Assembly (NCBI RefSeq): GCF_019972135.1
Contig: NZ_BPFI01000002.1
Location: forward strand, 124,001 to 188,000
DNA length: 64,000 bases
Direction of reading: 5' to 3'
Origin: Sulfurovum sp. TSL1
Lineage (GTDB): Bacteria > Campylobacterota > Campylobacteria > Campylobacterales > Sulfurovaceae
Below are positions 1 through 64,000 of this stretch, one piece after another. Made by a program: the position numbers and the translations under genes. Every line of letters begins with the position of its first letter. Positions within the stretch are counted from its first letter, which is position 1. The notes under the pieces are model-generated. The model was not told the origin of the DNA. It searched no databases and saw only the letters and a list, made by a program, of their open reading frames with translations.

Positions 1-251
1 ACTATACGATCGACCATGCAGGTTTGAAAGATGCGATGATGGTACATGTGGCTGCAGTCATGGAAGGAAAGAGTTTTGAAGATTTTATAGAAAATCTCGT
101 CGATGTGGAAGGGGTAGATGCCCATGACCCTCTGGCGTTTTTCATACAGACATTTACAGAGCCTACCGAAGCGTTGCTTGCAAAATTTGACACGCATGTC
201 AAGCTGGCACAAGAAGAGCTCAGAGTGCTTGATGAAAGCAAGGAAAAATAG
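1..251 (+). CDS. C-terminal end of an unrecognised protein, cut by the window edge
   Basis: The frame is open from the first complete codon at base 3 to the stop at 249-251, so the gene begins before the window. About 83 residues are visible. They are acidic and helix-prone, with no Cys, no membrane segment and no motif I recognise, and the end is charged (DESKEK). The stop lies two bases before the murC start, which suggests co-transcription with murC. A TTG at 24 could serve as a start, but the frame continues upstream of it without interruption, so an internal start is unlikely. No function is assigned. Confidence 0.55.
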   Translation, partial: YTIDHAGLKDAMMVHVAAVMEGKSFEDFIENLVDVEGVDAHDPLAFFIQTFTEPTEALLAKFDTHVKLAQEELRVLDESKEK

Positions 252-253
252 CA

Positions 254-1570
254 ATGAAAAAGATCCATTTTATAGGTATCGGGGGTATCGGACTCTCTGC
301 CTTGGCCAAGTTTCTCTTCAATGACGGACATAAGATCTCCGGTTCGGATATCAAACAGACAGAGATCACCAATGACCTGGCAACCAACTTTAATGCGAAG
401 ATCACCATCCCTCACCACGCTGATGCGGTAGAGGGTGTCGACAGGGTGATCTACTCTGCGGCGGTACGTCCCAACAATCCTGAGTATCAAAGAGCGAAAG
501 AGCTGGGGATAGAACTGCTTTCACGTAAAGAGGCGCTCAAGAGTATCCTGGGTGAAAAAGAGGTCTATGCGGTAGGTGGTGCACACGGTAAGAGTACGAC
601 TTCAGCCATGCTTGCATCCATCATGCCTGAGTCCAATGCACTGATCGGTGCGATCAGTAAAGAGTTCGGTTCAAATGTACGGAATTATCCGAACAACAAA
701 GTGGTATTTGAAGCCGATGAGAGTGATGAGAGTTTTTTAAACTCTAACCCCCATCTTGCGATCGTGACCAATGTGGAACCGGAGCATATGGAATACTACG
801 GGTATGATGAAGAGCGTTTTTACAACGCCTATAAAAACTTTTTGTCACTGGCGAAAACACGTGTGATCAATGCAGAAGATCCATTCCTTTCCTCTTTGGA
901 GATGGAGAGTATTAAGCTTTATCCTTCCAAAGATATCAAAAACACAGCGTTTGTATTGGTAGGCGGTGAGCCACATACAAGATTTGAACTTTTGGACCTG
1001 GGTACATTTGAGGTATTCGGTTTTGGAAACCATATTGCATTGGATGCATCATTGGCGATACTCGGTGCTTTGGAGCTGGGTGAAAAAATAGAAGATATAA
1101 GGGGAAACCTTTTACACTACAGAGGGATCAAAAAACGTTTTGACATTGTACAGAACCAGGAAGAGTGTGTGGTGATAGATGACTATGGACATCACCCGAC
1201 AGAGATAAAAGTCACCATGGAGTCACTGCAAACCTATAAAGTATTGCGCAATTTTTCCAAACTCAATGTCATTTGGCAACCGCATAAGTACAGCCGTACG
1301 ATGGATAACCTGCAAGGCTTTGTAGAGTGTTTTGAAGGGGTGGATGAACTGGTGATCCTTCCTATATGGTCTGCGGGTGAGTTAAAGGTAGACATAGACC
1401 TCAAGGGAGCCTTCAGCCGTTATACCCTTCATATGGCAGATTCTGTCACGAAAGAAGACGGCATCGTCAAAGTCTTTAAAGACGGGCATATTATACAAGA
1501 GTACAGTGACGGGCTTGTGACAGCCTTTGGTGCGGGAGATATCACGTATCAGATACGCGGAGAGGCATAA
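254..1570 (+). CDS. murC: UDP-N-acetylmuramate--L-alanine ligase MurC
   Basis: MurC is the cytoplasmic ligase that joins L-alanine to UDP-N-acetylmuramic acid using ATP, the first amino-acid addition in peptidoglycan synthesis. The 438-residue product has the N-terminal nucleotide-binding glycine loop (GIGGIGLSALA, about residues 8-18), the Mur-ligase ATP loop AHGKSTT (110-116), the acidic stretch EADESDESF, and the central-domain DDYGHHPTEI signature of MurC. Length is normal for the family. It is packed between the upstream partial gene and mutS2 with almost no spacing, consistent with one operon. The ATG at 254 is the first in frame after the preceding stop. Confidence 0.95.
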   Translation: MKKIHFIGIGGIGLSALAKFLFNDGHKISGSDIKQTEITNDLATNFNAKITIPHHADAVEGVDRVIYSAAVRPNNPEYQRAKELGIELLSRKEALKSILGEKEVYAVGGAHGKSTTSAMLASIMPESNALIGAISKEFGSNVRNYPNNKVVFEADESDESFLNSNPHLAIVTNVEPEHMEYYGYDEERFYNAYKNFLSLAKTRVINAEDPFLSSLEMESIKLYPSKDIKNTAFVLVGGEPHTRFELLDLGTFEVFGFGNHIALDASLAILGALELGEKIEDIRGNLLHYRGIKKRFDIVQNQEECVVIDDYGHHPTEIKVTMESLQTYKVLRNFSKLNVIWQPHKYSRTMDNLQGFVECFEGVDELVILPIWSAGELKVDIDLKGAFSRYTLHMADSVTKEDGIVKVFKDGHIIQEYSDGLVTAFGAGDITYQIRGEA

Positions 1571-1574
1571 GGTC

Positions 1575-3797
1575 ATGCATTCTCAGGAGAGTAGTGAAAA
1601 AACCATTATACAGAAACTGGACCTGGACGGGTATATCCAGCAGTTCCAAAAGTTTTTAGCCAGAGAAAAACCTGTGGCGATGATGGGGGATATCAACCAG
1701 CATTACCGGTATATCCAAGCACTCTCAAAAGTCCAATTCCCTCTACCCAATGCAGTACCGAACCTGGAGAGAGAATTGAACCTCATTCAGAAACAGGGGG
1801 TACTCTCTCTGGATGAGATCTATGCCTTTGTCACCATGATCTCCTACTTCAATACTTTAAGAACCGTGGGGTTCACAGAACCGCTCATCTCCTGGATACA
1901 AGGGATAGAGATACCCGATGAGATCATCGAGGTCGTAGGGTATTTTACTGCTGAAGGAGAGATCAATCCTGAACGTGATCCGGAACTTTTTAAACTTGAA
2001 CGTGCCATCAAGCAGAACAAGATAGAGATCAAAGAGACGCTCTATAAGCTGGCACACTCCAGCAAGCTCAGAGATTATCTTGTGGACACACAGGTGCATT
2101 TCAACGGCGGGGAAGAGACCCTGCTGGTACGTGGAGGGTTCAACAATGCCATTAAAGCTACGGTGGCTGCACGTAGCCCCGGAGGATTTTTTTATATTAT
2201 CCCCCAAAGTATTTCTCACTTAAAAGAGAAAGAGTCTGCACTGCTCAGTAAAAAAGAGGAGATGATCTACACCTACTGTAAAAACATCTCGGCGCTCTTT
2301 TTCAAGTGGGAACGTTTCTTGGGGTTCATTAACAAAGAGTATGACAGGTTTGACCATTATCAGGCACGTGTCAGTTTTGCAAGGGCCAAAGAGTATGAAT
2401 TTGTTTTGCCAAGCAAGCACAAACGCATTAAATTGCAGGATTTTGCACATCCTGCCATCGAGAACCCCGTACCGATCACCATGGATTTCTCTAAACAGAT
2501 CATGCTTGTCACAGGTGTCAATGCCGGTGGTAAAACGATGCTGCTCAAGTCCATGCTCTCAGCCGTTTACATGAGTAAGTACCTGCTTCCTTTTCAATGT
2601 GATGCAGCACACACAGAGGTCGGGCATTACAAAAGCATAGAAGCGGTCATAGATGATCCCCAATCGGTCAAAAATGACATCTCTACGTTTGCAGGACGTA
2701 TGCAGGAGTTTGCAAAACTCTTTCACAAAGAAGATGCCATCGTAGGCGTCGATGAGATAGAACTGGGTACGGACAGTGACGAGGCAGCCAGCCTGTTCCG
2801 TGTGATGCTGGATGAACTACGGAAAAAAGGTATCACCTTTATCGTGACGACACACCATAAACGTTTGGCTTCACTGATGGCAGGAGATGATGAGGTGGAG
2901 CTCATTGCTGCACTCTACGATGAAGAGCGAAGGGTACCTACCTATACTTTCCTGCAGGGAAGTATAGGAAAGAGCTATGCGTTTGAAACAGCACAGCGTT
3001 ACGGTGTACCTGTAGCCATTGTGAACAGAGCAAAAAAGGTTTATGGAGAGGACAAAGAAAACCTCAATGAACTCATAGAGAAATCTACTTCACTTGAGCG
3101 TGAAATGCGTATGAAGATCGCCACAATAGATGAGGAGTTAAAATCCGTAGAGAGACAACAACAGAGACTTCAGGATGAGGAAGTAAAACTTCAGGAGAGT
3201 CACAGAAAAGCCCTTGCAACCCTGGAAAACCGTTATAATGCAGCGACAAAAAAAGCAAGGGAAGCGCTGAGGGCACAAGAGTCTGCAGAAGGACGACGAC
3301 TGCTGAACGTGGCACATCAACATAAAGAGTTCAAGCAAAAAGAAGTGAAATTACAAGAGGAAGTGCCACTCAAAGAGGGGGACAAAGTGAAGTACCGTTC
3401 CCATAAAGGTGAGATCGTCGGGATCCGCGGTAAAGATGCGACGATCATCGTGGACGGATTGAAGATGAGAGTACCTCTTGGACAACTCAAAAGAAGAGGC
3501 GATACCCCTCAGATCAAGGTCAAACCCAAAGCAAAAGAGGTCAATGTCAATGTTGAAAAGTCAGGAGCTGCCGTTTCAGTCAAACTGCTCGGTATGTATG
3601 CAGATGAAGCCATAGATACCGTCGATAAATTTCTCTCGGACGCCCTGGTGAACGGACTGCATGAAGTGCAGATCATTCACGGTACAGGCGGGGGTGTATT
3701 GGCCAAACTGGTGACAGAGTATCTTAAAAAGCATCCTAAGATACAGAAATTCTACAGACTGCCCGGAAACTTAGGTATTACAGTCGTCGAACTATAA
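1575..3797 (+). CDS. mutS2: Endonuclease/ATPase MutS2
   Basis: MutS2 is a MutS-family ATPase that, unlike MutS, lacks the mismatch-reading domain. In related bacteria it suppresses recombination or acts on stalled ribosomes. The Walker A loop GVNAGGKTMLLKS lies near residue 330, followed by the ABC-type ATPase core (VDEIELGTDSDEAA), a long coiled coil rich in E, K and Q, and a C-terminal Smr domain with HGTGGGVL, close to the usual HGKGTG nuclease motif. An earlier in-frame GTG at 1527 would overlap murC by 44 bases. I prefer ATG 1575, four bases after the murC stop, giving 740 residues. The Smr loop deviates slightly from consensus. Confidence 0.9.
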   Translation: MHSQESSEKTIIQKLDLDGYIQQFQKFLAREKPVAMMGDINQHYRYIQALSKVQFPLPNAVPNLERELNLIQKQGVLSLDEIYAFVTMISYFNTLRTVGFTEPLISWIQGIEIPDEIIEVVGYFTAEGEINPERDPELFKLERAIKQNKIEIKETLYKLAHSSKLRDYLVDTQVHFNGGEETLLVRGGFNNAIKATVAARSPGGFFYIIPQSISHLKEKESALLSKKEEMIYTYCKNISALFFKWERFLGFINKEYDRFDHYQARVSFARAKEYEFVLPSKHKRIKLQDFAHPAIENPVPITMDFSKQIMLVTGVNAGGKTMLLKSMLSAVYMSKYLLPFQCDAAHTEVGHYKSIEAVIDDPQSVKNDISTFAGRMQEFAKLFHKEDAIVGVDEIELGTDSDEAASLFRVMLDELRKKGITFIVTTHHKRLASLMAGDDEVELIAALYDEERRVPTYTFLQGSIGKSYAFETAQRYGVPVAIVNRAKKVYGEDKENLNELIEKSTSLEREMRMKIATIDEELKSVERQQQRLQDEEVKLQESHRKALATLENRYNAATKKAREALRAQESAEGRRLLNVAHQHKEFKQKEVKLQEEVPLKEGDKVKYRSHKGEIVGIRGKDATIIVDGLKMRVPLGQLKRRGDTPQIKVKPKAKEVNVNVEKSGAAVSVKLLGMYADEAIDTVDKFLSDALVNGLHEVQIIHGTGGGVLAKLVTEYLKKHPKIQKFYRLPGNLGITVVEL

Positions 3798-3814
3798 CCC
3801 CTCTTTTAACTCCA

Positions 3815-3850
3815 AAAGGTATAATATATGCATAAAAATGTTGCAGGAGA
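3815..3850 (+). promoter_or_regulatory. Promoter -10 and ribosome site that decide the next start
   Basis: A TATAAT sequence at 3820-3825 would place transcription start near 3832, almost on top of the ATG at 3838. A good AGGAG ribosome site at 3845-3849 lies six bases before a GTG at 3856. Together these favour GTG 3856 as the translation start of the following gene. Confidence 0.5.
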
Positions 3851-3855
3851 GCTAC

Positions 3856-4434
3856 GTGAGCATTAAAGATGATGTGAATTATGTAAAGAGAGAGTTAAGT
3901 GGTGATGAAAAGGTACTTGAGAGTGCATTTAAACTGGAATCACTCTATAAAAAATACAAGTTTCAATTGTGGGGTGTGATCGTTGTAGTGATCCTGTTCT
4001 TTGGCGGACGATCTGTGATGAGTGTACTGCATGAAGCCAAGCTTGAGAAAGCCAATGAAGCTTTCTTGACATTGCAGCGTAACCGTGACGATACCGATGC
4101 ACTGAAGGTACTTCAGGAGAACAACCCGGCACTTTTAGAGCTGTATCATTATGCGCAGGCAGTGAAAAAAGAAGATGTCAAGACGTTGGAGTCTTTATCT
4201 TCAAGTACGAACAGTGTGGTCGCGGATGCAAGTGCCTATACGGCAGGTGTACTCAATAAAAAACCTGTGGATTCAAAGCTCTATAAAGAGATGTCACTCT
4301 TTGAAGAAGCCTATTTGGCTATCCTTGCAGGTGATGCAAAAACGGCCCAGAATAAATTGGAACTTATAGACGATCGTTCATCTCTTTCCGTGATCAAAGA
4401 GTTCCTTAAACACTCTACCATTAAGGCAAACTAA
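3856..4434 (+). CDS. Membrane-anchored helical protein of unknown function
   Basis: With the GTG start the product has 192 residues. A cytoplasmic N-terminus (SGDEKVLESAFKLESLYKKYK) precedes one transmembrane helix (FQLWGVIVVVILFFGG), then a periplasmic helical region with short repeats resembling tetratricopeptide units. The arrangement of one N-terminal membrane helix with a helical repeat tail resembles YfgM-like and other envelope-assembly partners, but I cannot assign a family. It ends one base into the start of the downstream lipoprotein gene (TAATG overlap), so the two are translationally coupled and probably act together at the cell envelope. Confidence 0.75.
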   Translation: MSIKDDVNYVKRELSGDEKVLESAFKLESLYKKYKFQLWGVIVVVILFFGGRSVMSVLHEAKLEKANEAFLTLQRNRDDTDALKVLQENNPALLELYHYAQAVKKEDVKTLESLSSSTNSVVADASAYTAGVLNKKPVDSKLYKEMSLFEEAYLAILAGDAKTAQNKLELIDDRSSLSVIKEFLKHSTIKAN

Positions 4435-5447
4435 TGAAGGGCTTGTCACTACTTACATTTACCGTAGCCGCATTACTCTTTTCAGGATGCAGCAGTAAAA
4501 AATATTTTGAACCTGAACAGACATTTTCAGCATCGAATGCATCCACTTCATATGGTGGAAGTATGAATGACCTTAGCCGTGAGGGAGGGACACTGAAAAG
4601 CGGCCAATTTATCAGTAAAGAGGGTATAAGCAGTGTCAATCTTGGCGAAGGGTATAGATTTTTAAATGAAAACGATAGCTATATACTGGCTACAAATGCT
4701 GAGGGTATTTTAAAGATCATTGATAAAAAAACAAAAGAAACGGTACGTGCAGTCTCTTTAAAAGTACCTGTGGTCTCTGCAGCGATCAACAATGATGTGA
4801 TCGCATATATTCTTAACAGCAACACTTTTGGTATTTATCAAATATCAGACAATAGAAAAGTGGTTGAAAGTAGATCTGAGGCGACCTTTGCTATTGATAC
4901 AAGAGCGGCAAGCCCGATCTTTATCGATGGTTTGGTCGTCATGCCTATGCTTGACGGAAAACTTATTATTGTCAACATAGAAGACAGCGAAAATGCAAAA
5001 GTGGTCTATCTCAGTACGGAAAAAGCATTTAACAATATTATCTATCTCTCCCGTAAAGGAAACATGATGATCGCTGCAACGCCAAAAAAACTGCTTACTT
5101 TAGGCAGTGGCGGACAGATGGAGTTTAGTGCGAATATCTCTGAAGTGGCATATGATAACGGGATCATTTATCTCTTTACCAAAGAAGGCGAGATATTTGC
5201 CTTAAACAGCGATCTTGAAAAAGTGGGAGAAGCGAAGTATAAATTTGCACACTATTCTGTAGCTACAGCTTTTGATGGCAGGGTGTATGGTTTGGACCAG
5301 GGAGGCTCACTGATCGTGATGGACAGTGCTTTGACAAAGTACAAGATCTATGATGTTGGAGAAGTGGATGAGCCGGCATTCATCAGCGGGATAAAGCTCT
5401 ATAAAGACGGTGATATCATTGAACTATCCAAATTAGGTTATGAGTGA
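4434..5447 (+). CDS. Outer-membrane lipoprotein, probable beta-propeller
   Basis: The N-terminus is a lipoprotein signal with the lipobox FSGC at residues 16-19. The rest of the 337 residues is a series of short beta-strand repeats (for example ILATNAEGILKIIDKKT, GIIYLFTKEGEIFALNSD) like those of PQQ-type or BamB-like propellers. No enzyme motif is visible. It overlaps the gene before it by one base and the recombinase gene after it by eight bases. A structural or scaffolding role at the inner face of the outer membrane is likely but is inference from the fold pattern alone. Confidence 0.75.
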   Translation: MKGLSLLTFTVAALLFSGCSSKKYFEPEQTFSASNASTSYGGSMNDLSREGGTLKSGQFISKEGISSVNLGEGYRFLNENDSYILATNAEGILKIIDKKTKETVRAVSLKVPVVSAAINNDVIAYILNSNTFGIYQISDNRKVVESRSEATFAIDTRAASPIFIDGLVVMPMLDGKLIIVNIEDSENAKVVYLSTEKAFNNIIYLSRKGNMMIAATPKKLLTLGSGGQMEFSANISEVAYDNGIIYLFTKEGEIFALNSDLEKVGEAKYKFAHYSVATAFDGRVYGLDQGGSLIVMDSALTKYKIYDVGEVDEPAFISGIKLYKDGDIIELSKLGYE

Positions 5448-6264
5448 TCTACTGACGGCTTTTGAAGAGTATCTCAGTGTCACAAAGGCACTCGATACCC
5501 TTACGATCTCTTCTTATTTGGGTGACTTGACCCAACTCGAAGAGGTCACTCAAAAAACACTGACGAAACTCGATACTACGGATATACTGAAATTTTTATC
5601 TACGTTTGAGAACAAACGAACACTCAACAGAAAACTCTCCTCTATCAATGCTTTTTTTGATTTTTGTCATAAACAGGATTTCAAACACGAAAAAATCAAG
5701 ATACCTATGGCGAAAGTACCCAAAAACCTACCCAAATACATGAGCAGTGAAGAGATACTGCAAGGCATAAAGCACATTGACAGAAGCACGCTCATGGGAC
5801 TGCGTGATTATGCACTGATACTCTTCTTGTATGCCAGTGGGTGTCGTATCTCCGAAGCATTGAATGTGCAGCGCAGTGATATTGTAGAGGGATGGTTGAA
5901 GATACGTTTTGCCAAAGGGGAGAAAGAACGTATCGTACCTCTTGCACCGATCGCTCTGCAGGCGTTGGAGAGGTATATGCAGGAGCAGGACATGGGAAGC
6001 AGTTATATTTGGCTCAATTACACAGGTGCTGTTCTCAGCCGTATCTCTGCGTATAAGATCGTGAAGAAGTATCTGGGTGTCTCACCTCACGTATTGCGAC
6101 ACTCTTTCGCTTCATCGCTGATCATCGGCGGTGCAGATCTGCGTGTGGTACAAGAGCTGCTGGGACACAGTTCTCTTGAGACCACACAGATCTATACCCA
6201 TATACAAAAACAGAACCTGGCCGAGACCATGAAGAGTTATCATCCGCTAAAAGGAGTATCATGA
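5440..6264 (+). CDS. XerD-like tyrosine recombinase
   Basis: A tyrosine recombinase of 274 residues. An N-terminal SAM-like DNA-binding domain (FEEYLSVTKALDTLTISSYLGDL) is followed by the catalytic domain with the first Arg in ASGCRISEAL, the HxxR box HVLRHSFAS, the second His in LLGHSSLETT and the nucleophile in IYTHI. Chromosome dimer resolution is the usual role, but Campylobacterota often use the longer XerH for that, so this shorter protein may be a relative with another target. It is embedded in core genes with overlaps on both sides, so it is not part of a mobile element here. Confidence 0.85.
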   Translation: MSDLLTAFEEYLSVTKALDTLTISSYLGDLTQLEEVTQKTLTKLDTTDILKFLSTFENKRTLNRKLSSINAFFDFCHKQDFKHEKIKIPMAKVPKNLPKYMSSEEILQGIKHIDRSTLMGLRDYALILFLYASGCRISEALNVQRSDIVEGWLKIRFAKGEKERIVPLAPIALQALERYMQEQDMGSSYIWLNYTGAVLSRISAYKIVKKYLGVSPHVLRHSFASSLIIGGADLRVVQELLGHSSLETTQIYTHIQKQNLAETMKSYHPLKGVS

Positions 6265-6590
6265 AAGCACTGGTTGAATATTTGAACCATAAAAACATCA
6301 TTTTTAAATCACTCAAAGAGATCCTGCCTAAAGAGCTGGGGTCCCGTAAAAAGGCTGCACTCTATTTAGGGGTAGACCTGAAGGGGTATTATGCACTGGT
6401 CATGGAACTTGCAAAGAAGAGCAGGGTGCTTCGGAAAGAAGCAGCTGAACTCATGGAACTGCATGCAAAGGCGGAAAAATATCTCGATAGTAAGATCACC
6501 AAAAAATACATAGTGATCAAAGCACCCTTATGCTCACATGCCAAAGCGATGCTCGAAGAGCATGGCTGGAAGGTATGGCATGAAGGATAA
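6261..6590 (+). CDS. Small conserved protein of unknown function
   Basis: A 109-residue basic, helix-rich protein with a C-terminal segment reading KKYIVIKAPLCSHAKAMLEE and no membrane segment. It starts inside the last codons of the recombinase gene and ends inside coaX, so its expression is tied to both. I do not recognise the family. The tight overlaps and normal codon use argue that it is real. Confidence 0.7.
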   Translation: MKALVEYLNHKNIIFKSLKEILPKELGSRKKAALYLGVDLKGYYALVMELAKKSRVLRKEAAELMELHAKAEKYLDSKITKKYIVIKAPLCSHAKAMLEEHGWKVWHEG

Positions 6591-7215
6591 GGTATTACTC
6601 GCAGATATAGGGAATACCCATTTCCATATCTATAACGGGTCTGAAGTAGAGCATTTGTCCTATGAGGAGGCGATTGCCAAATATAGCAAAGAGAGACTCT
6701 GTTATATTTCGGTCAAAGAGCACTTGAACAGTACCATAGAGAATATAGCCACGTGGAAAAATATCTCACCGAAGATCCGCTTGGAGGGTGCCTATGAAAC
6801 GATGGGGGTTGACAGAAGAGCATTGTGTCTGAGTCATGAAAACGGGTTATTTGTGGATGCAGGTTCTGCTATTACCGTGGATATGATGGAGGAGGGCAAG
6901 TACAGGGGTGGATTTATATTGCCAGGACTGAAAGCGATGTTACAGGCTTATGCTTCTATCTCTCCGGTCTTGGATACGACATTGAATGAAACGGTATCGA
7001 TGGAGCAATTACCCTCTACAACTAAAGATGGGATAAGCTATGGTATAATCGCGTCTATAAAAGCACTCATAGATAAGCACAGTGATGGTAAAACACTATA
7101 TTTTACCGGTGGAGACGGAAAATTTTTATCAAGTTTTTTTGAAGAAGCCACGTATGATGAAATGTTGGTATTTAACGGGATGCGGAAAGTGATGAAGGAA
7201 TCGGAGATATGTTAA
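6580..7215 (+). CDS. coaX: Type III pantothenate kinase
   Basis: CoaX phosphorylates pantothenate, the first step of coenzyme A synthesis. The 211-residue product begins with the ASKHA phosphate loop LLADIGNTHFHIY (consensus DxGNT), has GVDRRALC near the middle, and the signature DAGSAITVDMM followed by GGFILPG. An earlier in-frame start at 6538 would add 14 residues with no similarity to the family. ATG 6580 places the DIGNT loop at the usual distance from the N-terminus. It overlaps the preceding gene by 11 bases and hisG by 7. Confidence 0.9.
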   Translation: MKDKVLLADIGNTHFHIYNGSEVEHLSYEEAIAKYSKERLCYISVKEHLNSTIENIATWKNISPKIRLEGAYETMGVDRRALCLSHENGLFVDAGSAITVDMMEEGKYRGGFILPGLKAMLQAYASISPVLDTTLNETVSMEQLPSTTKDGISYGIIASIKALIDKHSDGKTLYFTGGDGKFLSSFFEEATYDEMLVFNGMRKVMKESEIC

Positions 7216-7829
7216 CAGTAGCACTTCCAAAGGGAAGAATAGCAGAACAGACGCTTGAGATATTTGCTGAAATTTTCGGTGGAGAATTTAAGTTTGAAGG
7301 AAGAGAACTCATCTTGGATATGGGAGAGTTCCGTTTTTTAAATGTACGTAATCAGGATGTACCGACGTATGTAGAACACGGTGCAGCAGATATCGGTGTG
7401 GTTGGACTTGACGTGATCACTGAAAAAGAGCTGGATATCATCCAGCTTCTGGATATGCAGTTAGGAAAATGTAAAGTGGCGATCGGTATCAAAAATGAAG
7501 ATGAACTGGACTGGTCGCGTCCCCACATCAAAGTGGCTACCAAGATGGTCAACATCACGAAGAACTATTTTGCCCAAAAAGCTGTAGGGGTAGAAGTAGT
7601 GAAGCTTTACGGATCTATAGAACTGGCACCGCTTGTCGGTCTGGCTGATGCTATTGTGGATATTGTCGAAACAGGTTCAACCATGAGAGAGAACGGATTG
7701 AAAGTGGCCGAAGACATCATGGATTCTTCTGCACATCTGATATCTAATAAAAATAGTTTTTACGGAAAGAAAGAAGAGATCCTCTCTTTATATGAAAAGA
7801 TCAAAGCTGTTGTAGAGAGCCGTGGCTAA
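7209..7829 (+). CDS. hisG: ATP phosphoribosyltransferase, short form
   Basis: HisG condenses ATP with PRPP in the first step of histidine synthesis. The protein starts MLTVALPKGRIAEQT and contains DIGVVGLDVI and the PRPP-binding segment DIVETGSTMRENGL. At 206 residues it is the short form that lacks the C-terminal regulatory domain and normally works with HisZ in a hetero-octamer. No hisZ is in this window. It overlaps coaX by seven bases and the methyltransferase gene by eight. Confidence 0.93.
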   Translation: MLTVALPKGRIAEQTLEIFAEIFGGEFKFEGRELILDMGEFRFLNVRNQDVPTYVEHGAADIGVVGLDVITEKELDIIQLLDMQLGKCKVAIGIKNEDELDWSRPHIKVATKMVNITKNYFAQKAVGVEVVKLYGSIELAPLVGLADAIVDIVETGSTMRENGLKVAEDIMDSSAHLISNKNSFYGKKEEILSLYEKIKAVVESRG

Positions 7830-8529
7830 TTCTGTTTCAGACTCTCTTGACCTCTATGCAAAAGTAGAGGATCTTCTTGGTGTCAAAGAGGCTGCACCAA
7901 ATCTCTATGCCCATTATCTTCTTTTTTTAAACACGATAGATTTTGACACGCTTTTGGACGTGGGATGCGGTTCTGGAGACTTTTTGCGTCAGATACAGGG
8001 TGCATTGGAGATATCCGAAGTCAAAGGGATAGACCTCAGTCCACTTATGGTCTCAAAAACACTTGAACAAGGGTATGATGCCCAGTGTACAGATTTATGT
8101 GATCTGCAAGGTCGTTATGATGTATTGACAGCGGTTTTTGATATGGTGAACTATCTGGATAAAGCAGAATTGGCACGATTCCTGGGGTGTGTCAAATCGC
8201 ATTTAAATGACGGTGGATACTTTTTGTGTGATATCAACACACTGCATGGTTTTGAAAATGTCGCCGTGGGTTCCTATATCGTAGATGATGAAGAGCGGTT
8301 TTTAACGGTGGACAGTGATTTTGAAGAGGGTGAGTACAGTGCGGAGTTCACACTTTTTGAAAAAGAGGGAAGCTGTTTTAAAAAATCTCAAGAGACCATC
8401 AGGCAATACTATCATAGTGTAGATGAGATAGTGAAGCTAAGCGGTTTGGCACTGGTCCAGAGTGATGATGTGACTCTTTATGAGCTTGAAGAAGCGGATA
8501 AACTGTTTCTTGTACTGAGAAAAGTGTAA
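7822..8529 (+). CDS. Class I SAM-dependent methyltransferase
   Basis: A 235-residue Rossmann methyltransferase. Motif I is LLDVGCGSGDFL (about residues 45-56), followed by KGIDLSPLM and a post-I acidic pair, and motif IV is VLTAVFDMVNYL. The substrate cannot be read from sequence. The gene begins with GTG 7822 inside the last codons of hisG and ends the core operon. The next gene is on the other strand. Confidence 0.82.
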   Translation: MANSVSDSLDLYAKVEDLLGVKEAAPNLYAHYLLFLNTIDFDTLLDVGCGSGDFLRQIQGALEISEVKGIDLSPLMVSKTLEQGYDAQCTDLCDLQGRYDVLTAVFDMVNYLDKAELARFLGCVKSHLNDGGYFLCDINTLHGFENVAVGSYIVDDEERFLTVDSDFEEGEYSAEFTLFEKEGSCFKKSQETIRQYYHSVDEIVKLSGLALVQSDDVTLYELEEADKLFLVLRKV

Positions 8530-8551
8530 AGCGGGAGAGTATTTTTCTCAC

Positions 8552-8575
8552 AAGGTCCGTCTTTTTAGACGAACT
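8552..8575. terminator. Short hairpin between convergent genes
   Basis: CGTCT and AGACG flank a T4 loop, with partial extension on both sides, between the methyltransferase stop and the end of the convergent porin gene. The stem is short, so a weak bidirectional terminator is the most I can support. Confidence 0.4.
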
Positions 8576-8589
8576 TTGGGTAAGAGAGC

Positions 8590-9831
8590 TTAAAAGGTAT
8601 AGTCAAGCTGTACCCAATACTTTGTCACATCATTTTGTGCAGCACCGATGACAGAGTCTGTTTCTCCAGAGAAGAAAGCTGCTTTTGCCAGAAAGTTCAG
8701 ACCATTAGAGAAATTATACGTATAGAGCAGATCCAGTTCATCTCCTGCATCGTCACTGAGTACACCGTCCGTCTCCTGTGTACTGAAGGTATGGTAGATC
8801 GCAAGTAGTTTACCGAATTTGGGACTCACATATCCTACCTTCCCGTAAAGATCATCCAACCCGTAGGTATTGCTTACGGCAGTGTATCCCAGGAAAACAT
8901 CTGCAAACCCCTGCCACTTGTGCAATGTTGCAAGCGGTGTCGTGAACCCATGTGTATTCCCGTCTGCATCTCCCAGTGATTCATAGGCTGCGCCAATAAT
9001 AAACCCGTTGTACTTCGTACTGATATCACCTCTAAAATAGATCGCATCCACATCCGGTTTCCCCATACTTTCATATTCCATACTTGCATCCTGCTGTGTA
9101 GCTGCCTCTGCAATATAGTTGAACACCCCTATTTTTCCCGAAGCCATTAAACCATAGGTATCACTTCCAAATACTTGGTGACCTAAGAGATAGCCATACG
9201 CAGAAAGTTTCAGCTCCGGCATTGCTTTGTAATCTGCATGAAGAAATACAGATTCTGTCCCTGTAGTCAGTGCATCCGTAATCCCATAGCGATCTGTCAC
9301 ATACATGGCCATGATATCCAGGTTTTCTATCGAGCTGTTGTTTAAGGTATATCCCATAAAGGTCTGAGGCATTTGTCTCCACCCTACGGCACCTATGAAT
9401 CTCTGGTCATCCAGATTGATCATCTGTCGTCCTGCACGCAGTGAAGTATCACCTATGGTATAATCAAGATAGGCCTGTGTCACACGTGAATTCTGTGGAT
9501 CAGCGATCAATGCATATCCCGTCTGCTCTGGAGCATATTCATCATATCCGAAATTCGTCACTGCCATGATCTGTCCAAAAGCACTCAAACCCTCAATACC
9601 TGCAAGCCCGGTCTTTACAGTGAGTGCAAAACGTGTGGTAAACGCATTGGCTTCATCATTCACATTGTCATCAGCAAATTCATAACGCGGACGCAATTCA
9701 CCGCTGAATTTTATGTTGTGAAAGATCCCTATATCTGTTGCTGTTTCAACGGTGGGTTCAACCGGTGCAATGGAGCCGCCTGCCATGATAAGTGTTGATG
9801 TCACGAGTGAAAGTAGTACTGTTTTTTTCAT
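8590..9831 (-). CDS. Outer-membrane porin
   Basis: A signal peptide (MKKTVLLSLVTSTLIMAGG) is followed by many amphipathic strands and the C-terminal aromatic strand YWVQLDYTF that outer-membrane barrels need for insertion. The motifs FSGELRPRYEFADD and AGRQMINLDDQRFIGAVGWRQMPQTF are typical of the Campylobacterota major-porin/OprD-like group. The frame runs to 9909, but ATG 9831 with GGGGAAACA before it gives the clean signal peptide (413 residues). It lies directly downstream of the nitrate transporter genes on the same strand and may let nitrate or another anion through the outer membrane; that link is inferred from position. Confidence 0.85.
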   Translation of the reverse strand: MKKTVLLSLVTSTLIMAGGSIAPVEPTVETATDIGIFHNIKFSGELRPRYEFADDNVNDEANAFTTRFALTVKTGLAGIEGLSAFGQIMAVTNFGYDEYAPEQTGYALIADPQNSRVTQAYLDYTIGDTSLRAGRQMINLDDQRFIGAVGWRQMPQTFMGYTLNNSSIENLDIMAMYVTDRYGITDALTTGTESVFLHADYKAMPELKLSAYGYLLGHQVFGSDTYGLMASGKIGVFNYIAEAATQQDASMEYESMGKPDVDAIYFRGDISTKYNGFIIGAAYESLGDADGNTHGFTTPLATLHKWQGFADVFLGYTAVSNTYGLDDLYGKVGYVSPKFGKLLAIYHTFSTQETDGVLSDDAGDELDLLYTYNFSNGLNFLAKAAFFSGETDSVIGAAQNDVTKYWVQLDYTF

Positions 9832-9924
9832 TGTTTCCCCTTTATAGATGTTCGATTGAATAAACACGATGTTTAAAGCTGCTGGATGGCCATAAGATGC
9901 ATGAAGCAAATCAATTTTTCTATG

Positions 9925-10722
9925 TTATTCATCCTCCTTGGCAAATTTTTCATATAGAAAGCTGAGTATGGCTTCTCTACATCTGATATATTCAGGATCA
10001 TGTTGAAGTTCTACCCTCTTTCTGGGGCGGGAAAGATTGACCTCGAGTATTTCCCCGATCGTAGCTTCAGGGCCGTTTGTCATCATGATCACCCTGTCAC
10101 TGAGCAGTACCGCTTCATCCACATCATGTGTAATGATAATGACCGTGTTCTGTACATTTTGCTGTATCCGCATGAGATGCTCCTGCAAGTTGGCACGGGT
10201 CAATGAATCCAATGCACCGAAAGGTTCATCCATCAAAAGGACTTTAGGTTTGATCGCAAGTGCTCTTGCAATACCTACACGCTGTTTCATACCCCCACTG
10301 ATCTCATCAGGCAGTTTATCTTTGGCCTGATCAAGGTTGACCATGGTAATAAACTTTTCAACCCTCTCCTGAAGCTCCTGCTTATTGAGCTCAGGCATGA
10401 CCTGCTTCACTGCCATTTCTATATTTTTATAGACGCTTAGCCATGGAAGCAATGAATGGTTTTGAAACACCACTGCACGATCAGGTCCCGGACTTTTGAC
10501 CTCTTTACCCTGTAAAAATATATGGCCTTCTGTCTGGCCGTCCAAACCGGAGATCATATTGAGCAGTGTAGATTTACCACACCCGCTGTGTCCGATGATA
10601 GAGATGATCTCATTCTTTTTGATGACCATATCTACACCGGTCACAGCGATATAATCCTCTTTGCCCGGAATCGGAAATCTTTTTTCGATATTTTCTAAAT
10701 GTAAAAACTTTTGTTCACCCAT
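9925..10722 (-). CDS. nrtC: Nitrate/nitrite ABC transporter, ATP-binding subunit
   Basis: A 265-residue ABC ATPase with Walker [10 protein letters not shown] (about residues 44-52), Q-loop [12 protein letters not shown], signature [16 protein letters not shown] and Walker [13 protein letters not shown]. The family is the NrtC/NrtD-TauB-SsuB group, and the length matches single-domain NrtD-like proteins, without the solute-binding domain found fused to cyanobacterial NrtC. The start overlaps the permease stop by one base, so the two are coupled. Nitrate as substrate follows from the adjoining NrtA-type binding protein and the nitrate reductase nearby. Confidence 0.87.
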
Positions 10723-11537
10723 TATGCTCTTCCTTTTTTTCTATAGTCAAAAAAATCTGCGATGATCCCCATCAGAAGATCCAGTATGAAACCGACAATA
10801 CCTACGATGATGATACCGATGATGATATGATGATAATTCAGATTGTTATATTCATCCCAGATCCAGAAACCGATACCGATACCGCCCGTCAGCATCTCTG
10901 CTGCTACGATCACCAGCCATGCGATCCCAAGAGAGAGTCGCATCCCCGTAAAGATAAAGGGTACGGCTACGGGCAAAATGATCTTTGTGATCTTTTTCGC
11001 TGGACTGAACTGTAATACTTTTGCGACATTCATATAGTCCTCGCTGACATTACGTACACCCAAAGCAGTGTTGATAATGATCGGCCAGATAGAGGTGACA
11101 AAGATCGTCGAGACCGCTGTCAAATTGATATCCTGGAAGATAAAAAGCAACAGTGGCAGCCATGCCAGCGGTGAAACAGGCTTAAAGATCTGAATGAACG
11201 GATCAAAGGCATACTGTGCATTTTTACTCATACCGATAAACAATCCCAAAGGTACACCAATGAGAATAGCAAGTGAAAATCCGGCAAATACCCTCTGCAA
11301 TGAAGCAAATATCTGCCAGAGGACTCCTTTGTCATCCTCATTTTCTATATAGAGAGGATCGGAAAGTACACCGACGATCTCATCCCCATCAGCATTTATT
11401 CCGCCAAAAGCAGAGACATAGGTGTCACTTGGGGTAGGGAACTCCTCAACATTGTTCGCGATCAATGACCAGACCATGAGGATGGCAAAAAACACCATCA
11501 TAGGCAAGATGATCTTTTTGGCAATTTCATTTTTCAT
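10722..11537 (-). CDS. nrtB: Nitrate/nitrite ABC transporter, permease
   Basis: An inner-membrane permease of about 271 residues with six hydrophobic segments and the cytoplasmic EAA-like loop ([29 protein letters not shown]) that couples to the ATPase. An insert after the first helix ([15 protein letters not shown] and following) faces the periplasm, as in NrtB. A GTG at 11576 extends the frame by 13 residues, but ATG 11537 has AAGGA six bases upstream and starts just before the first membrane helix, so I use it. It lies between nrtA and nrtC on the minus strand. Confidence 0.86.
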
Positions 11538-11662
11538 TTTTTTCCTTTTTGCGTGTGCCCTGTCCGTACTGGACACTTTGTTCTATTTTATATTTATAGG
11601 TACCTGAAGCGTTATTCTTACTCAAGGAAATAACTGGACTACTTTCACTTCAGGCACGTATA

Positions 11663-11687
11663 AATACAAAGCATTCAGCTTTGTATT
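11663..11687 (-). terminator. Attenuator-like hairpin between nrtA and nrtB
   Basis: AATACAAAGC and its exact complement GCTTTGTATT flank a five-base loop. The hairpin sits in the 170-base gap after nrtA, which may lower transcription of the membrane components relative to the abundant binding protein. A second, longer-range pairing (CCTGAAG with CTTCAGG) encloses part of the same gap. Confidence 0.55.
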
Positions 11688-11708
11688 GTTTGTAAATTTT
11701 TGACGTAC

Positions 11709-13085
11709 CTATTTCACATACTTGGGATCTGCACATCCTGCAGGACCGTAAGGACACACGTAATCGGGTTGTTTGGTTGCAACCGTCCAGTTATTTGCTT
11801 TCAAAAGATCCTCTTTGCTTACTTTTGGATTCGTGACCTCAAAACTATAGATATAGTCGACGGCTTTATTAGGGTCATAGACCTTTCCATCCATGAACTT
11901 GTTATACTCATCCACACCGTCTACTTTCCATGGACTAGGCGGCAGAGAGTAGTTCACTTCTTTTGCCGCTTCGGCAAAAAGATCAGGTCTGTAGACTTTT
12001 TCGATCACCTCTTTCATATCCACCGCTTTATCCAGCTGTCCCCAGCGATACATTTGAGTGATGAACCACATTCCATGGCTATAAAAAGGGTAGGCCGCAT
12101 AGTAATTGGCAAAAACGTTGAACATAGGGTTTGGCTCGGAGTCTTGTCCTTTGAGATACTGGAAGGTACCGGTCATAGATTTTTCAAGGACTTTTACGGG
12201 TGCTTTTACGTAGTTTGGTTTGCTGAGTATTTTCGCTGCTTCTTTTCTGTGTTCCCAGCTTTCATCCAGCCACATCTGTGCTTCAATGACCGCTTTTATC
12301 ACCGCTTTGGTCGTCTCAGGGTATTTCTCAACGAAATCTGCCCTTGCTTGAAGTACTTTTTCAGGATTATTGTTCCAAATATCATAGTTGGTTACCAGTG
12401 TAGAACCCTTTTTCTTGAGTACGATACGCTCGTTCCAAGGTTCACCCACACAATATCCTTCGATATTGCCTGCGATCAGGTTTGAAGGCATAGTAGGCGG
12501 CGGGAAGGGTTTGATCGTTGTATCCTCATCAGGCTTGATCCCCGAACTCGCCATCCAGTATCTCAGTTCATAGTTGTGTGTGGAAACCGGATGTACCATG
12601 CCGAAGTTCAGTGGTTGATAGTTTTCACCTTCTGCTTGATGTTTGGCATCGATATACTTTTTAAGTGACTCCGACCCTAAGGGTCTTTTGGTCTGATCCA
12701 TACCGTACTTTTCCATCTCTTTAATGATATTATTCCCGTAAGTGATACCATTCCCATTAAAATCCAAAGAGAGCAGAGCTTGCAGATGCGCATCTCCATT
12801 GATCCCAAGTGTTGCAGCAATCGGCATACCTGCAAGTGCATGGGAAAAGTCATACTCCCCGCTGATCACTTTTTGCTGGATCCCCGGCCATCCCCCACCT
12901 TCTTTGGCTACATGCACATCCAGACCATATTTTTTAAAGAATCCTTTTTCTTTGGCGATCACGATAGGGGCACAATCTGTCAGTGCAATAAACCCAATTT
13001 TCAACTTTTTCTTTTCTACATCTGCCAGCAGAGCAGTAGTGACCAACGAGAGACCTAATCCGAGCTTCAAAGCTTTTTTTAACAT
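11709..13085 (-). CDS. nrtA: Periplasmic nitrate/nitrite-binding protein
   Basis: A secreted binding protein of 458 residues with signal peptide [44 protein letters not shown] is the opening of NrtA/CmpA/TauA-type proteins, and [21 protein letters not shown] and [13 protein letters not shown] are NrtA ligand-site segments. The CVGEPWN motif and the long C-terminal lobe fit NrtA rather than the taurine or sulfonate proteins. It is the first gene of the nrtABC-porin run and divergent from the nitrate reductase gene, with a 167-base AT-rich spacer between them that should hold both promoters. Confidence 0.9.
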
Positions 13086-13252
13086 TTTTTACTCCTTAAA
13101 TTTTCATTAAAATGTTTATGTGTGAAAATAGTATCATAGATATATATATTAATTAATCAATAATATGTTTATTTTTTAATCAATTAAAACTTAACTTTAC
13201 ATTAAAGTATGGTTAGAATAGGGAAAAGAAAAAGTTATTTGAGGTAAATAAA

Positions 13253-15235
13253 ATGATCAAATCAGTATGCGGGTATTGCGGTGTAGGGTGTGGATTGGAG
13301 TATGATGAGAAGCAGCTCATAGGGAATATAGCCTATCCTACGAATCAAGGAAATCTCTGTTCAAAAGGTATCTCGGAACTGGTAAGTATGCAGACACCTA
13401 CCAGGTTGTTGAGGCCGCTTATGAGAGACTCATTGGAGAAGCCATTTGTGCTTTCTGATTGGAAAGATACGATTGCATTGATCGCGGAGCGTATCAAAAA
13501 AACCTCTAAAGAAAAGATCGGCTTTTATTTGTCCGGACAACTCTTGACAGAGGATTACTATATTGCCAATAAACTTGCAAAAGGCTTTCTTGGTACCAAT
13601 AATGTGGATACCAATAGCCGTACCTGTATGGCAAGTGCAGTGGTTGCGTATAAAAAGGCGATAGGCGCAGACTTCGTGCCGGTAAGAATGGATGATATTT
13701 TCAAGTCTGATCTGCTTATATTGACAGGTGCAAATACAGCGGAAGCGCATGTGGTCTTTCATAATCAAATAAAAAAATCCAAAAAAAATGGTCTGAAAGT
13801 CGTGGTCATTGATCCAAGAAGAACAGATACTGCGAAAATCGCAGATCTTTATCTGAGGATAAGACCGGGAAGTGATATTGACTTTTTTAATCTACTGTCC
13901 AAACGCTTAATAGATGAAGAAAAATACGATAAAGCGTTTGTGGCACAACATATCAATCACTTTGAACTGCTTAAGAACAAGTTCAAACGAGTACCGGTGA
14001 CCAAGATGCTCAAACGTACAGGACTGACACAAGAAGCGTTTGATGCCTTCTGGGAACTCTATAGTGAGAGTGACAACATCATGACTGCATGGACCATGGG
14101 ACTCAATCAGTCCGTACAGGGTGTAGACAAAAATCTGGCACTGCTCAATACACATCTTCTTACAGGAAAGATCTTTAAAGAGGGAAATGGGCCCCTTAGC
14201 CTTACCGGGCAGCCCAATGCGATGGGGGGAAGAGAAGTGGGAGGACTCTCTACCATGTTGGCGGTACATTTAGGTTTTGATGAAGAGAGTATCCAAAAGG
14301 TATCAAAATTTTGGAAAACCGATAAGATAGACAACAAACCCGGATTGACCGCAACAGAAATGCTTGATGCGGATCTGGATATCCTGATTATCTGTCATAC
14401 TGATCCTGTCTATCATCTGCCTCATAGAAAAAGAGTGGAACAGCAGATATCCAAGATCCCTTTGGTCATTGAGATCAATGCCTATGATAATTCAGAAACA
14501 GCCCAATATGCACATATCAGACTTCCTGCAGCACCCTGGGGTGAAAAAGAAGGTACGCAGACCAATCTCGACCGTACCATCACCAAACAGGAACGCCTCA
14601 CCCGTACATCCATTGACTGTAAAGCGGATTGGGAAATATTTCAGCTACTGGCAAAAGAGTTAGGTTTTAGTCAGGCATTTGATTTTGACAGTCCAAAAGA
14701 GATCTTTGAAGAGTATCAACAAATGACCAAACTCAATGACTATATGGATATCTCGGAGGCAGACTATGATGCGCTTACCTACAAACCGTTTGTTTGGGGT
14801 GAAAAGATCAAACATTTTTTAACTCCGGACAAAAAAGGGAACCTGTTCTTCGTAGAAAACAAGTTAAAGAGCGAAAAGACAAATTTGGAGTTTCCATTTT
14901 TACTTTTGACAGGGAGAACAAGAGATCAGTGGCATAGTGGCACTAAAACAAATCTTCCTCAGACATTGCTAACGCACAAGCCACTGAACTTTTGTGAGAT
15001 CCATCCTTATGATGCCCAAAAACTGGGTATCCAGAATGACGACAGGATCAAAGTGATCTCCAAAAGGGGAGCATTGGTCACAAAAGCACTAATCACAGGG
15101 GATGTGCATGAAAAATGTATCTTCATCCCGATAAGTAACCGTGAGATCAACTATCTTACCAATGATTTGTTTGACAGAGAATCCCTGCAGCCTGACTATA
15201 ATCACAATGCTGTAAAGATAGAAAGGATAGGTTAG
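13253..15235 (+). CDS. narB: Assimilatory nitrate reductase, catalytic subunit
   Basis: A molybdopterin bis-MGD enzyme of 660 residues. The N-terminal iron-sulfur site is CGYCGVGCGLEY with the fourth Cys in NLCSKGISEL, and cofactor-binding segments SRTCMASAV, IDPRRTDTA and TGRTRDQWHSGTKT follow. There is no signal peptide, so it is cytoplasmic, as expected for a NarB/NasA-type assimilatory enzyme; Nap would carry a Tat signal. It would reduce nitrate brought in by NrtABC. A TAGAAT at 13214-13219 with TTAACT 17 bases upstream is a possible promoter. The nitrite reductase partner is not in the window. It is shorter than typical NarB of about 700 residues. Confidence 0.88.
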   Translation: MIKSVCGYCGVGCGLEYDEKQLIGNIAYPTNQGNLCSKGISELVSMQTPTRLLRPLMRDSLEKPFVLSDWKDTIALIAERIKKTSKEKIGFYLSGQLLTEDYYIANKLAKGFLGTNNVDTNSRTCMASAVVAYKKAIGADFVPVRMDDIFKSDLLILTGANTAEAHVVFHNQIKKSKKNGLKVVVIDPRRTDTAKIADLYLRIRPGSDIDFFNLLSKRLIDEEKYDKAFVAQHINHFELLKNKFKRVPVTKMLKRTGLTQEAFDAFWELYSESDNIMTAWTMGLNQSVQGVDKNLALLNTHLLTGKIFKEGNGPLSLTGQPNAMGGREVGGLSTMLAVHLGFDEESIQKVSKFWKTDKIDNKPGLTATEMLDADLDILIICHTDPVYHLPHRKRVEQQISKIPLVIEINAYDNSETAQYAHIRLPAAPWGEKEGTQTNLDRTITKQERLTRTSIDCKADWEIFQLLAKELGFSQAFDFDSPKEIFEEYQQMTKLNDYMDISEADYDALTYKPFVWGEKIKHFLTPDKKGNLFFVENKLKSEKTNLEFPFLLLTGRTRDQWHSGTKTNLPQTLLTHKPLNFCEIHPYDAQKLGIQNDDRIKVISKRGALVTKALITGDVHEKCIFIPISNREINYLTNDLFDRESLQPDYNHNAVKIERIG

Positions 15236-15322
15236 GCCTATACTGTACATTTCTTGGTAATAGTATGGTATTTGTATGATTGTAGTGTGTGGGGAAAATA
15301 CTAAATAAGGTATTTGGTGGAG

Positions 15323-15351
15323 GTTGTTCTCACCAATCTGGTGAGAACAAC
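15323..15351. terminator. 13-bp perfect hairpin between narB and rpsR
   Basis: GTTGTTCTCACCA and its exact complement flank an ATC loop. It lies between two convergent genes and can serve both. No long T run follows on either strand, so termination strength is uncertain. Confidence 0.6.
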
Positions 15352-15377
15352 ACTCAAATATAAAATAGGGTTAAAAT

Positions 15378-15641
15378 CTATTTAAGGTTTTCAAATGGAT
15401 TTTCAACAACATTCTTTCTATCTACGATATACGGAATAAGTGCTGTTTGTCTAGCTCTTTTGATCGCTCCTGTAACAAGCTCTTGGTGTCTTTTACAGTT
15501 ACCAGTGAGTCTTCTTGGCATAATTTTAAATCTCTCACTTAGTGAGAATTTAAGTAATCCCAAGTCTTTATAGTCTATATAGTCTACCTTTGATTCACAA
15601 TATTTACAAAATCTTTTTTTGAATTTTCTTCTTTCTGCCAT
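15378..15641 (-). CDS. rpsR: 30S ribosomal protein S18, copy 1
   Basis: An 87-residue S18 of the small ribosomal subunit. Its landmarks are the Cys pair in RFCKYC, the segment [16 protein letters not shown] and the basic helix [14 protein letters not shown]. The three Cys of the zinc-binding (C+) form are kept. S18 is usually encoded after rpsF and ssb, but neither is next to this copy. It differs from the second copy at only four positions, at residues about 20-30 (S for M, Y for F, L for Q) and next to last (L for V). Start ATG 15641 follows AGGAGAACACC. Confidence 0.95.
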
Positions 15642-16150
15642 GGTGTTCTCCTAAAAAGGTTATGTATAACAAATATAGTGTAAATAACTGTGTAGTGCCC
15701 TTATTTATGGGATTAGAACACAATGATATTACGTTAAATGTAAATAAATCCAATTATTTTAGAAAAAACAATTAATTATATTTACATTTTGAGTGGTTAT
15801 AGAATATTTTTTATAGACTTTTCCTTGAAGAAGTATATTTTAAAAATATCCCTTAGGCAAAGACTGTGTTTTCAAGGTTTCCTAGATAATAAATTATAGA
15901 GGCACAGTGGATACTTGGATTGTGTATAAACACAAAAAACCAAAAATATATATTTGGTAAAATTAATATAAGATAATACATTAACTTGTATAAATATACA
16001 TTTTTTACTTCCCTTATCTGAGACTATTATTTTATTTTTAGTTAGTTATTCTTTAGACAAATTATTTAAAATAGGTGTGTTCTAATAGTGATAATATTGA
16101 TTTGATACAATATTTTTGATTTTAAAAAGTTTAGAGGATATTTAAGGTAT
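15642..16150. other. Gene-free AT-rich spacer between the two rpsR copies
   Basis: About 500 bases with no frame, ribosome site or transposase remnant that I can support. A promoter for copy 1 presumably lies near 15660-15720. The sequence is low in complexity and shows no obvious repeat of either flank, so the mechanism that separated the two copies is not visible. Confidence 0.5.
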
Positions 16151-16177
16151 TTGTTCCCATTTTTAAAATGGGAACAA
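16151..16177. terminator. 13-bp perfect hairpin after the second rpsR copy
   Basis: TTGTTCCCATTTT and its exact complement meet around a single central T. It occupies the same place as the hairpin after copy 1 but has an unrelated sequence, so the two copies did not simply duplicate together with their terminators. Confidence 0.65.
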
Positions 16178-16191
16178 GAGGAAGATACAAT

Positions 16192-16455
16192 CTATTTTAC
16201 GTTTTCAAATGGATTTTCAACAACATTTTTTCTATCTACGATATAAGGAATAAGTGCTGTTTGTCTAGCTCTTTTGATTGCGCCTGTTACAAGCTCTTGG
16301 TGTCTTTTACAGTTACCAGTGAGTCTTCTTGGCATAATTTTAAATCTCTCACTTAGTGAGAATTTAAGTTGTCCCAAGTCTTTGTAGTCTATAAAGTCTA
16401 CTTTCATTTCACAATATTTACAAAATCTTTTTTTGAATTTTCTTCTTTCTGCCAT
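16192..16455 (-). CDS. rpsR: 30S ribosomal protein S18, copy 2
   Basis: Full length (87 residues) with all catalogued S18 features, including [19 protein letters not shown] and the [17 protein letters not shown] tail. Substitutions relative to copy 1 are conservative except L to Q and S to M. Both copies therefore appear functional and under protein-level constraint. Start ATG 16455 is preceded on the minus strand by AAAAGGACCATC. The gene lies about 200 bases from the left end of the insertion sequence at 16661, so a duplication linked to island insertion is possible. Confidence 0.95.
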
Positions 16456-16660
16456 GATGGTCCTTTTGGTTTAATAGCCCAGATAAATACGAGTAATTTA
16501 TAACTCGTCCTATAATGAGCAAGAATTTTAAAGTCGTATATTACAGTAAATAGACTTTGATTTTTCTTATGGGGGGGTGACTTATATCAAAGTTCATCAA
16601 CATGATATTAGACTTGTTTGTTTCAAACATCATTATGTTAAATAGATTACTTTTGTAAAA

Positions 16661-18216
16661 CCTCATAAAGTTATATATTGAGCCACTTGCAGATTCAATA
16701 TCACATAGTGGCTCATTTTCAATAGTCTGCAATCAACCATTGAAAAAAGCTGTCTATTGAAATTATTTACAACCAAACATCTAAAAATTGTTAAAAATCG
16801 TATTTTTAGGGCGTGCTTTATGGTTTAGATTTGGGGAAATGGTGTTTTTGTCTTTAGTATTTAAAAGAAGTTAAGTAACAAGCTTCAAAGACTGCGTTAT
16901 ACAAACAGACAACACAGCAAAGGCAAACACAGAAGCTACCTTTTGTGCACCTTGATAGTAGATCTTACTGCATCCATAGCTGTCTTTCAAATAGGCATTG
17001 ACTCTTTCAACACTGCTTCGCTGGTTGTAATGTAGGTCATCAGAGTTATTATAGAGGTTCAGTGCACTCAATATCTTCTTTTCACTTTTGTCTAAAGCTA
17101 TTTTTACTTTGAGTTTTTTGGAGTTCTTTGGGTTAATATCAATAATGGGTCTATGGTTATGAAGTTCGGAAAAGTTCTTTATAATAGTGTTATCATACGC
17201 TGCATCAGCCAGATCATACAAGTAGTTAATTTTTTGGCTACTCTGGTTAATCAAAGGTAGTGCTAATGAACTGTCATGTACAGATGCAGAAGAGTATAGT
17301 GCTGTGATATTCCTATCACTGATAAATGAAGTTTACCTCCTATCCATCTGTGCCGGTTACCTTTTGAGTTCTGTTTGATACTGGTATTACACTCTGTTTT
17401 TATAAGAGAGAGCATCTCTTTTGCATCACTCATCTTCTCCTGTTGTTTTAAAATGGAGGGTTTCTTGGCAGGAAGCTCTTCACCTTTTCTGGGACGCCCC
17501 TGTCTGCGTTTAGGTTTGATCTCCTTTTCCTGCTTTACAGCTCTTTCTCTGAGTTCTACAGCAGTCGCATCAATACTATGATAGAAGAAAAGGGTCTCAC
17601 TTAGATAGTTCTCTATAAAAACATCATGGGCTTTGGTTGCAATACGTTGTTGACTAAACTCTTTAAAGACACGGCTGAATTTGGATTCACTAGGGATCTT
17701 ATTTTAATGTCTCCATCCACATATCACCCTTAATGTTCTATCGATCTTTAATCTCTCTATGAGATCATGTCTGGTCTGAAGATTGTAGACTTGCTTTGCA
17801 ACAAAGGCACGTGCCATGCCCTGACTGTAGGGAGGAAATGCCCTTGGGGTGCTCTTCTCTGTCTTTAGGTGGATTGGTGATCGATGATGAAAAGATAAAC
17901 TTTTCGATCTGGGCAAAGTCAAGGATCTTTATCAGTTTCTCTTCTTTAGAGCTTAGCCTCCCCATAGACTCTTCTAGTCTGGGAAAAAGACTCTGCTCTA
18001 AATTCATGACTTTCAGCCACATTTTTGAAAGTGAAGGTATAATTTTTTTCATAAGCTGACTCTTTTTGATAGTGATTTTTGTCGTAAAAAATTACGGGGT
18101 GCCCCTTGAGGGTATAACTTTTTGAAATCAGAATCAGCTTTTTTTCTTCGTTTTAAACCTTAATAACCCCTCTTTTTTGATGATCTGCAAGTGGCTCAAT
18201 ATATAACTTTATGAGG
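16661..18216 (-). mobile_element. Insertion sequence with 34-bp perfect terminal inverted repeats
   Basis: The left end at 16661-16694 (starting CCTCATAAAGTTATATATTG) is repeated exactly in inverted orientation at 18183-18216. Between them lies one decayed transposase gene on the minus strand. Both ends are intact while the transposase is broken, so it may be mobilisable in trans but not by itself. A second inverted pair inside the left end (GAGCCACT with AGTGGCTC near 16681-16712) can form a small hairpin. No target duplication is obvious at the outer borders. Confidence 0.85.
16871..18052 (-). pseudogene. Broken DDE transposase, IS4/IS1182-like
   Basis: Pieces of one transposase in several frames. 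The N-terminal piece (17765-18052) is followed by one reading FVAKQVYNLQTRHDLIERL, ending at a TAA at 17704-17706 after which the same frame continues NKIPSESKFSRVF. The C-terminal piece 16871-17254 holds ADAAYD and HYNQRSSVERVNAYLK, which fits the Y-(2)-R-(3)-E-(6)-K signature of IS4-type DDE transposases. At least one nonsense change and one or more frameshifts break the gene. The family within the IS4/IS5/IS1182 group is uncertain. Confidence 0.85.
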
Positions 18217-18351
18217 ATTTTTTGCCTATTATATTTTATGTTAGATTATAAGGTTTTAAAGCAATAAGTTCCAAAAAATTGAGATTATTGGCGAAGCAAA
18301 CATAGCAGTAATAGTGGAAGTACTTTTAGGGCTTTATTTTTTGAAGTAAGC

Positions 18352-18726
18352 TTAACTTACGACAACATCCCCAAAAAAGAGTTCACGATTCTCCTCAAAG
18401 TTTTCTACAAGGGTTGTAAAGCACTCTCCTAATTCTCTTATAGTTTCAATATTTGGTTCTATATAAATCTTATTTCCTTTTTTCTCCATTGTGACAATAT
18501 TGGCTTCACGTAACTCTTTTAAATGTTTTGAGATAGTAGGTAAAGAAAAGTCAAAGTGTTCAGCGATAGTACTTACACACGTAGCATGTGCACTGACTGT
18601 AACATTTGGATCTTTTTTATCCAATGAACATGTGTACCCACCCGTAAAGATATTTTTAAAAATTAAAAAACGTGTTTCGTTTCCCAGTGCTTTGAAGATT
18701 TTAATCTTTTGCTGCATATCCAACAT
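18352..18726 (-). CDS. ArsR/SmtB-family repressor, possibly sulfide- or thiol-responsive
   Basis: A 124-residue winged-helix regulator. The recognition helix region is EHFDFSLPTISKHLKELREANIV. Cysteines at about residues 33, 50 and 102 could form a sensing pair as in the Cys-based members BigR and SqrR; the classic ELCVCDL arsenic site is absent. The frame could begin at TTG 18771, but a TATAAT at 18754-18759 (minus strand) places the transcript start after it, and AAGGA precedes ATG 18726, so I use that start. It is divergent from a DUF302-DsrE-rhodanese unit that it probably controls. TATTTAGTT occurs twice in the shared spacer. Confidence 0.85.
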   Translation of the reverse strand: MLDMQQKIKIFKALGNETRFLIFKNIFTGGYTCSLDKKDPNVTVSAHATCVSTIAEHFDFSLPTISKHLKELREANIVTMEKKGNKIYIEPNIETIRELGECFTTLVENFEENRELFFGDVVVS

Positions 18727-18813
18727 AATCATCCTTGACATTCTATTTAGTTTATTATACCATAAGAACAAGTATTTAGTTAAATGCCTAATTTGTTAAA
18801 AAGGAAATATAAA

Positions 18814-19251
18814 ATGTTGGAAGCGTTAATGAAGCTTTTGCTCAGTAAAAAAAAGTTGTTTGAGATGATGACCTATAAAGTTGAAAGCACAAAAGAGATA
18901 TTTGAGGTAGTTGGTGTGGTTGAACCTGCATGTGAAAAATATAATTTTGCTCTTTTGCACCATTATGTGTATCATGAAGTTGTTAAAGATAAAGGCTTTC
19001 CAATTAAAAGGAAAGTATATATTTATGAGGTATGTCAAGCCAAGGTTGCAGCACTGGTATTAACAGAAGAGGCACAATTCGCACCTTTTATGCCATGTCG
19101 GGTTGCCATCTATGAAGATGAATCCAATGTAGTGATTTCAACACAAAATATGCAAATGCTACTAGATACACTAGATAAAAACACCGATCTTTATGTGCAG
19201 ACAAATACACTGTTTAACACATTAAAATCACTAATGAAGGATCTAAAATAA
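18814..19251 (+). CDS. DUF302-family protein
   Basis: A 145-residue cytosolic protein with the DUF302 pattern: a YKVESTKE start, YEVCQAKVAALVL in the middle, and the Cys-containing segment FMPCRVAIYED. The biochemical role of DUF302 is not established; these proteins are common beside sulfur oxidation and metal genes. ATG 18814 is chosen over 18784 because AAAGGAAAT precedes it and it gives the usual N-terminus. It overlaps the DsrE-like gene by one base. A second DUF302 gene lies at 49523-49912 and a third is reduced to its tail in the fusion at 32925-33386. Confidence 0.8.
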   Translation: MLEALMKLLLSKKKLFEMMTYKVESTKEIFEVVGVVEPACEKYNFALLHHYVYHEVVKDKGFPIKRKVYIYEVCQAKVAALVLTEEAQFAPFMPCRVAIYEDESNVVISTQNMQMLLDTLDKNTDLYVQTNTLFNTLKSLMKDLK

Positions 19252-19604
19252 TGATAACGATCATACTTAACCACCATCCATATGACGGTTCAGATGTTAC
19301 ATGGAATGCGCTTCGTTTGGCTTCAACTCTACATGAAAATGGTGAGGAGGTAAACATTTTCTTGATGAATGATGCCGTTGATCTTGCCAGAGACAAAATG
19401 AGTAAGCCTGAAAGCTATGACCATGATTTGGTCTCTATGCTTAAAAATATGTATGAAGCCGGTGTGTCATTGCAGGTTTGCGGTACATGCAATGCACGGT
19501 GTGGATTGTTTAAAAATGAGCCTTATTTCGATGAGAGTATATCTTCTACAATGCAAGTTCTTTCTGACTGGGTAAGCCAAAGTAAACAAGTTTTAACCTT
19601 TTAG
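19251..19604 (+). CDS. DsrE-family sulfur-carrier-like protein
   Basis: A 117-residue protein with the DsrE/DsrF fold pattern: NHHPYDGSDVTWNALRLA, EEVNIFLMNDAV, and the Cys cluster CGTCNARCG near residue 78, where DsrE-type proteins keep their persulfide-carrying Cys. It probably accepts or passes sulfane sulfur in the cytoplasm. It is coupled to the upstream DUF302 gene and followed by a secreted rhodanese. The three-Cys cluster is richer than in DsrE itself. Confidence 0.82.
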   Translation: MITIILNHHPYDGSDVTWNALRLASTLHENGEEVNIFLMNDAVDLARDKMSKPESYDHDLVSMLKNMYEAGVSLQVCGTCNARCGLFKNEPYFDESISSTMQVLSDWVSQSKQVLTF

Positions 19605-19701
19605 TTATAGTTTACGTTTGGATTTTATAAGCATTCTTTGAAGTATTGGGTTGTAGAGGATTGGAAACAACTACAGAGAGTAGATACAGATAATAAAAGT
19701 T

Positions 19702-19715
19702 GTGCTATATAGCAC
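19702..19715. promoter_or_regulatory. Perfect 14-bp palindrome upstream of the rhodanese gene
   Basis: GTGCTATATAGCAC lies 29 bases before the rhodanese start and just upstream of the AAGGAG ribosome site. It could be an operator or a small hairpin in the leader. I saw no second copy at the ArsR promoter, so assignment to that regulator is weak. Confidence 0.35.
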
Positions 19716-19743
19716 TTAAGTGAGTAAATAAAGGAGAAATAAA

Positions 19744-20667
19744 ATGAAAAACTTAATGAAAAAAATGGCAGTGATCATGGCGACGACAACAATGATGTTT
19801 GCATTGGAAGTGCCAACAGACCATTTAGTCTCAACAGATTGGTTGGCAAAACATATAAATGATGAGAATTTAGTCATCATAGACACAAGAGAGGCTAAGG
19901 ATTATAATAAAGGGCATATTGAAGGAGCAGTAAACTATCCAAAAGAAATATATTTTCAAGGCAAGTTGGGAACAGTAATGGAGCTTCCCAGCACCCCTGC
20001 ACAAATGCAAGAGATGTTGCAAAATGCAGGTGTGACAGACGAGTCTGCCATTGTTTTTTACAGTGGGGGAAAGAATAGTGTAGATTTTGCAGATGCTGCA
20101 AGTGGACTATGGAACAGTTGGATATATGGATTACAAAATGTAGCACTGCTGAATGGCGGATATGCAAAGTGGATTTATGAAAAAAGATCAACGACCACTA
20201 AGTTACCAACCATTACTAAAGGTGATATAGAGCTTGAAACCTATGATAAAAGTGCCGTTGCTTCTATCAATGATATTTTTGAAGCTATATACGATGAGGA
20301 TAAACAAATTGCAGATGCAAGAGTAGGAAAATTTTATAGAGGTGAAGACACTCGAGAAGATTTAGCAAGGCACGGAAGAATACCAACAGCAAAACTGACA
20401 CCAATGATCAGATATGTAAAAGATAGTGGCAAATATTTTGCATTTTTGGATAAAAATGAAACAAAACAAATATTATACAATAATGGATTTGGTGTTGAAC
20501 TTGATAAACCTTTAAATTTATATTGTAATTCGGGTCATAAAACGAGAGGATTATGGTTTGTTGCAAAGTTTTTAGCTGAAATGAAAGATGTAAAAGTTTA
20601 TGATGGTGGAATCATTGAGTATTCAAGAAGTAATATGCCGATGGAGACTGGTGAACCAATGGACTGA
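19744..20667 (+). CDS. Secreted tandem-rhodanese sulfurtransferase
   Basis: A 307-residue protein with an N-terminal signal (MKKMAVIMATTTMMFA) and two rhodanese domains. Domain 1 (about 30-170) has the DTREAKDYNKGHIEGAVNYP signature but Ser at position 107 where the catalytic Cys belongs (FYSGGKNS), so it is inactive as a sulfurtransferase. Domain 2 keeps Cys 261 in LYCNSGHKTRG. It probably moves sulfane sulfur in the periplasm. It is the last gene of the ArsR-linked unit. A relic of the 3' end of a second copy lies at 30115-30181. Confidence 0.87.
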   Translation: MKNLMKKMAVIMATTTMMFALEVPTDHLVSTDWLAKHINDENLVIIDTREAKDYNKGHIEGAVNYPKEIYFQGKLGTVMELPSTPAQMQEMLQNAGVTDESAIVFYSGGKNSVDFADAASGLWNSWIYGLQNVALLNGGYAKWIYEKRSTTTKLPTITKGDIELETYDKSAVASINDIFEAIYDEDKQIADARVGKFYRGEDTREDLARHGRIPTAKLTPMIRYVKDSGKYFAFLDKNETKQILYNNGFGVELDKPLNLYCNSGHKTRGLWFVAKFLAEMKDVKVYDGGIIEYSRSNMPMETGEPMD

Positions 20668-20960
20668 TCAAGGTTTGCTTGATGTGATTACACTTATTAA
20701 GAAGGTAGCATCCAGGCAAGCAAAAGAAGTGACTTAAACACTCATCAAAGTATGGAACCGATCAAAGATATGACACTTACGTTCACGAGTGATTGAGAGT
20801 GCACCTCACGGCAGTGTTGTATATTGGACGAACTGGGCATTATTTGGGTGGAGTAAGGATCAGTTTGCCTAGATACATACAGCTTTTATGGTACTTTTTA
20901 TGTTTTAGATCATTTTCACCTTTTCCAGCCTGACACGCTGTTCATATCTAAAGAGGTTAT
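20668..20960. other. Gene-free decayed sequence
   Basis: No frame of support. The stretch has several short open pieces interrupted by stops (around 20780-20880) and looks like decayed coding sequence, but I could not match it to any gene in the window. Confidence 0.4.
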
Positions 20961-21305
20961 ATGTCAGGTTTAGAAAATCAATGCATTATGCATAGAGTTG
21001 GTCATAAAACCAAAGATGTGTTCTATTCTTGCCCTTATTGCCAATATATGCTTTCAATGTTTGCTTATAGCATCACTAGTTGCATCAACAGAATCAGCAA
21101 TGAACTACAAATGCTTGGAGAGCTCTTTCAGAAGTTATAATGTGAACTTGAAGCACTTGTCATATCAATGCAACTCTTTATTCAGATACCTGACAATATT
21201 TCCGATATTGAAAATATTGTCAAGGGAAATAAAGATCTGCTTTACATTATCGCGGTATTAAGGGTTTATACGCAAAAAGAGTTAGATTTTATGTGCCAAA
21301 GTTGA
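20961..21305 (+). pseudogene. Small Cys-containing gene interrupted by one stop codon
   Basis: AAGAGG precedes ATG 20961. The frame runs 59 codons to a TAA at 21138-21140 and then stays open in the same frame for another 54 codons to TGA 21303-21305. The first part holds a CPYC pair (FYSCPYCQYM) and His residues; the second part is helical (DNISDIENIVKG, VYTQKELDFMCQ). A single nonsense change explains the break. Alternatively the first 59 residues are still made as a small protein. The family is unknown; the position beside copper genes and the CxxC suggest metal handling. Confidence 0.5.
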
Positions 21306-21348
21306 GTTAATTAGTGAAATTTTAAAAATGGTTACATAGAAATTTATA

Positions 21349-21738
21349 CTACATACCCTTATCGCATTTTCCTGTTTCGCACTTCATAACAGAGGTTTCT
21401 TTTTTTGGTATCTGAAGGCTATTGTCAGAAGAACATTTTGTACTTAGTCTTCCAGTCTTCCTTACTCGAACACAAGCGTATAACTCTTTGGTTGTCATGG
21501 CTTTAAGTACACAGTCCCGCCTATTGTCATCTTCTGTGAGTTGGTTTAAAATATTCATTTTCTTTTTTACCAGTAGAGCAGAACCATCCACCATACTTGC
21601 TCCACATTTACCGGCACCACACTTCATGCCACCTTCAGTGAGCGATTTGGTTTTTTCTTTGTCATTACAGCCTGACAATAAAGTTATGGATGCAAGGGCA
21701 ACAAAGAGTAGGGTTGTAGTTAATAATTTAGGGTTCAT
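21349..21738 (-). CDS. Cys-rich lipoprotein with MKCxxGKC motifs
   Basis: A 129-residue lipoprotein with lipobox LLSGC at about residue 20-24. It contains MKCGAGKCG after the lipid anchor and MKCETGKCDKGM at the very end, separated by a helical middle with more Cys (RDCVLKAMTTKELYACVRVR). Such paired Cys motifs are likely soft-metal ligands, reminiscent of the EGKCG repeats of bufferin-type proteins. It overlaps the 3' side of the CusA-type pump gene by four bases and is the last gene of the cusCBA operon, so a periplasmic copper-binding role like that of CusF is plausible. Confidence 0.75.
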   Translation of the reverse strand: MNPKLLTTTLLFVALASITLLSGCNDKEKTKSLTEGGMKCGAGKCGASMVDGSALLVKKKMNILNQLTEDDNRRDCVLKAMTTKELYACVRVRKTGRLSTKCSSDNSLQIPKKETSVMKCETGKCDKGM

Positions 21739-24700
21739 TTTCTATCCTTAAGTATTTTTTTGAGTTTATGTTTCTCATACATTTCAAAGAAGATAGGTAT
21801 AAGAAGTAGGCTAAGTACAGCAGAAGTTACCACTCCACCAATCATTGGTGCAGCAATACGTTTCATTACTTCCGAACCTACACCAGAAGTCATCATTATA
21901 GGAAATAATCCTGCTAAAATGGCAAAGACAGTCATAAGCTTAGGTCTTACTCTTTGTACAGCACCTTCATAGATGGCAGCATCTAAATCTTTGAAATTAA
22001 ATGCGTTTCCTATTTTTTGACGCATTTCATCTACACTTTCCTGTAGATAGACTATCATCACGATGGCAGTCTCTGCAGAAATACCCAGCAAAGCTAGGAA
22101 TCCGACAATTACGGCGATACTCATATTAAAGTCTAACATTTGTATATAGATAAGTCCTCCTATTAAAGCAAATGGTAGAGTGAAGAAAACAATAAGGGTA
22201 GGTATCATAGTTTTAAGTGCAAAATAGATGAGTACTAAAATAACTAAGAGTACTGTGGGGATGATCCATTTGATCTTTTTCATCGCTGATTCAAGATATT
22301 CTGACTGTCCTGCCCATTCAAAATAGTATCCTGCAGGCAGCTTTAGATCAGCCAATACTTTCATAGCTTCTTCTTTATAGGTGACAACACTCATCCCTTG
22401 TTGTGGAGTAATGTACACAAAGGTCACTGGTGTTGCCATCTCAGATTTGATGACTGAAGCACTCTCTCTGTATTCGACTTTTGCAAAAGTGGAAAGTGGT
22501 ACAAACCCCAGTGCTGTCTTGACTTGAATGTTACGTATTGCATCTAGATCACGTCTCTCTTCTTCTTCAAAACGCAGTGCAATAGGATAGCGTTCCAAGC
22601 CTTTATACATAGTAGTTATTTTTTTACCACCAATGGCAGCTGATGTATACTCTTCTATGAGCGATTTAGATATATTGTAATGTTGAAGGGCTTCTGCATC
22701 AATATTGATATCTATAAAGAAACCTGCACTTGCTTGATCTGAGAAGACAGATTGGGTACTTTTCATATCACGTAGTTTATGCTCTATCTCTAGGGCTACT
22801 GATTGCAGTCCATCAGAATCTTTTCCAAAGAGTTTGATCCCTATAGGGGTACGGATACCTGAGAGAAGCATATCTATACGTCCACGGATAGGATAGGTCC
22901 ACGAGTTGACCAACCCAGGTATCTGTAGTGCTTTTTCCATTTCTGCTAAGAGTTTTTCACGTGTCATACCTGGACGCCACTGATCTTTAGGCTTAAAGGT
23001 AATGATAGTCTCTAACATACCAAGTGGCGCTGGGTCAGTAGCAGAATCTGCACGGCCTCCTTTACCAAACACAGTGGCTACTTCAGGGAAACTTTTAATG
23101 ATTGCATCTGTTTTTTGAGTCAGTGCTTTACTTTGATCGACAGAGATCCCATAGGGTGTCACTGGCATATACATCATAGTCTGTTCATCAAGCATTGGCA
23201 TAAACTCCCAGTTTAACTTTTCATAAAGAGGTTCTGAAAAAGCGAGAAGCCCAATAGCTAGAGCGATAACCACATATTTGAGTTTTAATCCATAAATCAA
23301 AATAGGATGGTAAAGCCAAATAAAAAAACGGTTGAGTGGGTTTTTACTTTCAGGGATGATATGCCCTCTAACAAAAAACACCATCAATACTGGTACCAAG
23401 GTTACAGAGAGTAATGCACCTGCTGTCATCGCAAAAGTTTTTGTAAATGCCAATGGTGAAAAAAGTAATCCCTCTTGTCCGTTGAGTGCAAAGATAGGTA
23501 AAAATGATACCACAACCAAGGCTAAGGCGAAGAAAATAGGACGCCCGACAAGCTGTGAAGACTTGACGAGAATGGCGATACGTTCAGCATTGTTAAGTTT
23601 GGCACCTTTTTTTGTTTCTTCTTTATGGATAGATTTATGGGCATTCTCTATCATCACAATGGAAGCATCTACCATGGCACCGATGGCAATGGCTATCCCT
23701 CCCAAGCTCATAATATTAGAACCTATACCAAAAAGTTTCATCAGTAAAAATGGTAGAGCGATGGTAAGCGGTAGCACGATAAGCATAATGATTATTGAAC
23801 GAAAGTGCATCAAAAACAGCCCAATGATGATCACAACAATGATACTCTCTTCAAGAAGAGTATGTTGTAGTGTTTCAACAGAAGCTTCTATAAGTTCAGA
23901 ACGATCATAAGTAATCATGATATCTACATCTTCAACTTCAAGCTCTTTCATCTTTGTTTTAATACGGTTGATGGCAGAATAGACATCTTCACCATACCGT
24001 ACCATAACTATACCGCCGACGACTTCTCCTTCGCCATTAAGATCTGCCATACCACGACGTGCTGCAGGGACCATCTCTACACGACCTACATCGCCTAGCG
24101 TAAGAGGTACACCATCTTTGGTAGTAATGACAAGTTTTTGGATCTCATCGAGATCTTTAATGTACCCTTTTGCCTGTACCATCCACTCAAATCCATTTTG
24201 AATGACAATACGCCCACCCGTATCATTATTGTTCTCTTTGAGTGTTCTTGCGATGTCTTTCACTGAAAGATTGTATTGGACCAATGCATCATTATTGACC
24301 GTTATTTGGTAGGTTGGAACAAAGCCACCAATGGTCGCAACATCACTGACACCATCGACACCCATAAGTGCGTACTTATAGTAGTAATCTTGCAAGGTTC
24401 TAAGTTCATCCAGTGTTTTTGTTTTAGAGGTAAGTGCATATTCATATGCCCAACCCACACCTGAAGCATCAGGTCCAAGTGTGACTTCCATGGTGTCCGG
24501 AAGCTGGCTCTGTATGGATGCGAGTTGTTCAAGTACGCGGCTTCTTGCCCAGTAAAGGTCTGTATCTTCTTTGAAAATGATGTATATAAGAGCATTTTCA
24601 TAGGTAGAAAAACCACGAACCGTTTCAATGTTGGAAATGGCAAGAAACTGTGAGACCAAAGGATAGGTTCCCTGGTCTTCTATAATTTCAGGGCTTTGTC

Positions 24701-24866
24701 CTTTCCATGTTACCTGCACGATGACCTGTGGAGGGGAGAGGTCAGGTAGTGCATCTAACGGCGTGTTTTTCATAGCCCAGACAGAACCGAGGATGAGAAA
24801 GAGTGTTGCCATTAAGACTAGAAATCGGTTTTTTACACTAAAGGATATAAGTTTTTCTATCATCAA
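21735..24866 (-). CDS. cusA: Copper/silver RND efflux pump, inner-membrane subunit
   Basis: A 1043-residue heavy-metal RND transporter with two sets of six membrane helices and large periplasmic loops. Helix 4 reads AIAIGAMVDASIVMIENAHKS, the pattern of the copper/silver (HME4, CusA/SilA) branch, with the proton-path Asp. N-terminal TPLDALPDLSPPQVIVQ is also typical. It extrudes Cu(I)/Ag(I) from periplasm and cytoplasm through CusB and the TolC-like channel encoded upstream. Four-base overlaps with both neighbours show tight coupling. No separate cusF gene is present. Confidence 0.93.
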   Translation of the reverse strand: MMIEKLISFSVKNRFLVLMATLFLILGSVWAMKNTPLDALPDLSPPQVIVQVTWKGQSPEIIEDQGTYPLVSQFLAISNIETVRGFSTYENALIYIIFKEDTDLYWARSRVLEQLASIQSQLPDTMEVTLGPDASGVGWAYEYALTSKTKTLDELRTLQDYYYKYALMGVDGVSDVATIGGFVPTYQITVNNDALVQYNLSVKDIARTLKENNNDTGGRIVIQNGFEWMVQAKGYIKDLDEIQKLVITTKDGVPLTLGDVGRVEMVPAARRGMADLNGEGEVVGGIVMVRYGEDVYSAINRIKTKMKELEVEDVDIMITYDRSELIEASVETLQHTLLEESIIVVIIIGLFLMHFRSIIIMLIVLPLTIALPFLLMKLFGIGSNIMSLGGIAIAIGAMVDASIVMIENAHKSIHKEETKKGAKLNNAERIAILVKSSQLVGRPIFFALALVVVSFLPIFALNGQEGLLFSPLAFTKTFAMTAGALLSVTLVPVLMVFFVRGHIIPESKNPLNRFFIWLYHPILIYGLKLKYVVIALAIGLLAFSEPLYEKLNWEFMPMLDEQTMMYMPVTPYGISVDQSKALTQKTDAIIKSFPEVATVFGKGGRADSATDPAPLGMLETIITFKPKDQWRPGMTREKLLAEMEKALQIPGLVNSWTYPIRGRIDMLLSGIRTPIGIKLFGKDSDGLQSVALEIEHKLRDMKSTQSVFSDQASAGFFIDINIDAEALQHYNISKSLIEEYTSAAIGGKKITTMYKGLERYPIALRFEEEERRDLDAIRNIQVKTALGFVPLSTFAKVEYRESASVIKSEMATPVTFVYITPQQGMSVVTYKEEAMKVLADLKLPAGYYFEWAGQSEYLESAMKKIKWIIPTVLLVILVLIYFALKTMIPTLIVFFTLPFALIGGLIYIQMLDFNMSIAVIVGFLALLGISAETAIVMIVYLQESVDEMRQKIGNAFNFKDLDAAIYEGAVQRVRPKLMTVFAILAGLFPIMMTSGVGSEVMKRIAAPMIGGVVTSAVLSLLLIPIFFEMYEKHKLKKILKDRK

Positions 24867-26047
24867 TATATCCCGTTTATTTGTGCATCAGAATCCATCA
24901 TGAAGAGAGCATTGTTCACAAGTGTTTCACCTGCATGTAAACCTTTGGTAACTTCAAAATATTTGTTATCCAATGGTTTAACATTAATGATGACTGGTTC
25001 ATATTCACCTTTGAATTCTGTCGCAAGAAATGCATACCATATACCATTTTTACGCATAGCTGCTGTACGTGGGATAAGCAAACGTTTTTTTGATTTTGCA
25101 GTAGCATGCACCTTTGCATACATGCCGGGTCTTAAACTCTCTTGTGAATCATTGTTTAAAACAAGACGCAGTGTTGCTGTGGCTTCTTTAGTGTCAAGCA
25201 TAGGATAGAGTAGTGATTTGTGTGCTTTGAATGTTTTTTCCACACCTTTGGGCTTTACCATGAAATTCTCTAGCATCGGTAGCATTTTTAGTTCTTCTTG
25301 AAAGAGTTTCACTTCCATCCATACTTTTTCTAGATTTACAATCTTAAAGAGTCTTTTTTTTGATGTAAACGATGCACCTTGATTGATATTTTTTTCAAAG
25401 ATCCAACCAGAAATAGGTGCATAGACAGTTGTATATATATCTGCATATTTATCCGTTTCTATACATTTAATCTCTTTTTCATCTACACCGAGGAGTTTAA
25501 GTTTTATTTTTGCACTTTCAAGCATTTCAGGCATGGAGGTCTTTTTATTGTAATTGATAGAATTTAAGTAGTCTTGTTTTGCTTTGTATACTTCTGGTGA
25601 ATAGACTTTTGCCAGCGCATCACCCTTTTTTACTTTTTTATAAAGCGTATCAGCGTAAAGCTCTTCTACAAAACCATTGTACCAAGTAAGTACATCTACC
25701 ATAGCTGAATCTTCTGCAACGATATAGCCATAGTTGACTTTTTCTTTAGCAGTACTAAGCTCTTTGACTACGACAGTTTTGACATTGAAAAGTTGTTTTA
25801 CTGTTGATTTTGTTGGCGCGATTTCTTTCTTTGGAATAACTTTTGATTTATTGGCATCTCCGGAAGAACATTTTCCTGTTTCGCATTTCATAGCAGAAGT
25901 CTTAATCTCTTTTTTGGGTACGTTTTTTGTAACAGCACTTTCCTCTGTTACGTTTACCTGCTTCACAGTCTTCATGGTACTTTCTGCCAAAAGTGTAGAG
26001 CTTAATATGAAAGCCGATGCGACTAAAAGAGTGATGTTTTTTAACAT
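24863..26047 (-). CDS. cusB: Copper/silver RND efflux, periplasmic adaptor
   Basis: A membrane-fusion protein of 394 residues with signal peptide, a lipoyl-like barrel region (VNYGYIVAEDSAMVDVL ... VKKGDALAKVYSPEVYKAKQDYL) and a C-terminal membrane-proximal domain (GLHAGETLVNNALFMMDSDAQ) typical of CusB. Between the signal and the adaptor domain there is an extra linker of about 50 residues with MKCETGKCSSG, the same Cys motif as in the neighbouring lipoprotein. This tail might deliver copper to the pump in place of CusF; that is inference. Confidence 0.9.
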   Translation of the reverse strand: MLKNITLLVASAFILSSTLLAESTMKTVKQVNVTEESAVTKNVPKKEIKTSAMKCETGKCSSGDANKSKVIPKKEIAPTKSTVKQLFNVKTVVVKELSTAKEKVNYGYIVAEDSAMVDVLTWYNGFVEELYADTLYKKVKKGDALAKVYSPEVYKAKQDYLNSINYNKKTSMPEMLESAKIKLKLLGVDEKEIKCIETDKYADIYTTVYAPISGWIFEKNINQGASFTSKKRLFKIVNLEKVWMEVKLFQEELKMLPMLENFMVKPKGVEKTFKAHKSLLYPMLDTKEATATLRLVLNNDSQESLRPGMYAKVHATAKSKKRLLIPRTAAMRKNGIWYAFLATEFKGEYEPVIINVKPLDNKYFEVTKGLHAGETLVNNALFMMDSDAQINGIY

Positions 26048-27240
26048 TATAATTCTCCTATGAGTGATTTTAATTTTGCTTGTGTTCTAAAGTATTCCGC
26101 TTTTATAGAAATACTTTCTTCTTCTAAGTCTAGTTTTTGTTCAAGAAGGTTTGTATAGGCGAAGAGATCTCCACCTTGTTGTATACTTGCTTGTGTAAGT
26201 TCAAACATGTGTTCGAGTTGAGGCAAAGTTTCATGGTTTAAAATGTTATAGATAGTATGTGCTTCGATGAGTTTTGCATACATAGTTTCAATGTCACTTT
26301 CTAATGATGACTGATAGTCCAAAGAGGCACTGGCAGCAGCTAGGACTTCTTTACGGGCAGCTTCAGTTTTTAATTTTTCACTACCATAAAGCGGGATAGT
26401 GGCACCTATCGTAATGCTTGCAAAGTCATTAAAGTCATTACGACTAAAATATCCCACTTTTACATAAGGATCAGGCATTGTATCGAGAGATTGTATCTCT
26501 CTGTTCGCATCAGCAACACTTTTTTGAGAAAGACTCATATGGTAGACTGGATTGTTTTCAAGTTTAGCAAGGTAATAGTGTAAACTTTTAGGCTTTTTCA
26601 TGGTTAGTGTAGTTGAGATTGAATTTATGTTAGCGTTCACCAAGTACTTGAGTTTTGCTTTTTGAGTTTTAAGCATCGCCTTATAGTTGGCAGCTTTTAT
26701 TTTGACTTTGGTCAGAAGTAAACTGGCATTCATACTATTGGTATGGCTCTTACTTTCTGTTGAAGCATATGAAGTGTAAAGTTTGATGTTCTGTTGTGAT
26801 ACTTCAATATATTTTTTTACTATATCGATACGTGCTTCTATCTCTTTTATAGTATATACAGTCATTCGTATCTCTTCGGCAAGTTTAACCTTAGCTGCAT
26901 CATAGGAATTAAGGATAACGTTTTTTTGAGCTTCTGTATATGTTTTACGTGCATCTAACTTACCAAACCAAGGGAATTTTTGTTTAAAATTGATGGCTTG
27001 ATACTGCATGGGTTCAAGGTCTCTACTGAAAGGATCTCCAAGTTGTATGTCATTAATGGTAAAGGATAGATCCGGATTTGAAAAGTTCTGAGACAGTGCA
27101 ATTTTCTCATCCATGGCAGAAAGGCGATGTTCAATAGCTTGCAGGGATGGATGTGCTTCTATCGCATTATTAATAAGTTGCTGTATACTTTGTGCATGCA
27201 CTATACCTATAGATAGTATAGTTAAGAGTATGATATGCAT
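26047..27240 (-). CDS. cusC: TolC-type outer-membrane channel of the Cus system
   Basis: A 397-residue outer-membrane efflux protein. It has a signal peptide (MHIILLTILSIGIVHA), two long coiled-coil repeats (QQLINNAIEAHPSLQAIEHRL and later LSQKSVADANREIQ) and short strand segments (VKVGYFSRNDFNDFASITIGATIPL), matching the CusC/TolC repeat structure. It is the first gene of the operon, and its start lies about 40 bases downstream of the tandem-box operator. One base is shared with the start of the adaptor gene. Confidence 0.88.
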   Translation of the reverse strand: MHIILLTILSIGIVHAQSIQQLINNAIEAHPSLQAIEHRLSAMDEKIALSQNFSNPDLSFTINDIQLGDPFSRDLEPMQYQAINFKQKFPWFGKLDARKTYTEAQKNVILNSYDAAKVKLAEEIRMTVYTIKEIEARIDIVKKYIEVSQQNIKLYTSYASTESKSHTNSMNASLLLTKVKIKAANYKAMLKTQKAKLKYLVNANINSISTTLTMKKPKSLHYYLAKLENNPVYHMSLSQKSVADANREIQSLDTMPDPYVKVGYFSRNDFNDFASITIGATIPLYGSEKLKTEAARKEVLAAASASLDYQSSLESDIETMYAKLIEAHTIYNILNHETLPQLEHMFELTQASIQQGGDLFAYTNLLEQKLDLEEESISIKAEYFRTQAKLKSLIGEL

Positions 27241-27280
27241 GAGTCTCTCCTAAGTTATAAATTATAGATATTTTATTTAA

Positions 27281-27302
27281 AAAGTGTGTACAAAGTGTGC
27301 AC
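27281..27302 (-). promoter_or_regulatory. Operator A: tandem TGCACACT boxes, cusCBA promoter
   Basis: On the transcribed strand, TGCACACTTTG is followed by TACACACTTT, the two CACAC cores 11 bases apart. TAAAAT lies exactly 8 bases after the second core, with a further TATAAT at 17. The arrangement is shared with eight other sites in the island and fits two tandem half-sites for an OmpR-type activator overlapping the -35 region. Confidence 0.75.
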
Positions 27303-27427
27303 ATCATATTTTAGTTTATTTCATGTTTTATATGTAAAAGATAAGCTTTTTACTAGAGATTATACATTACGTATATAGGAGCTTTGTAGAGATGTTTTTA
27401 AAAAAATATTCAAAAAATTATAATAAA

Positions 27428-27446
27428 GAGCCACTTGTAAATTCAA
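27428..27446. repeat. Relic of the local insertion sequence end
   Basis: GAGCCACTTGTAAATTCAA differs at only two positions from the internal part of the IS left end near 16680. It lies in the 313-base gap between operator A and the CDF gene, which otherwise holds no supportable gene. The rest of that gap (27450-27600) looks like scrambled remnant sequence. Confidence 0.5.
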
Positions 27447-27615
27447 CTCAAAAAAGTAGCCAATTATAGTTTGATTATGTTAGCGGATTGTATGGTAGCT
27501 TTGTTTGTTTCGGTCGTCACCTCATTTTTATGACTGACGTCCCCATGTGTCTACACCAGAGTAGGAGACAAAGCCAAGATAGCGATCTCAATATATTTGT
27601 TTGAGGTTATTGTTC

Positions 27616-28581
27616 TCATGTTTTATTCTTTGTGTTTTGTACATGATTACTGTAGGATGAGTATACATTGACGGCTATATCAGATGCCTCTTTGTCGTCC
27701 AAACACTCTGTTTCAATCTGTATCGTAGAAAAATAGACTGAAAAATCTTTTTTCAACAAATTATGGATTTCTTTAAGTACCTCTTTTTGATCTGTTGTGT
27801 CTTTGACAAGCACATGCATTGATACAATATTTTTTCCGCTGGTTAAAGCCCAAACATGTGTGTGGTGTACATTCTCAACTGTATTAAATTTTTCTATGCT
27901 TTTTACCATTTTAGCCAGATTAAAATCTTCAGGAACAGTTTGCAGAAGAATATTTGTTGCTTCACGTATGATGCCCCATGAAGCCCAGAATAAAACTACT
28001 CCAAACAGCATTCCTAAAATCGGATCGATCTGATAAAAACCTGTGAATTTGATGACAAGAGCCGCAATAATAATAATGAAGCTACCTACAAAAGTTTGTA
28101 TGATGTGCCAGATCGCTCCTTTCATATTAAGATTGTTCTTTTGTTTTCCAAATAACAGCCATAATGCATAAATCTCAGTCGCAAGCCCACCGGCTGCAGC
28201 CCATAGCATAGGTCCGGTAGGGATTTCGATCGGAGCACGAAGACGTTGGTATCCCATCCAAAAAACATAGAGTGCCATAAGAAGTAAAAAGAGTCCGTTA
28301 AAGAGTGCACCGATGATTTCAGCACGGATCAAACCAAAAGTTGCATATTGAGAAGCTGGTCGAGTGGAGTAGTACCCTGCCGTCAGGGCAATCAAAACAC
28401 CGCCAACAGCTGAGAAGGTATGAAAAGCATCTGAAATGACCGCTACTGAACCGCTCCAGTATCCTATGCTAATTTCAATGATAAAATATATACCGGTCAG
28501 CCATCCGGTTATTTTTAAGGCGCGTGCATCACCTGTAGGCATGCCGTGACTGAAATGTGCACTTTTCATTTCATTGTTCAT
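27616..28581 (-). CDS. Cation diffusion facilitator (CzcD-like) with altered metal site
   Basis: A 321-residue CDF transporter with six membrane helices and a C-terminal metal-sensing domain (HHTHVWALTSGKNIVSMHVLV). CDF proteins exchange divalent metal for protons at a four-residue site in helices 2 and 5. Here helix 2 reads SDAFHTFSA (Asp 51, His 54, but Ala 58 where Asp is usual) and helix 5 reads WHIIQTFVGS (His 159 but Thr 163 where Asp is usual). Two canonical Asp are therefore missing, which should change metal choice or activity. It follows the secreted 148-residue protein gene on the same strand, with a 74-base gap. Confidence 0.85.
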   Translation of the reverse strand: MNNEMKSAHFSHGMPTGDARALKITGWLTGIYFIIEISIGYWSGSVAVISDAFHTFSAVGGVLIALTAGYYSTRPASQYATFGLIRAEIIGALFNGLFLLLMALYVFWMGYQRLRAPIEIPTGPMLWAAAGGLATEIYALWLLFGKQKNNLNMKGAIWHIIQTFVGSFIIIIAALVIKFTGFYQIDPILGMLFGVVLFWASWGIIREATNILLQTVPEDFNLAKMVKSIEKFNTVENVHHTHVWALTSGKNIVSMHVLVKDTTDQKEVLKEIHNLLKKDFSVYFSTIQIETECLDDKEASDIAVNVYSSYSNHVQNTKNKT

Positions 28582-28655
28582 CTTTTGTTCCTTTTTGTTT
28601 TATATTAAATTGAACAGAACGATGTCAGGACAATTATTACTGAACAAGTAAATTA

Positions 28656-29102
28656 CTAGTCACGTGGTCGTGTAAATGTAAATTCGGCAATAGATTTTAC
28701 TCCATTTTCTGCACGTCGTATTTCGACTTTTATTATATATGGTGTTACTTCGGATAACGTAAAGTAATTGCCGTAACTTATCAGGTCACCGTACATAGAT
28801 TCAAGCTTCTTGCTTAGACCTTTCATTCCTAAAGGTATTACGGTAGCCTTTATTTTGGCATCGGTAATGCGTTCTCCTGATTTGTTATCAAAAAGAGCAA
28901 CAAGTATATGATAGGTATGTTTTCCATGTATCATATCTGTGGTGCGGTGCATATTTCCATGACCAACTATAAGTTGTGCCGGGATGACACCAAAGTAAAC
29001 ACTCAGCCCATCAACCTTCTGATGACGTTCCGCATGCTCGGCCATTACTGAAGTCGTGGCAACCATTATGAATAAGAAAATAAATATTTTTTTATACAAC
29101 AT
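28656..29102 (-). CDS. Secreted protein of unknown function, paralogue of 55232-55672
   Basis: A 148-residue protein with a signal peptide (KKIFIFLFIMVATTSVMA) and a mature part rich in His and Met at its start (EHAERHQ, HGNMHRTTDMIHGKHTYH), then a beta-rich domain (HILVALFDNKSGERITDAKIKATVIPLG). The pattern resembles FixH/YtkA-like immunoglobulin-type periplasmic domains, but I cannot place it firmly. The paralogue at 55232-55672 shares order and most conserved residues. Both stand behind tandem-box promoters, so both probably act in the copper response in the periplasm. Confidence 0.75.
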   Translation of the reverse strand: MLYKKIFIFLFIMVATTSVMAEHAERHQKVDGLSVYFGVIPAQLIVGHGNMHRTTDMIHGKHTYHILVALFDNKSGERITDAKIKATVIPLGMKGLSKKLESMYGDLISYGNYFTLSEVTPYIIKVEIRRAENGVKSIAEFTFTRPRD

Positions 29103-29218
29103 TGCTGTCCTTTCTTTTTGTTGTCCTTTTCCCAGAGTACCACTCTTTTAAATAGGAGAAATACGATTGATAGATTTCTCTATTTACGGTATTCAAGCTA
29201 TTTTTATTTTATACATAT

Positions 29219-29237
29219 GGTGTGTAAAGTATGTGCA
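29219..29237 (-). promoter_or_regulatory. Operator B: tandem boxes upstream of the secreted-protein/CDF unit
   Basis: On the minus strand TGCACATACTT is followed by TACACACC, with cores 11 bases apart and TAAAAT exactly 8 bases after the second core. The boxes are less perfect than sites A, C and E, but the spacing is identical. The start of the secreted protein gene is about 117 bases downstream. Confidence 0.6.
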
Positions 29238-29269
29238 GAAGTTTCTGAATAGGATTTTTATAGGTGCCA

Positions 29270-29291
29270 ATATATAATTTTATAAGGTTTT
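29270..29291. repeat. Relic of the local insertion sequence outer end
   Basis: TATATAATTTTATAAGG, followed by TTTT, matches the outer end of the IS right repeat (ATATATAACTTTATGAGG) with few changes. It lies directly beside operator B. Confidence 0.45.
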
Positions 29292-29457
29292 GAAAATAGA
29301 AATGGTATGATAAATAATCAAAGGCAAGCAGAGAAAATAAACAATGCCCATCAGTATAATAAAGAGTAGATTTGAAAGAGAGTATGGTTTGTTTAGCATT
29401 AGCCATATAAAATTGATGGATATTAAATGGTACACTATTCAATGCATGGAGGTAATC

Positions 29458-30114
29458 ATGGCTTTTAGTAAGATAGAACTTGTCAATTTGTATAATAAAA
29501 GAGCACAATATTACGACTTTACTGCAAACCTGTATTATCTCATTGGATACAGAGAATATTATTATAGAAAGAAAACTATAGAAGCTCTTAATCTCAAAGA
29601 AGGCGATACTGTATTGGAAATAGCATGCGGAACAGGTCTGAACTTTTCTTTACTCCATGATGCAGTAGGACCAAGCGGTAAAATTATCGGTCTTGACGTC
29701 ACAGACAAAATGCTTGAGCAGGCTCAAAAACGCATTGAGTCAAAGAACTGGAAGAATGTAGAACTCATAAATGCCGATGCGACCCAATTTAAATTCCCGA
29801 AAGGTTTAAATGGTGTATTCTCGACATTTGCCATAACACTAATTCCCGAATATGAACAGGTAATTAAAAAAGGAAGTGAATCACTTGTATCAGGGGGTCG
29901 GTTTGCAATCCTTGACTTTAAAAAACCAGAAAATCGTCCAATGTGGATTATAAAACTACTAGCCCGCGCAATGAGACCGTTTGGTGTGACTCTTGATCTT
30001 GCAGACCGACATCCGTGGGAAGCTATCGAAAAGTATTTTCAGATAAACTATTTTCAAGAGTTCTACTTTGGTTTCAGTTATCTCTCCGTCGGTGAAGCGA
30101 GAAAAGGTAGTTAG
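29458..30114 (+). CDS. Class I SAM-dependent methyltransferase
   Basis: A 218-residue methyltransferase of the UbiE-like group. Motif I is VLEIACGTGLNFSLL, followed by IIGLDVTDKMLEQA (acidic ribose-binding residue), NADATQF and GGRFAILDFKKPE. The frame opens at 29344, but ATG 29458 has GGAGG at the right distance and starts a normal N-terminus (MAFSKIELVNLYNKRAQYYD). Its stop is immediately followed by a relic of a rhodanese gene, so the neighbourhood was rearranged. The substrate is unknown; similar genes are frequent next to metal and metalloid resistance genes. Confidence 0.82.
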   Translation: MAFSKIELVNLYNKRAQYYDFTANLYYLIGYREYYYRKKTIEALNLKEGDTVLEIACGTGLNFSLLHDAVGPSGKIIGLDVTDKMLEQAQKRIESKNWKNVELINADATQFKFPKGLNGVFSTFAITLIPEYEQVIKKGSESLVSGGRFAILDFKKPENRPMWIIKLLARAMRPFGVTLDLADRHPWEAIEKYFQINYFQEFYFGFSYLSVGEARKGS

Positions 30115-30181
30115 CAACGGAATAATAATTGAGTATTTGAGAAGCAACATACTATGGAGATAGGAGAACCAATGGACTAAT
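30115..30181 (+). pseudogene. 3' fragment of a second rhodanese gene
   Basis: The sequence from about 30118 to 30178 closely follows the last 60 bases of the rhodanese gene (20607-20667), with shared stretches such as GAACCAATGGACT and TGGAGAT. The rest of the gene is missing. It shows that a second copy of the rhodanese gene once stood here and was removed down to its tail. Confidence 0.65.
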
Positions 30182-30214
30182 CAAAGTTTTCTTTGTCCAT
30201 TGTCCTCATTTAGA

Positions 30215-30901
30215 TTAAAACCAAAACCTCACACCCACCATTAAACTGGTTTCATCTATAGGATTGTATTCGCGGGTATTTCCAAATGTCTTTTCCCAGG
30301 TGACACCGATATAGGGTGCAAATTCACGTATAAATTCATAGCGTAACCGTAATCCTGCTTCTATGTTGGAGAGTCCGGAACCAATGTGCAAATCCGGATC
30401 GTCTTTTGTGTAGAGATCTGCTTCGAGTGATGGTGTGAGTATCAGTTTCTGTGTCAGCAGTGCTTCATACTCTGCATCTAAACGTAAACCGATATTCCCA
30501 TCTCCATTGACAAGCAGAGCTGCTCTTGTCTCAAAGTAGTAAGGTGCCAAACCTGAAATCGCGATCTCTCCCCATGTTTTGGATGCATCATCATTTTTGT
30601 CATAGGCCAACCCTATCTGTACATCCCAAAACGGTGCTACAGCCCTGGAATAGACCAGTTCATTTTGGCTTGACTCCAAGCCGTCAGAAGTCGCTTCCCC
30701 TTCACTGTAGATGTAGAGTTTATTGATATCGTAGCCTATCCAAAAGCTGCCTTCCCACACTCTGGTATTTTCATCATTGTCCAGTACTTCAAATCGATCC
30801 ATAAGGAACATGGTGACCAATGGGTCATCCTCCATACTTGCCTGTGCAGTTTGCCCCAGGGCGATCATAGCCATCAAATTTAATACTATTTTTTTCATCA
30901 C
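30215..30901 (-). CDS. copB: Outer-membrane copper resistance protein CopB
   Basis: A 228-residue outer-membrane barrel protein with signal peptide (KKIVLNLMAMIALGQTAQA). WEGSFWIGYDINKLYIYSEGEAT, FWDVQIGLAYDKN, IAISGLAPYYFETRAAL and the terminal MVGVRFWF are hallmarks of CopB/PcoB. It lacks the long Met/His-rich N-terminal domain of plasmid PcoB, so it is the short form. It follows the CopA-type multicopper oxidase with a 7-base gap; the two work together in periplasmic copper sequestration and oxidation. Confidence 0.92.
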   Translation of the reverse strand: MMKKIVLNLMAMIALGQTAQASMEDDPLVTMFLMDRFEVLDNDENTRVWEGSFWIGYDINKLYIYSEGEATSDGLESSQNELVYSRAVAPFWDVQIGLAYDKNDDASKTWGEIAISGLAPYYFETRAALLVNGDGNIGLRLDAEYEALLTQKLILTPSLEADLYTKDDPDLHIGSGLSNIEAGLRLRYEFIREFAPYIGVTWEKTFGNTREYNPIDETSLMVGVRFWF

Positions 30902-30908
30902 TGTTCCT

Positions 30909-32639
30909 TTATACCACTACCACTTTTCTAAACATACCGGCCATATGATAAAGCATATGACAGTGGTATGCCCATGCATCTCTGGCATCAACGGTCACCC
31001 TGTAACTTATCTTGGCACCCGGCTGTACAACGACTGTATGTTTTCTTACCAAATGGTTATCGTCACCCGTTTCCAGGTCACTCCACATGCCATGCAGATG
31101 CATGGGGTGGTTCATCATGGTATCGTTAATAAATGTAATGCGTATACGTTCACCATAGTAGAATGCCAAAGGTTTGGAGTCGGCATACTTAATACCATTG
31201 ATTGACCACATATAACGTTCCATATTGCCTGTGAGGTGTAAAATGATCTCTCTGTCGGGTTTTTTGGCTTTACGCGTGGAGTATCTGTTCTTCAGATCTG
31301 CATAGGTCAGTACTTTTCGGCCATTATTTCTCAGCCCTACTCCGGGATCGTCCAGTCTGTATTTGGGTGCTACAGCCTTCATGGTCGTTTGTAATCCGCG
31401 TTCCATAGGCAGTTGAGTGATAGGATACCTCTGTGACCCCATCTTTGTATATTTGTCTTTTTCCAAGTCTTTTTTAGAAGACATCATACCTGAACCGCAT
31501 TTCATGCCTTCTCCGTGATCCATTTGGCCCATATCCATTCCCATATCGGTGTGGGTGAGAACAGGTCGGGGATCCATGGCAGGTGCCTTTGCCAACATAG
31601 AAGTTTTCGGTGTGAGTGACCCCATGGCATACCCTGAACGGTCGATACTCTGTGCAAATAGGGCATAGGCTTTATGCTCATCAGGCTCTACTATGACATC
31701 ATAGGTTTCTGCTACCCCGATACGAAACTCATCGATGCTTACAGGTTTGACATGATTGCCATCTGCAGCTACTACGGTCATTTTGAGTCCGGGTATACGT
31801 ACATCAAAGAATGTCATGGCCGATGCATTGACAAAACGCAGACGTATCTTTTCCCCTTTGTTAAAAAGTGCTTTAAATTGGGTTGCAGGATTTTTTCCAT
31901 TCATCAAAAACGTATAGGTATATCCTGTGACATCAGAGAGGTCCCGGTCATTCATACGCATCTCATTCCACATTTTTCGGTCAGAAAACGCATTTGAAAA
32001 GCCTTTTTCTTTCACTTCATCCAGAAAAGTACCTACCGTCCTTCGAGAAAAGTTATAGTAGTGGCTCATTTGTTTGAGTTTTTTATAGATCGTTTCCGGT
32101 TTTTCATCACTCCAGTCAGAAAGCAGTACAACATAGTCTTTGTCATAGGCAAACGGCTCTCTTTTCCGTGGCTTGATGACGATGGTGCCATACATCCCTG
32201 TTTGCTCTTGAAATTCTGAGTGACTGTGATACCAGTAGGTTCCGTGCTGCTGTACTTTAAAGGTATAGGTAAACGTCTCTCCCGGAGCAATACCGTCATA
32301 ACTGATCTCGGGAACACCATCCATACCGGCAGGCAAAATGATGCCGTGCCAGTGAATAGAAGAGCTTTTTTTTAAATGATTGGTCACATGCAGTGTGACA
32401 GTTTCACCTTCTTTCCAAACCAGGGTGGGACCCGGTATCTGTCCATTGATGGTAGTGGCTACAGCGCTTGCGCCTGTGAAGTTCACCGGGGTATAGTCGA
32501 TGTCCAGAAAAAATTCATTTCCCGTAAGGATATTACGGTTATTTATATTTTTTCGTGTAGGTCTAGCGTCGATGCTTGTAGTTGTCATTCCCATAATGGA
32601 AGCAACCGCTATTCCTTTGACAAATGTTCTTCTTTGCAT
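30909..32639 (-). CDS. copA: Multicopper oxidase CopA, periplasmic
   Basis: A 576-residue multicopper oxidase with a Tat signal (MQRRTFVKGIAVAS). The four copper-ligand blocks are present: HWHG at 96-99, YWYHSHSEFQEQ, HPMHLHG in the third domain, and HCHMLYH at 559-565 with the type 1 Cys 560. A Met-rich insert (MGMDMGQMDHGEGMKCGSGMM) probably binds Cu(I). It oxidises Cu(I) to less toxic Cu(II) in the periplasm. It lies between the SHOCT gene and copB, and all three are read from operator C. Confidence 0.95.
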   Translation of the reverse strand: MQRRTFVKGIAVASIMGMTTTSIDARPTRKNINNRNILTGNEFFLDIDYTPVNFTGASAVATTINGQIPGPTLVWKEGETVTLHVTNHLKKSSSIHWHGIILPAGMDGVPEISYDGIAPGETFTYTFKVQQHGTYWYHSHSEFQEQTGMYGTIVIKPRKREPFAYDKDYVVLLSDWSDEKPETIYKKLKQMSHYYNFSRRTVGTFLDEVKEKGFSNAFSDRKMWNEMRMNDRDLSDVTGYTYTFLMNGKNPATQFKALFNKGEKIRLRFVNASAMTFFDVRIPGLKMTVVAADGNHVKPVSIDEFRIGVAETYDVIVEPDEHKAYALFAQSIDRSGYAMGSLTPKTSMLAKAPAMDPRPVLTHTDMGMDMGQMDHGEGMKCGSGMMSSKKDLEKDKYTKMGSQRYPITQLPMERGLQTTMKAVAPKYRLDDPGVGLRNNGRKVLTYADLKNRYSTRKAKKPDREIILHLTGNMERYMWSINGIKYADSKPLAFYYGERIRITFINDTMMNHPMHLHGMWSDLETGDDNHLVRKHTVVVQPGAKISYRVTVDARDAWAYHCHMLYHMAGMFRKVVVV

Positions 32640-32650
32640 GTTAATCCCTT

Positions 32651-32857
32651 TTATTCGTGCTCACTTAAATGCCTTGATTTCTCTTCATATTCTTCTTTGC
32701 TGATGTCGCCATTGGCATAGCGTTTATCTAAAATATCTTGTGCAGATGATTTTTTATCTTTTTTCTTATCTTGTAAAAAATAGAAAATAATACCTATGAT
32801 TAAGAGTGGAACTAACCACCCAAAGCCCATACCCCAACCGTGATTAAAATAATTCAT
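32651..32857 (-). CDS. Small membrane protein with SHOCT domain
   Basis: A 68-residue protein with one membrane helix (WLVPLLIIGIIFYFL) and a C-terminal SHOCT-type motif (AQDILDKRYANGDISKEEYEEK). Such proteins commonly accompany copper ATPases and multicopper oxidases, but their job is unknown. It is the first gene after operator C, 11 bases before copA. Confidence 0.82.
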   Translation of the reverse strand: MNYFNHGWGMGFGWLVPLLIIGIIFYFLQDKKKDKKSSAQDILDKRYANGDISKEEYEEKSRHLSEHE

Positions 32858-32900
32858 TTTAGATCCTTTCTAAATTGTTTTCTTATTTTAGTGTACCAGC

Positions 32901-32922
32901 AAAGTGTGCATAAAGTGTGCAA
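32901..32922 (-). promoter_or_regulatory. Operator C: tandem boxes, SHOCT-copA-copB promoter
   Basis: On the plus strand AAAGTGTGCAT is followed directly by AAAGTGTGCAA, the most regular pair in the window, with an 11-base period. On the transcribed strand TACACT lies 8 bases beyond the proximal core. The SHOCT start is about 45 bases downstream. The operator nearly touches the 3' end of the fusion gene at 32925. Confidence 0.8.
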
Positions 32923-32924
32923 GT

Positions 32925-33386
32925 CTATGTATCCCAACTGCGCATCACTCGTTTTAGATTTTCAAAGTGTATAATCATGTATGTTTTAAACTCTTCCTTT
33001 GTTTCAACAGCATTAATAATTTCTTCCACTCCAATAGTTGACAATGCTGTCATGCCATTATTTTCATACACAGATATCCTACAGGGAAGATAGACAGAAA
33101 TTTCCGGCAGTTTCGTAAGGCTTTTTGAAGAAACATAGCAATGCCCCCTTGCGGAAGGATAAGCATTAGACATTTTTATGTATGAATAGGCACTGAAAGC
33201 GGTGACCACTGCGACTGCAAGAAAAACAAGAGGAAAGAATGGGCCTGCAAGTTCGGCAATTTGCCCCGTAAGAGCCAGGATACCAGCACCGATCATCACA
33301 CCAGTACCCATTGATACAGCCCAAACAAGTGTCATGCTGTTTTCTTTATATTTGGTTGATCTATCGTGTTGGGAATGATCTTTCAT
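32925..33386 (-). pseudogene. Fusion of an APC-permease N-terminus with a DUF302 C-terminus
   Basis: Residues 1 to about 83 repeat the N-terminus of the intact permease at 52431 (MKDHSQHDRSTKYKE, MGTGVMIGAGILALTGQIAE, SAYSYIKMSNAYPSA). The rest repeats the tail of a DUF302 protein (LPEISVYLPCRISVYENNG ... TIGVEEIINAVE), close to residues 70-125 of the gene at 49523. The junction lies near SARGHCYVSSKSL. A deletion between two tandem genes explains it. The fused frame is still open (153 residues), so a hybrid with two membrane helices and a cytosolic DUF302 tail may be made. Confidence 0.8.
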
Positions 33387-33411
33387 GCTACTCTCTGTTT
33401 AATGATTGAAC

Positions 33412-33783
33412 TTAATTGTTCATCATACCTTTGCCTTTATTCATCATCATGTTTTGATCTTGCTTAGTCTTCATACCTTGACCTTGATTCATGCCCTGAC
33501 CCTGACTCATCATGCCTTTACTCTGGTCGTTCATCATACCTTTGCCTTGGTTGCCCGTCATTCCTTGATTATTCTTTTTGTTTTTACTTTTTTTCATATA
33601 TTTTTGGCGCTCTTGAGGTGTCATGGATTGCATCCGTTTTTGCATCTCTTTTCTGAAATCTTCTTGTTGTTCCATGGGTACATTGCCTCGCATACTCATC
33701 ATCTTTTCAGTATCCATATGCGTAAAGTCTGTTGCGTAAAGCGAAGCCATCATCGCCGCTATTGTTAATATATATTTCATCAT
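33412..33783 (-). CDS. Secreted Met-rich repeat protein
   Basis: A 123-residue protein with a signal peptide (MMKYILTIAAMMASLYA), a helical middle with MRGNVPMEQQEDFRKEMQKRMQSM, and a C-terminal run of short repeats of the form xGMMxxQ (GKGMMNDQ, SKGMMSQ, GQGMNQ). Met clusters of this kind bind Cu(I) or Ag(I) in the oxidising periplasm. It resembles the protein at 51938-52408, and both are followed by a permease gene, so this is a second, decayed copy of that two-gene unit. Start ATG 33783 has AAAAGGA before it. A TTGACA lies upstream, but no tandem-box operator. Confidence 0.75.
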   Translation of the reverse strand: MMKYILTIAAMMASLYATDFTHMDTEKMMSMRGNVPMEQQEDFRKEMQKRMQSMTPQERQKYMKKSKNKKNNQGMTGNQGKGMMNDQSKGMMSQGQGMNQGQGMKTKQDQNMMMNKGKGMMNN

Positions 33784-34038
33784 TTTTTCCTTTTCATGTA
33801 AATTCATATCTTTATTAAACAAGTTTAAATCCTGTCAACATATTTCCGTTTGTCATAGTCTTTCAAACTCCTTTCTTAGTTATTTTATTTTTTTAGCAAT
33901 GTTATTGATTTTTCTATCCAAACGAGCATGGTATATTCTTCTTTAGCAGTATTTCTAATGTCTTCTCTAATAAGAAAATTTTGTTCCATGATGTATCATT
34001 TATCTTCACATTGTATGATTCAAGTGTGTATTCTTTGT

Positions 34039-34110
34039 GCAAATTCAACAGTAGATTTAGAAAGTGTCTGGTATGGAAAAACACCTTATGAGGTGTTTGA
34101 AGAACTTTCA
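34039..34110 (+). mobile_element. 3' remnant of an IS30-type transposase gene
   Basis: Read with one frameshift, the stretch gives FNSRFRKCL followed by YGKTPYEVFEELS, the end of IS30-family transposases (NxRPRKxLGYKTPxEVF). Only this tail remains. A second copy of the same tail is at 36271-36350. It lies in the 33784-34279 gap, which holds no intact gene, at the left edge of a GC-richer insert. Confidence 0.7.
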
Positions 34111-34279
34111 GGATTGGATGCTAGAATTGTGGTTCAGGGTATTCCCTTGGAAAGCGAATTCAGGTATTGCGAATATTTTGCACAACAATCGATTACTACT
34201 CGGCCGTATGATCTATTTTGACGATGTACAGACGATATAATGAAGTGATTCAATTCGCCGCCAAAAATGGAGATAATCA

Positions 34280-34804
34280 TTGGAACAATATAAACCAAAC
34301 AGTTTGACGCCCATTGGCGCTGTTGCAATGGGCACCTGGGAGATGAGCGGTGCCGTCATCTTTGCGTTGACCGGACAAGTGGCCGAACTGGCCAGTGACC
34401 TGTTTTCCGTCGCCTTTCTGGTGGCGGCGATAATTGTCGCTTTCTGCGCCTACTCCTACATTAAAATGTCTAATGCCTATCCCTCGTCCGACGGCATTGT
34501 CATGTATCTGGGAAAAGCGTAAGGATCCGGGATGATCACCGTTTTCTTTGCCTTGCTCATGTATTTTTACATGGTCATCAATCAAAGCCTGGTGGCGAGG
34601 ACATTTGACGCCTATACCTTGCAACTGTTCGATGTCGAGCCGGTCAGCCTGTTGGTACCACTGTTGGTCGTTGCGCTGCTAAGGTTCGTCTTTGTGGTGA
34701 GCATCGCCGGCAATCGTCTGATCGGGACATTTTCCCTGGTGATGGTGGTGATCAAAATCGGTGCGGGCGCATTAAGGCAAACCGAAGGGTCCTGTGCATG
34801 CTGA
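34280..34804 (+). pseudogene. Broken APC-type permease, GC-rich third copy
   Basis: The frame aligns with residues about 18-190 of the intact permease at 52431 (FALTGQVAELASDLF, AYSYIKMSNAYPSSDG, MVINQSLVARTF, GNRLIGTFSLVM). A TAA at 34520-34522 replaces the Tyr codon of the conserved KAYGKG segment, and the similarity ends abruptly after VVIKIGAG. Base composition is clearly more GC-rich than the Campylobacterota copies, so it was acquired from another lineage, likely a proteobacterium. Its end overlaps the start of the ion-channel gene. Confidence 0.8.
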
Positions 34805-35238
34805 TTACACTAAGTGTTACATTGGTACTGGTTATTCTATGTGTTATCCTGCACTATGAGGCCATGCGGATCATGCAACGGGCAGGTAACTGGTTACATG
34901 GAAACAATGCCTGGCATCGCTGGCATTTATCGATCCTGGTATGCGGTTTGCTACTTGCCCACGTGCTTGAGGTGATGCTGTTCGGTTTGACCTATTGTGG
35001 GTTAATTAACGGCAACACTTACGGCGCGATTGTTGGCAGCCAGTCCCCCGGCCTTGCTGAATGCACCTACTTCTCGTTCGCTAATTACACCTCGCTGGGT
35101 TATGGTGATCTGGTGCCGTCTGGACCGTTGCGTTTTATGGCTGGTATGGAGGCACTCACTGGTCTGGTATTGATTACCTGGACGGCATCCTTTATGTATT
35201 TGCAGATGCGGCGCATCTGGGAACGCGACACACCCTGA
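34798..35238 (+). CDS. Two-helix potassium-channel-type protein
   Basis: A 146-residue membrane protein with a pore-loop signature TSLGYGDLVP between membrane helices, preceded by two N-terminal hydrophobic segments. The GYGD selectivity filter marks it as an Ion_trans_2-type potassium channel. Codon use is GC-rich, like the broken permease before it, so both arrived together. It has a start of ATG 34798 inside the pseudogene tail with no strong ribosome site, so expression here is uncertain. Confidence 0.78.
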   Translation: MLITLSVTLVLVILCVILHYEAMRIMQRAGNWLHGNNAWHRWHLSILVCGLLLAHVLEVMLFGLTYCGLINGNTYGAIVGSQSPGLAECTYFSFANYTSLGYGDLVPSGPLRFMAGMEALTGLVLITWTASFMYLQMRRIWERDTP

Positions 35239-35284
35239 TCATGTAATACCCATCACAAGAGCAGATAAAGATTGCGAATTTTCG

Positions 35285-35512
35285 ATGCATTCATCATTCC
35301 TATCGGTCATGATAATCGCAGTCAGCACAATAAGGGGTCATAAATTCTGTTACAGAATAGGGGGTAACATAGATCGCGTTATCCGCCTAACATTGGTCAT
35401 CGCTATTACCGCACTGTATTTCAGCGGAACAATATCCGGTGCCACGGCTATTGTCCTTGGCATGATCGCCACCGTCTTGCTGATCCACCTGGCAAATTAT
35501 CTCTCTACCTAG
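35285..35512 (+). pseudogene. Truncated DUF2892-type membrane protein
   Basis: The core GGNIDRVIRLTLVIAITALYFSGTISG and IVLGMIATVLLIHL match the start and two helices of DUF2892 proteins, small membrane partners often found beside rhodaneses. The usual C-terminal GFCPLY motif is missing and the N-terminus has an extra unmatched 25 residues. It belongs to the same GC-rich insert. Confidence 0.6.
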
Positions 35513-35754
35513 AGGTAAAGATCTGTATCAAGTTTTATTCAAAATCTTTAGAAAAGAGCCTCTTAAATTGTCTTGACCAAATTATTATTATTAATATTAA
35601 TATTTTTAGAAAGTATAAAAGTATATTAAATTATTATATTTATTGTATACTTATAATATGAGATCAACTAAAGTAGAAGCTTTACATTATGTTCTACTCA
35701 TAAATAACTATTTTTCTTTAGTTATGGTTTCTACATTTAAATTTGGAGGAAGTC

Positions 35755-36006
35755 ATGAATATTAATGCGAACAAAATAGGAGTTTCTAGTGCTATTTCTT
35801 TTGGGATACTTTGGATTATCTGTAGTGCTTTAGTGCATTTTTTTCCAGATCCTACGATGATGATTACTGAGTATATGCTGCATGCTGATTTAAGCGAGAT
35901 TGTGTGGACGCTAACCTTTTTGAGTTTTTCAATTGGATTATTAGCTTGGTCTACTTTAGCAGGTATAAGTGCTTGGCTGATAGCCTCTATATACAACAGG
36001 TTGTAA
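35755..36006 (+). CDS. Small two-helix membrane protein, DUF5676-like
   Basis: An 83-residue protein with two membrane helices (SFGILWIICSALVHFF and SFSIGLLAWSTLAGISAWLIA) ending IASIYNRL, a layout like DUF5676 proteins that accompany copper and other metal genes. GGAGG precedes ATG 35755, so I use that start over the TTG at 35743. Composition is AT-rich again, marking the right border of the GC-rich insert. The 35513-35754 stretch before it is very AT-rich and shows only a likely promoter. Confidence 0.65.
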   Translation: MNINANKIGVSSAISFGILWIICSALVHFFPDPTMMITEYMLHADLSEIVWTLTFLSFSIGLLAWSTLAGISAWLIASIYNRL

Positions 36007-36270
36007 TGCCCTTATTGTAAGCTGTTTCTCTACCCAAGGCATAATAAAGATGTAGCAGTCTCAATTGGCGTACTTTCTCAGCCTCTACATATGTTGGATA
36101 ACATACAAAAATATTGTGAGGCTGGACGGGTAGAGTAGTAACCTGCCACTTTATGCTAAAATGGTCTTACAGAAAATATCTCTTAAAGAGTGGCCAGATA
36201 ATCTCCGCGTTTTCTGGCTGGTTTGAACGCTATACGAAGCTTCATGATATAGCTGTGCATAAAGTCGTAC

Positions 36271-36350
36271 AAGCTATGGACAAACTCAACAGTAGACCTA
36301 GAAAGTGTCTGGGATAGAAAACACCTCATGAGGTGCTTGAAGAACTTTCA
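36271..36350 (+). mobile_element. 3' remnant of an IS30-type transposase gene, second copy
   Basis: The frame reads KLNSRPRKCLG, a TAG in place of the conserved Tyr codon, then KTPHEVLEELS. This is the tail of an IS30 transposase, closely related to the relic at 34039. Upstream bases 36190-36270 probably belong to the same gene but are too decayed to follow. No other gene is present in the 36007-36555 gap. Confidence 0.72.
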
Positions 36351-36555
36351 GATTGTATGTATGTGTGGCTATTTATTGGACAGGTTCATGAGGGAAACGA
36401 CTAGCAGAAGTGATGCCAGAACACCGATCAATGCACAAAGCCACATTCTTTTGCCTATCCAACCGTAAGTTTGATCCATTATAACGCTCTTCTTATATTG
36501 TGTTTCGGCCGGCCCGATCTGGGGCAATCAATATCGATTCCATCCTACTCTTTTG

Positions 36556-38538
36556 TCACCGTTTAATTTTCAGCAATCGAGCATTAATAGCAACGATTAC
36601 CGTACTTGCGGCCATCAATACCGCACCTATTGCAGGAGAGAGAAGTACACCCCATGAGTACAACACGCCTGCTGCTAGAGGAATGGCGACAGCGTTGTAT
36701 CCCGTGGCCCAGATCAAGTTTTGGATCATTTTTTGATATGTGGCGCGGGAAAGCTGCACGATAGCTACAACATCCAGTGGATTGCTCCGTACCAGTATCA
36801 CATCGGCGGTTTCTACCGCCACATCAGAACCTGCACCGATAGCGATTCCTACATCAGCCTGAGCCAGCGCAGGAGCGTCGTTTACACCGTCACCGGTCAT
36901 GGCTACCAGTACCCCTCGGGCCTGGACCTCTTTCACTTTTTCGGCCTTGTCCTGTGGCAGGACTTCGGCGAAATATTCATCTAGCCCTATTTGCTCCGAG
37001 ACCCACTGAGCCGTCGCCTTGTTATCGCCTGTGAGCATCATGCAGCGTATGTTCAGTGCCTTTAGCGCATTGATCGCCTGTTTCGCTTCGGGCCGTATGA
37101 TATCGGCAAGGGCAATCGCGCCTTTCAACTGTTCGTCGACTAGGACGAAGACGACTGTTTTCCCCTGAGCTTGCAGAGGCTCAATATGCTGCTCATCAAG
37201 TTCGATATTCTGTTCACGCAGGTAGCCGGGACTAACCACCTTGATCTCCTTACCCTCGACCCTGCCTTGCGCACCTTTTCCAGGGATACTTTTAAAGTTT
37301 TCGACCGGCAGTTTCTTTTCAGCGGAAGCGGCAATAGCCTTGGCAATAGGATGTTCGGAATTCGCATCCACAGCAGCGGCGTATCGGTGCAATGTCTCTT
37401 CATCAATGTCCTGTGCAAGCATCAGTGTATCTGTCACGCCAAAGCGCCCCTCTGTCAGCGTACCGGTCTTGTCAAAAATGACAGCTTGCAGTTTCCGCGC
37501 GCTTTCGAAAGCAGTACGATTACGGATCAAGAGGCCATTGCCTGCGGCCAATGCCGTAGATACGGCCACCACCAGCGGCACAGCCAGACCGAGGGCATGC
37601 GGGCAGCTAATGACCATGACAGTGACGCTACGTTCGATAGCAAAGGCAAATTCCTTGCCCATAAAACCCAGCCAGATGAAAAAGGTGACAGCGCCACCAC
37701 CCAGAGCAATGATTGTGAGCCACACCGCCGCAGTGTTGGCCAGATTCTGGGTCTTTGACTTGCTTTGCTGAGCTTGCTTGACCAGGTCGATGACCTGTGA
37801 CAGAAACGAGTCCTTTCCTGTGCCTTTGACCTCGATGGTCAACGAGCCTTCACCGTTGATTGCGCCGCCAATGACCTCGGCACCACTTATTTTAGTGACA
37901 GGAGTAGACTCGCCGGTAAGCATCGCCTCATTGACCGAGCTTTCGCCCTTCACGATGATACCGTCGGCGGGGATCTTCTCACCGGGTTTGATCAGCACCC
38001 TATCGCCCACTGCTAGTTCGCCAAGAGGAACGTCCTTTACGCTGCCGTCGGGCATTAGTTTATGGGCATCGGAAGGCATGAGTTTGGCTAGGGCCTCCAG
38101 GGCCTTTGAGGCACCCATCACCGACTTCATCTCGATCCAGTGGCCCAGCAGCATAATGTCAACAAGTGTCGCCAGTTCCCAGAAAAACATTTTGCCGGTC
38201 AGTCCAAACACGACTGCGCTGCTGTAGAGGTAGGCAGTGGTAATGGCGACGGCAACCAGTGTCATCATGCCGGGCTGCAAGGATTTGAGCTCATTGAACA
38301 AACCTTTAAGGAATGGCCAGCCGCCATACCAAAAGACTGCCGATGATAGCCCAAATAGAAGATAGAGGTCGCCGGAGAAAGAGATGGTTTCGCGCAGACC
38401 GACCAGATTTTGCAGCAGTGGCGAAAGAACGAGAATCGGTAGGGTCAGGACCAGCGAGATCCAGAAACGCTTGCGGAAATCCGCCGCCATGTGGCTATGA
38501 TGGTCGTGGTGCTCTGAATGGTCAGTATTGTGTTTCAT
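36556..38538 (-). CDS. copB: Copper/silver P-type ATPase, CPH type
   Basis: A P1B ATPase of 660 residues. A His-rich N-terminus (HSEHHDHHSHM) replaces the usual CxxC domain. The membrane metal site is SCPHALGLAVP, the CPH motif of the CopB class. Phosphorylation site DKTGTLTEG, TGES loop TGESTPVTK, TGDNKATA and the hinge TGDGVNDAPALAQADVG are all intact. It exports copper or silver ions from the cytoplasm. ATG 38538 has GAGGAG upstream and is preferred to 38580. The gene is strikingly GC-rich relative to the flanks. It is read leftward from the left half of the divergent operator D. Confidence 0.93.
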   Translation of the reverse strand: MKHNTDHSEHHDHHSHMAADFRKRFWISLVLTLPILVLSPLLQNLVGLRETISFSGDLYLLFGLSSAVFWYGGWPFLKGLFNELKSLQPGMMTLVAVAITTAYLYSSAVVFGLTGKMFFWELATLVDIMLLGHWIEMKSVMGASKALEALAKLMPSDAHKLMPDGSVKDVPLGELAVGDRVLIKPGEKIPADGIIVKGESSVNEAMLTGESTPVTKISGAEVIGGAINGEGSLTIEVKGTGKDSFLSQVIDLVKQAQQSKSKTQNLANTAAVWLTIIALGGGAVTFFIWLGFMGKEFAFAIERSVTVMVISCPHALGLAVPLVVAVSTALAAGNGLLIRNRTAFESARKLQAVIFDKTGTLTEGRFGVTDTLMLAQDIDEETLHRYAAAVDANSEHPIAKAIAASAEKKLPVENFKSIPGKGAQGRVEGKEIKVVSPGYLREQNIELDEQHIEPLQAQGKTVVFVLVDEQLKGAIALADIIRPEAKQAINALKALNIRCMMLTGDNKATAQWVSEQIGLDEYFAEVLPQDKAEKVKEVQARGVLVAMTGDGVNDAPALAQADVGIAIGAGSDVAVETADVILVRSNPLDVVAIVQLSRATYQKMIQNLIWATGYNAVAIPLAAGVLYSWGVLLSPAIGAVLMAASTVIVAINARLLKIKR

Positions 38539-38733
38539 GATGGGTAATCTCCTCTCTTCGTTATGCTGCACTTGGTGCATATTCCCGGATGATCCTGATG
38601 TGTCTCGGGATGTAAGGGACAGACGTAAAAGTCCTGGCCGATATCACACTTGTCATAATCTTGTTAAATCAAAGTCTCACACAAATTATGAGATTGTTTT
38701 CATTAACCCTTTCTATTACACTAGTTTAATATC

Positions 38734-38780
38734 AAAGTGTGCAAATAGCGTGTACGCGATGCACACTATTTGCACACTTT
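38734..38780. promoter_or_regulatory. Operator D: divergent pair of tandem boxes
   Basis: A 47-base near-palindrome. The outer arms AAAGTGTGCAAATAG match perfectly in inverted orientation, and each arm is followed by a second box (GCGTGTAC on the left, GCACAC on the right), again at 11-base spacing. For the leftward ATPase promoter TAAACT lies 8 bases beyond the core; for the rightward YHS-ppk2 promoter TATTAT lies 8 bases beyond. One site can thus control both directions. Confidence 0.8.
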
Positions 38781-38821
38781 AGTATTATTATTAATCATCT
38801 CAAATACATAGAGGAGCTAAG

Positions 38822-39049
38822 ATGGATACTATCGTAAAAGATGTGGTTTGCGGCATGGACACTTCAACGGATTCGGAATTTCACACAGCACTTTCCTCAA
38901 TCATCTATTACTTTTTTTCACAAAATTGTCAACATCATTTTAATGAAAATCCTCAAGAGTATATTAAAGTGAAAAATGGGAGTACTGAAAAGCAGCAAGA
39001 GAAAACAAATGAAAATACAGTCTCTAAACACGTGACTGAGATGGGCTGA
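38822..39049 (+). CDS. YHS-domain small protein
   Basis: A 75-residue protein with the YHS pattern DVVCGMDT ... [21 protein letters not shown], a small Cys-containing metal-binding domain often fused to or encoded with copper ATPases. The Lys/Glu-rich tail has no known match. GAGGAG precedes ATG 38822. It is the first gene right of operator D, 10 bases before ppk2. A relic of a second copy lies at 40624-40690 behind operator E. Confidence 0.8.
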
Positions 39050-39059
39050 AAGGATGAAG

Positions 39060-39941
39060 ATGAAAATCAAATCAAAAGATTTCCAAGTAAAAGAAGGCAA
39101 AAGGGTCAATCTTAAGAAGTGGCCGACAATCGTAAAGCCTGCGTACAAGTCGAAGAAGAAGTACAAAAAACACCTCAAAGAACAGGTAGAAGAGTTAAGT
39201 GAACTGCAACATCTTCATTACGCATCCGACCACTGTGCGTTGTTGCTGATTTTTCAGGCAATGGACGCAGCCGGTAAGGACGGTGCCATACGGCACGTTA
39301 TGTCTGGCGTCAATCCTCAAGGGTGCCAGGTCTTCAGCTTTAAACATCCGAGTGCCACAGAATTGGAGCACGATTTTTTGTGGCGAACCACTCGTAATCT
39401 ACCCGAACGTGGCCATATCGGCATCTTTAATCGATCCTATTATGAGGAAGTATTGATCGTTCGTGTGCATCCAGAGATTTTACGCAGCCAAGGGTTTCCG
39501 GATGGGATGTTCGACGAGGAAACGATCTGGCAGAATCGATACCGATCCATCGTGGATTTTGAGAACCATCTCTACCGTAACGGCACGCGGATTATCAAGT
39601 TTTTTCTTCATCTTTCAGAGGAAGAACAGCGAAAGCGTTTTATCGATCGTATCGACGAGCCTGAAAAAAACTGGAAATTCAATTTAGCCGACATTGAAGA
39701 GCGGAAATTCTGGCAACAGTATATGCAGGCCTATGAGTCGTGCCTTAGCGCAACGAGTACAAAAAATTCGCCCTGGTATGTGGTGCCCGCTGACGACAAA
39801 AAAAATGCCCGTCTCATTATCTCGAGAATTATTCTTGATACGTTCAAGTCCCTCCAAATGCACTACCCCGAAACTGATGCAAAAAGATTGAAGGAGTTGT
39901 TGTCGATACGCCAACGGCTGATGCAGAAAGATCAAAGTTGA
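39060..39941 (+). CDS. ppk2: Polyphosphate kinase 2
   Basis: A PPK2-family nucleotide kinase of about 293 residues. The Walker A-like loop is [17 protein letters not shown], followed by [18 protein letters not shown], the lid-like [26 protein letters not shown] and [12 protein letters not shown], all typical single-domain PPK2 signatures. It transfers phosphate between polyphosphate and nucleotides. ATG 39060 with AAAGG six bases before is preferred to ATG 39054, which touches the ribosome site. It is GC-richer than its surroundings. Being behind a copper-type operator and a YHS gene, it may supply polyphosphate for copper chelation or ATP under stress; that is inference. Confidence 0.92.
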
Positions 39942-40560
39942 TACTGGGTGCGATACATTCGGTCACCCTTCACGTTGATGAAAGCTGCAATACGAATTGC
40001 AAAGCATTATAGTCTTAATGTACCTAAAATAACCAACTTATTTGATGAGGAAGTTTTTACCCGGCTTAAAAAGCTTATTAAACTGCTTGAAGATTGCTTA
40101 GTTACTATAATAAGAAACCATGATCTAAGCGTTCGTTTTCTTCATAAAGTCAGTTTTTGTATAGTTGTGATTATTAGAGAATATAAGAGTAATTTTAGGC
40201 AACGCACTCTTGAAACTTTGCTCAGGAGTACATCAGGAGATTCAATCAAATTCAGAGTTAGTTAGTTTGTTCAATTATAGTATTATTCTTTACTTAAAAA
40301 GAACTAATTACTACCACACTTACCTTGGGATTTCATGTTTCCCATATCTTTTGTGTGCCCATTTACACTAGTGAGAAGTTTGTTGGCATGTTCCAATCTA
40401 GAGTACCTGATTCACATACACAAATGCTGAACCCAAACCTACTACGAGAATACTCGCTAAAATTAACTTTTTCATAATGTATCCTTTGTAATAAATTTTT
40501 AAGGTGAGCAATCACCCTAATTACAAGTGAATTATAATAGGATAATATGCATATAATGTT
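39942..40560. other. Decayed region without an intact gene
   Basis: The largest frame (39948-40265, plus) has no ribosome site, unusual composition and no recognisable motif, so I treat it as noise. On the minus strand at 40398-40475, ATG preceded by AAAGGATACATT starts a clean signal peptide (MKKLILASILVVGLGSAFVY) that stops after 25 codons at a TAG; downstream sequence keeps traces of a secreted protein. This is probably the remains of a small periplasmic protein gene. Confidence 0.5.
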
Positions 40561-40569
40561 CAGATAATT

Positions 40570-40591
40570 TGCACACTATATGCACACTTTG
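40570..40591 (+). promoter_or_regulatory. Operator E: tandem boxes upstream of the two-component genes
   Basis: TGCACACTATA is followed by TGCACACTTTG, with an 11-base period and TATGAT exactly 8 bases after the second core. The next intact gene downstream is the response regulator at 40766, so this site implies autoregulation. A decayed YHS gene lies in the leader between operator and regulator. Confidence 0.78.
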
Positions 40592-40623
40592 AGATTATGA
40601 TGTATCATCATGCAAAGGAGACA

Positions 40624-40690
40624 TAATAAATCCCTCAGCATAAGATGTTGTTTGCGGCAATGAGCTTTTCGTCTGTTTCTTGTTGCAGTA
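40624..40690 (+). pseudogene. Relic of a YHS gene behind operator E
   Basis: AAGATGTTGTTTGCGGCA parallels AAGATGTGGTTTGCGGCA in the YHS gene at 38822 and encodes DVVCG. AAAGGAG stands at the right place upstream but the start codon is gone and the frame breaks soon after. Operator plus YHS gene was evidently one module, duplicated and then lost here, leaving its promoter to serve the regulator genes. Confidence 0.6.
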
Positions 40691-40765
40691 AACTCTTTAC
40701 GACGTAGAAATTTAAAATTATAAGGACAATAGCGTACAATACAATACAAGACGAGGAAGCAAAAA

Positions 40766-41419
40766 ATGAAAATACTACTTATGGAAGATGACCCTGTATT
40801 GGGAGACATCTTGGCAGATTATCTGCAAGAATTTTACACAACACATAGGGTGTTTGATTCAAAAGAGGCACAAGAAATGATAGATCAAGCACACTATGAT
40901 CTTTTCATCTTTGATATTAACGTTCCTGGAATAAGTGGAGTAGAATTACTTGAAGAATTACGTAGCTTCAATGATACAACACCTGCCATCATTATCACTG
41001 CATATGGTGACACCAAGCATCTAAAAGCTAGTTTTGATGCAGGTGCACATGATTATATACGTAAGCCTTTTGAGCTGGAAGAATTAAAGTTACGGATAGA
41101 AAAAAGTAGAGTATTGTTTCATATAGAGCAAGACACTCCTGTAAAATTAAGCGAATCATTGACCTATTACCCTTCAAGGAAAATGGTTAGCGACGGAAGT
41201 AAAGAACAAGGATTACGCCCCAAAGAGATGGAGATACTGGAGTATCTTATTGCTCACCCGAAAAGACTCATCAGTCAAGATGAATTGGTACAGAATATTT
41301 GGGAATTTGACCAATTGCCAAGTGATGCCACCTTGCGTTCCTATATTAGAAAACTACGAGAAATTATAGGCAGTGAAAAAATAGTTACACAAAGAGGGAT
41401 GGGATATCGCTATGAATGA
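40766..41419 (+). CDS. OmpR-family response regulator, CusR-like
   Basis: A 217-residue response regulator. The receiver domain has the acidic cluster EDD (7-9), the phosphorylated Asp 50 (FIFDINVPG), and Lys 100 (IRKPF). The C-terminal winged-helix DNA-binding domain runs from about residue 125 (LRPKEMEILEYLIAHPKRLISQDELVQNIW ... RSYIRKLREIIG). Proteins of this class bind tandem direct half-sites about 10-11 bp apart, as in the nine operators found here. It overlaps the histidine kinase gene by eight bases. Copper or silver is the likely signal, inferred from the genes behind those operators. Confidence 0.92.
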   Translation: MKILLMEDDPVLGDILADYLQEFYTTHRVFDSKEAQEMIDQAHYDLFIFDINVPGISGVELLEELRSFNDTTPAIIITAYGDTKHLKASFDAGAHDYIRKPFELEELKLRIEKSRVLFHIEQDTPVKLSESLTYYPSRKMVSDGSKEQGLRPKEMEILEYLIAHPKRLISQDELVQNIWEFDQLPSDATLRSYIRKLREIIGSEKIVTQRGMGYRYE

Positions 41420-42560
41420 CTTGGAAAAACGCTCATTCCACTCTTTTTTGGGACTCTATATCGTATCCTCTTTTTTGTTTATCTCTTTTATTGGGTACTG
41501 GTATTATGCGGCACAAAAAAATGCATTACAAAACGAAACGTATTATAAGTTGCAACATATAGCTGACATGAAAGCAGGTGACATTATTATGGCACATATG
41601 AAAGAGACCAAACTTAAAGAATCAATTGTACCCGATGAGATAAAATTGGCACTTATAGATACAAAAGGGAAGGTAGTAGATGGAAAGCTTATAGAGCCTT
41701 TTACATTGAATAGCCCAGGATATTTTGAGGTAAAAGGCTATAATGTTTTTGTATCTGATGCTCCTAAAGAACATTTAGGTATAGCCTATGTTGTTGCGCA
41801 GTCAAACTCTTTGTTGATGGAGTTAAAAACACTACAGAATACCGTATTAAAAGTGATCATAGGTTCTTCAATACTCATGGCTATAATTGCATGGATTCTC
41901 TCAAAACTCTTTATGAAACCCATTAGTCAAAAAGTAGAACAGATAGAACGTTTTATTAACGACGTAACCCATGAACTAAACACTCCTATAACTGCACTTA
42001 CTATGGCGACAAGTCAAGCACTAAAACAGGAAAGCTACACACAAAAGACTTTAAAAAATATTTCCATCAGCACCAAACAACTTTATGATATTTATCGTTC
42101 ATTAACATATTTGAATTTTTCAAGTTCAAAAGAAGAAGGTAGTGTCATAAATATTGCTGAATCCGCTCAAAAAAGTATTGTTTATTATCAGCCTTTGTGT
42201 GAAAGTAAACGTATCACCATGGATACAGAACTGGAGAAATATATTTTTACCATACCGGAGGCACAACTACAGCTTCTTTTTGGCAATCTCATAGGAAATG
42301 CTATAAAATATTCACCTAGGGGTTCAACTATAACTTTATGGCTCAAAGAAGGTGTTTTCAGCATTAAGGATGAGGGGATAGGCATAGAGCATGAAAAACA
42401 AAAAGAGATATTTAAACGATTTAAGCGTGCAACTAAGTACTCAGGTGGATTTGGTGTAGGGCTTAGCATTGTTAAAAGTATTTGCGATGAATATGGGATT
42501 AAAATTGAATTAGACTCTGTACCCAATAAGGGAACAGAATTTAGGCTTCAATTTCCTTAA
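41412..42560 (+). CDS. Membrane sensor histidine kinase, CusS-like
   Basis: A 382-residue sensor kinase. Two membrane helices (about residues 12-32 and 145-165) enclose a periplasmic domain of roughly 110 residues. The phosphorylated His 187 is in DVTHELNTPI, followed by the N box LIGNAIKYS, G1 DEGIGIE, F box FKRFKRA and G2 GGFGVGLSIVK. The HAMP linker is not obvious, and the periplasmic domain is shorter than in E. coli CusS. It is translationally coupled to its regulator. The sensed ion cannot be read directly; there is no Met- or Cys-rich patch in the sensor loop. Confidence 0.9.
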   Translation: MNDLEKRSFHSFLGLYIVSSFLFISFIGYWYYAAQKNALQNETYYKLQHIADMKAGDIIMAHMKETKLKESIVPDEIKLALIDTKGKVVDGKLIEPFTLNSPGYFEVKGYNVFVSDAPKEHLGIAYVVAQSNSLLMELKTLQNTVLKVIIGSSILMAIIAWILSKLFMKPISQKVEQIERFINDVTHELNTPITALTMATSQALKQESYTQKTLKNISISTKQLYDIYRSLTYLNFSSSKEEGSVINIAESAQKSIVYYQPLCESKRITMDTELEKYIFTIPEAQLQLLFGNLIGNAIKYSPRGSTITLWLKEGVFSIKDEGIGIEHEKQKEIFKRFKRATKYSGGFGVGLSIVKSICDEYGIKIELDSVPNKGTEFRLQFP

Positions 42561-42601
42561 GCATATATGTGATTTTATACTTCTTGAAAGCTTATAGTTT
42601 T

Positions 42602-42636
42602 AAAACCTTATAAAATATGTTAGATTATAAGGTTTT
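42602..42636. terminator. 12-bp perfect hairpin between convergent genes
   Basis: AAAACCTTATAA pairs exactly with TTATAAGGTTTT around an 11-base loop. It ends both the two-component operon and the facing DUF3147 gene, with T runs on both strands. The same sequence with ATGTTAGATTATAAGGTTTT recurs at 18229 and 51803, so it is also a dispersed repeat. Confidence 0.75.
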
Positions 42637-42662
42637 GATTTTAATTATGTAGAAATTTGTAT

Positions 42663-43013
42663 TTATAATTTAATACCAAATTTATCAAGAATAAAAATGA
42701 CACTATAGTAAGCAAAAATAGTCATCAAGATTGAGATACCCATACTAAGATAAAAGCTGAGACCTTTTTTTATTAAGATTGGAAAAACTATAAATAATGT
42801 TATTGATGGGGCAATTAGCCAAACAATTCTATTTGAAAAGTCTACCGCATTACTACTACTATTTGTATCTACATACATCCATGTCATAGCTAATATTGAT
42901 ACTAAAGGGATAGCAGCTAATAGTGCACCTACTAAACTGCTTCTTTTGGCTATTTCAGAGATTAATACAATTAAAAATGTTGTAATAATTAATTTTGTTA
43001 TATAGTAAGCCAA
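42663..43013 (-). CDS. DUF3147-type small membrane protein
   Basis: A 116-residue protein with four membrane helices and the sequence SSLVGALLAAIPLVSILAM ... NSSSNAVDFSNRIVWLIAPSITLFIVFPILI, as in DUF3147 proteins. Function is unknown. It is the last gene of the czcCBA operon, 4 bases after czcA, an association that suggests a helper role for the pump or a separate small transporter. Confidence 0.78.
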   Translation of the reverse strand: MAYYITKLIITTFLIVLISEIAKRSSLVGALLAAIPLVSILAMTWMYVDTNSSSNAVDFSNRIVWLIAPSITLFIVFPILIKKGLSFYLSMGISILMTIFAYYSVIFILDKFGIKL

Positions 43014-43017
43014 TTTG

Positions 43018-46000
43018 TTACTCCTTGTTAAAAAATAGAATATATAATGAAGGTAAGACCAGCAAGGTCAAGATTGTTGAAGAGATAATTCCTCCTGTGA
43101 CTACCACTGAGAGCGGATACTGTATTTCCGAGCCTACACCTGTAGCAAAAAGGAGCGGGAGAATACCAAAGAGCGTGGTGAAGGCTGTCATGAGTACAGG
43201 TCTTAGCCTTAGTAAGGTAGCACTTTTTACCATATCTATCATTTTCACTTCTGGGAACTTTTTACGTAATTCATCTATGAATGACACAAGTACTATCCCG
43301 TTGAGTATTGCTATAGCAAAGATGGCAATAAACCCTACAATGGCAGAGACACTCAAATATTCGCCTGAGATGAGTAGTCCAACAATACCTCCCATAAGCC
43401 CTAATGGCACGCCCAGTAAAATTAGAAACGCTTTTTTAAGAGAGTTGAATGCCGTATAGAGCAACAATAGAATAAGTAAAATCGTGATAGGTATAATCAT
43501 TGCAAGCGTTTGTGTAGCTTCTTGCATATTCTTGAAATCGCCTGCCCACTTAATGTAATAGCCATCAGGCAGGACAACTTGTTTACTTATCTTTATGCTT
43601 GCCTCTTCAACAAACGTAGCAATGTCACGATCTTCAACTTCCAGTGAAAGAACCATATATCGACTCAAGTCCTCACGCTTAATAAAGGCAGGCCCCTGTG
43701 CTACACTGATGTCACACACTTCCTCCAGGGAAACTATTTTTCCGGTACCTGAACGAAGGATCAGTTTTTTTATTGTTTCTATATCTTGTTTGGCATTTTT
43801 TAATTTTGCCACGATACCAAAGCGTTTCACTCCTTCTATCTTTTGAGTAACAGTTTCTTCCCCAATTCCATAACGAATGACTTGCATTACATCTTCCACA
43901 TTGAGGCCATATCGCGAAAGTGCTAGGTAGTTTGGCTTGATATTGATCTGTGCTTGTCCTAATTGTGTTTCAACCTCGGCATGATCAAGCCCTTCTATGC
44001 CCTGCAGGACTTTAGATATTTGCGCAGCAACATCAGACATAACCTTTTGGTCTTCTCCGTAGATTTTGACTGCAAGTTCTGCGCTTACGCCCTCAAGTAG
44101 CTCTTCTATACGCATAGCAATAGGTTGAGTAGAGATAAATTGTAAATAGTTAAACTCTTCTTTGAGTTTTTTTGTCATCTCTTTGTCAAGAGCTGGAATA
44201 TCTTCAAACTCTGGATCAAGGGTCAAGAGAACCTCCATGTAGTTAGCTTGTGCCGTTTCACCTTTTTCACTTCTTCCGATCATGCTTAGTACAGAGAGTA
44301 CTTCTTCAGGATAGGTTTTAAGTATAAAGTTTTCGATAGCTTGTGCATTTTCTACATTTTGAGTAAGTGAGGTTCCAGGGATAGCGATAACCCTGTACAT
44401 AATGGTCTCTTCATTGAGCTCCGGCATAAACTCCCGTCCTTGCTGACTGAGTAGTCCTGCTAAGACAAAGAATATAAAGAAAGTAATGGCCACCAGCTTT
44501 TTTGCATGGCGCAAAGAAAACTCCAGCATAGGTGTATAGAATGCCTTAATGGCTGCCATAAGAGGACTGTTCGAGTGCTTCCCTTGTTTGAGCATCATAT
44601 ATGAGAGTACCGGAACCAGTAGAAGAGCCACCGCAAGCGAGCCAAGCATCACAAAGACAATGTCCAATGCCATAGGGGTATAAAGTTTTCCTGCAAGTCC
44701 TTCAAGGCTCAACAGCGGAATAAAGACAGCTGCAATAATAAGGAGGGCAAAAAGTACTGGCTTTGCCACATCTGCAGTAGCTTCTGCGATCACTTCTGCA
44801 CGTGAGGCTTTGGGGTTATCATGCAATAACCTGAAACTGTTTTCGACAACCACAATGGTTCCATCAACTATCATCCCTATAGCTATAGCTAGTCCGCTAA
44901 GGCTCATAAGGTTTGCAGATATGCCATATTCTTTCATCATTAAAAATGCTATAAGCAAAGAGATAGGTAAAGAGATGATGACGATAAATGCAGAACGTAG
45001 TTCGAACAAAAAGAGGAATAACACGATCGCAACAAGCACTGAGCCTGTTAGAAGTGCGGAAGTCATTGTGCTGACTGCCTTATGCGTTATTTCTGTTCTA
45101 TCGTAAATCACTTGGAGCTTTACACCTTTGGGGAGTGCTGATTCAACCAGTAGTATTTTGTCCTTGATAAGCTCAACAACCTTGGCTGCATTGGTACCTG
45201 AACGCTGAAGCACCATTCCAAAGACCCTTTCTTTCCCATCAACACTTACTGCTCCAAAACGGGGAGCCTTTCCTTCTTGTACTGTAGCAACATCTTTTAT
45301 CGTCACCACTTTTGCATCTTTTGTGCGTATGACAGTATTTCGAATATCATCCATTTTTTCATAGAGTCCTGCACCACGTATAAGGTACTGCTCTCTATTG
45401 AACTCTAGGTATTGTCCACCTACGGATTGATTACTCTTTTCTAGCGCTTCTATCACTTCATTATAGGTGACATCAACAGCTTGAAGACGCTTAGGGTCCA
45501 CAAGAACTTCATATTGTTTCTCAAAGCCTCCCCAAGAGATGACCTCTTCTACACCATCCACAGATTTGAGTAAAGGAGTGACTGTATATTCATGCAGTTG
45601 ACGGAGTTGGCTAGGTGTATATTTATTGGCCTTATCTTCAAGGGCATACCATAATACCTGCCCTAAGCCTGTTGTATTCGGACCCATGGTCGGAACACCC
45701 CATCCTTGAGGTATATCTACCGTATTGAGTCTTTCAGTAACGAGTTGACGCAATAGGTAAGTATCATAGCCGTCTTCAAAGAAAATAGAAACATACGAAA
45801 GTCCAAAAATTGAGTTCGAGAGTATCATCTTAACCCCAGGCAAACCTGACATGGCTGCCTCTATAGGGTAGGTGATGAGTTTCTCTATGTCTTCCGCAGA
45901 GTTACCAGCACTTTCTGTATAGATGACCACCTGCTTAGGAGTAATGTCTGGAAATGCGTCTATAGGTATATTTTGATACGCCTTATAACCAAATCCTGAG

Positions 46001-46068
46001 ATGACTATAAACAGCGCGAGCATGAGAAGTTTATACTGTATAAGTATTTCAAAAAAACGTTTCACCAT
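43018..46068 (-). CDS. czcA: Heavy-metal RND efflux pump, CzcA family
   Basis: A 1016-residue RND pump. Helix 4 reads GLAIAIGMIVDGTIVVVENSFRLL. It keeps one Asp of the proton path but lacks the first Asp of the DFGxxxD pattern known from Co/Zn/Cd CzcA, so its substrate may not be the classic set. N-terminal NIPIDAFPDITPKQVVIYTES and the helix-10 region FIAIFAIAILNGIVLVSFI are standard for the heavy-metal group. It is distinct from the cusA gene at 21735. It works with the adaptor and channel encoded just upstream. No tandem-box operator precedes this operon. Confidence 0.9.
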   Translation of the reverse strand: MVKRFFEILIQYKLLMLALFIVISGFGYKAYQNIPIDAFPDITPKQVVIYTESAGNSAEDIEKLITYPIEAAMSGLPGVKMILSNSIFGLSYVSIFFEDGYDTYLLRQLVTERLNTVDIPQGWGVPTMGPNTTGLGQVLWYALEDKANKYTPSQLRQLHEYTVTPLLKSVDGVEEVISWGGFEKQYEVLVDPKRLQAVDVTYNEVIEALEKSNQSVGGQYLEFNREQYLIRGAGLYEKMDDIRNTVIRTKDAKVVTIKDVATVQEGKAPRFGAVSVDGKERVFGMVLQRSGTNAAKVVELIKDKILLVESALPKGVKLQVIYDRTEITHKAVSTMTSALLTGSVLVAIVLFLFLFELRSAFIVIISLPISLLIAFLMMKEYGISANLMSLSGLAIAIGMIVDGTIVVVENSFRLLHDNPKASRAEVIAEATADVAKPVLFALLIIAAVFIPLLSLEGLAGKLYTPMALDIVFVMLGSLAVALLLVPVLSYMMLKQGKHSNSPLMAAIKAFYTPMLEFSLRHAKKLVAITFFIFFVLAGLLSQQGREFMPELNEETIMYRVIAIPGTSLTQNVENAQAIENFILKTYPEEVLSVLSMIGRSEKGETAQANYMEVLLTLDPEFEDIPALDKEMTKKLKEEFNYLQFISTQPIAMRIEELLEGVSAELAVKIYGEDQKVMSDVAAQISKVLQGIEGLDHAEVETQLGQAQINIKPNYLALSRYGLNVEDVMQVIRYGIGEETVTQKIEGVKRFGIVAKLKNAKQDIETIKKLILRSGTGKIVSLEEVCDISVAQGPAFIKREDLSRYMVLSLEVEDRDIATFVEEASIKISKQVVLPDGYYIKWAGDFKNMQEATQTLAMIIPITILLILLLLYTAFNSLKKAFLILLGVPLGLMGGIVGLLISGEYLSVSAIVGFIAIFAIAILNGIVLVSFIDELRKKFPEVKMIDMVKSATLLRLRPVLMTAFTTLFGILPLLFATGVGSEIQYPLSVVVTGGIISSTILTLLVLPSLYILFFNKE

Positions 46069-46074
46069 AGACTC

Positions 46075-47214
46075 CTAGTGACCGTCTTCGCCAAGCGAAG
46101 ACTTCAACATCATAGATTTCACAAAATAAACACCTTCGCTTACATACTCTTCCTCTGCACTAATGCCTTCAATAGCCACATATTCACCAGCATACGCGAT
46201 GATATTGACCACTTTTGCTATGTATGGAGCTTCTTCATCCTCGTCGTCGTGCTCATCGTGCTCATTCGCTTCTTTTTCATGGTTAAGACCTGATTTTTCC
46301 TCATGGTGATCCGCTTCTTCGTGTTTCGCCTCTACAAATACTACCCATTCCCCTTGAAAAAGTGTCAAAGCTGATTTTTTAACCATGACAGCATCATGAA
46401 AAGGTGCAAGTGATATATCCATCTCCGCGAAGGATCCAAAGAGGAGGTTTGAAGGACTTTTCTCTATTTGAAAAAGTACTTTTGCGCGTTGCGTCTCCTC
46501 ATCAATGTTTGGCAATAATTGTAAAAAATATGAAGGATATGTTTTGTTTGCAACTTTTAACCATCCTTTGGTCTCTTTTGATATCTGCATCGCATCATCA
46601 ACAGCCAGGTATGCAACAGCATAATAATCGCTTTGATTCACCAATGTCATCAAAGGTGTTTGTGCATCTACATTACTGTGCAGTGGAGCTAAAATTTCCC
46701 CAACAACACCATCTGCATGTGCATAAAGTATAAGCTGATCAGTTGCACTTTTAAGCTCTTCCGGTTCAATGCCTAAAGACTTCAGTTGTGAAGATAAAGT
46801 GTTTTGCTTAGAACGTATCTCTTCTAGGGCTATGATAACGCTACTTAAATCATTTTGTGAAGCAAGACCTTTTTTATAAAGCTTCATAGTGTTATTTTTC
46901 TGTGCTTCTGCAGCTTTGGATTGCTCCAATAATGCAAGATGCTCGGCAGTCATTCTAGAGAGTTCTATAGACTCTATAAGTATTGTTTTGTCGCCTTCTT
47001 TTACCTGTTGTCCAGGTGTGACAAAATAAGCTTCTAGATGCCCAGACAACCTGGAAACAATCTCTTGTTTTTGGCCAGAGAGTTGTGTGATCTGTGCATT
47101 GGTCTGGATAACTTTTCCTAAAGGTTTTAGTGAAGCATGTTCAATTTTGATTTCATTTGCCAAGCTCTGCATCGAAAAGAGTAGCGGCAGTAGTAATAAT
47201 ATGTATTTAGTCAT
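46075..47214 (-). CDS. czcB: RND periplasmic adaptor with His-rich loop, CzcB family
   Basis: A 379-residue adaptor with signal peptide (YILLLLPLLFSMQSLA), the barrel-sandwich region (IVSRLSGHLEAYFVTPGQQVKEGD) and coiled-coil hairpin. Near residue 310 there is an extended acidic His-rich segment (HEEADHHEEKS ... HDEHDDEDEE) that should bind divalent cations such as zinc or cobalt, arguing for a divalent metal substrate for this pump. It overlaps the channel gene by eight bases. Confidence 0.88.
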   Translation of the reverse strand: MTKYILLLLPLLFSMQSLANEIKIEHASLKPLGKVIQTNAQITQLSGQKQEIVSRLSGHLEAYFVTPGQQVKEGDKTILIESIELSRMTAEHLALLEQSKAAEAQKNNTMKLYKKGLASQNDLSSVIIALEEIRSKQNTLSSQLKSLGIEPEELKSATDQLILYAHADGVVGEILAPLHSNVDAQTPLMTLVNQSDYYAVAYLAVDDAMQISKETKGWLKVANKTYPSYFLQLLPNIDEETQRAKVLFQIEKSPSNLLFGSFAEMDISLAPFHDAVMVKKSALTLFQGEWVVFVEAKHEEADHHEEKSGLNHEKEANEHDEHDDEDEEAPYIAKVVNIIAYAGEYVAIEGISAEEEYVSEGVYFVKSMMLKSSLGEDGH

Positions 47215-48382
47215 TGTATTGTCCTTGTATAAAACGTAATTCTATTTTTTTATTGTTGATCATTGCTTGTGTTTGCAGTAGTGACTTTTGCGTCTGTATG
47301 AGTTTGTTTTTTGCATTCATCATCACAAAGATAGACCCTTGAGCTATCTTGTAGCCTTCCAAAAGTAATGTACTAAGTGCCTCCTGCTCTGTCTTAAGTG
47401 TTTTAAGTGAGCGATACTGCTGTGAAAGTTCTTTTATGGAATCTTTGAGCATTTGTTTTTTCAAACTAAGATCTATTTTAAGTTGTGCACTGTCAAGTTC
47501 TAGTTGTTTCATTTTTAATCTTGCCAGGGCTTTTTCTTCTTCTTTCTTGTGCTGTACGGTTAAGGGGATAGAGATACCAAGTCTTATGATAGACTGGTCA
47601 GGCTCCTGCTCTATACCTGTGTTTAACACATAGCTATTAAAGCTGCTTTCGTTCATGCGCATTTGACTTGCTAACATCTTTTCTTTTGCAGCAAGAATTT
47701 TCTCTTGAGGGCTGACTTTTGATGCGCTTTTTGCTTGAGACGAGACAGAATAGACAAACTTTTTATCCAAAGACACCTTATCACTAAAACCAGCGATAGC
47801 TAAGAGCTCATAGTGCAGTGAGTTCATCTGCTGTTTTGTTGTGTATATCTGTGTTTTTAGCGCCAAGGTATCTGTTTTTGCCTGCAGGTATGCTGCTTTG
47901 TTTTCCGAGCCATTCTTGTATCGTTCTTCTACAATGCCAGTCACTTCGCTTGAAAGTGCATACTCTTGCTTGAGTAATGAAAGCAGTTTGCTTTGATAGA
48001 CATATTCTGTATAAAGTCCTTCAAGTGCTTTCATGTATCCAGCTTTCCCTTCAAGCACATAGGCTTGCTGGAGGAGATTAGAAGCATTGGCTTTATCTTG
48101 GAGCCCCCCTAAATAATTCCCAGTTCTGATAGTCTGAGATGCGCTTATCGTATAGCCATATTCAGAATCGGTAAAATCAGGGTTGTATCTTGCTGCCTCT
48201 AGGCCCAATGTTGGGTTTTGTGTTCTTAAAAGTATGTTATTTTCTTGCCTGTTTGCCTCAAGTGAGAGTTGTTGACTTTTGAGTACTTTTGAGTTTTCTT
48301 CTATATGTTTTTTAAGCTTTGCGTAGCTCATCCCAAAGAGAGAGAGCGACAAAGTTAAAAAAATCATGATGATTTTTTTCAT
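47207..48382 (-). CDS. czcC: TolC-type outer-membrane channel, CzcC family
   Basis: A 391-residue outer-membrane efflux protein: signal peptide (MKKIIMIFLTLSLSLFGMSYA), two coiled-coil repeats (KLKKHIEENSKVLKSQQLSLEANRQ and later EKILAAKEKMLASQMRMNESS) and strand segments (SIIRLGISIPLTV-like). It completes the tripartite pump with the two genes after it. The 63-base gap upstream separates it from the small secreted protein gene that probably shares its transcript. Confidence 0.86.
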   Translation of the reverse strand: MKKIIMIFLTLSLSLFGMSYAKLKKHIEENSKVLKSQQLSLEANRQENNILLRTQNPTLGLEAARYNPDFTDSEYGYTISASQTIRTGNYLGGLQDKANASNLLQQAYVLEGKAGYMKALEGLYTEYVYQSKLLSLLKQEYALSSEVTGIVEERYKNGSENKAAYLQAKTDTLALKTQIYTTKQQMNSLHYELLAIAGFSDKVSLDKKFVYSVSSQAKSASKVSPQEKILAAKEKMLASQMRMNESSFNSYVLNTGIEQEPDQSIIRLGISIPLTVQHKKEEEKALARLKMKQLELDSAQLKIDLSLKKQMLKDSIKELSQQYRSLKTLKTEQEALSTLLLEGYKIAQGSIFVMMNAKNKLIQTQKSLLQTQAMINNKKIELRFIQGQYND

Positions 48383-48445
48383 TGTTTATTCCTGTAAAAT
48401 AATATTTTTATATGTTTTGGATAGAACTATGGTGTAATGGTGAAG

Positions 48446-48760
48446 TTAAGCAATGGGTGGCTTGATAAAAGCTTCTTTGGATGGTGGTGAATAGAATGTA
48501 CTTTTTTGTGTAGGTTGTTCACTATATGCAAAAGCATCAAAATTTATATCGGATACGTCAATAATAGCTGCAAAATGAAAGAGGTGGTGCATAGTACACA
48601 AATCATCAGAATCGGTGATAACATTTGTTTCATGCACATAATCATAAAGTGTATTATTGTGGCACTCGGTACAGTCATCTGCTATAGCAATAACAGCGGC
48701 ATGAGCAATATTAAAAGATAATGAAAGTAACAGTAAAAGTTTTATCATTTTTCTTTTCAA
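48446..48760 (-). CDS. Small secreted His/Cys protein heading the czc operon
   Basis: A 104-residue protein with signal peptide (IKLLLLLSLSFNIAHA) and a mature part with DDCTECHNN and LCTMHHLFHF, then a proline-rich tail ending PPIA. Small proteins with this layout (CzcI/DUF2946-like) often precede czcCBA. The CTECH is formally a CxxCH haem motif, but in a protein this small with nearby His and Asp a metal site is at least as likely. The start is either TTG 48760 or ATG 48748; the ribosome sites do not settle it. Confidence 0.65.
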   Translation of the reverse strand: MKRKMIKLLLLLSLSFNIAHAAVIAIADDCTECHNNTLYDYVHETNVITDSDDLCTMHHLFHFAAIIDVSDINFDAFAYSEQPTQKSTFYSPPSKEAFIKPPIA

Positions 48761-48816
48761 TGTGTTAGCCTTGTTGTGTTTAGATTACTATATCTTAAAA
48801 ATCTTTAATTCCGTTA

Positions 48817-48853
48817 GAAAACCTTATAGGGTATATTCCTCCATAAGGTTTTC
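48817..48853. terminator. 11-bp hairpin of the AAAACCTTAT repeat type
   Basis: GAAAACCTTAT pairs with ATAAGGTTTTC around a 15-base loop, between the minus-strand cytochrome gene and the czc operon. It belongs to the dispersed AAAACCTTATA family seen at 42602 and 51756 and probably terminates the cytochrome transcript. Confidence 0.6.
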
Positions 48854-48917
48854 TTTGGTGAGCGATTGTGTCATTATACTTTTTTATTATTACGACATCG
48901 CACCGCAGGTAGTGTCT

Positions 48918-49457
48918 CTAGTATGAAGAGTTCTTTCCCATTCCACATTTTCCAGCAGCACACCTCATGCTGTTTTGGTCCTGCATCATTCCTTTGCCTT
49001 CCATGCCCATGCCACCTTTCCATGGCATACATTTGTTATCGTCCCATTTTTCATCGAAGTTTTTATAGAGCCACACCGCTACCGCTACGCGTTCTTCCAT
49101 GCTCATTGAAGCACCTATCGGTGGCATCAGTCCAAATCTTCTGATGGCCATTGGCATACAGACTGCTTTATCTCGACTCGGGTTTTTGATATAGTCCATG
49201 ACAAATGCAGTAAACGCAGCTTCGTCATTGCCTACAGCGTATTTTACTTTTGCGCTTACCATGGCCATTGGTGGTGCTTTCATGCTCCTCATCATTTCCT
49301 GCATGGTCTCCATGCGTTCAACTTTATCCATATTCATTGGAGCTTCTAGCATATGGCATTTGGCACATTTGGCATTGTAAACATTCTCGCCGGTGACGTT
49401 GGCACTCAGACTCACTGCTGCAAAAAGCAGACCTACGATAATTTTATTCATTTTCAT
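48918..49457 (-). CDS. Secreted mono-haem cytochrome c with MRCAAGKC tail
   Basis: A 179-residue protein with signal peptide and a single haem motif CAKCH at residues 31-35. A Met-rich segment (MNMDKVERMETMQEMMRSMKAPPMAM) follows, and the distal part (PIGASMSMEERVAVAVWLYKNFDEKW) is a cytochrome c C-terminal helix. The last 30 residues are GMGMEGKGMMQDQNSMRCAAGKCGMGK, combining the Met repeats and the MxCxxGKC motif of other island proteins. Electron transfer linked to copper oxidation is plausible; it is not proven by sequence. Confidence 0.82.
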   Translation of the reverse strand: MKMNKIIVGLLFAAVSLSANVTGENVYNAKCAKCHMLEAPMNMDKVERMETMQEMMRSMKAPPMAMVSAKVKYAVGNDEAAFTAFVMDYIKNPSRDKAVCMPMAIRRFGLMPPIGASMSMEERVAVAVWLYKNFDEKWDDNKCMPWKGGMGMEGKGMMQDQNSMRCAAGKCGMGKNSSY

Positions 49458-49522
49458 GTTAATCCTTTTTTTTGGTTTAAAACTACTACAATGGGCAATT
49501 GCACAAAGAGTGAGTAAAGTAT

Positions 49523-49912
49523 TTAGGCAAGAGACAGATCATGCATCAATGTCTTGATTTTCTCGAAAATTTCATTCATGTATGCCCTGAATGCATCATC
49601 GACATTGACAGACTGCAGTATATCTTCGATCCCTATGGTGGTGAGAACTGTCAAGCCGTCTTCCCTATAGATAGAGAGACGACAAGGAAGATAGACTGAG
49701 ATTTCAGGGATAGTAGAGAGTGCCTGCTGTGCTCCTCCCGGGTTACAGAGTTCATAGACAACGATATCGCGTTCAATGGGAAACCCTTTGTTTTCCAGGA
49801 TTTTTTTGAACTCATAGGAACCCAATACCCCAAAACCGACCTCTTTTGCCTTGGCTTCTAGTTTTGACTTGATGTCTATAATGTCACGATGTGTTTTTAG
49901 TTTGTAAATCAT
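49523..49912 (-). CDS. DUF302-family protein
   Basis: A 129-residue cytosolic DUF302 protein with the characteristic segments VLGSYEFKKILENKGFPIERDIVVYELCNP and IPEISVYLPCRLSIYREDG. Its tail is the closest match in this window to the C-terminal part of the fusion gene at 32925. AAAAGGA precedes ATG 49912. It stands alone between the cytochrome and permease genes on the same strand. Confidence 0.8.
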   Translation of the reverse strand: MIYKLKTHRDIIDIKSKLEAKAKEVGFGVLGSYEFKKILENKGFPIERDIVVYELCNPGGAQQALSTIPEISVYLPCRLSIYREDGLTVLTTIGIEDILQSVNVDDAFRAYMNEIFEKIKTLMHDLSLA

Positions 49913-49988
49913 TTTTTTCCTTTTGTTTTTATTTTCATTGCTGTTTTGTTAAAACTTGCAAACTTTGTGTAAACCATTTCTGTATATC

Positions 49989-51119
49989 TTATGATGCGCA
50001 ACCTCCATCTGAACAAGATGCCAAACTCCTTTTGCCAAAGTAAGGCTTGATTAGAAAATAACCTACAAATCCCCACAATACCAATGAACTAAGTATGGCT
50101 ATTGCCCCGGCATCCTCCTCAATATGCACAAGTGATTTTGGATCAATAGAGTTGCTGTCAAAAACGTAGTCCAGTCCTAGTCCAAAAAGCATACTTCCTA
50201 TAATAATGCTGCCAAGGTAAATATAAAGAGATCGAGCCCCGAGCATCTTTTTGACTACACTGATTGTCACTGTGTTGGTTGCAGGTCCCGCACTAAGGAA
50301 TACAAAAGCGGCTCCTGCACTGACGCCAGACAACATCAATGCAGCAGCGATAGGCAGAGAAGCTGTTGCACAAATATACATCGGTACGGCAATAGCGATA
50401 GCGACAAGATAAGAGAGCCAAGCATGATCCATTAGCATTTCACTAAGGTTCTCAGGGATGGCTACCGCGATGGCTGCACCAATAATGAGACCCCAGAAGA
50501 GAGGTTTGGCAATGTCACCGAGCAGAGTGACAAAAGCATAGCGCAGTGCCGAACTGGTTGAAAATTTTTTCTTCTCTTCTGTGTCACAACAGGATGTGCC
50601 AGAACTACAGGGGACTTCTTTCTCTTTTTCGGAAAAGCCGGAGGCCATAGAAAAACCTGTTGTTGGTGCTGCATTAAAAACTGGCTTGGGTTTCTCTTGC
50701 TCATCTTTGTCAAAAATGTTGGTGAGTATTCCTGCTGCCATAGCAATGATCATTGATGTGATGACCCGATAGAGCGTAAAGATCCACCCGAAGACTCCAT
50801 AGGTTGCAAGAATAGAATCCACTCCTGTAATTGGTGTTGAGATAAGAAAAGAGAGCGTTGAGCCTTTGCTTGCGCCACTCTTTTTAATGCTGGTTGCCAA
50901 AGGTATTACTCCACAAGAACAGACAGGCAAGGGCACACCAAAGATTGTCGCTTTGACAACCGATGAAATATTTTCTTTACCTAGGTGCTTTGTAACTAAC
51001 GTATTGGGGACTAATTCGTGCAGTATGCCCGCAAATATAAGCCCAAATAGAATATAGGGAGCCATAGCATTGCTGAGTTCAAATAGTGCTATGAAAAAAG
51101 GGGTGACGTATTCCATCAT
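49989..51119 (-). CDS. SO_0444/ArsP-type metal efflux permease
   Basis: A 376-residue membrane protein of the DUF318/UPF0718 group. The Cys motif GVPLPVCSCGVIPLA lies in an early membrane segment, the second half repeats ATASLPIAAALMLSG, and a cytoplasmic loop holds CSSGTSCC. The C-terminus ends ASCSDGGCAS. Members carry Cu/Zn or organoarsenic out of the cell. The divergent ArsR gene with a palindromic operator between them argues for metal- or metalloid-controlled expression. The precise ion is unknown. Confidence 0.85.
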   Translation of the reverse strand: MMEYVTPFFIALFELSNAMAPYILFGLIFAGILHELVPNTLVTKHLGKENISSVVKATIFGVPLPVCSCGVIPLATSIKKSGASKGSTLSFLISTPITGVDSILATYGVFGWIFTLYRVITSMIIAMAAGILTNIFDKDEQEKPKPVFNAAPTTGFSMASGFSEKEKEVPCSSGTSCCDTEEKKKFSTSSALRYAFVTLLGDIAKPLFWGLIIGAAIAVAIPENLSEMLMDHAWLSYLVAIAIAVPMYICATASLPIAAALMLSGVSAGAAFVFLSAGPATNTVTISVVKKMLGARSLYIYLGSIIIGSMLFGLGLDYVFDSNSIDPKSLVHIEEDAGAIAILSSLVLWGFVGYFLIKPYFGKRSLASCSDGGCAS

Positions 51120-51165
51120 GGCCTCCTGATAGCTATATGATTATTGCAAAAGTTATGTTATAATC

Positions 51166-51203
51166 ATATAACAAATATGTTATATAACTGCATTGTTATA
51201 TAA
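51166..51203. promoter_or_regulatory. ArsR operator in the divergent promoter
   Basis: Two overlapping perfect inverted repeats: ATATAACA-4-TGTTATAT (51166-51185) and TTATATAAC-6-GTTATATAA (51180-51203). They fill the spacer between the permease gene and the regulator gene and are typical of ArsR/SmtB dimer sites. Confidence 0.75.
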
Positions 51204-51224
51204 GTTTACTTAGAAAGAAGTTAA

Positions 51225-51533
51225 ATGAAAACATTAGTTCAAATAGCAAAAATATTCAGTGACGCCAACCGGCTCGATATTTTCGCTCTTATTATTCGTA
51301 ATGGAGACCTGTGTGTCTGCGAAATATGTGATACACTAAACCTTTCTCAACCACTAGTATCTCGTCATCTAAAGAATATGCGAGAGGCGGGGATACTCGA
51401 GAGCAAGCAGGAAGGCCGGTGGATGGTGTATTCATTGACACCCCAACCAAATACATTTTTGCTTTGCTGGATCGAAGAGGTTAGAAAACATATGGACTCC
51501 TTACCCAAACTAATTGGCTGCTCAAAACGCTAA
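51225..51533 (+). CDS. ArsR-family metal-responsive repressor
   Basis: A 102-residue winged-helix repressor. The metal site is GDLCVCEICDTL (Cys 30, 32, 35), the alpha-3 type site of ArsR, followed by the recognition helix SQPLVSRHLKNMREAGIL. It should release DNA on binding arsenite, antimonite or a soft metal, and so induce the divergent permease. AGAAAG precedes ATG 51225. It differs from the regulator at 18352, which lacks this Cys motif. Confidence 0.9.
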   Translation: MKTLVQIAKIFSDANRLDIFALIIRNGDLCVCEICDTLNLSQPLVSRHLKNMREAGILESKQEGRWMVYSLTPQPNTFLLCWIEEVRKHMDSLPKLIGCSKR

Positions 51534-51755
51534 GCATCTTATTTGTGAACAAATGAAAATGAATACATTTTGATAAAATTTACTCCCTTTACTTCATCTT
51601 ATTTTTGGCTAGTAAAAAATGTGAGTCTGAAAACCTATTTGGCCACGCTGTATTGAGGCCCAAATATGGCTTATCTGTAGATGCCTGCAAAGAAGCAAAA
51701 AAAGATATTTGGAGTGTGACTTAATGCCAAATACGAATTGCTTTAGATAACATTC

Positions 51756-51828
51756 AAAACCTTATAGCATATATAACATTATGAGGTTTTCTTACCCCTT
51801 ATATTCTATGTTAGATTATAAGGTTTTA
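51756..51828. repeat. Compound palindromic repeat related to the IS ends
   Basis: The segment reads AAAACCTTATAG, then ATATATAACATTATGAGGTTTT, then CTTATATTCTATGTTAGATT, then ATAAGGTTTTA. Its middle resembles the IS right end (ATATATAACTTTATGAGG) and its last part repeats 18229-18256 and 42613-42636. The 51534-51937 gap holds nothing else except operator F. Confidence 0.6.
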
Positions 51829-51876
51829 GAATTATAGATATGATTTTTATCATAAACCAGAGAAGAATACTTTTAT

Positions 51877-51898
51877 TGCACACTCTTTGCACATTAAC
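51877..51898 (+). promoter_or_regulatory. Operator F: tandem boxes, Met-rich protein/permease promoter
   Basis: TTGCACACTCT is followed by TTGCACATTAA, with cores 11 bases apart and TATACT exactly 8 bases after the second core. The Met-rich gene starts about 40 bases downstream. Confidence 0.75.
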
Positions 51899-51937
51899 AT
51901 TTTATACTTTGAGATCAATTAATATAAAGGATTATCG

Positions 51938-52408
51938 ATGAAAAATATTAACGTTACACTGATAGCACTCTTGATCATAGGATTTACAAGTTTCTCATAT
52001 GGTGAAATGGGAAAATGCAGTGGTATGCAGAATTCAAATATGAAAAACAAGTCTGGAATGATGCAGAACCAAAAAGGTATGATGGGTAATCAAGGCATGA
52101 TGCAAAACTCTAATTCTCAGCAACAGGTCGACAAAGTCAAAGAGTGTGTTAATGCTGCTACTACGCTTCAAGAAATTAAAAATTGTAAAATCGGAATGAT
52201 GCAAACTAATCAAGGAATGATGGGTAACAAAGGTATGATGGATGGTCAAGGTATGATGTGCAACAAAAGTATGCATTGTTGTTGCTGTTGTTGTCGAGGT
52301 ATGATGCAAGGTAATCAAGGAATGATGGGCAACAAAGGTATGATGGGTGGTCAAGGAATGATGGGCAAGAAAGGTATGAAACAGGGTCAAGGTATGATGA
52401 ACAATTAA
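51938..52408 (+). CDS. Secreted Met-rich protein with six consecutive cysteines
   Basis: A 156-residue protein with signal peptide (TLIALLIIGFTSFSYG) followed by two blocks of xGMMxxQ-type repeats separated by a helical insert (DKVKECVNAATTLQEIKNC). Inside the second block lies MHCCCCCCRGMM, six Cys in a row at about residues 114-119, encoded by TGT/TGC repeats at 52277-52294. A soft-metal scavenger for Cu(I) or Ag(I) in the periplasm fits the composition. It is first behind operator F and 22 bases before the permease. The repeats also make the gene prone to slippage. Confidence 0.8.
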   Translation: MKNINVTLIALLIIGFTSFSYGEMGKCSGMQNSNMKNKSGMMQNQKGMMGNQGMMQNSNSQQQVDKVKECVNAATTLQEIKNCKIGMMQTNQGMMGNKGMMDGQGMMCNKSMHCCCCCCRGMMQGNQGMMGNKGMMGGQGMMGKKGMKQGQGMMNN

Positions 52409-52430
52409 GTTCAATAATTAAAGAGAGAGT

Positions 52431-53759
52431 ATGATGAAAGATCATTCCCAACACGATAGATCAACAAAATATAAAGAAGGCAGTATGACGCTTGTTGGTG
52501 CTATATCAATGGGTACAGGTGTGATGATTGGTGCCGGAATCCTGGCACTGACAGGGCAAATTGCTGAGCTTGCAGGTTCACTGTTTCCTCTTGTATTTCT
52601 TGTGGCTGCTGTAGTCACTGCATTCAGTGCTTATTCCTATGTAAAAATGTCTAATGCATATCCCTCTGCCGGAGGTATCGCGATGTTCCTGGAAAAGGCT
52701 TATGGAAAAGGAGTGATGACAGCAGTAGGTGCACTTTTAATGTACTTTTCCATGGTTATCAACGAAAGTCTTGTCGCACGTACTTTTGGTACATATACTG
52801 TTCAGCTATTCGATGTTGATCATGGTAGTTGGATCGTGCCTGCATTGGGTATAGGAGTACTACTTTTTGCCTTTTTGCTTAACATTTCGGGGAATCGCAT
52901 GATTGGCCTGTTTTCTTTACTTATGGCTCTTATAAAAATTGGCGGTATCATTATATTTTCACTCGGTGGATTATGGGTTGCCGGTTTTTCATTTGAAAAC
53001 ACTTCTGTAAATATGGCAGATACATCTGCTACAGGCTTCATTGCCGCAATGGCCTTGGCTATCTTGGCGTATAAGGGTTTTACCACTATTACCAATAGCG
53101 GTTCAGAAATTGTGAACCCACATAAGAATGTTGGACGTGCCATTATCATTTCCATTGTGATATGCGTAGTGATTTATTTTTTAGTCGCTATAGCTGTGGC
53201 AGCAAATCTAACTTTGCCGGAAATCATCAATGCAAAAGATTATGCACTAGCACAGGCAGCACGACCTGCATTTGGTAATTATGGTTTATGGTTTACTGTA
53301 GCAATAGCAATTATAGCAACCGTATCAGGAGTGATTGCAAGTGTGTATGCAGTTTCACGTATGCTTGCTATGTTGACTGAAATGAAGCTTGTACCACATA
53401 GCCATTTTGGTATGCCCGGAGACATCCAAAAGCATACATTGGTATATACCATTGTCATTGCTATTTGTTTGACGATATTTTTTGACTTGAGTCGGATTGC
53501 ATCACTGGGGGCTATTTTTTATATTATTATGGATATTGCTGTTCACTGGGGTGTTTTCAAGCATCTTCGTAAAGAGATTCATGCTAACGCATTTATTCTA
53601 ATATCTGCGATCATATTTGATGTTATAGTGCTTGGTGCCTTTCTTATAGTGAAAGCATCAACAGACATAATGATAATTTATGCTGCATTGATAGGGTTTT
53701 TGTTTATATTTATAGGCGAGAGCATTTTTTTAAGAAAGTATAGAACTGAAGAAGTCTAA
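52431..53759 (+). CDS. APC-superfamily permease, intact copy
   Basis: A 442-residue transporter with 11-12 membrane helices. The helix 1 signature GAISMGTGVMIGAGILALTGQ and the segment NSGSEIVNPHKNVGRAI are typical of amino-acid/polyamine/organocation permeases. The N-terminus is His-rich (MMKDHSQHDRS). Substrate is unknown; pairing with a Met-rich secreted protein under a copper-type operator suggests import of an amine or amino acid needed in the stress, or a role in metal movement. Three broken relatives occur at 32925, 34280 and 55131. The last codons overlap the facing gene by three to four bases. Confidence 0.85.
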   Translation: MMKDHSQHDRSTKYKEGSMTLVGAISMGTGVMIGAGILALTGQIAELAGSLFPLVFLVAAVVTAFSAYSYVKMSNAYPSAGGIAMFLEKAYGKGVMTAVGALLMYFSMVINESLVARTFGTYTVQLFDVDHGSWIVPALGIGVLLFAFLLNISGNRMIGLFSLLMALIKIGGIIIFSLGGLWVAGFSFENTSVNMADTSATGFIAAMALAILAYKGFTTITNSGSEIVNPHKNVGRAIIISIVICVVIYFLVAIAVAANLTLPEIINAKDYALAQAARPAFGNYGLWFTVAIAIIATVSGVIASVYAVSRMLAMLTEMKLVPHSHFGMPGDIQKHTLVYTIVIAICLTIFFDLSRIASLGAIFYIIMDIAVHWGVFKHLRKEIHANAFILISAIIFDVIVLGAFLIVKASTDIMIIYAALIGFLFIFIGESIFLRKYRTEEV

Positions 53760-54493
53760 AGGCTTTTATTATAACTCTCACAAAAACAGGAGGGGTGCTT
53801 GTAGTGTTCTGTACTGTACATGTGGGACAATTTGTCCATCAAATCATCAGGGTCGGTACTATAGATGAGTCTTGCACCAGTATCTTTGTCAAACTGGTTT
53901 ACGATTTTGGGGATTTCTTCAACAATCCCCCCGCTTCCCTTCAGAATCCCAATCAGTTTACCTTCGTCATAAGCGATGGCAAACTCCCCAAGTGTCCCGG
54001 AGCTACCTCCTGCGATGATGACCATGTCACTGGAGCGGATGTTGGTCACCTCTCGTCCCATGAGTCCGCTACCCGTATAGATGATGGCATCGTAGGTATC
54101 CGAGGGGGATTGGTATTTGTGTACATGCTCATCCAGACTGAGTGCCGGGGAGATACCAATGGATAGCCCGCCCAAACTCCGGGCACCTTTGGCGCATTCG
54201 TAAGGGAGTCCCGGGCACGCCCCTGTAATCAGTATGAAACCCCGCTTTGCAATTGCCTGACCAAGAGAAAAGACCAATTTTTCCACTTTTGGGTCCTGTT
54301 TATGGCTTGATGAACCCATGACACCCACTGTCAGACGCATATCGGGAGCTTTATTTACGTACACCGTCGGCTGCGCAAGAAACTTATCCTTGCATTTATC
54401 TGAACAGAAATAGTAAAGCCTCCCTTCGTACTCAGCTGTTGCGGTGGCTCTACGCGGATCCAGTTCCATCATGCATACGGGGTCACGAACCAT
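53756..54493 (-). CDS. YHS domain fused to a LOG/TIGR00725-like Rossmann domain
   Basis: A 245-residue protein. An N-terminal YHS domain (VRDPVCMMELDP ... RLYYFCSDKCKDKFLAQP) is followed by a Rossmann nucleotide-binding domain with GVMGSSS, RGFILITGACPGLPYECAKGARSLGG and IAGGSSGTLGEFAIAYDEGK, the pattern of LOG/TIGR00725 proteins. It may bind or hydrolyse a nucleotide, with the YHS domain sensing metal. It is GC-richer than the permease it faces, and the two convergent genes overlap at their stops with no terminator between. The next gene, 54497, is likely co-transcribed. Confidence 0.82.
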   Translation of the reverse strand: MVRDPVCMMELDPRRATATAEYEGRLYYFCSDKCKDKFLAQPTVYVNKAPDMRLTVGVMGSSSHKQDPKVEKLVFSLGQAIAKRGFILITGACPGLPYECAKGARSLGGLSIGISPALSLDEHVHKYQSPSDTYDAIIYTGSGLMGREVTNIRSSDMVIIAGGSSGTLGEFAIAYDEGKLIGILKGSGGIVEEIPKIVNQFDKDTGARLIYSTDPDDLMDKLSHMYSTEHYKHPSCFCESYNKSL

Positions 54494-54496
54494 AAA

Positions 54497-55117
54497 TCAC
54501 CTCTCATACCCAATTTTTCCATCATACAGAGCTTTCTCCAAAGTGACTAAAAAACCGAATGCCGGATGTTTGAATTGGCCATGACGAAGAATATCCCAAT
54601 GCTCCTTTAAGTACTCCTGCAAGAACCGGACAACATGCTTCAGTAAAATGATCTTATACCCTTTTGTTTTTTTTTCGGGCATTATCGAACCGAAGGCCAT
54701 CAGACGTATCCGATGCCCTGCCTGTGTAGTTGTCTCACCTGTTCGCAGCAAACTTCTTACCACCTGATCCACATCTGAAGCAGGACAACAGCCAAATCGA
54801 GTCAACATTGTTCGAAGCACGATAGGATCTTTAGCATTTTGGTTGATCTCCGCACGGCCTTCTTTTACCTCTGCAACGATCATCTCCGTATGATCGGTTG
54901 AACATGCCAGTTTCTGATCTGTCGCAAATATTGTTTCCAGGCCTCTCTTGCCCGGGATCAATCTCCCGGCTCCAGGGAAGCGCAATGCAAGAACATCAAG
55001 ATCGGTAACCATCCGATAGCCCCCTTCCTCGACAGCCTCGATGACCGGATATTCGGTCACTGTAAAATATCCGTTGATGTAGAGATAGGCCTCCACTATG
55101 GCAACTGCATTATCCAT
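54497..55117 (-). CDS. Unknown protein with PD-(D/E)xK nuclease-like pattern
   Basis: A 206-residue protein. TDLDVLALRFPG followed some 40 residues later by MIVAEVKEGR matches the Asp ... Glu-x-Lys spacing of the PD-(D/E)xK nuclease fold. The C-terminal half is helical (HVVRFLQEYLKEHWDILRHGQ). I do not recognise a named family. It precedes the YHS-LOG gene by three bases on the same strand and has the same GC-rich composition, so the two came together. A nucleic-acid role is inference from the motif. Confidence 0.7.
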   Translation of the reverse strand: MDNAVAIVEAYLYINGYFTVTEYPVIEAVEEGGYRMVTDLDVLALRFPGAGRLIPGKRGLETIFATDQKLACSTDHTEMIVAEVKEGRAEINQNAKDPIVLRTMLTRFGCCPASDVDQVVRSLLRTGETTTQAGHRIRLMAFGSIMPEKKTKGYKIILLKHVVRFLQEYLKEHWDILRHGQFKHPAFGFLVTLEKALYDGKIGYER

Positions 55118-55130
55118 TCTTCCCTCCCTC

Positions 55131-55211
55131 TACCCATTGATAGAGCATCAACAAGTGTCTTGCTGTTATCTTTATATTTGTTGATCTACGGTGTTGTGTG
55201 TGATCTTCCAT
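55131..55211 (-). pseudogene. 5' fragment of the APC permease gene
   Basis: On the minus strand the segment from ATG 55211 follows the first 80 bases of the intact permease gene at 52431, with shared stretches GTAGATCAACAAA, ATATAAAG and CTATCAATGGG. Small deletions put it out of frame. Only the start of the gene remains, ending where the GC-rich pair 54497-53756 begins. Confidence 0.75.
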
Positions 55212-55231
55212 CGGTAACCTCTCTAAATTTG

Positions 55232-55672
55232 CTAATCTTTTGGACGCTTAAATATAAAGTGTGCGACTGATTTAGCTTTTCCCCCCGCTCTCTGGATTTC
55301 AATACTGATAGTATAATGTGCAGCTTGATGCATAGTAAAATAATTACCATAACTTAATAATACATCATGCATTGGCTCAAGATCTTTAGTAGTTCCTTTC
55401 ATGCCTAATAATGCTACAGTAGTCTTGAGCTTGGCATTAGTGATACGCTTTCCTGATTTGGTGTCAAATATCGCAATTACTATATGATAGCTATGCTCTT
55501 CATCTGTAGCCCCTCCGTGCATAATGCCATACTTCTGTGTGAGTTGCGCAGGAATAACACCAAGATAAATACTCATATCATCAATTATTTGATGGCGCTG
55601 TGCATGATCAGCCAAAACTAAATTTGTACCAAACATTAAAAATAAGAAAATAAATAATTTTTTATATAACAT
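55232..55672 (-). CDS. Secreted protein of unknown function, paralogue of 28656-29102
   Basis: A 146-residue protein with signal peptide (MLYKKLFIFLFLMFGTNLVLA) and the same layout as the gene at 28656: His-rich start (DHAQRHQ), YLGVIPAQLTQKYGIMHGG, YHIVIAIFDTKSGKRITNAKL and a C-terminal beta region ending FIFKRPKD. ATG 55672 with AAAGGA upstream is preferred to 55687. It lies behind operator G. Two maintained paralogues with the same type of promoter suggest a specific periplasmic role in copper stress. Confidence 0.75.
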   Translation of the reverse strand: MLYKKLFIFLFLMFGTNLVLADHAQRHQIIDDMSIYLGVIPAQLTQKYGIMHGGATDEEHSYHIVIAIFDTKSGKRITNAKLKTTVALLGMKGTTKDLEPMHDVLLSYGNYFTMHQAAHYTISIEIQRAGGKAKSVAHFIFKRPKD

Positions 55673-55711
55673 TATCCATCCTTTCACTAAAGTTATATCT
55701 AGTCTACTACC

Positions 55712-55733
55712 AAAGTGTGTATTTGGTGTGCAT
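55712..55733 (-). promoter_or_regulatory. Operator G: tandem boxes, second secreted-protein promoter
   Basis: On the plus strand AAAGTGTGTAT is followed by TTGGTGTGCAT, with cores 11 bases apart. On the transcribed strand TAGACT lies 8 bases beyond the proximal core, with TATAAC at 17 bases. The secreted protein starts about 40 bases downstream. Confidence 0.72.
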
Positions 55734-55746
55734 TACGTATATAAAT

Positions 55747-55766
55747 TACACGTAGACTGCACATGA
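55747..55766 (+). promoter_or_regulatory. Operator H: weak tandem boxes, porin/cytochrome promoter
   Basis: TACACGTAGAC is followed by TGCACATGAA, with cores 11 bases apart and a perfect TATAAT exactly 8 bases after the second core. The boxes are less conserved than at the other sites, but spacing and -10 agree, and the site is back-to-back with operator G as in operator D. Confidence 0.6.
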
Positions 55767-55805
55767 AATATTTATAATGAAATATGAAGCAGTAAGGAGT
55801 ATTGT

Positions 55806-56936
55806 ATGAAAAAGTTAATGGCTAGTATTGCACTAACTTCGATGATGACATCAACACTTTTAGTAGCAGAAATACAGAATGTTGATATAAAACAGTTACG
55901 TGAAGATGTAGACGCCTTGAAAGCAAGAGATAAACAAATTGAAGATCATTCAATGTCTGCTTTTCAATTGGCAGGCTACGCTTCTCTTGACTATATAAAT
56001 GAAGAGAATGAAGATGGATCCTTCTCTGAGCTTAAGTTCTCCCCTTTATTACTTTACACATATGGTGATATCTTTCTGTTTGAAGCTGAAGTAGAATTTG
56101 AGATCAATGATGAAGGTGAAACTGAAACTAACCTTGAATATGCTGCAGGTACATTCTTTATCAATGATTATATGGGGTTACAAGTAGGGAAGTTTTTGTC
56201 ACCTATAGGACAGTTTGTACAAAACTTACATCCTTCCTGGATCAATAAACTTCCAAGTGCACCAGTCGGCTTTGGTCATGATGGGGCAGCACCTTCTTCC
56301 AATATTGGTATTGCACTTCGGGGAGGTTTGCCGAAAATGGGAGACATACGAAGTAACTATACTATTTTTGTGGCAAATGCACCGAGCTTTGGTGTAGCAG
56401 ATGATGGTGACGTGATAATTGATACCGAGGCTAAAACAGACGTTAGTGATGCAACTATGACAATTGGTGGACGTTATGCTATTAATCCTTTGGGAAATAT
56501 GGAAATTGGCGTTTCTTTGGCAACTGGAGAAGTTGAAGAGGAATTACCCTCAGAAGAAACTGTTGTACGTGATTACGATGTATTTGGAACAGATATAATG
56601 TATAACATTAATGCGATCAATTTAAAAGCTGAGTATATCCAGCAAAAAATTGGTGAAAATGCTTTGAGCACATTAGAAGGTGGCACATGGAGAGCATGGT
56701 ATGCTCAGGCAGCCTATCAATTTTCATCGGTGAACCTTGAACCCGTAGTTCGTTACAGTGATTATCATAATCCTGAGACCGACCGCAACCAATGGGCACT
56801 TGGATTGAACTATCTTTTTGCTAATAATCTGATCGCCAAAGTTGCATATGAGTTCAATGAAGATGAAGATGATACAGCAATTGATTCACATGCGAATAAC
56901 GATCGTTTCCTTGTACAGTTTGCAATTGGTTTTTAG
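55806..56936 (+). CDS. Outer-membrane porin with N-terminal coiled coil
   Basis: A 376-residue outer-membrane protein. Signal peptide (MKKLMASIALTSMMTSTLLVA), a short coiled coil (VDIKQLREDVDALKARDKQIED), then barrel strands (FQLAGYASLDYIN, GLQVGKFLSPIGQFVQNLHPSWINKLPSAP, RFLVQFAIGF at the end). The layout resembles phosphate-selective-type or DUF3138-like porins. It is the first gene behind operator H and probably co-transcribed with the cytochrome 9 bases downstream. Confidence 0.82.
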   Translation: MKKLMASIALTSMMTSTLLVAEIQNVDIKQLREDVDALKARDKQIEDHSMSAFQLAGYASLDYINEENEDGSFSELKFSPLLLYTYGDIFLFEAEVEFEINDEGETETNLEYAAGTFFINDYMGLQVGKFLSPIGQFVQNLHPSWINKLPSAPVGFGHDGAAPSSNIGIALRGGLPKMGDIRSNYTIFVANAPSFGVADDGDVIIDTEAKTDVSDATMTIGGRYAINPLGNMEIGVSLATGEVEEELPSEETVVRDYDVFGTDIMYNINAINLKAEYIQQKIGENALSTLEGGTWRAWYAQAAYQFSSVNLEPVVRYSDYHNPETDRNQWALGLNYLFANNLIAKVAYEFNEDEDDTAIDSHANNDRFLVQFAIGF

Positions 56937-56945
56937 GAGAAAAAG

Positions 56946-57230
56946 ATGAAAAATATATTAAAAATAACAACAATTACTACGCTATTGCTTGCGGCAATGG
57001 GAACAACTTCTGTAGCAAATGAAAATACTGGTAATACTGAAAATGGTGCACAACTTTGGGCTGATACTTGTATGCGTTGTCATAATTTACGAACCATATC
57101 GGATCGTAGTAAAAGTAATTGGTCAATTTCTATGAGCCATATGCGTGTTCGTGCTGGACTTACAGGGCAAGAGACAAAAGACATTTTGGCTTTTATTTTG
57201 GCGTCTAAAGTAGCAGAGGATACAAAGTAA
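56946..57230 (+). CDS. Small secreted cytochrome c
   Basis: A 94-residue protein with signal peptide (TITTLLLAAMGTTSVA) and one haem motif CMRCH (about residues 42-46), followed by a short C-terminal helix (GLTGQETKDILAFILASK). It is a minimal class I cytochrome, probably a periplasmic electron carrier. AGGAG precedes ATG 56946. Its transcript likely begins at operator H together with the porin. Confidence 0.82.
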   Translation: MKNILKITTITTLLLAAMGTTSVANENTGNTENGAQLWADTCMRCHNLRTISDRSKSNWSISMSHMRVRAGLTGQETKDILAFILASKVAEDTK

Positions 57231-57379
57231 ATAACTCAACTCTTTAGTTTAGTGTCAGTTTCAGGTGAAAGAGTATGTCCATTTTTCACCGTTTGATAAT
57301 TGTCTTGAGAATTAGGTGTTGTATACAAAAATACATTCAAGGATATTTATTTTTTAAAACGTTATTATCTAAAAGCTAG

Positions 57380-57404
57380 CCAAGGGAGGATTGGTCTCCT
57401 TTGG
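57380..57404. terminator. Hairpin between convergent genes
   Basis: CCAAGGGAGGA and TCTCCTTTGG pair (with G-U pairs) around TTGG, followed by TTTGTT on the plus strand. It lies between the cytochrome gene and the facing gene at 57421 and fits a bidirectional terminator. Confidence 0.55.
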
Positions 57405-57420
57405 TTTGTTAGACATCTAG

Positions 57421-58041
57421 TTACTCTGTTTCATCTTTACTTGCCAAAGAAGAGGCAATTAGCCCTAATTTGTTGTCGATAGACTCTAGATTTCTGTTTA
57501 CTTTTAAAAAAATGGTGTTGTTTCTGCCTTTTAGAGCATCCGATAAATCATGGGCTGCACTATTCTTAGTATTCATGTATTTCATGTAACGTAAATCAAG
57601 TATAGATACATCCTCACCATTTTTTTTATTCCTGAGTGGAGTTCGGTATGTATATTTAGCCCTAATGGAGAAGTTGTTATTTATTTGTGAGATAAGTCCT
57701 TTATATTGACCGGCTTGAAATCTCAATTCTTTTCCAGGTGCTAGTACAGGGATTTTTGAATTCATGAATTTTGAAGAATCAACAGGTTCAGGCGAATCAA
57801 GCCCCCAACAGTTAATTGGTATTGGATTCGAAAACTCAATGTCCCTAGCTGCACCTGAGCCATGATTACATATTACCAAATCAATTACAGTTTGAACATC
57901 AGGACTGGGTTCATAATAGATTACAATACTAGGTTTGGACTGTCTATAAATTGCGAGATAAGCAGTACCTACAGCAAGAAATGTTGCAATAGGGCTGACT
58001 ATGTAAAATGCAATTTGAAAAGTTGCCGCATCATCGATCAT
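57421..58041 (-). CDS. Membrane-anchored protein of unknown function
   Basis: A 206-residue protein with one N-terminal membrane helix (FYIVSPIATFLAVGTAYLAIY), a beta-rich domain containing LVICNHGSGAARDIEF and IPVLAPGKELRFQAG, and a C-terminal helical tail (NRNLESIDNKLGLIASSLAS). The NxGxGxARDI pattern recurs in many unrelated anchored proteins of accessory regions. Function cannot be assigned. It marks the change from the metal island to the mobile region at the right edge. Confidence 0.65.
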   Translation of the reverse strand: MIDDAATFQIAFYIVSPIATFLAVGTAYLAIYRQSKPSIVIYYEPSPDVQTVIDLVICNHGSGAARDIEFSNPIPINCWGLDSPEPVDSSKFMNSKIPVLAPGKELRFQAGQYKGLISQINNNFSIRAKYTYRTPLRNKKNGEDVSILDLRYMKYMNTKNSAAHDLSDALKGRNNTIFLKVNRNLESIDNKLGLIASSLASKDETE

Positions 58042-58554
58042 TTTTTGCTACCTTATTCCTGAATTTGTCTAACGATCTAATCGCCGAACAATTTGTCCTG
58101 TTATTACTATATTTCCATATTAAGAGTATAGCAAAAATGTTCTATCTGTAAGGTCTTATAAAATATATGACTTTATGAGGTTTATCTTTTGCTTCACTAT
58201 GGAAGCTCTTCATCTATTAATTTATTACATCCCAATCACACCAAAACTCCCCTAGGCTACAACAAATGATCTAATAGGTAGATATGTTCTTTTTTGTACT
58301 TCATAATACCTAGCTCCATGTTTCCCAGTATCTATTGTATTGAAGACTTTTTAATAACAGAAGTGCGACTCTGTCAACAATTTACCAAATTATGACAGGC
58401 TAGAATTTAGGACTTGAAATAATCTTCAATTTTTAACAAGAAATTATGACAAAAGGCAGTTGAAACCTTTTAAGATGCTCGTGTTTTGTGTAAAATAAAC
58501 TATGTCTAATCAAAATTTATGATTATGACATAGTCCAAGGAAAGGAATATTGCT
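58042..58554. other. Gene-free spacer with one relic IS-end repeat
   Basis: No gene is supported. At 58150-58183 the sequence AAGGTCTTATAAAATATATG followed by ACTTTATGAGGTTT repeats the IS-end/AAAACCTTATA family. The rest is AT-rich without frames, and could contain the left end of the mobile element that carries the recombinase trio. Confidence 0.45.
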
Positions 58555-58950
58555 ATGCCAGACAAAAATATATTAGAACAAATATTGAGTAATACTGAAG
58601 AGGTTAAAGAGGTAGTTGTTACGAGGGAAAATGAAAGGCAACAGCGCATTGATGTTAAAAAAGAGAAGCGAAAAGAGCAGCTCAAAGAAGCACAAAAAAA
58701 CTTTAAACAAATCAAAGCAAATGTGAAGCCTGAGTTGTATGATAAGATTAAAAACAGATGTGCAGATGGGAATATATCGGGATACCTGCTAAAGCTTATT
58801 GAAAACGATTTAAGCAATACTCCATCATTATTTGAACCGTATACAGAGGATTGCAAGGAAAATCGTCAAGAGATAGAGAGCTTAAGAACCGAAATTAAAA
58901 AATTAAACAATATGAATTTTATTCAAAAGCTTCGTTGGCTATTTTTATGA
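58555..58950 (+). CDS. Coiled-coil protein of unknown function
   Basis: A 131-residue, highly charged protein with a long coiled coil (VVTRENERQQRIDVKKEKRKE ... AQKNFKQ), a middle part (KANVKPELYDKIKNRCADGNISGYLLKLIENDL) that resembles the ribbon-helix-helix or MobC-like proteins of plasmids, and a C-terminal hydrophobic end (FIQKLRWLFL). AAGGAAAGGAA precedes ATG 58555. The DNA-binding idea rests only on the middle segment. It is probably cargo of the mobile element. Confidence 0.6.
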   Translation: MPDKNILEQILSNTEEVKEVVVTRENERQQRIDVKKEKRKEQLKEAQKNFKQIKANVKPELYDKIKNRCADGNISGYLLKLIENDLSNTPSLFEPYTEDCKENRQEIESLRTEIKKLNNMNFIQKLRWLFL

Positions 58951-58994
58951 AGGATGACTCGTTAAAGCATTTACTGGACTTTGATGAGTTTGAT

Positions 58995-59258
58995 CTATTT
59001 TTCTGGTGACTCCACTAGAAGATTACAGATATCAATGTCTAAAACAAAAGCGATTTTCGCAAGGTGTTCTATATTGAAATGCTGACCTTTGTAAAAGATT
59101 TCAGCTCTAGAAACTATAGTAACAGATTTGTGTCCAATCAACTGAGACAACTGTAATTGAGATAAGCCTTTTTTTTCTCTTTCTTTTTTTACATTCAGTC
59201 CTATATCCCTATATAAACTGTCAACAAAATTCTCTGGTAGTGATTCTACATCTCGCAT
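58995..59258 (-). CDS. Xre-family helix-turn-helix regulator
   Basis: An 87-residue protein made almost entirely of a Cro/C1-type domain: NVKKEREKKGLSQLQLSQLIGHKSVTIVSRAEIF, followed by the dimer helices (HLAKIAFVLDIDICNLL). It is divergent from the zinc-ribbon gene at 59345 with an 86-base spacer, and probably controls both. AAGGTG precedes ATG 59258. Confidence 0.85.
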   Translation of the reverse strand: MRDVESLPENFVDSLYRDIGLNVKKEREKKGLSQLQLSQLIGHKSVTIVSRAEIFYKGQHFNIEHLAKIAFVLDIDICNLLVESPEK

Positions 59259-59261
59259 GTT

Positions 59262-59332
59262 TCACCTTGTTATAAGAAGTTATTGAAGCTTAATGTTATA
59301 TAGGTTATTATTCAACTTGCTATAACACATTA
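59262..59332. promoter_or_regulatory. Divergent promoter with repeated CTTGNTATAA boxes
   Basis: ACCTTGTTATAA and AACTTGCTATAA occur 53 bases apart in the same orientation, and GTTATA / TATAAC form an inverted pair across the middle. These are candidate sites for the Xre protein, but the pattern is loose. Confidence 0.4.
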
Positions 59333-59344
59333 AGGGTGCAGGAT

Positions 59345-60487
59345 ATGCGAATAAAAACTAAAAATAGAAGCAAAACAAGCCATTTATCTACAGAAGAAAT
59401 AGAAAATCTAAAATCAGAGTATTATGCGGGAGAAAATGTTAATGGACTTGTGAAAAAATATAACATAGATATATCAGCAAACAATCTGTGCTCTACTTTT
59501 CCATTTGTATATTCCCTGAAGAAAATTTGCAAATATTGCAACTCTTTTATGTATTTGGTACCACCTCCAAAAAATGCTCAAAAAAGAGAAGAATATTTTT
59601 GCACTACATGCCAGCATACTGAAAGTATTTTTGGCTGTGAATGTATACAGTGCATGAAGCTAAAACATGAGTTAAAACAGCAATCTGAGACAACAAGACT
59701 CCTACAAAGAAAAAAGAAAAAAGATAGTATATTGAAAATACGTGAATATCCTAACTCACCATCTTTAGATATGCTATCAATAAAAGAAAAAGCCTATCTA
59801 GGAGCACTGTTGAGGGCGGGATTAGATAAGAAATATTTACTGATTGGAATGGATTATGGTATCCCCCAAGAACTTGCTCCAACACATGAGTATAGAGAAT
59901 TGATTGTTGCAGAGCTATTGGAAAGAAAAATAATCAGTTCCTATATTTCAAGTAATCAAATTTCTAGTGATATTATTGGGAAAACACTTTACGATATATG
60001 TATTAGTGATGTAAATAGAAATAAAGAAGACTTAATCACGTATTTAATGTATCCTGACAAAATATCTTTAAATGAGTATGATAATGCGATTATTTTATTG
60101 AGGGAAGTTCAGCTAAATGAGACAATTGAATATATGAAACTTACACTTCAGCAATTTAAATTGCCTACGTTTGAATCTGAGCGGCGATATGAGTTATTAT
60201 TTATGCAAATACTCAATAGTTATTCACTGGCACAATTGTTTAATTTTATTTACAGTGCAATAAGAAATCAAGCAGCATATAGTAAGACTAGTAAGCAAGG
60301 GTATATACCTATTTCAAACTATATATACAAAAAAATTTCAGACAGATATGAACAAGCACGGACAAACAATTGGAAGATTACTAACTTTAGACGTGCTTGG
60401 GAAGGAAAGCAGACTGAATTATCCAAGCTTGTCAGTAATAGGCTGCTTGATATAGGAGAATCTTCTTTCTATCAAGTGATTACATAG
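59345..60487 (+). CDS. Zinc-ribbon protein of unknown function, candidate cargo
   Basis: A 380-residue protein. A basic N-terminus with a helix-turn-helix-like stretch (STEEIENLKSEYYAGENVNGLVKKYNID) is followed by a zinc ribbon (CKYCNSFMYLV ... YFCTTCQHTES, plus CECIQC) at about residues 55-105. The remaining 270 residues are helical, with IKEKAYLGALLRAGLDKKYLL and a C-terminal FRRAWEGKQTELSKLVSNRLL. AAGGG stands before ATG 59345; a GTG at 59336 is less likely. No named family comes to mind. Position beside an Xre regulator and a recombinase module fits a defence, toxin-type or element-maintenance protein, but nothing in the sequence proves one of these. Confidence 0.65.
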   Translation: MRIKTKNRSKTSHLSTEEIENLKSEYYAGENVNGLVKKYNIDISANNLCSTFPFVYSLKKICKYCNSFMYLVPPPKNAQKREEYFCTTCQHTESIFGCECIQCMKLKHELKQQSETTRLLQRKKKKDSILKIREYPNSPSLDMLSIKEKAYLGALLRAGLDKKYLLIGMDYGIPQELAPTHEYRELIVAELLERKIISSYISSNQISSDIIGKTLYDICISDVNRNKEDLITYLMYPDKISLNEYDNAIILLREVQLNETIEYMKLTLQQFKLPTFESERRYELLFMQILNSYSLAQLFNFIYSAIRNQAAYSKTSKQGYIPISNYIYKKISDRYEQARTNNWKITNFRRAWEGKQTELSKLVSNRLLDIGESSFYQVIT

Positions 60488-60589
60488 CGTTTAAGATATT
60501 AGTAAATTGAGAACAAGCATCAAAAGTATTATATCTCCTTGCTGTATGAAAGTTACAGGAAATAATATTTTTAAAACCTAATTTTTCGT

Positions 60590-61012
60590 TTATCTTCTGT
60601 CGACCATTGGTAACGGCTTGTCAAGCTCATCTTCTGTCACACCTTTTAAATAAGAGTTGTAAGACCATCGAGAAAATTGTGCGAGTAAGTCTTGGTTTTC
60701 TTTTTTCAGTCTTGCATTTTCTGCCTCAACTCTTTCAATTTGTTGTATCAGAACTTCAACCTCGACTGAACTAGTACTTTTATGATTTCCTCGGGCTGAA
60801 ATCCTTTTTTTAGTGAGGTTGAAAGCGGACTTTATACGAGCATGTTTGGCGAGTGTCTGCCTAGTGTAGCGTTCTTTTAACCGAAAATCAATTTCATTAA
60901 TTAGATCATCCCATGTTAATTTTTTTGACCAACCATCAAGAATTTCTACAATTTTCTCAATACTGTCATCATTCAAGTTTTTTGAGCGTTCCCGTTTTGC
61001 CTTATGTGTCAT
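60590..61012 (-). CDS. Third gene of the recombinase trio, TnpC/GmtX-like coiled-coil protein
   Basis: A 140-residue basic protein: an N-terminal part with LDGWSKKLTWDDLINEIDFRLKERYTRQTLAKHARIKSAF (DNA-binding-like) and a coiled coil (VEVLIQQIERVEAENARLKKENQDLLAQF). Size, composition and place after two tyrosine recombinases match Tn554 TnpC and the third protein of Gamma-Mobile-Trio elements (DUF6262-like). In Tn554 TnpC aids orientation and efficiency of transposition. It overlaps the 708-residue recombinase gene by four bases. Confidence 0.78.
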   Translation of the reverse strand: MTHKAKRERSKNLNDDSIEKIVEILDGWSKKLTWDDLINEIDFRLKERYTRQTLAKHARIKSAFNLTKKRISARGNHKSTSSVEVEVLIQQIERVEAENARLKKENQDLLAQFSRWSYNSYLKGVTEDELDKPLPMVDRR

Positions 61013-63135
61013 TTTTTGTCTCCCATATCTTCTAACAGTTTTTTCATTTCATCTAAATTGACGGTTCCAGAGTCAGTATCATCGTGTTCAATTGTATTTA
61101 TTTCATTTCTTCTTAAGCAGGCTTGTTCAATCGGTGATGCCATTTGAATATTAGAAAGCTGTATTAATGAACCATCTGGTACAGTTGGATCATCCAAAAT
61201 ATCACAAGTACTTTTCAGAATTTCCAGAAACCTAGTGTGAGATTCTACCCATCTGTTTGCTCCAAAATAAGATTCTTTTTGCGCATTTTTAGCAGTTATC
61301 AGAAAGCCTTCAGTATCCTTCTTCATCTCTTTGATTCTTTCAGTTCTTACCTTGTCGCCTTTCATGCATAAATGTTCAATACATCCCATACAATTTCCGT
61401 GATGTTCGCACGGAGTCATGGTAAAGTCGTGTATACATACACCTACCTCTGTTACATGGGCTGTTCTCACTTTTAGTCTAGCGTATTCATCACGTGAAAT
61501 AACGACCTTCTTTTTAATATCCTCAATATTGGAGAGAGGGCCTTTCATCGCATTTTCATCTCCTATTGCATCACGGACCATTTCTAACATCTCATCTGCA
61601 CTAACATGGTCATATACCTGGTTTTGATGAATGTCGATCCGTCCAGACCATTTAGCAATGTCTAGCTGACTCAGCCCACCTTTTTGTGCGAGCGTATTTA
61701 AGTAGTGCCTGAATTGATGTGATGTCATCTTTATTGAGATGCCATTACTCTCTTTATAGTCAAAACGATCAAATAGTGAAGAGAGGTTCCCTCTGTTTTT
61801 TAAAGCATCAGTAACTATATCCATGCGGACAGTATTTATAGTAGGGATAAGAGTACCTTTTTTACTATGATACTCATTAGTCATTTGAAGAACAAGTGCC
61901 TCTGAAAACTTCAAACCTATTTCTTCATTCAAGTAGGGAAATCTTTCTGGCAGGAGAGTAAGTACTACTTTTTCAAGATCAGAAAAGTGAACGACGAGTT
62001 TATTTCCATTTCTTGAGTAGGGTACGGATTTCTGGTTTATCCATGATGCTGTAATCTGTTTACGACGTGTAAGATTGTTATCTGTAATATCTTTACCAAA
62101 TATAATATATGAAACTTCTGTGGTGCTTAGGACAGTACCCCTTAAGTATTCGAGTTCTTCAGGGAGATACAGCTTGCCTGGATTATTCTCATACCACTTA
62201 GCAACCTCTCTGGCTTGTTTGGTAACTGTCTTAATTCTATTGATTGCTTCTTGTGCAACATGAACCATTGAAGGAATAATCCATTTGATCATAGGGGCTG
62301 CACCTTTTGAGGGAAACCATCTTAGGCCATATTGTTCAGTACCATCCTTATCTTTTTGCGTTACTTCACAATTATATGGCAATAGAAATACTTCGTTAAT
62401 ACGGTTTGGTGCACAGATCAATAGAGAAATTAGGGAGGTTGTCAGTTTTTCATAAGGTGTGATGGCCTTGTTGAATATTTCTGGTATTGCTTCTAAGCCA
62501 GCTTCTGAGGGCATCTTTTTGTTTCTCTTGTCATCGGCTTCTTTCCCGACTCGAGAACCACTCTCTGGACGTTTGATGGGGTTTTTCCAATCAATTTGTA
62601 TTTTTGTCAAGCGCTTCATAGAGAGAAATTTTCCAATATTTTCTAATGTTCCGCCAATACGATATGCTCTCCCTTTAGAATAAGAGGTTTTTGTGATATT
62701 TGCAGCCTTGTCCAAGACATAGTTGTCAATAGCATTTGTATTTGCGGTTCCTGTGATTTGAATAAGCGCCTCTTCTATAATCCTTAAAGGCTCTAATAGG
62801 TTTCCAGGAGATTTGAAAGAATTGAGCCCAAACTTATATCTAAAATACGACTTGGCAAAACTTAAGAAGGGCTCTTGCATTGGACTGATATTTTCATGGG
62901 TCGCTTTAGTTCCACTTTTATTTGCAGAAGCAAACTTATGCGTTGTAAAAACTACAGAAATACGTTTTGTTTGAGCTTTCTGTTGGACATAAGGGGTAAT
63001 ATCCCACACATTTTTATCAAAGGAAAGATCTGTTCCAAAAACAGTAATATCATCTCTACACACAGCAATGAACTTATCTAGATTTTCTTGTGAACTCGAT
63101 GTCTCGATTGGTTCAAATTGAATGAATTCATTCAT
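61009..63135 (-). CDS. Large tyrosine recombinase, TnpB/GmtZ-like
   Basis: A 708-residue recombinase. The first catalytic Arg is probably in LLICAPNRINEVFLLP. The second block HQFRHYLNTLAQKGG, the WSGRIDIHQNQVYDH segment and its Tyr complete the site. A C-terminal Cys/His cluster follows (CIHDFTMTPCEHHGNCMGC ... HLCMKG), probably zinc-binding. Long N-terminal and C-terminal extensions set it apart from Xer or phage integrases and match the second recombinase of Tn554 (TnpB, about 630 residues) or of Gamma-Mobile-Trio elements. Four-base overlaps on both sides show that the three proteins are made together. Confidence 0.82.
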   Translation of the reverse strand: MNEFIQFEPIETSSSQENLDKFIAVCRDDITVFGTDLSFDKNVWDITPYVQQKAQTKRISVVFTTHKFASANKSGTKATHENISPMQEPFLSFAKSYFRYKFGLNSFKSPGNLLEPLRIIEEALIQITGTANTNAIDNYVLDKAANITKTSYSKGRAYRIGGTLENIGKFLSMKRLTKIQIDWKNPIKRPESGSRVGKEADDKRNKKMPSEAGLEAIPEIFNKAITPYEKLTTSLISLLICAPNRINEVFLLPYNCEVTQKDKDGTEQYGLRWFPSKGAAPMIKWIIPSMVHVAQEAINRIKTVTKQAREVAKWYENNPGKLYLPEELEYLRGTVLSTTEVSYIIFGKDITDNNLTRRKQITASWINQKSVPYSRNGNKLVVHFSDLEKVVLTLLPERFPYLNEEIGLKFSEALVLQMTNEYHSKKGTLIPTINTVRMDIVTDALKNRGNLSSLFDRFDYKESNGISIKMTSHQFRHYLNTLAQKGGLSQLDIAKWSGRIDIHQNQVYDHVSADEMLEMVRDAIGDENAMKGPLSNIEDIKKKVVISRDEYARLKVRTAHVTEVGVCIHDFTMTPCEHHGNCMGCIEHLCMKGDKVRTERIKEMKKDTEGFLITAKNAQKESYFGANRWVESHTRFLEILKSTCDILDDPTVPDGSLIQLSNIQMASPIEQACLRRNEINTIEHDDTDSGTVNLDEMKKLLEDMGDKK

Positions 63136-64000
63136 TGTGTTGATTTCCGTCTGTTTTGTGCTTTAATTTGGTCGCATTCTACAACTACCTGTGCAACTGC
63201 AAAGATGGTTTTATCATTAATGCTGGCAATTCTGTAATCGGTTATTTTCATTAATCTTTCACGCTCCTTCAGAAGATTTATAAGAAGCTGTTCATGTGGA
63301 CCATCATCCCATGCCTGAAAACTACTGCAAGTGTAACAGGCAAGAGGTGCGAACAGCCCACAAAATCCGAAACTACCACATTTTCCCATCGCTCTGCATT
63401 CACTATCGATGCTTGGATCAATAATGTCGCTTGTTGGATCATCTGCACGTGTTGCTTTTGATTTGTCAACAAACAAAATACCTGCAAATGCTTGTGCTAT
63501 GGGAGCCATGTGTAATGCCATGGCTTTATCGATTCGTTTAATTATCTCAGGAGTGGATGCAGTGTATACTCCTGCATTTTGGGTATCTTTATGGTCAAGT
63601 ATCTCAGCGATGATCAGTTCGCCATGCCCTTCAGATGCAGCTCTTGTACCTATTGTATACCGGAATCGAGTTGAAGTGATATGAAGCTTTTCTTCAGTTC
63701 TTTCCGATTTCAGATCTAAACCATCTATGATTTTTTGAATCGTGTCTGTTATTTCATCAGCATGTAAATGATATGCCAGTAATCCTGAACGTTTTTCTTC
63801 TTTGGCCGGGAAAAGGGGAGCCTGACTTGGATCATCTAAAATCCCGATAAAATTATTTTTAACTTGTTCGCCGTATGAAAAAAGCACTTTCCCTAATGAT
63901 GGAGGAATGATACGCTCCTTAAACTCCGAGCGGAATTTCATTCTATTTTTAGCTCTTGGAATGCGGATGATGTATTCTTCTGATCTGTCTTTCCTTTTTG
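63132..64000 (-). CDS. First tyrosine recombinase of the trio, TnpA/GmtY-like, cut by the window edge
   Basis: The frame is open to the right edge, so the N-terminus lies outside the window and ATG 63941 is probably internal. The visible part has TSTRFRYTIGTRAASEGHG (second catalytic Arg), ILDHKDTQNAGVYTAS (His and the nucleophilic Tyr), then a Cys-rich tail CRAMGKCGSFGFCG ... CYTCSSFQAWDDGPHEQLL. The Cys-rich tail after the catalytic Tyr is found in the first recombinase of such trios. It overlaps the second recombinase gene by four bases. Confidence 0.8.
   Translation of the reverse strand, partial: KRKDRSEEYIIRIPRAKNRMKFRSEFKERIIPPSLGKVLFSYGEQVKNNFIGILDDPSQAPLFPAKEEKRSGLLAYHLHADEITDTIQKIIDGLDLKSERTEEKLHITSTRFRYTIGTRAASEGHGELIIAEILDHKDTQNAGVYTASTPEIIKRIDKAMALHMAPIAQAFAGILFVDKSKATRADDPTSDIIDPSIDSECRAMGKCGSFGFCGLFAPLACYTCSSFQAWDDGPHEQLLINLLKERERLMKITDYRIASINDKTIFAVAQVVVECDQIKAQNRRKSTQ

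What the first reader, a model, noticed from the sequence alone, without database searches (positions are those of the whole stretch)
51938..52408. Met-rich repeat protein with a six-cysteine run coded by a TGT/TGC tract
MHCCCCCCRG inside xGMMxxQ repeats is extreme for a secreted protein. The coding tract TGTTGTTGCTGTTGTTGT can change length by slippage, which would tune metal ligands.
Basis: partly seen in the sequence, partly recalled or inferred. Interest (0 to 1): 0.55.

Follow-up and report, generated by a model that had tools for sequence, protein, structure and literature searches.

The report
Copper-island protein with polycysteine run
A small, probably exported bacterial protein, very rich in methionine and carrying six cysteines in a row, sits among copper-resistance genes and probably soaks up copper; in the few relatives available the cysteine run looks stable rather than a fast-changing switch.

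Summary
In detail: window 51938-52408 (+) encodes 156 aa with a signal-peptide-like N-terminus (read by eye), 30 Met, and MHCCCCCCRG coded by TGTTGTTGCTGTTGTTGT. The genus is Sulfurovum. A pattern scan of 78 genus genomes found six such loci in four genomes, five distinct alleles, with 6, 7, 8, 8 or 6+Phe+1 Cys; in an even sample of 397 Campylobacterota genomes only the window's own matched. Two different N-termini (one DUF1104) share the MHC(6-8) core in a Met-rich repeat tail. One DUF1104-type pair has dN 0.07, dS 0.79 and keeps all eight cysteines. The window also holds copper genes: CopA oxidase, CopB, a Cu P-type ATPase, CusA/CzcA-family pumps, an SO_0444 Cu/Zn exporter. Best reading: a disordered periplasmic Cu(I)/soft-metal sponge with a thiolate site inside a thioether repeat. 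Metal binding is untested. Slippage is not supported: TGC interrupts the tract, eight codons persist at dS 0.79, and the one near-identical pair that differs does so by substitution; but few comparisons exist. New variant of a known kind.

The parts
51938..52408 (+). Met-rich polycysteine protein, 156 aa (type A), probably exported
   Evidence: ORF list; composition
51938..52003 (+). signal-peptide-like N-terminus, about 22 aa (FSYG|EMGK; paralog FSYA|EMGK); read by eye
   Evidence: sequence; no predictor was run
52109..52213 (+). residues 58-92, predicted two-helix hairpin with KECV...KNCK cysteines; absent from the G003:C1 copy
   Evidence: AlphaFold2 model, 10-residue block means 57-69 there, 116 of 156 residues below 50; alignment
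52277..52294 (+). six-cysteine tract TGT TGT TGC TGT TGT TGT, preceded by ATG CAT (Met-His)
52210..52399 (+). 36-bp period Met/Gly/Gln/Asn repeat around the Cys run (63% matches)
   Evidence: Tandem Repeats Finder
51887..51909 (+). upstream element TTGCACATTAACATTTTATACTT, also upstream of the G003:C1 copy; role not established
52431..53759 (+). APC-type permease directly downstream; also next to the G000:C1 and G003:C1 copies
51225..51533 (+). ArsR/SmtB metalloregulator
   Evidence: NF033788, 83 bits, cut-off 55
49989..51119 (-). SO_0444 family Cu/Zn efflux transporter
   Evidence: NF033936, 388 bits, cut-off 300
43018..48382 (-). CusA/CzcA-family RND pump with adaptor and outer-membrane-factor-like gene
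   Evidence: TIGR00914, 904 bits, cut-off 701; adaptor TIGR01730 below its cut-off; 47207-48382 had no NCBIfam match, assigned by eye
36556..38580 (-). copper P-type ATPase
   Evidence: TIGR01511, 626 bits, cut-off 397
33412..33783 (-). second Met-rich gene (DUF1104 type, no cysteine) beside a shortened permease ORF
30215..32639 (-). CopB and CopA-type multicopper oxidase
   Evidence: PF05275, 247 bits; TIGR01480, 805 bits, cut-off 479

Best explanation
The protein is exported and largely disordered, and binds Cu(I) (or another soft metal such as Ag(I)) in the periplasm. Its many Met thioethers would hold Cu(I) loosely and in number, and the contiguous Cys run with its preceding Met-His would form one tight thiolate cluster site. 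It would thus act as a buffer beside the multicopper oxidase and the Cus-type efflux pumps of the same island. Shown: gene, signal-peptide-like N-terminus, Met/Cys composition, copper gene context, purifying selection in one DUF1104-type pair, recurrence of the MHC(6-8) core on two different N-termini. Inferred: periplasmic location, disorder, metal identity, cluster formation, exchange with partners.
For: Copper genes in the same window. The DUF1104-type copies in G000:C1 and G027 lie near a multicopper oxidase, and in G027 near a YHS/HMBD P-type ATPase; G116 is 99.88% identical to G027 over 18.9 kb there. In three other genomes a permease of the downstream kind (89, 79 and 72% identical) sits near copper-type genes: an oxidase in G055, an oxidase-like and a CopB-like protein in G037, a CusA-like protein in G012; these were named by eye. 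dN/dS about 0.09 with the eight-Cys run intact in one pair. Six loci with the MHC core, one with a Phe inside the run. Met-rich exported proteins bind metal elsewhere: SilE (PMC5008109, passages), H. pylori CrdA (PMC9182242, passages).
Against: No metal-binding or expression data. Vicinal cysteines in an oxidising periplasm may form disulfides instead. One allele (G027) has Cys replaced by Phe. Met-rich relatives without any run (window 33.4 kb, G055) occupy a like neighbourhood, so the run is not essential to the module. Beside G003:C1 no copper gene was confirmed by a family search; only a P-type-ATPase-like fragment was seen by eye. The dN/dS rests on one short, repetitive pair.
Confidence: 0.6

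Rival explanations
1. The tract is a contingency-like repeat whose length changes by slippage to tune the number of metal ligands.
For: Run length 6, 7 and 8 among copies, 6 against 7 within one N-terminal type; a period-3 row at the tract.
Against: Mixed TGT/TGC codons, longest pure TGT run three units; eight codons kept at dS 0.79; the near-identical pair G027/G116 differs by substitution, not length.
Confidence: 0.07
2. The polycysteine codons are a cysteine-responsive attenuator: ribosomes slow at the run when cysteine is scarce and change expression of the amino-acid permease just downstream.
For: The permease follows within about 25 nt in the window, G000:C1 and G003:C1 copies. Polycysteine short ORFs are reported to act so in mycobacteria (Canestrari 2020; only its title was seen, in the reference list of PMC9094748; the paper is not held). 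The fold of the G003:C1 stretch is about 1.3 sd below its shuffles.
Against: G027 and G116 copies have no permease next door; run-less Met-rich genes precede the permease in G055 and at window 33 kb, where the permease is shortened; the run lies 37-54 codons before the stop; folds of the window and G000:C1 stretches are at shuffle level, 50 single-base shuffles each; no Rfam match in 51500-52600.
Confidence: 0.06
3. The Cys run is a thiol/redox buffer or binds another metal (Ag, Zn, Cd, Hg) rather than copper.
For: Thiols bind all soft metals (general knowledge); the island also has an SO_0444 Cu/Zn exporter and an ArsR regulator of unknown metal.
Against: The best-identified neighbours, CopA, CopB and a TIGR01511 ATPase, are copper genes; Met thioethers favour Cu(I)/Ag(I) (general knowledge).
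Confidence: 0.2
4. Low-complexity drift: repeat expansion gave a neutral Cys run without function.
For: Repeat tails vary in length and order between copies; Cys to Phe in G027.
Against: dN 0.07 against dS 0.79, all eight Cys kept between G000:C1 and G116; the same MHC core on two N-terminal types.
Confidence: 0.07

Closest known systems
SilE / PcoE periplasmic metal sponge
   Same: small, periplasmic, disordered when metal-free, Met-containing repeat motifs, in an operon with an RND effluxer and a P-type ATPase (PMC5008109 passages)
   Different: SilE has ten His and ten Met and binds through both; this protein has one His, 30 Met and a Cys run; no family hit above cut-off
Copper storage protein Csp1
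   Same: exported, many Cys for Cu(I) (PMC7558416 passages)
   Different: Csp1 is a rigid four-helix bundle with Cys inside and a Tat signal; here a repeat protein with one contiguous run and no twin arginine
Bacterial metallothioneins (SmtA, MymT)
   Same: Cys-rich, metal-thiolate clusters (PMC7558416 passages); this protein would work likewise if the reading is right
   Different: no metallothionein family hit; known ones cytosolic with spaced Cys (recalled)
H. pylori CrdA
   Same: Met-rich secreted copper determinant of a campylobacterotal bacterium, grouped with CrdB/CzcB/CzcA (PMC9182242 passages)
   Different: modelled on CopC/PcoC and has no Cys and no His
Trichinella Ts-PCHTP poly-cysteine metalloprotein
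   Same: exported, called poly-cysteine, proposed metal storage or transport (PMC2954182 passages)
   Different: animal protein; the passages seen give scattered Cys (motif CxCCC) in two domains and a His tail, not one Cys run in a Met-rich repeat
DUF1104 (PF06518)
   Same: N-terminal domain of the G000:C1, G027 and G116 polycysteine copies
   Different: absent from the window protein; of 23 DUF1104 ORFs recovered in the genus 3 carry the Cys run

Membership tests
SilE/PcoE | sequence relation to SilE/PcoE | tested here: inconclusive
   no Pfam or NCBIfam match above cut-off and best PDB match at E 0.48, not SilE; no direct comparison with SilE was run
SilE/PcoE | His/Met metal motifs | tested here: not met
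   one His in 156 aa; Met yes
SilE/PcoE | disordered without metal, folds on binding | tested here: inconclusive
   model mean pLDDT 45.5 from a six-row alignment; folding not testable
Csp copper storage | four-helix bundle with Cys inside | tested here: inconclusive
   low-confidence model shows a signal helix and a two-helix hairpin, run in coil; no Pfam hit above cut-off
Csp copper storage | Tat signal (Csp1) | tested here: not met
   MKNINVTLIALLIIGF has no twin arginine, read by eye
Metallothionein | family profile match | tested here: not met
Metallothionein | metal-thiolate cluster | not testable with these tools
   needs purified protein
DUF1104 (PF06518) | profile match above 25 bits | tested here: not met
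   window protein none; its G000:C1 and G116 relatives score 33 and 34 bits
Polycysteine attenuator | run upstream of the regulated gene in each copy, with an RNA switch | tested here: not met
   G027/G116 lack the permease; two of three folds at shuffle level, one about 1.3 sd below
Periplasmic copper-handling proteins (functional class) | linked to copper resistance genes | tested here: met

The most novel reading that the evidence does not exclude
A contiguous Met-His-Cys(6-8) run is a compact Cu(I)-thiolate cluster site that works in the periplasm, carried by two unrelated exported Met-rich scaffolds and, for one of them, spread between Sulfurovum species on a mobile copper island. I found no such design for bacterial export proteins in the listings of the searches made here (open-access papers only).
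Probability: 0.3. Interest if true: 0.6.

Novelty: new variant of a known kind. Interest (0 to 1): 0.42.

Why it matters
Free thiols are thought to be kept few in the oxidising periplasm, where Met and His dominate copper sites (general knowledge). A kept run of six to eight Cys there would show a new way in which sulfur-oxidising Campylobacterota could buffer Cu(I), and would give a very short, testable peptide for soft-metal capture.

Tried and rejected
Slippage tuning: not supported, on codon interruption and length stability. Attenuator: disfavoured on synteny and folding. Antisense coding: reverse frames of 126 and 82 aa exist over the gene; I take them as shadows of repeat DNA and did not test them. 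A shared upstream motif over six upstream regions: no better than five shuffles; only within-subtype likeness. Rfam: nothing. Protein searches of genome contigs, viral contigs and plasmids: no relative; low complexity limits these. Of the five genomes, one is the window's own and the G002 match (L006) lies in frames that are not Met-rich. Pattern hits L012, L013, L019, L020 and L021 dropped as frames without the Met-rich repeat. Window protein against the 21352-21738 protein: not significant. The AlphaFold2 model is too poor for a fold search. In one search one of 24 DUF1104 matches (L034) was not recovered and the L050 row re-picked the neighbouring L031 gene.

Full report
What is there. The ORF at 51938-52408 (+) encodes 156 residues: a signal-peptide-like N-terminus (read by eye), Met/Gly/Gln/Asn repeats with a 36-bp period, a short segment predicted at modest confidence as a two-helix hairpin, and Met-His-Cys6-Arg-Gly. 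It has 30 Met, 10 Cys and 1 His. One of 200,000 shuffles of the mature part gave a run of six Cys. No Pfam or NCBIfam family reached its cut-off, the best PDB match had E 0.48, and no plasmid record matched.

Relatives. A protein search of 100 genomes, the window's own included, gave matches in five; one of these (G002) is not Met-rich. The pattern Met-His-Cys4 in 78 genus genomes gave eight places in six genomes. Two (L012, L013) lie in short frames that are not Met-rich; the other six are true relatives in four genomes: the window copy (6 Cys); G003:C3, identical (6); G003:C1 (7); G000:C1 (8); G116 (8); and G027 (six Cys, Phe, Cys). G027 matches the contig titled Sulfurovum sp. AR in length and sequence. 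In 397 Campylobacterota genomes only the window's own matched; G003, G027 and G116 are not in that sample's list. A scan of 84,980 species genomes for [G/S/R]-M-H-C5 found two stretches, Sulfurovum sp. AR and an unrelated 26-codon frame; records near the window's own genome may be left out of it, and runs without this Met-His lead would be missed.

Two scaffolds, one core. The window and G003:C1 copies share one N-terminus; the G000:C1, G027 and G116 copies start with a DUF1104 domain. All have GM-rich tails and the MHC core. DUF1104 occurs in 17 of 78 genus genomes with 24 matches; of 23 recovered ORFs three carry the Cys run (for one further match no ORF was recovered and one row re-picked a neighbour). 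The window itself has a DUF1104 Met-rich gene with no Cys at 33.4 kb.

Selection and tract stability. G000:C1 against G116: dN 0.071, dS 0.789 over 147 codons, with one silent TGT/TGC change inside the run and all eight Cys kept. Window against G003:C1: dN 0.143, dS 0.913 over 105 codons of an uncertain repeat alignment, dN 0.029 and dS 0.449 over the first 43 aligned codons, with 6 against 7 Cys. G027 against G116, 99.88% identical over 18.9 kb, differ in the run by TGT to TTT, not by length. Window against G003:C3 is identical, but they share an almost identical block (about 22.1-60 kb; 28 of the 37 one-kb bins from 23 to 60 kb have no mismatch) while 1-8535 is 87% and 61607-63977 is 77% identical. 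That pair therefore only shows recent sharing.

Context. Within the window: SO_0444 Cu/Zn exporter and ArsR regulator, CusA/CzcA-family pumps at 43018-46068 and 21735-24866, copper ATPase, CopA oxidase and CopB. The APC permease directly downstream is found at E 1e-100 or better in five of 78 genus genomes, next to a Met-rich gene in three of these (G000, G003, G055) and not in G012 or G037; at E 1e-150 it is in 3 of 150 genomes of the family, all of this genus.

Mechanism. Most likely a periplasmic soft-metal sponge. Shown: gene, signal-like N-terminus, composition, selection in one pair, copper context. Inferred: metal, location, disorder, cluster, partners. SilE and CrdA are the working analogues; membership in the SilE, metallothionein or Csp families was not met or inconclusive on the features tested.

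Against mine: no biochemistry, a Cys-to-Phe allele, run-free Met-rich genes in a like setting, no confirmed copper gene beside G003:C1, and possible disulfide formation in the periplasm.

Noticed in passing
window 22102-60000: Metal-resistance island nearly identical between two Sulfurovum genomes (G000, G003) while 1-8535 is 87% and 61607-63977 is 77% identical: recent horizontal sharing is the likely reason.
   Followed up: partly
window 63132-63941: Site-specific integrase ORF matching positions 216-484 of 484 of NF041502 (below its cut-off), near the island's right edge.
   Followed up: no
window 32925-33822: Second Met-rich (DUF1104) gene beside a shortened ORF of the same APC permease kind, then a SHOCT-like ORF (by eye) and the CopA oxidase gene.
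   Followed up: partly
window 33817-33840 (-): Imperfect inverted repeat TGTTGACAGGATTTAAACTTGTTT at the start region of the DUF1104 Met-rich gene; similar stretches upstream in G000:C1 and G055. Possible regulator site.
   Followed up: partly
window 15378-15641 and 16192-16455: Two near-identical small ORFs that look like ribosomal protein S18 genes about 0.8 kb apart (named by eye).
   Followed up: no
window 21349-21738 (-): Small lipoprotein-like ORF with KCGAGKCG and KCETGKC motifs directly after a CusA-family gene.
   Followed up: no
window 48918-49457 (-): Cytochrome-c-like protein (match below cut-off) with a Met-rich tail and RCAAGKCGMGK near its end.
   Followed up: no
L028:7899-8222: G015 small Met/Lys-rich protein with a KCAAGKCG tail, next to a heavy-metal-associated (HMA) domain protein.
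   Followed up: partly
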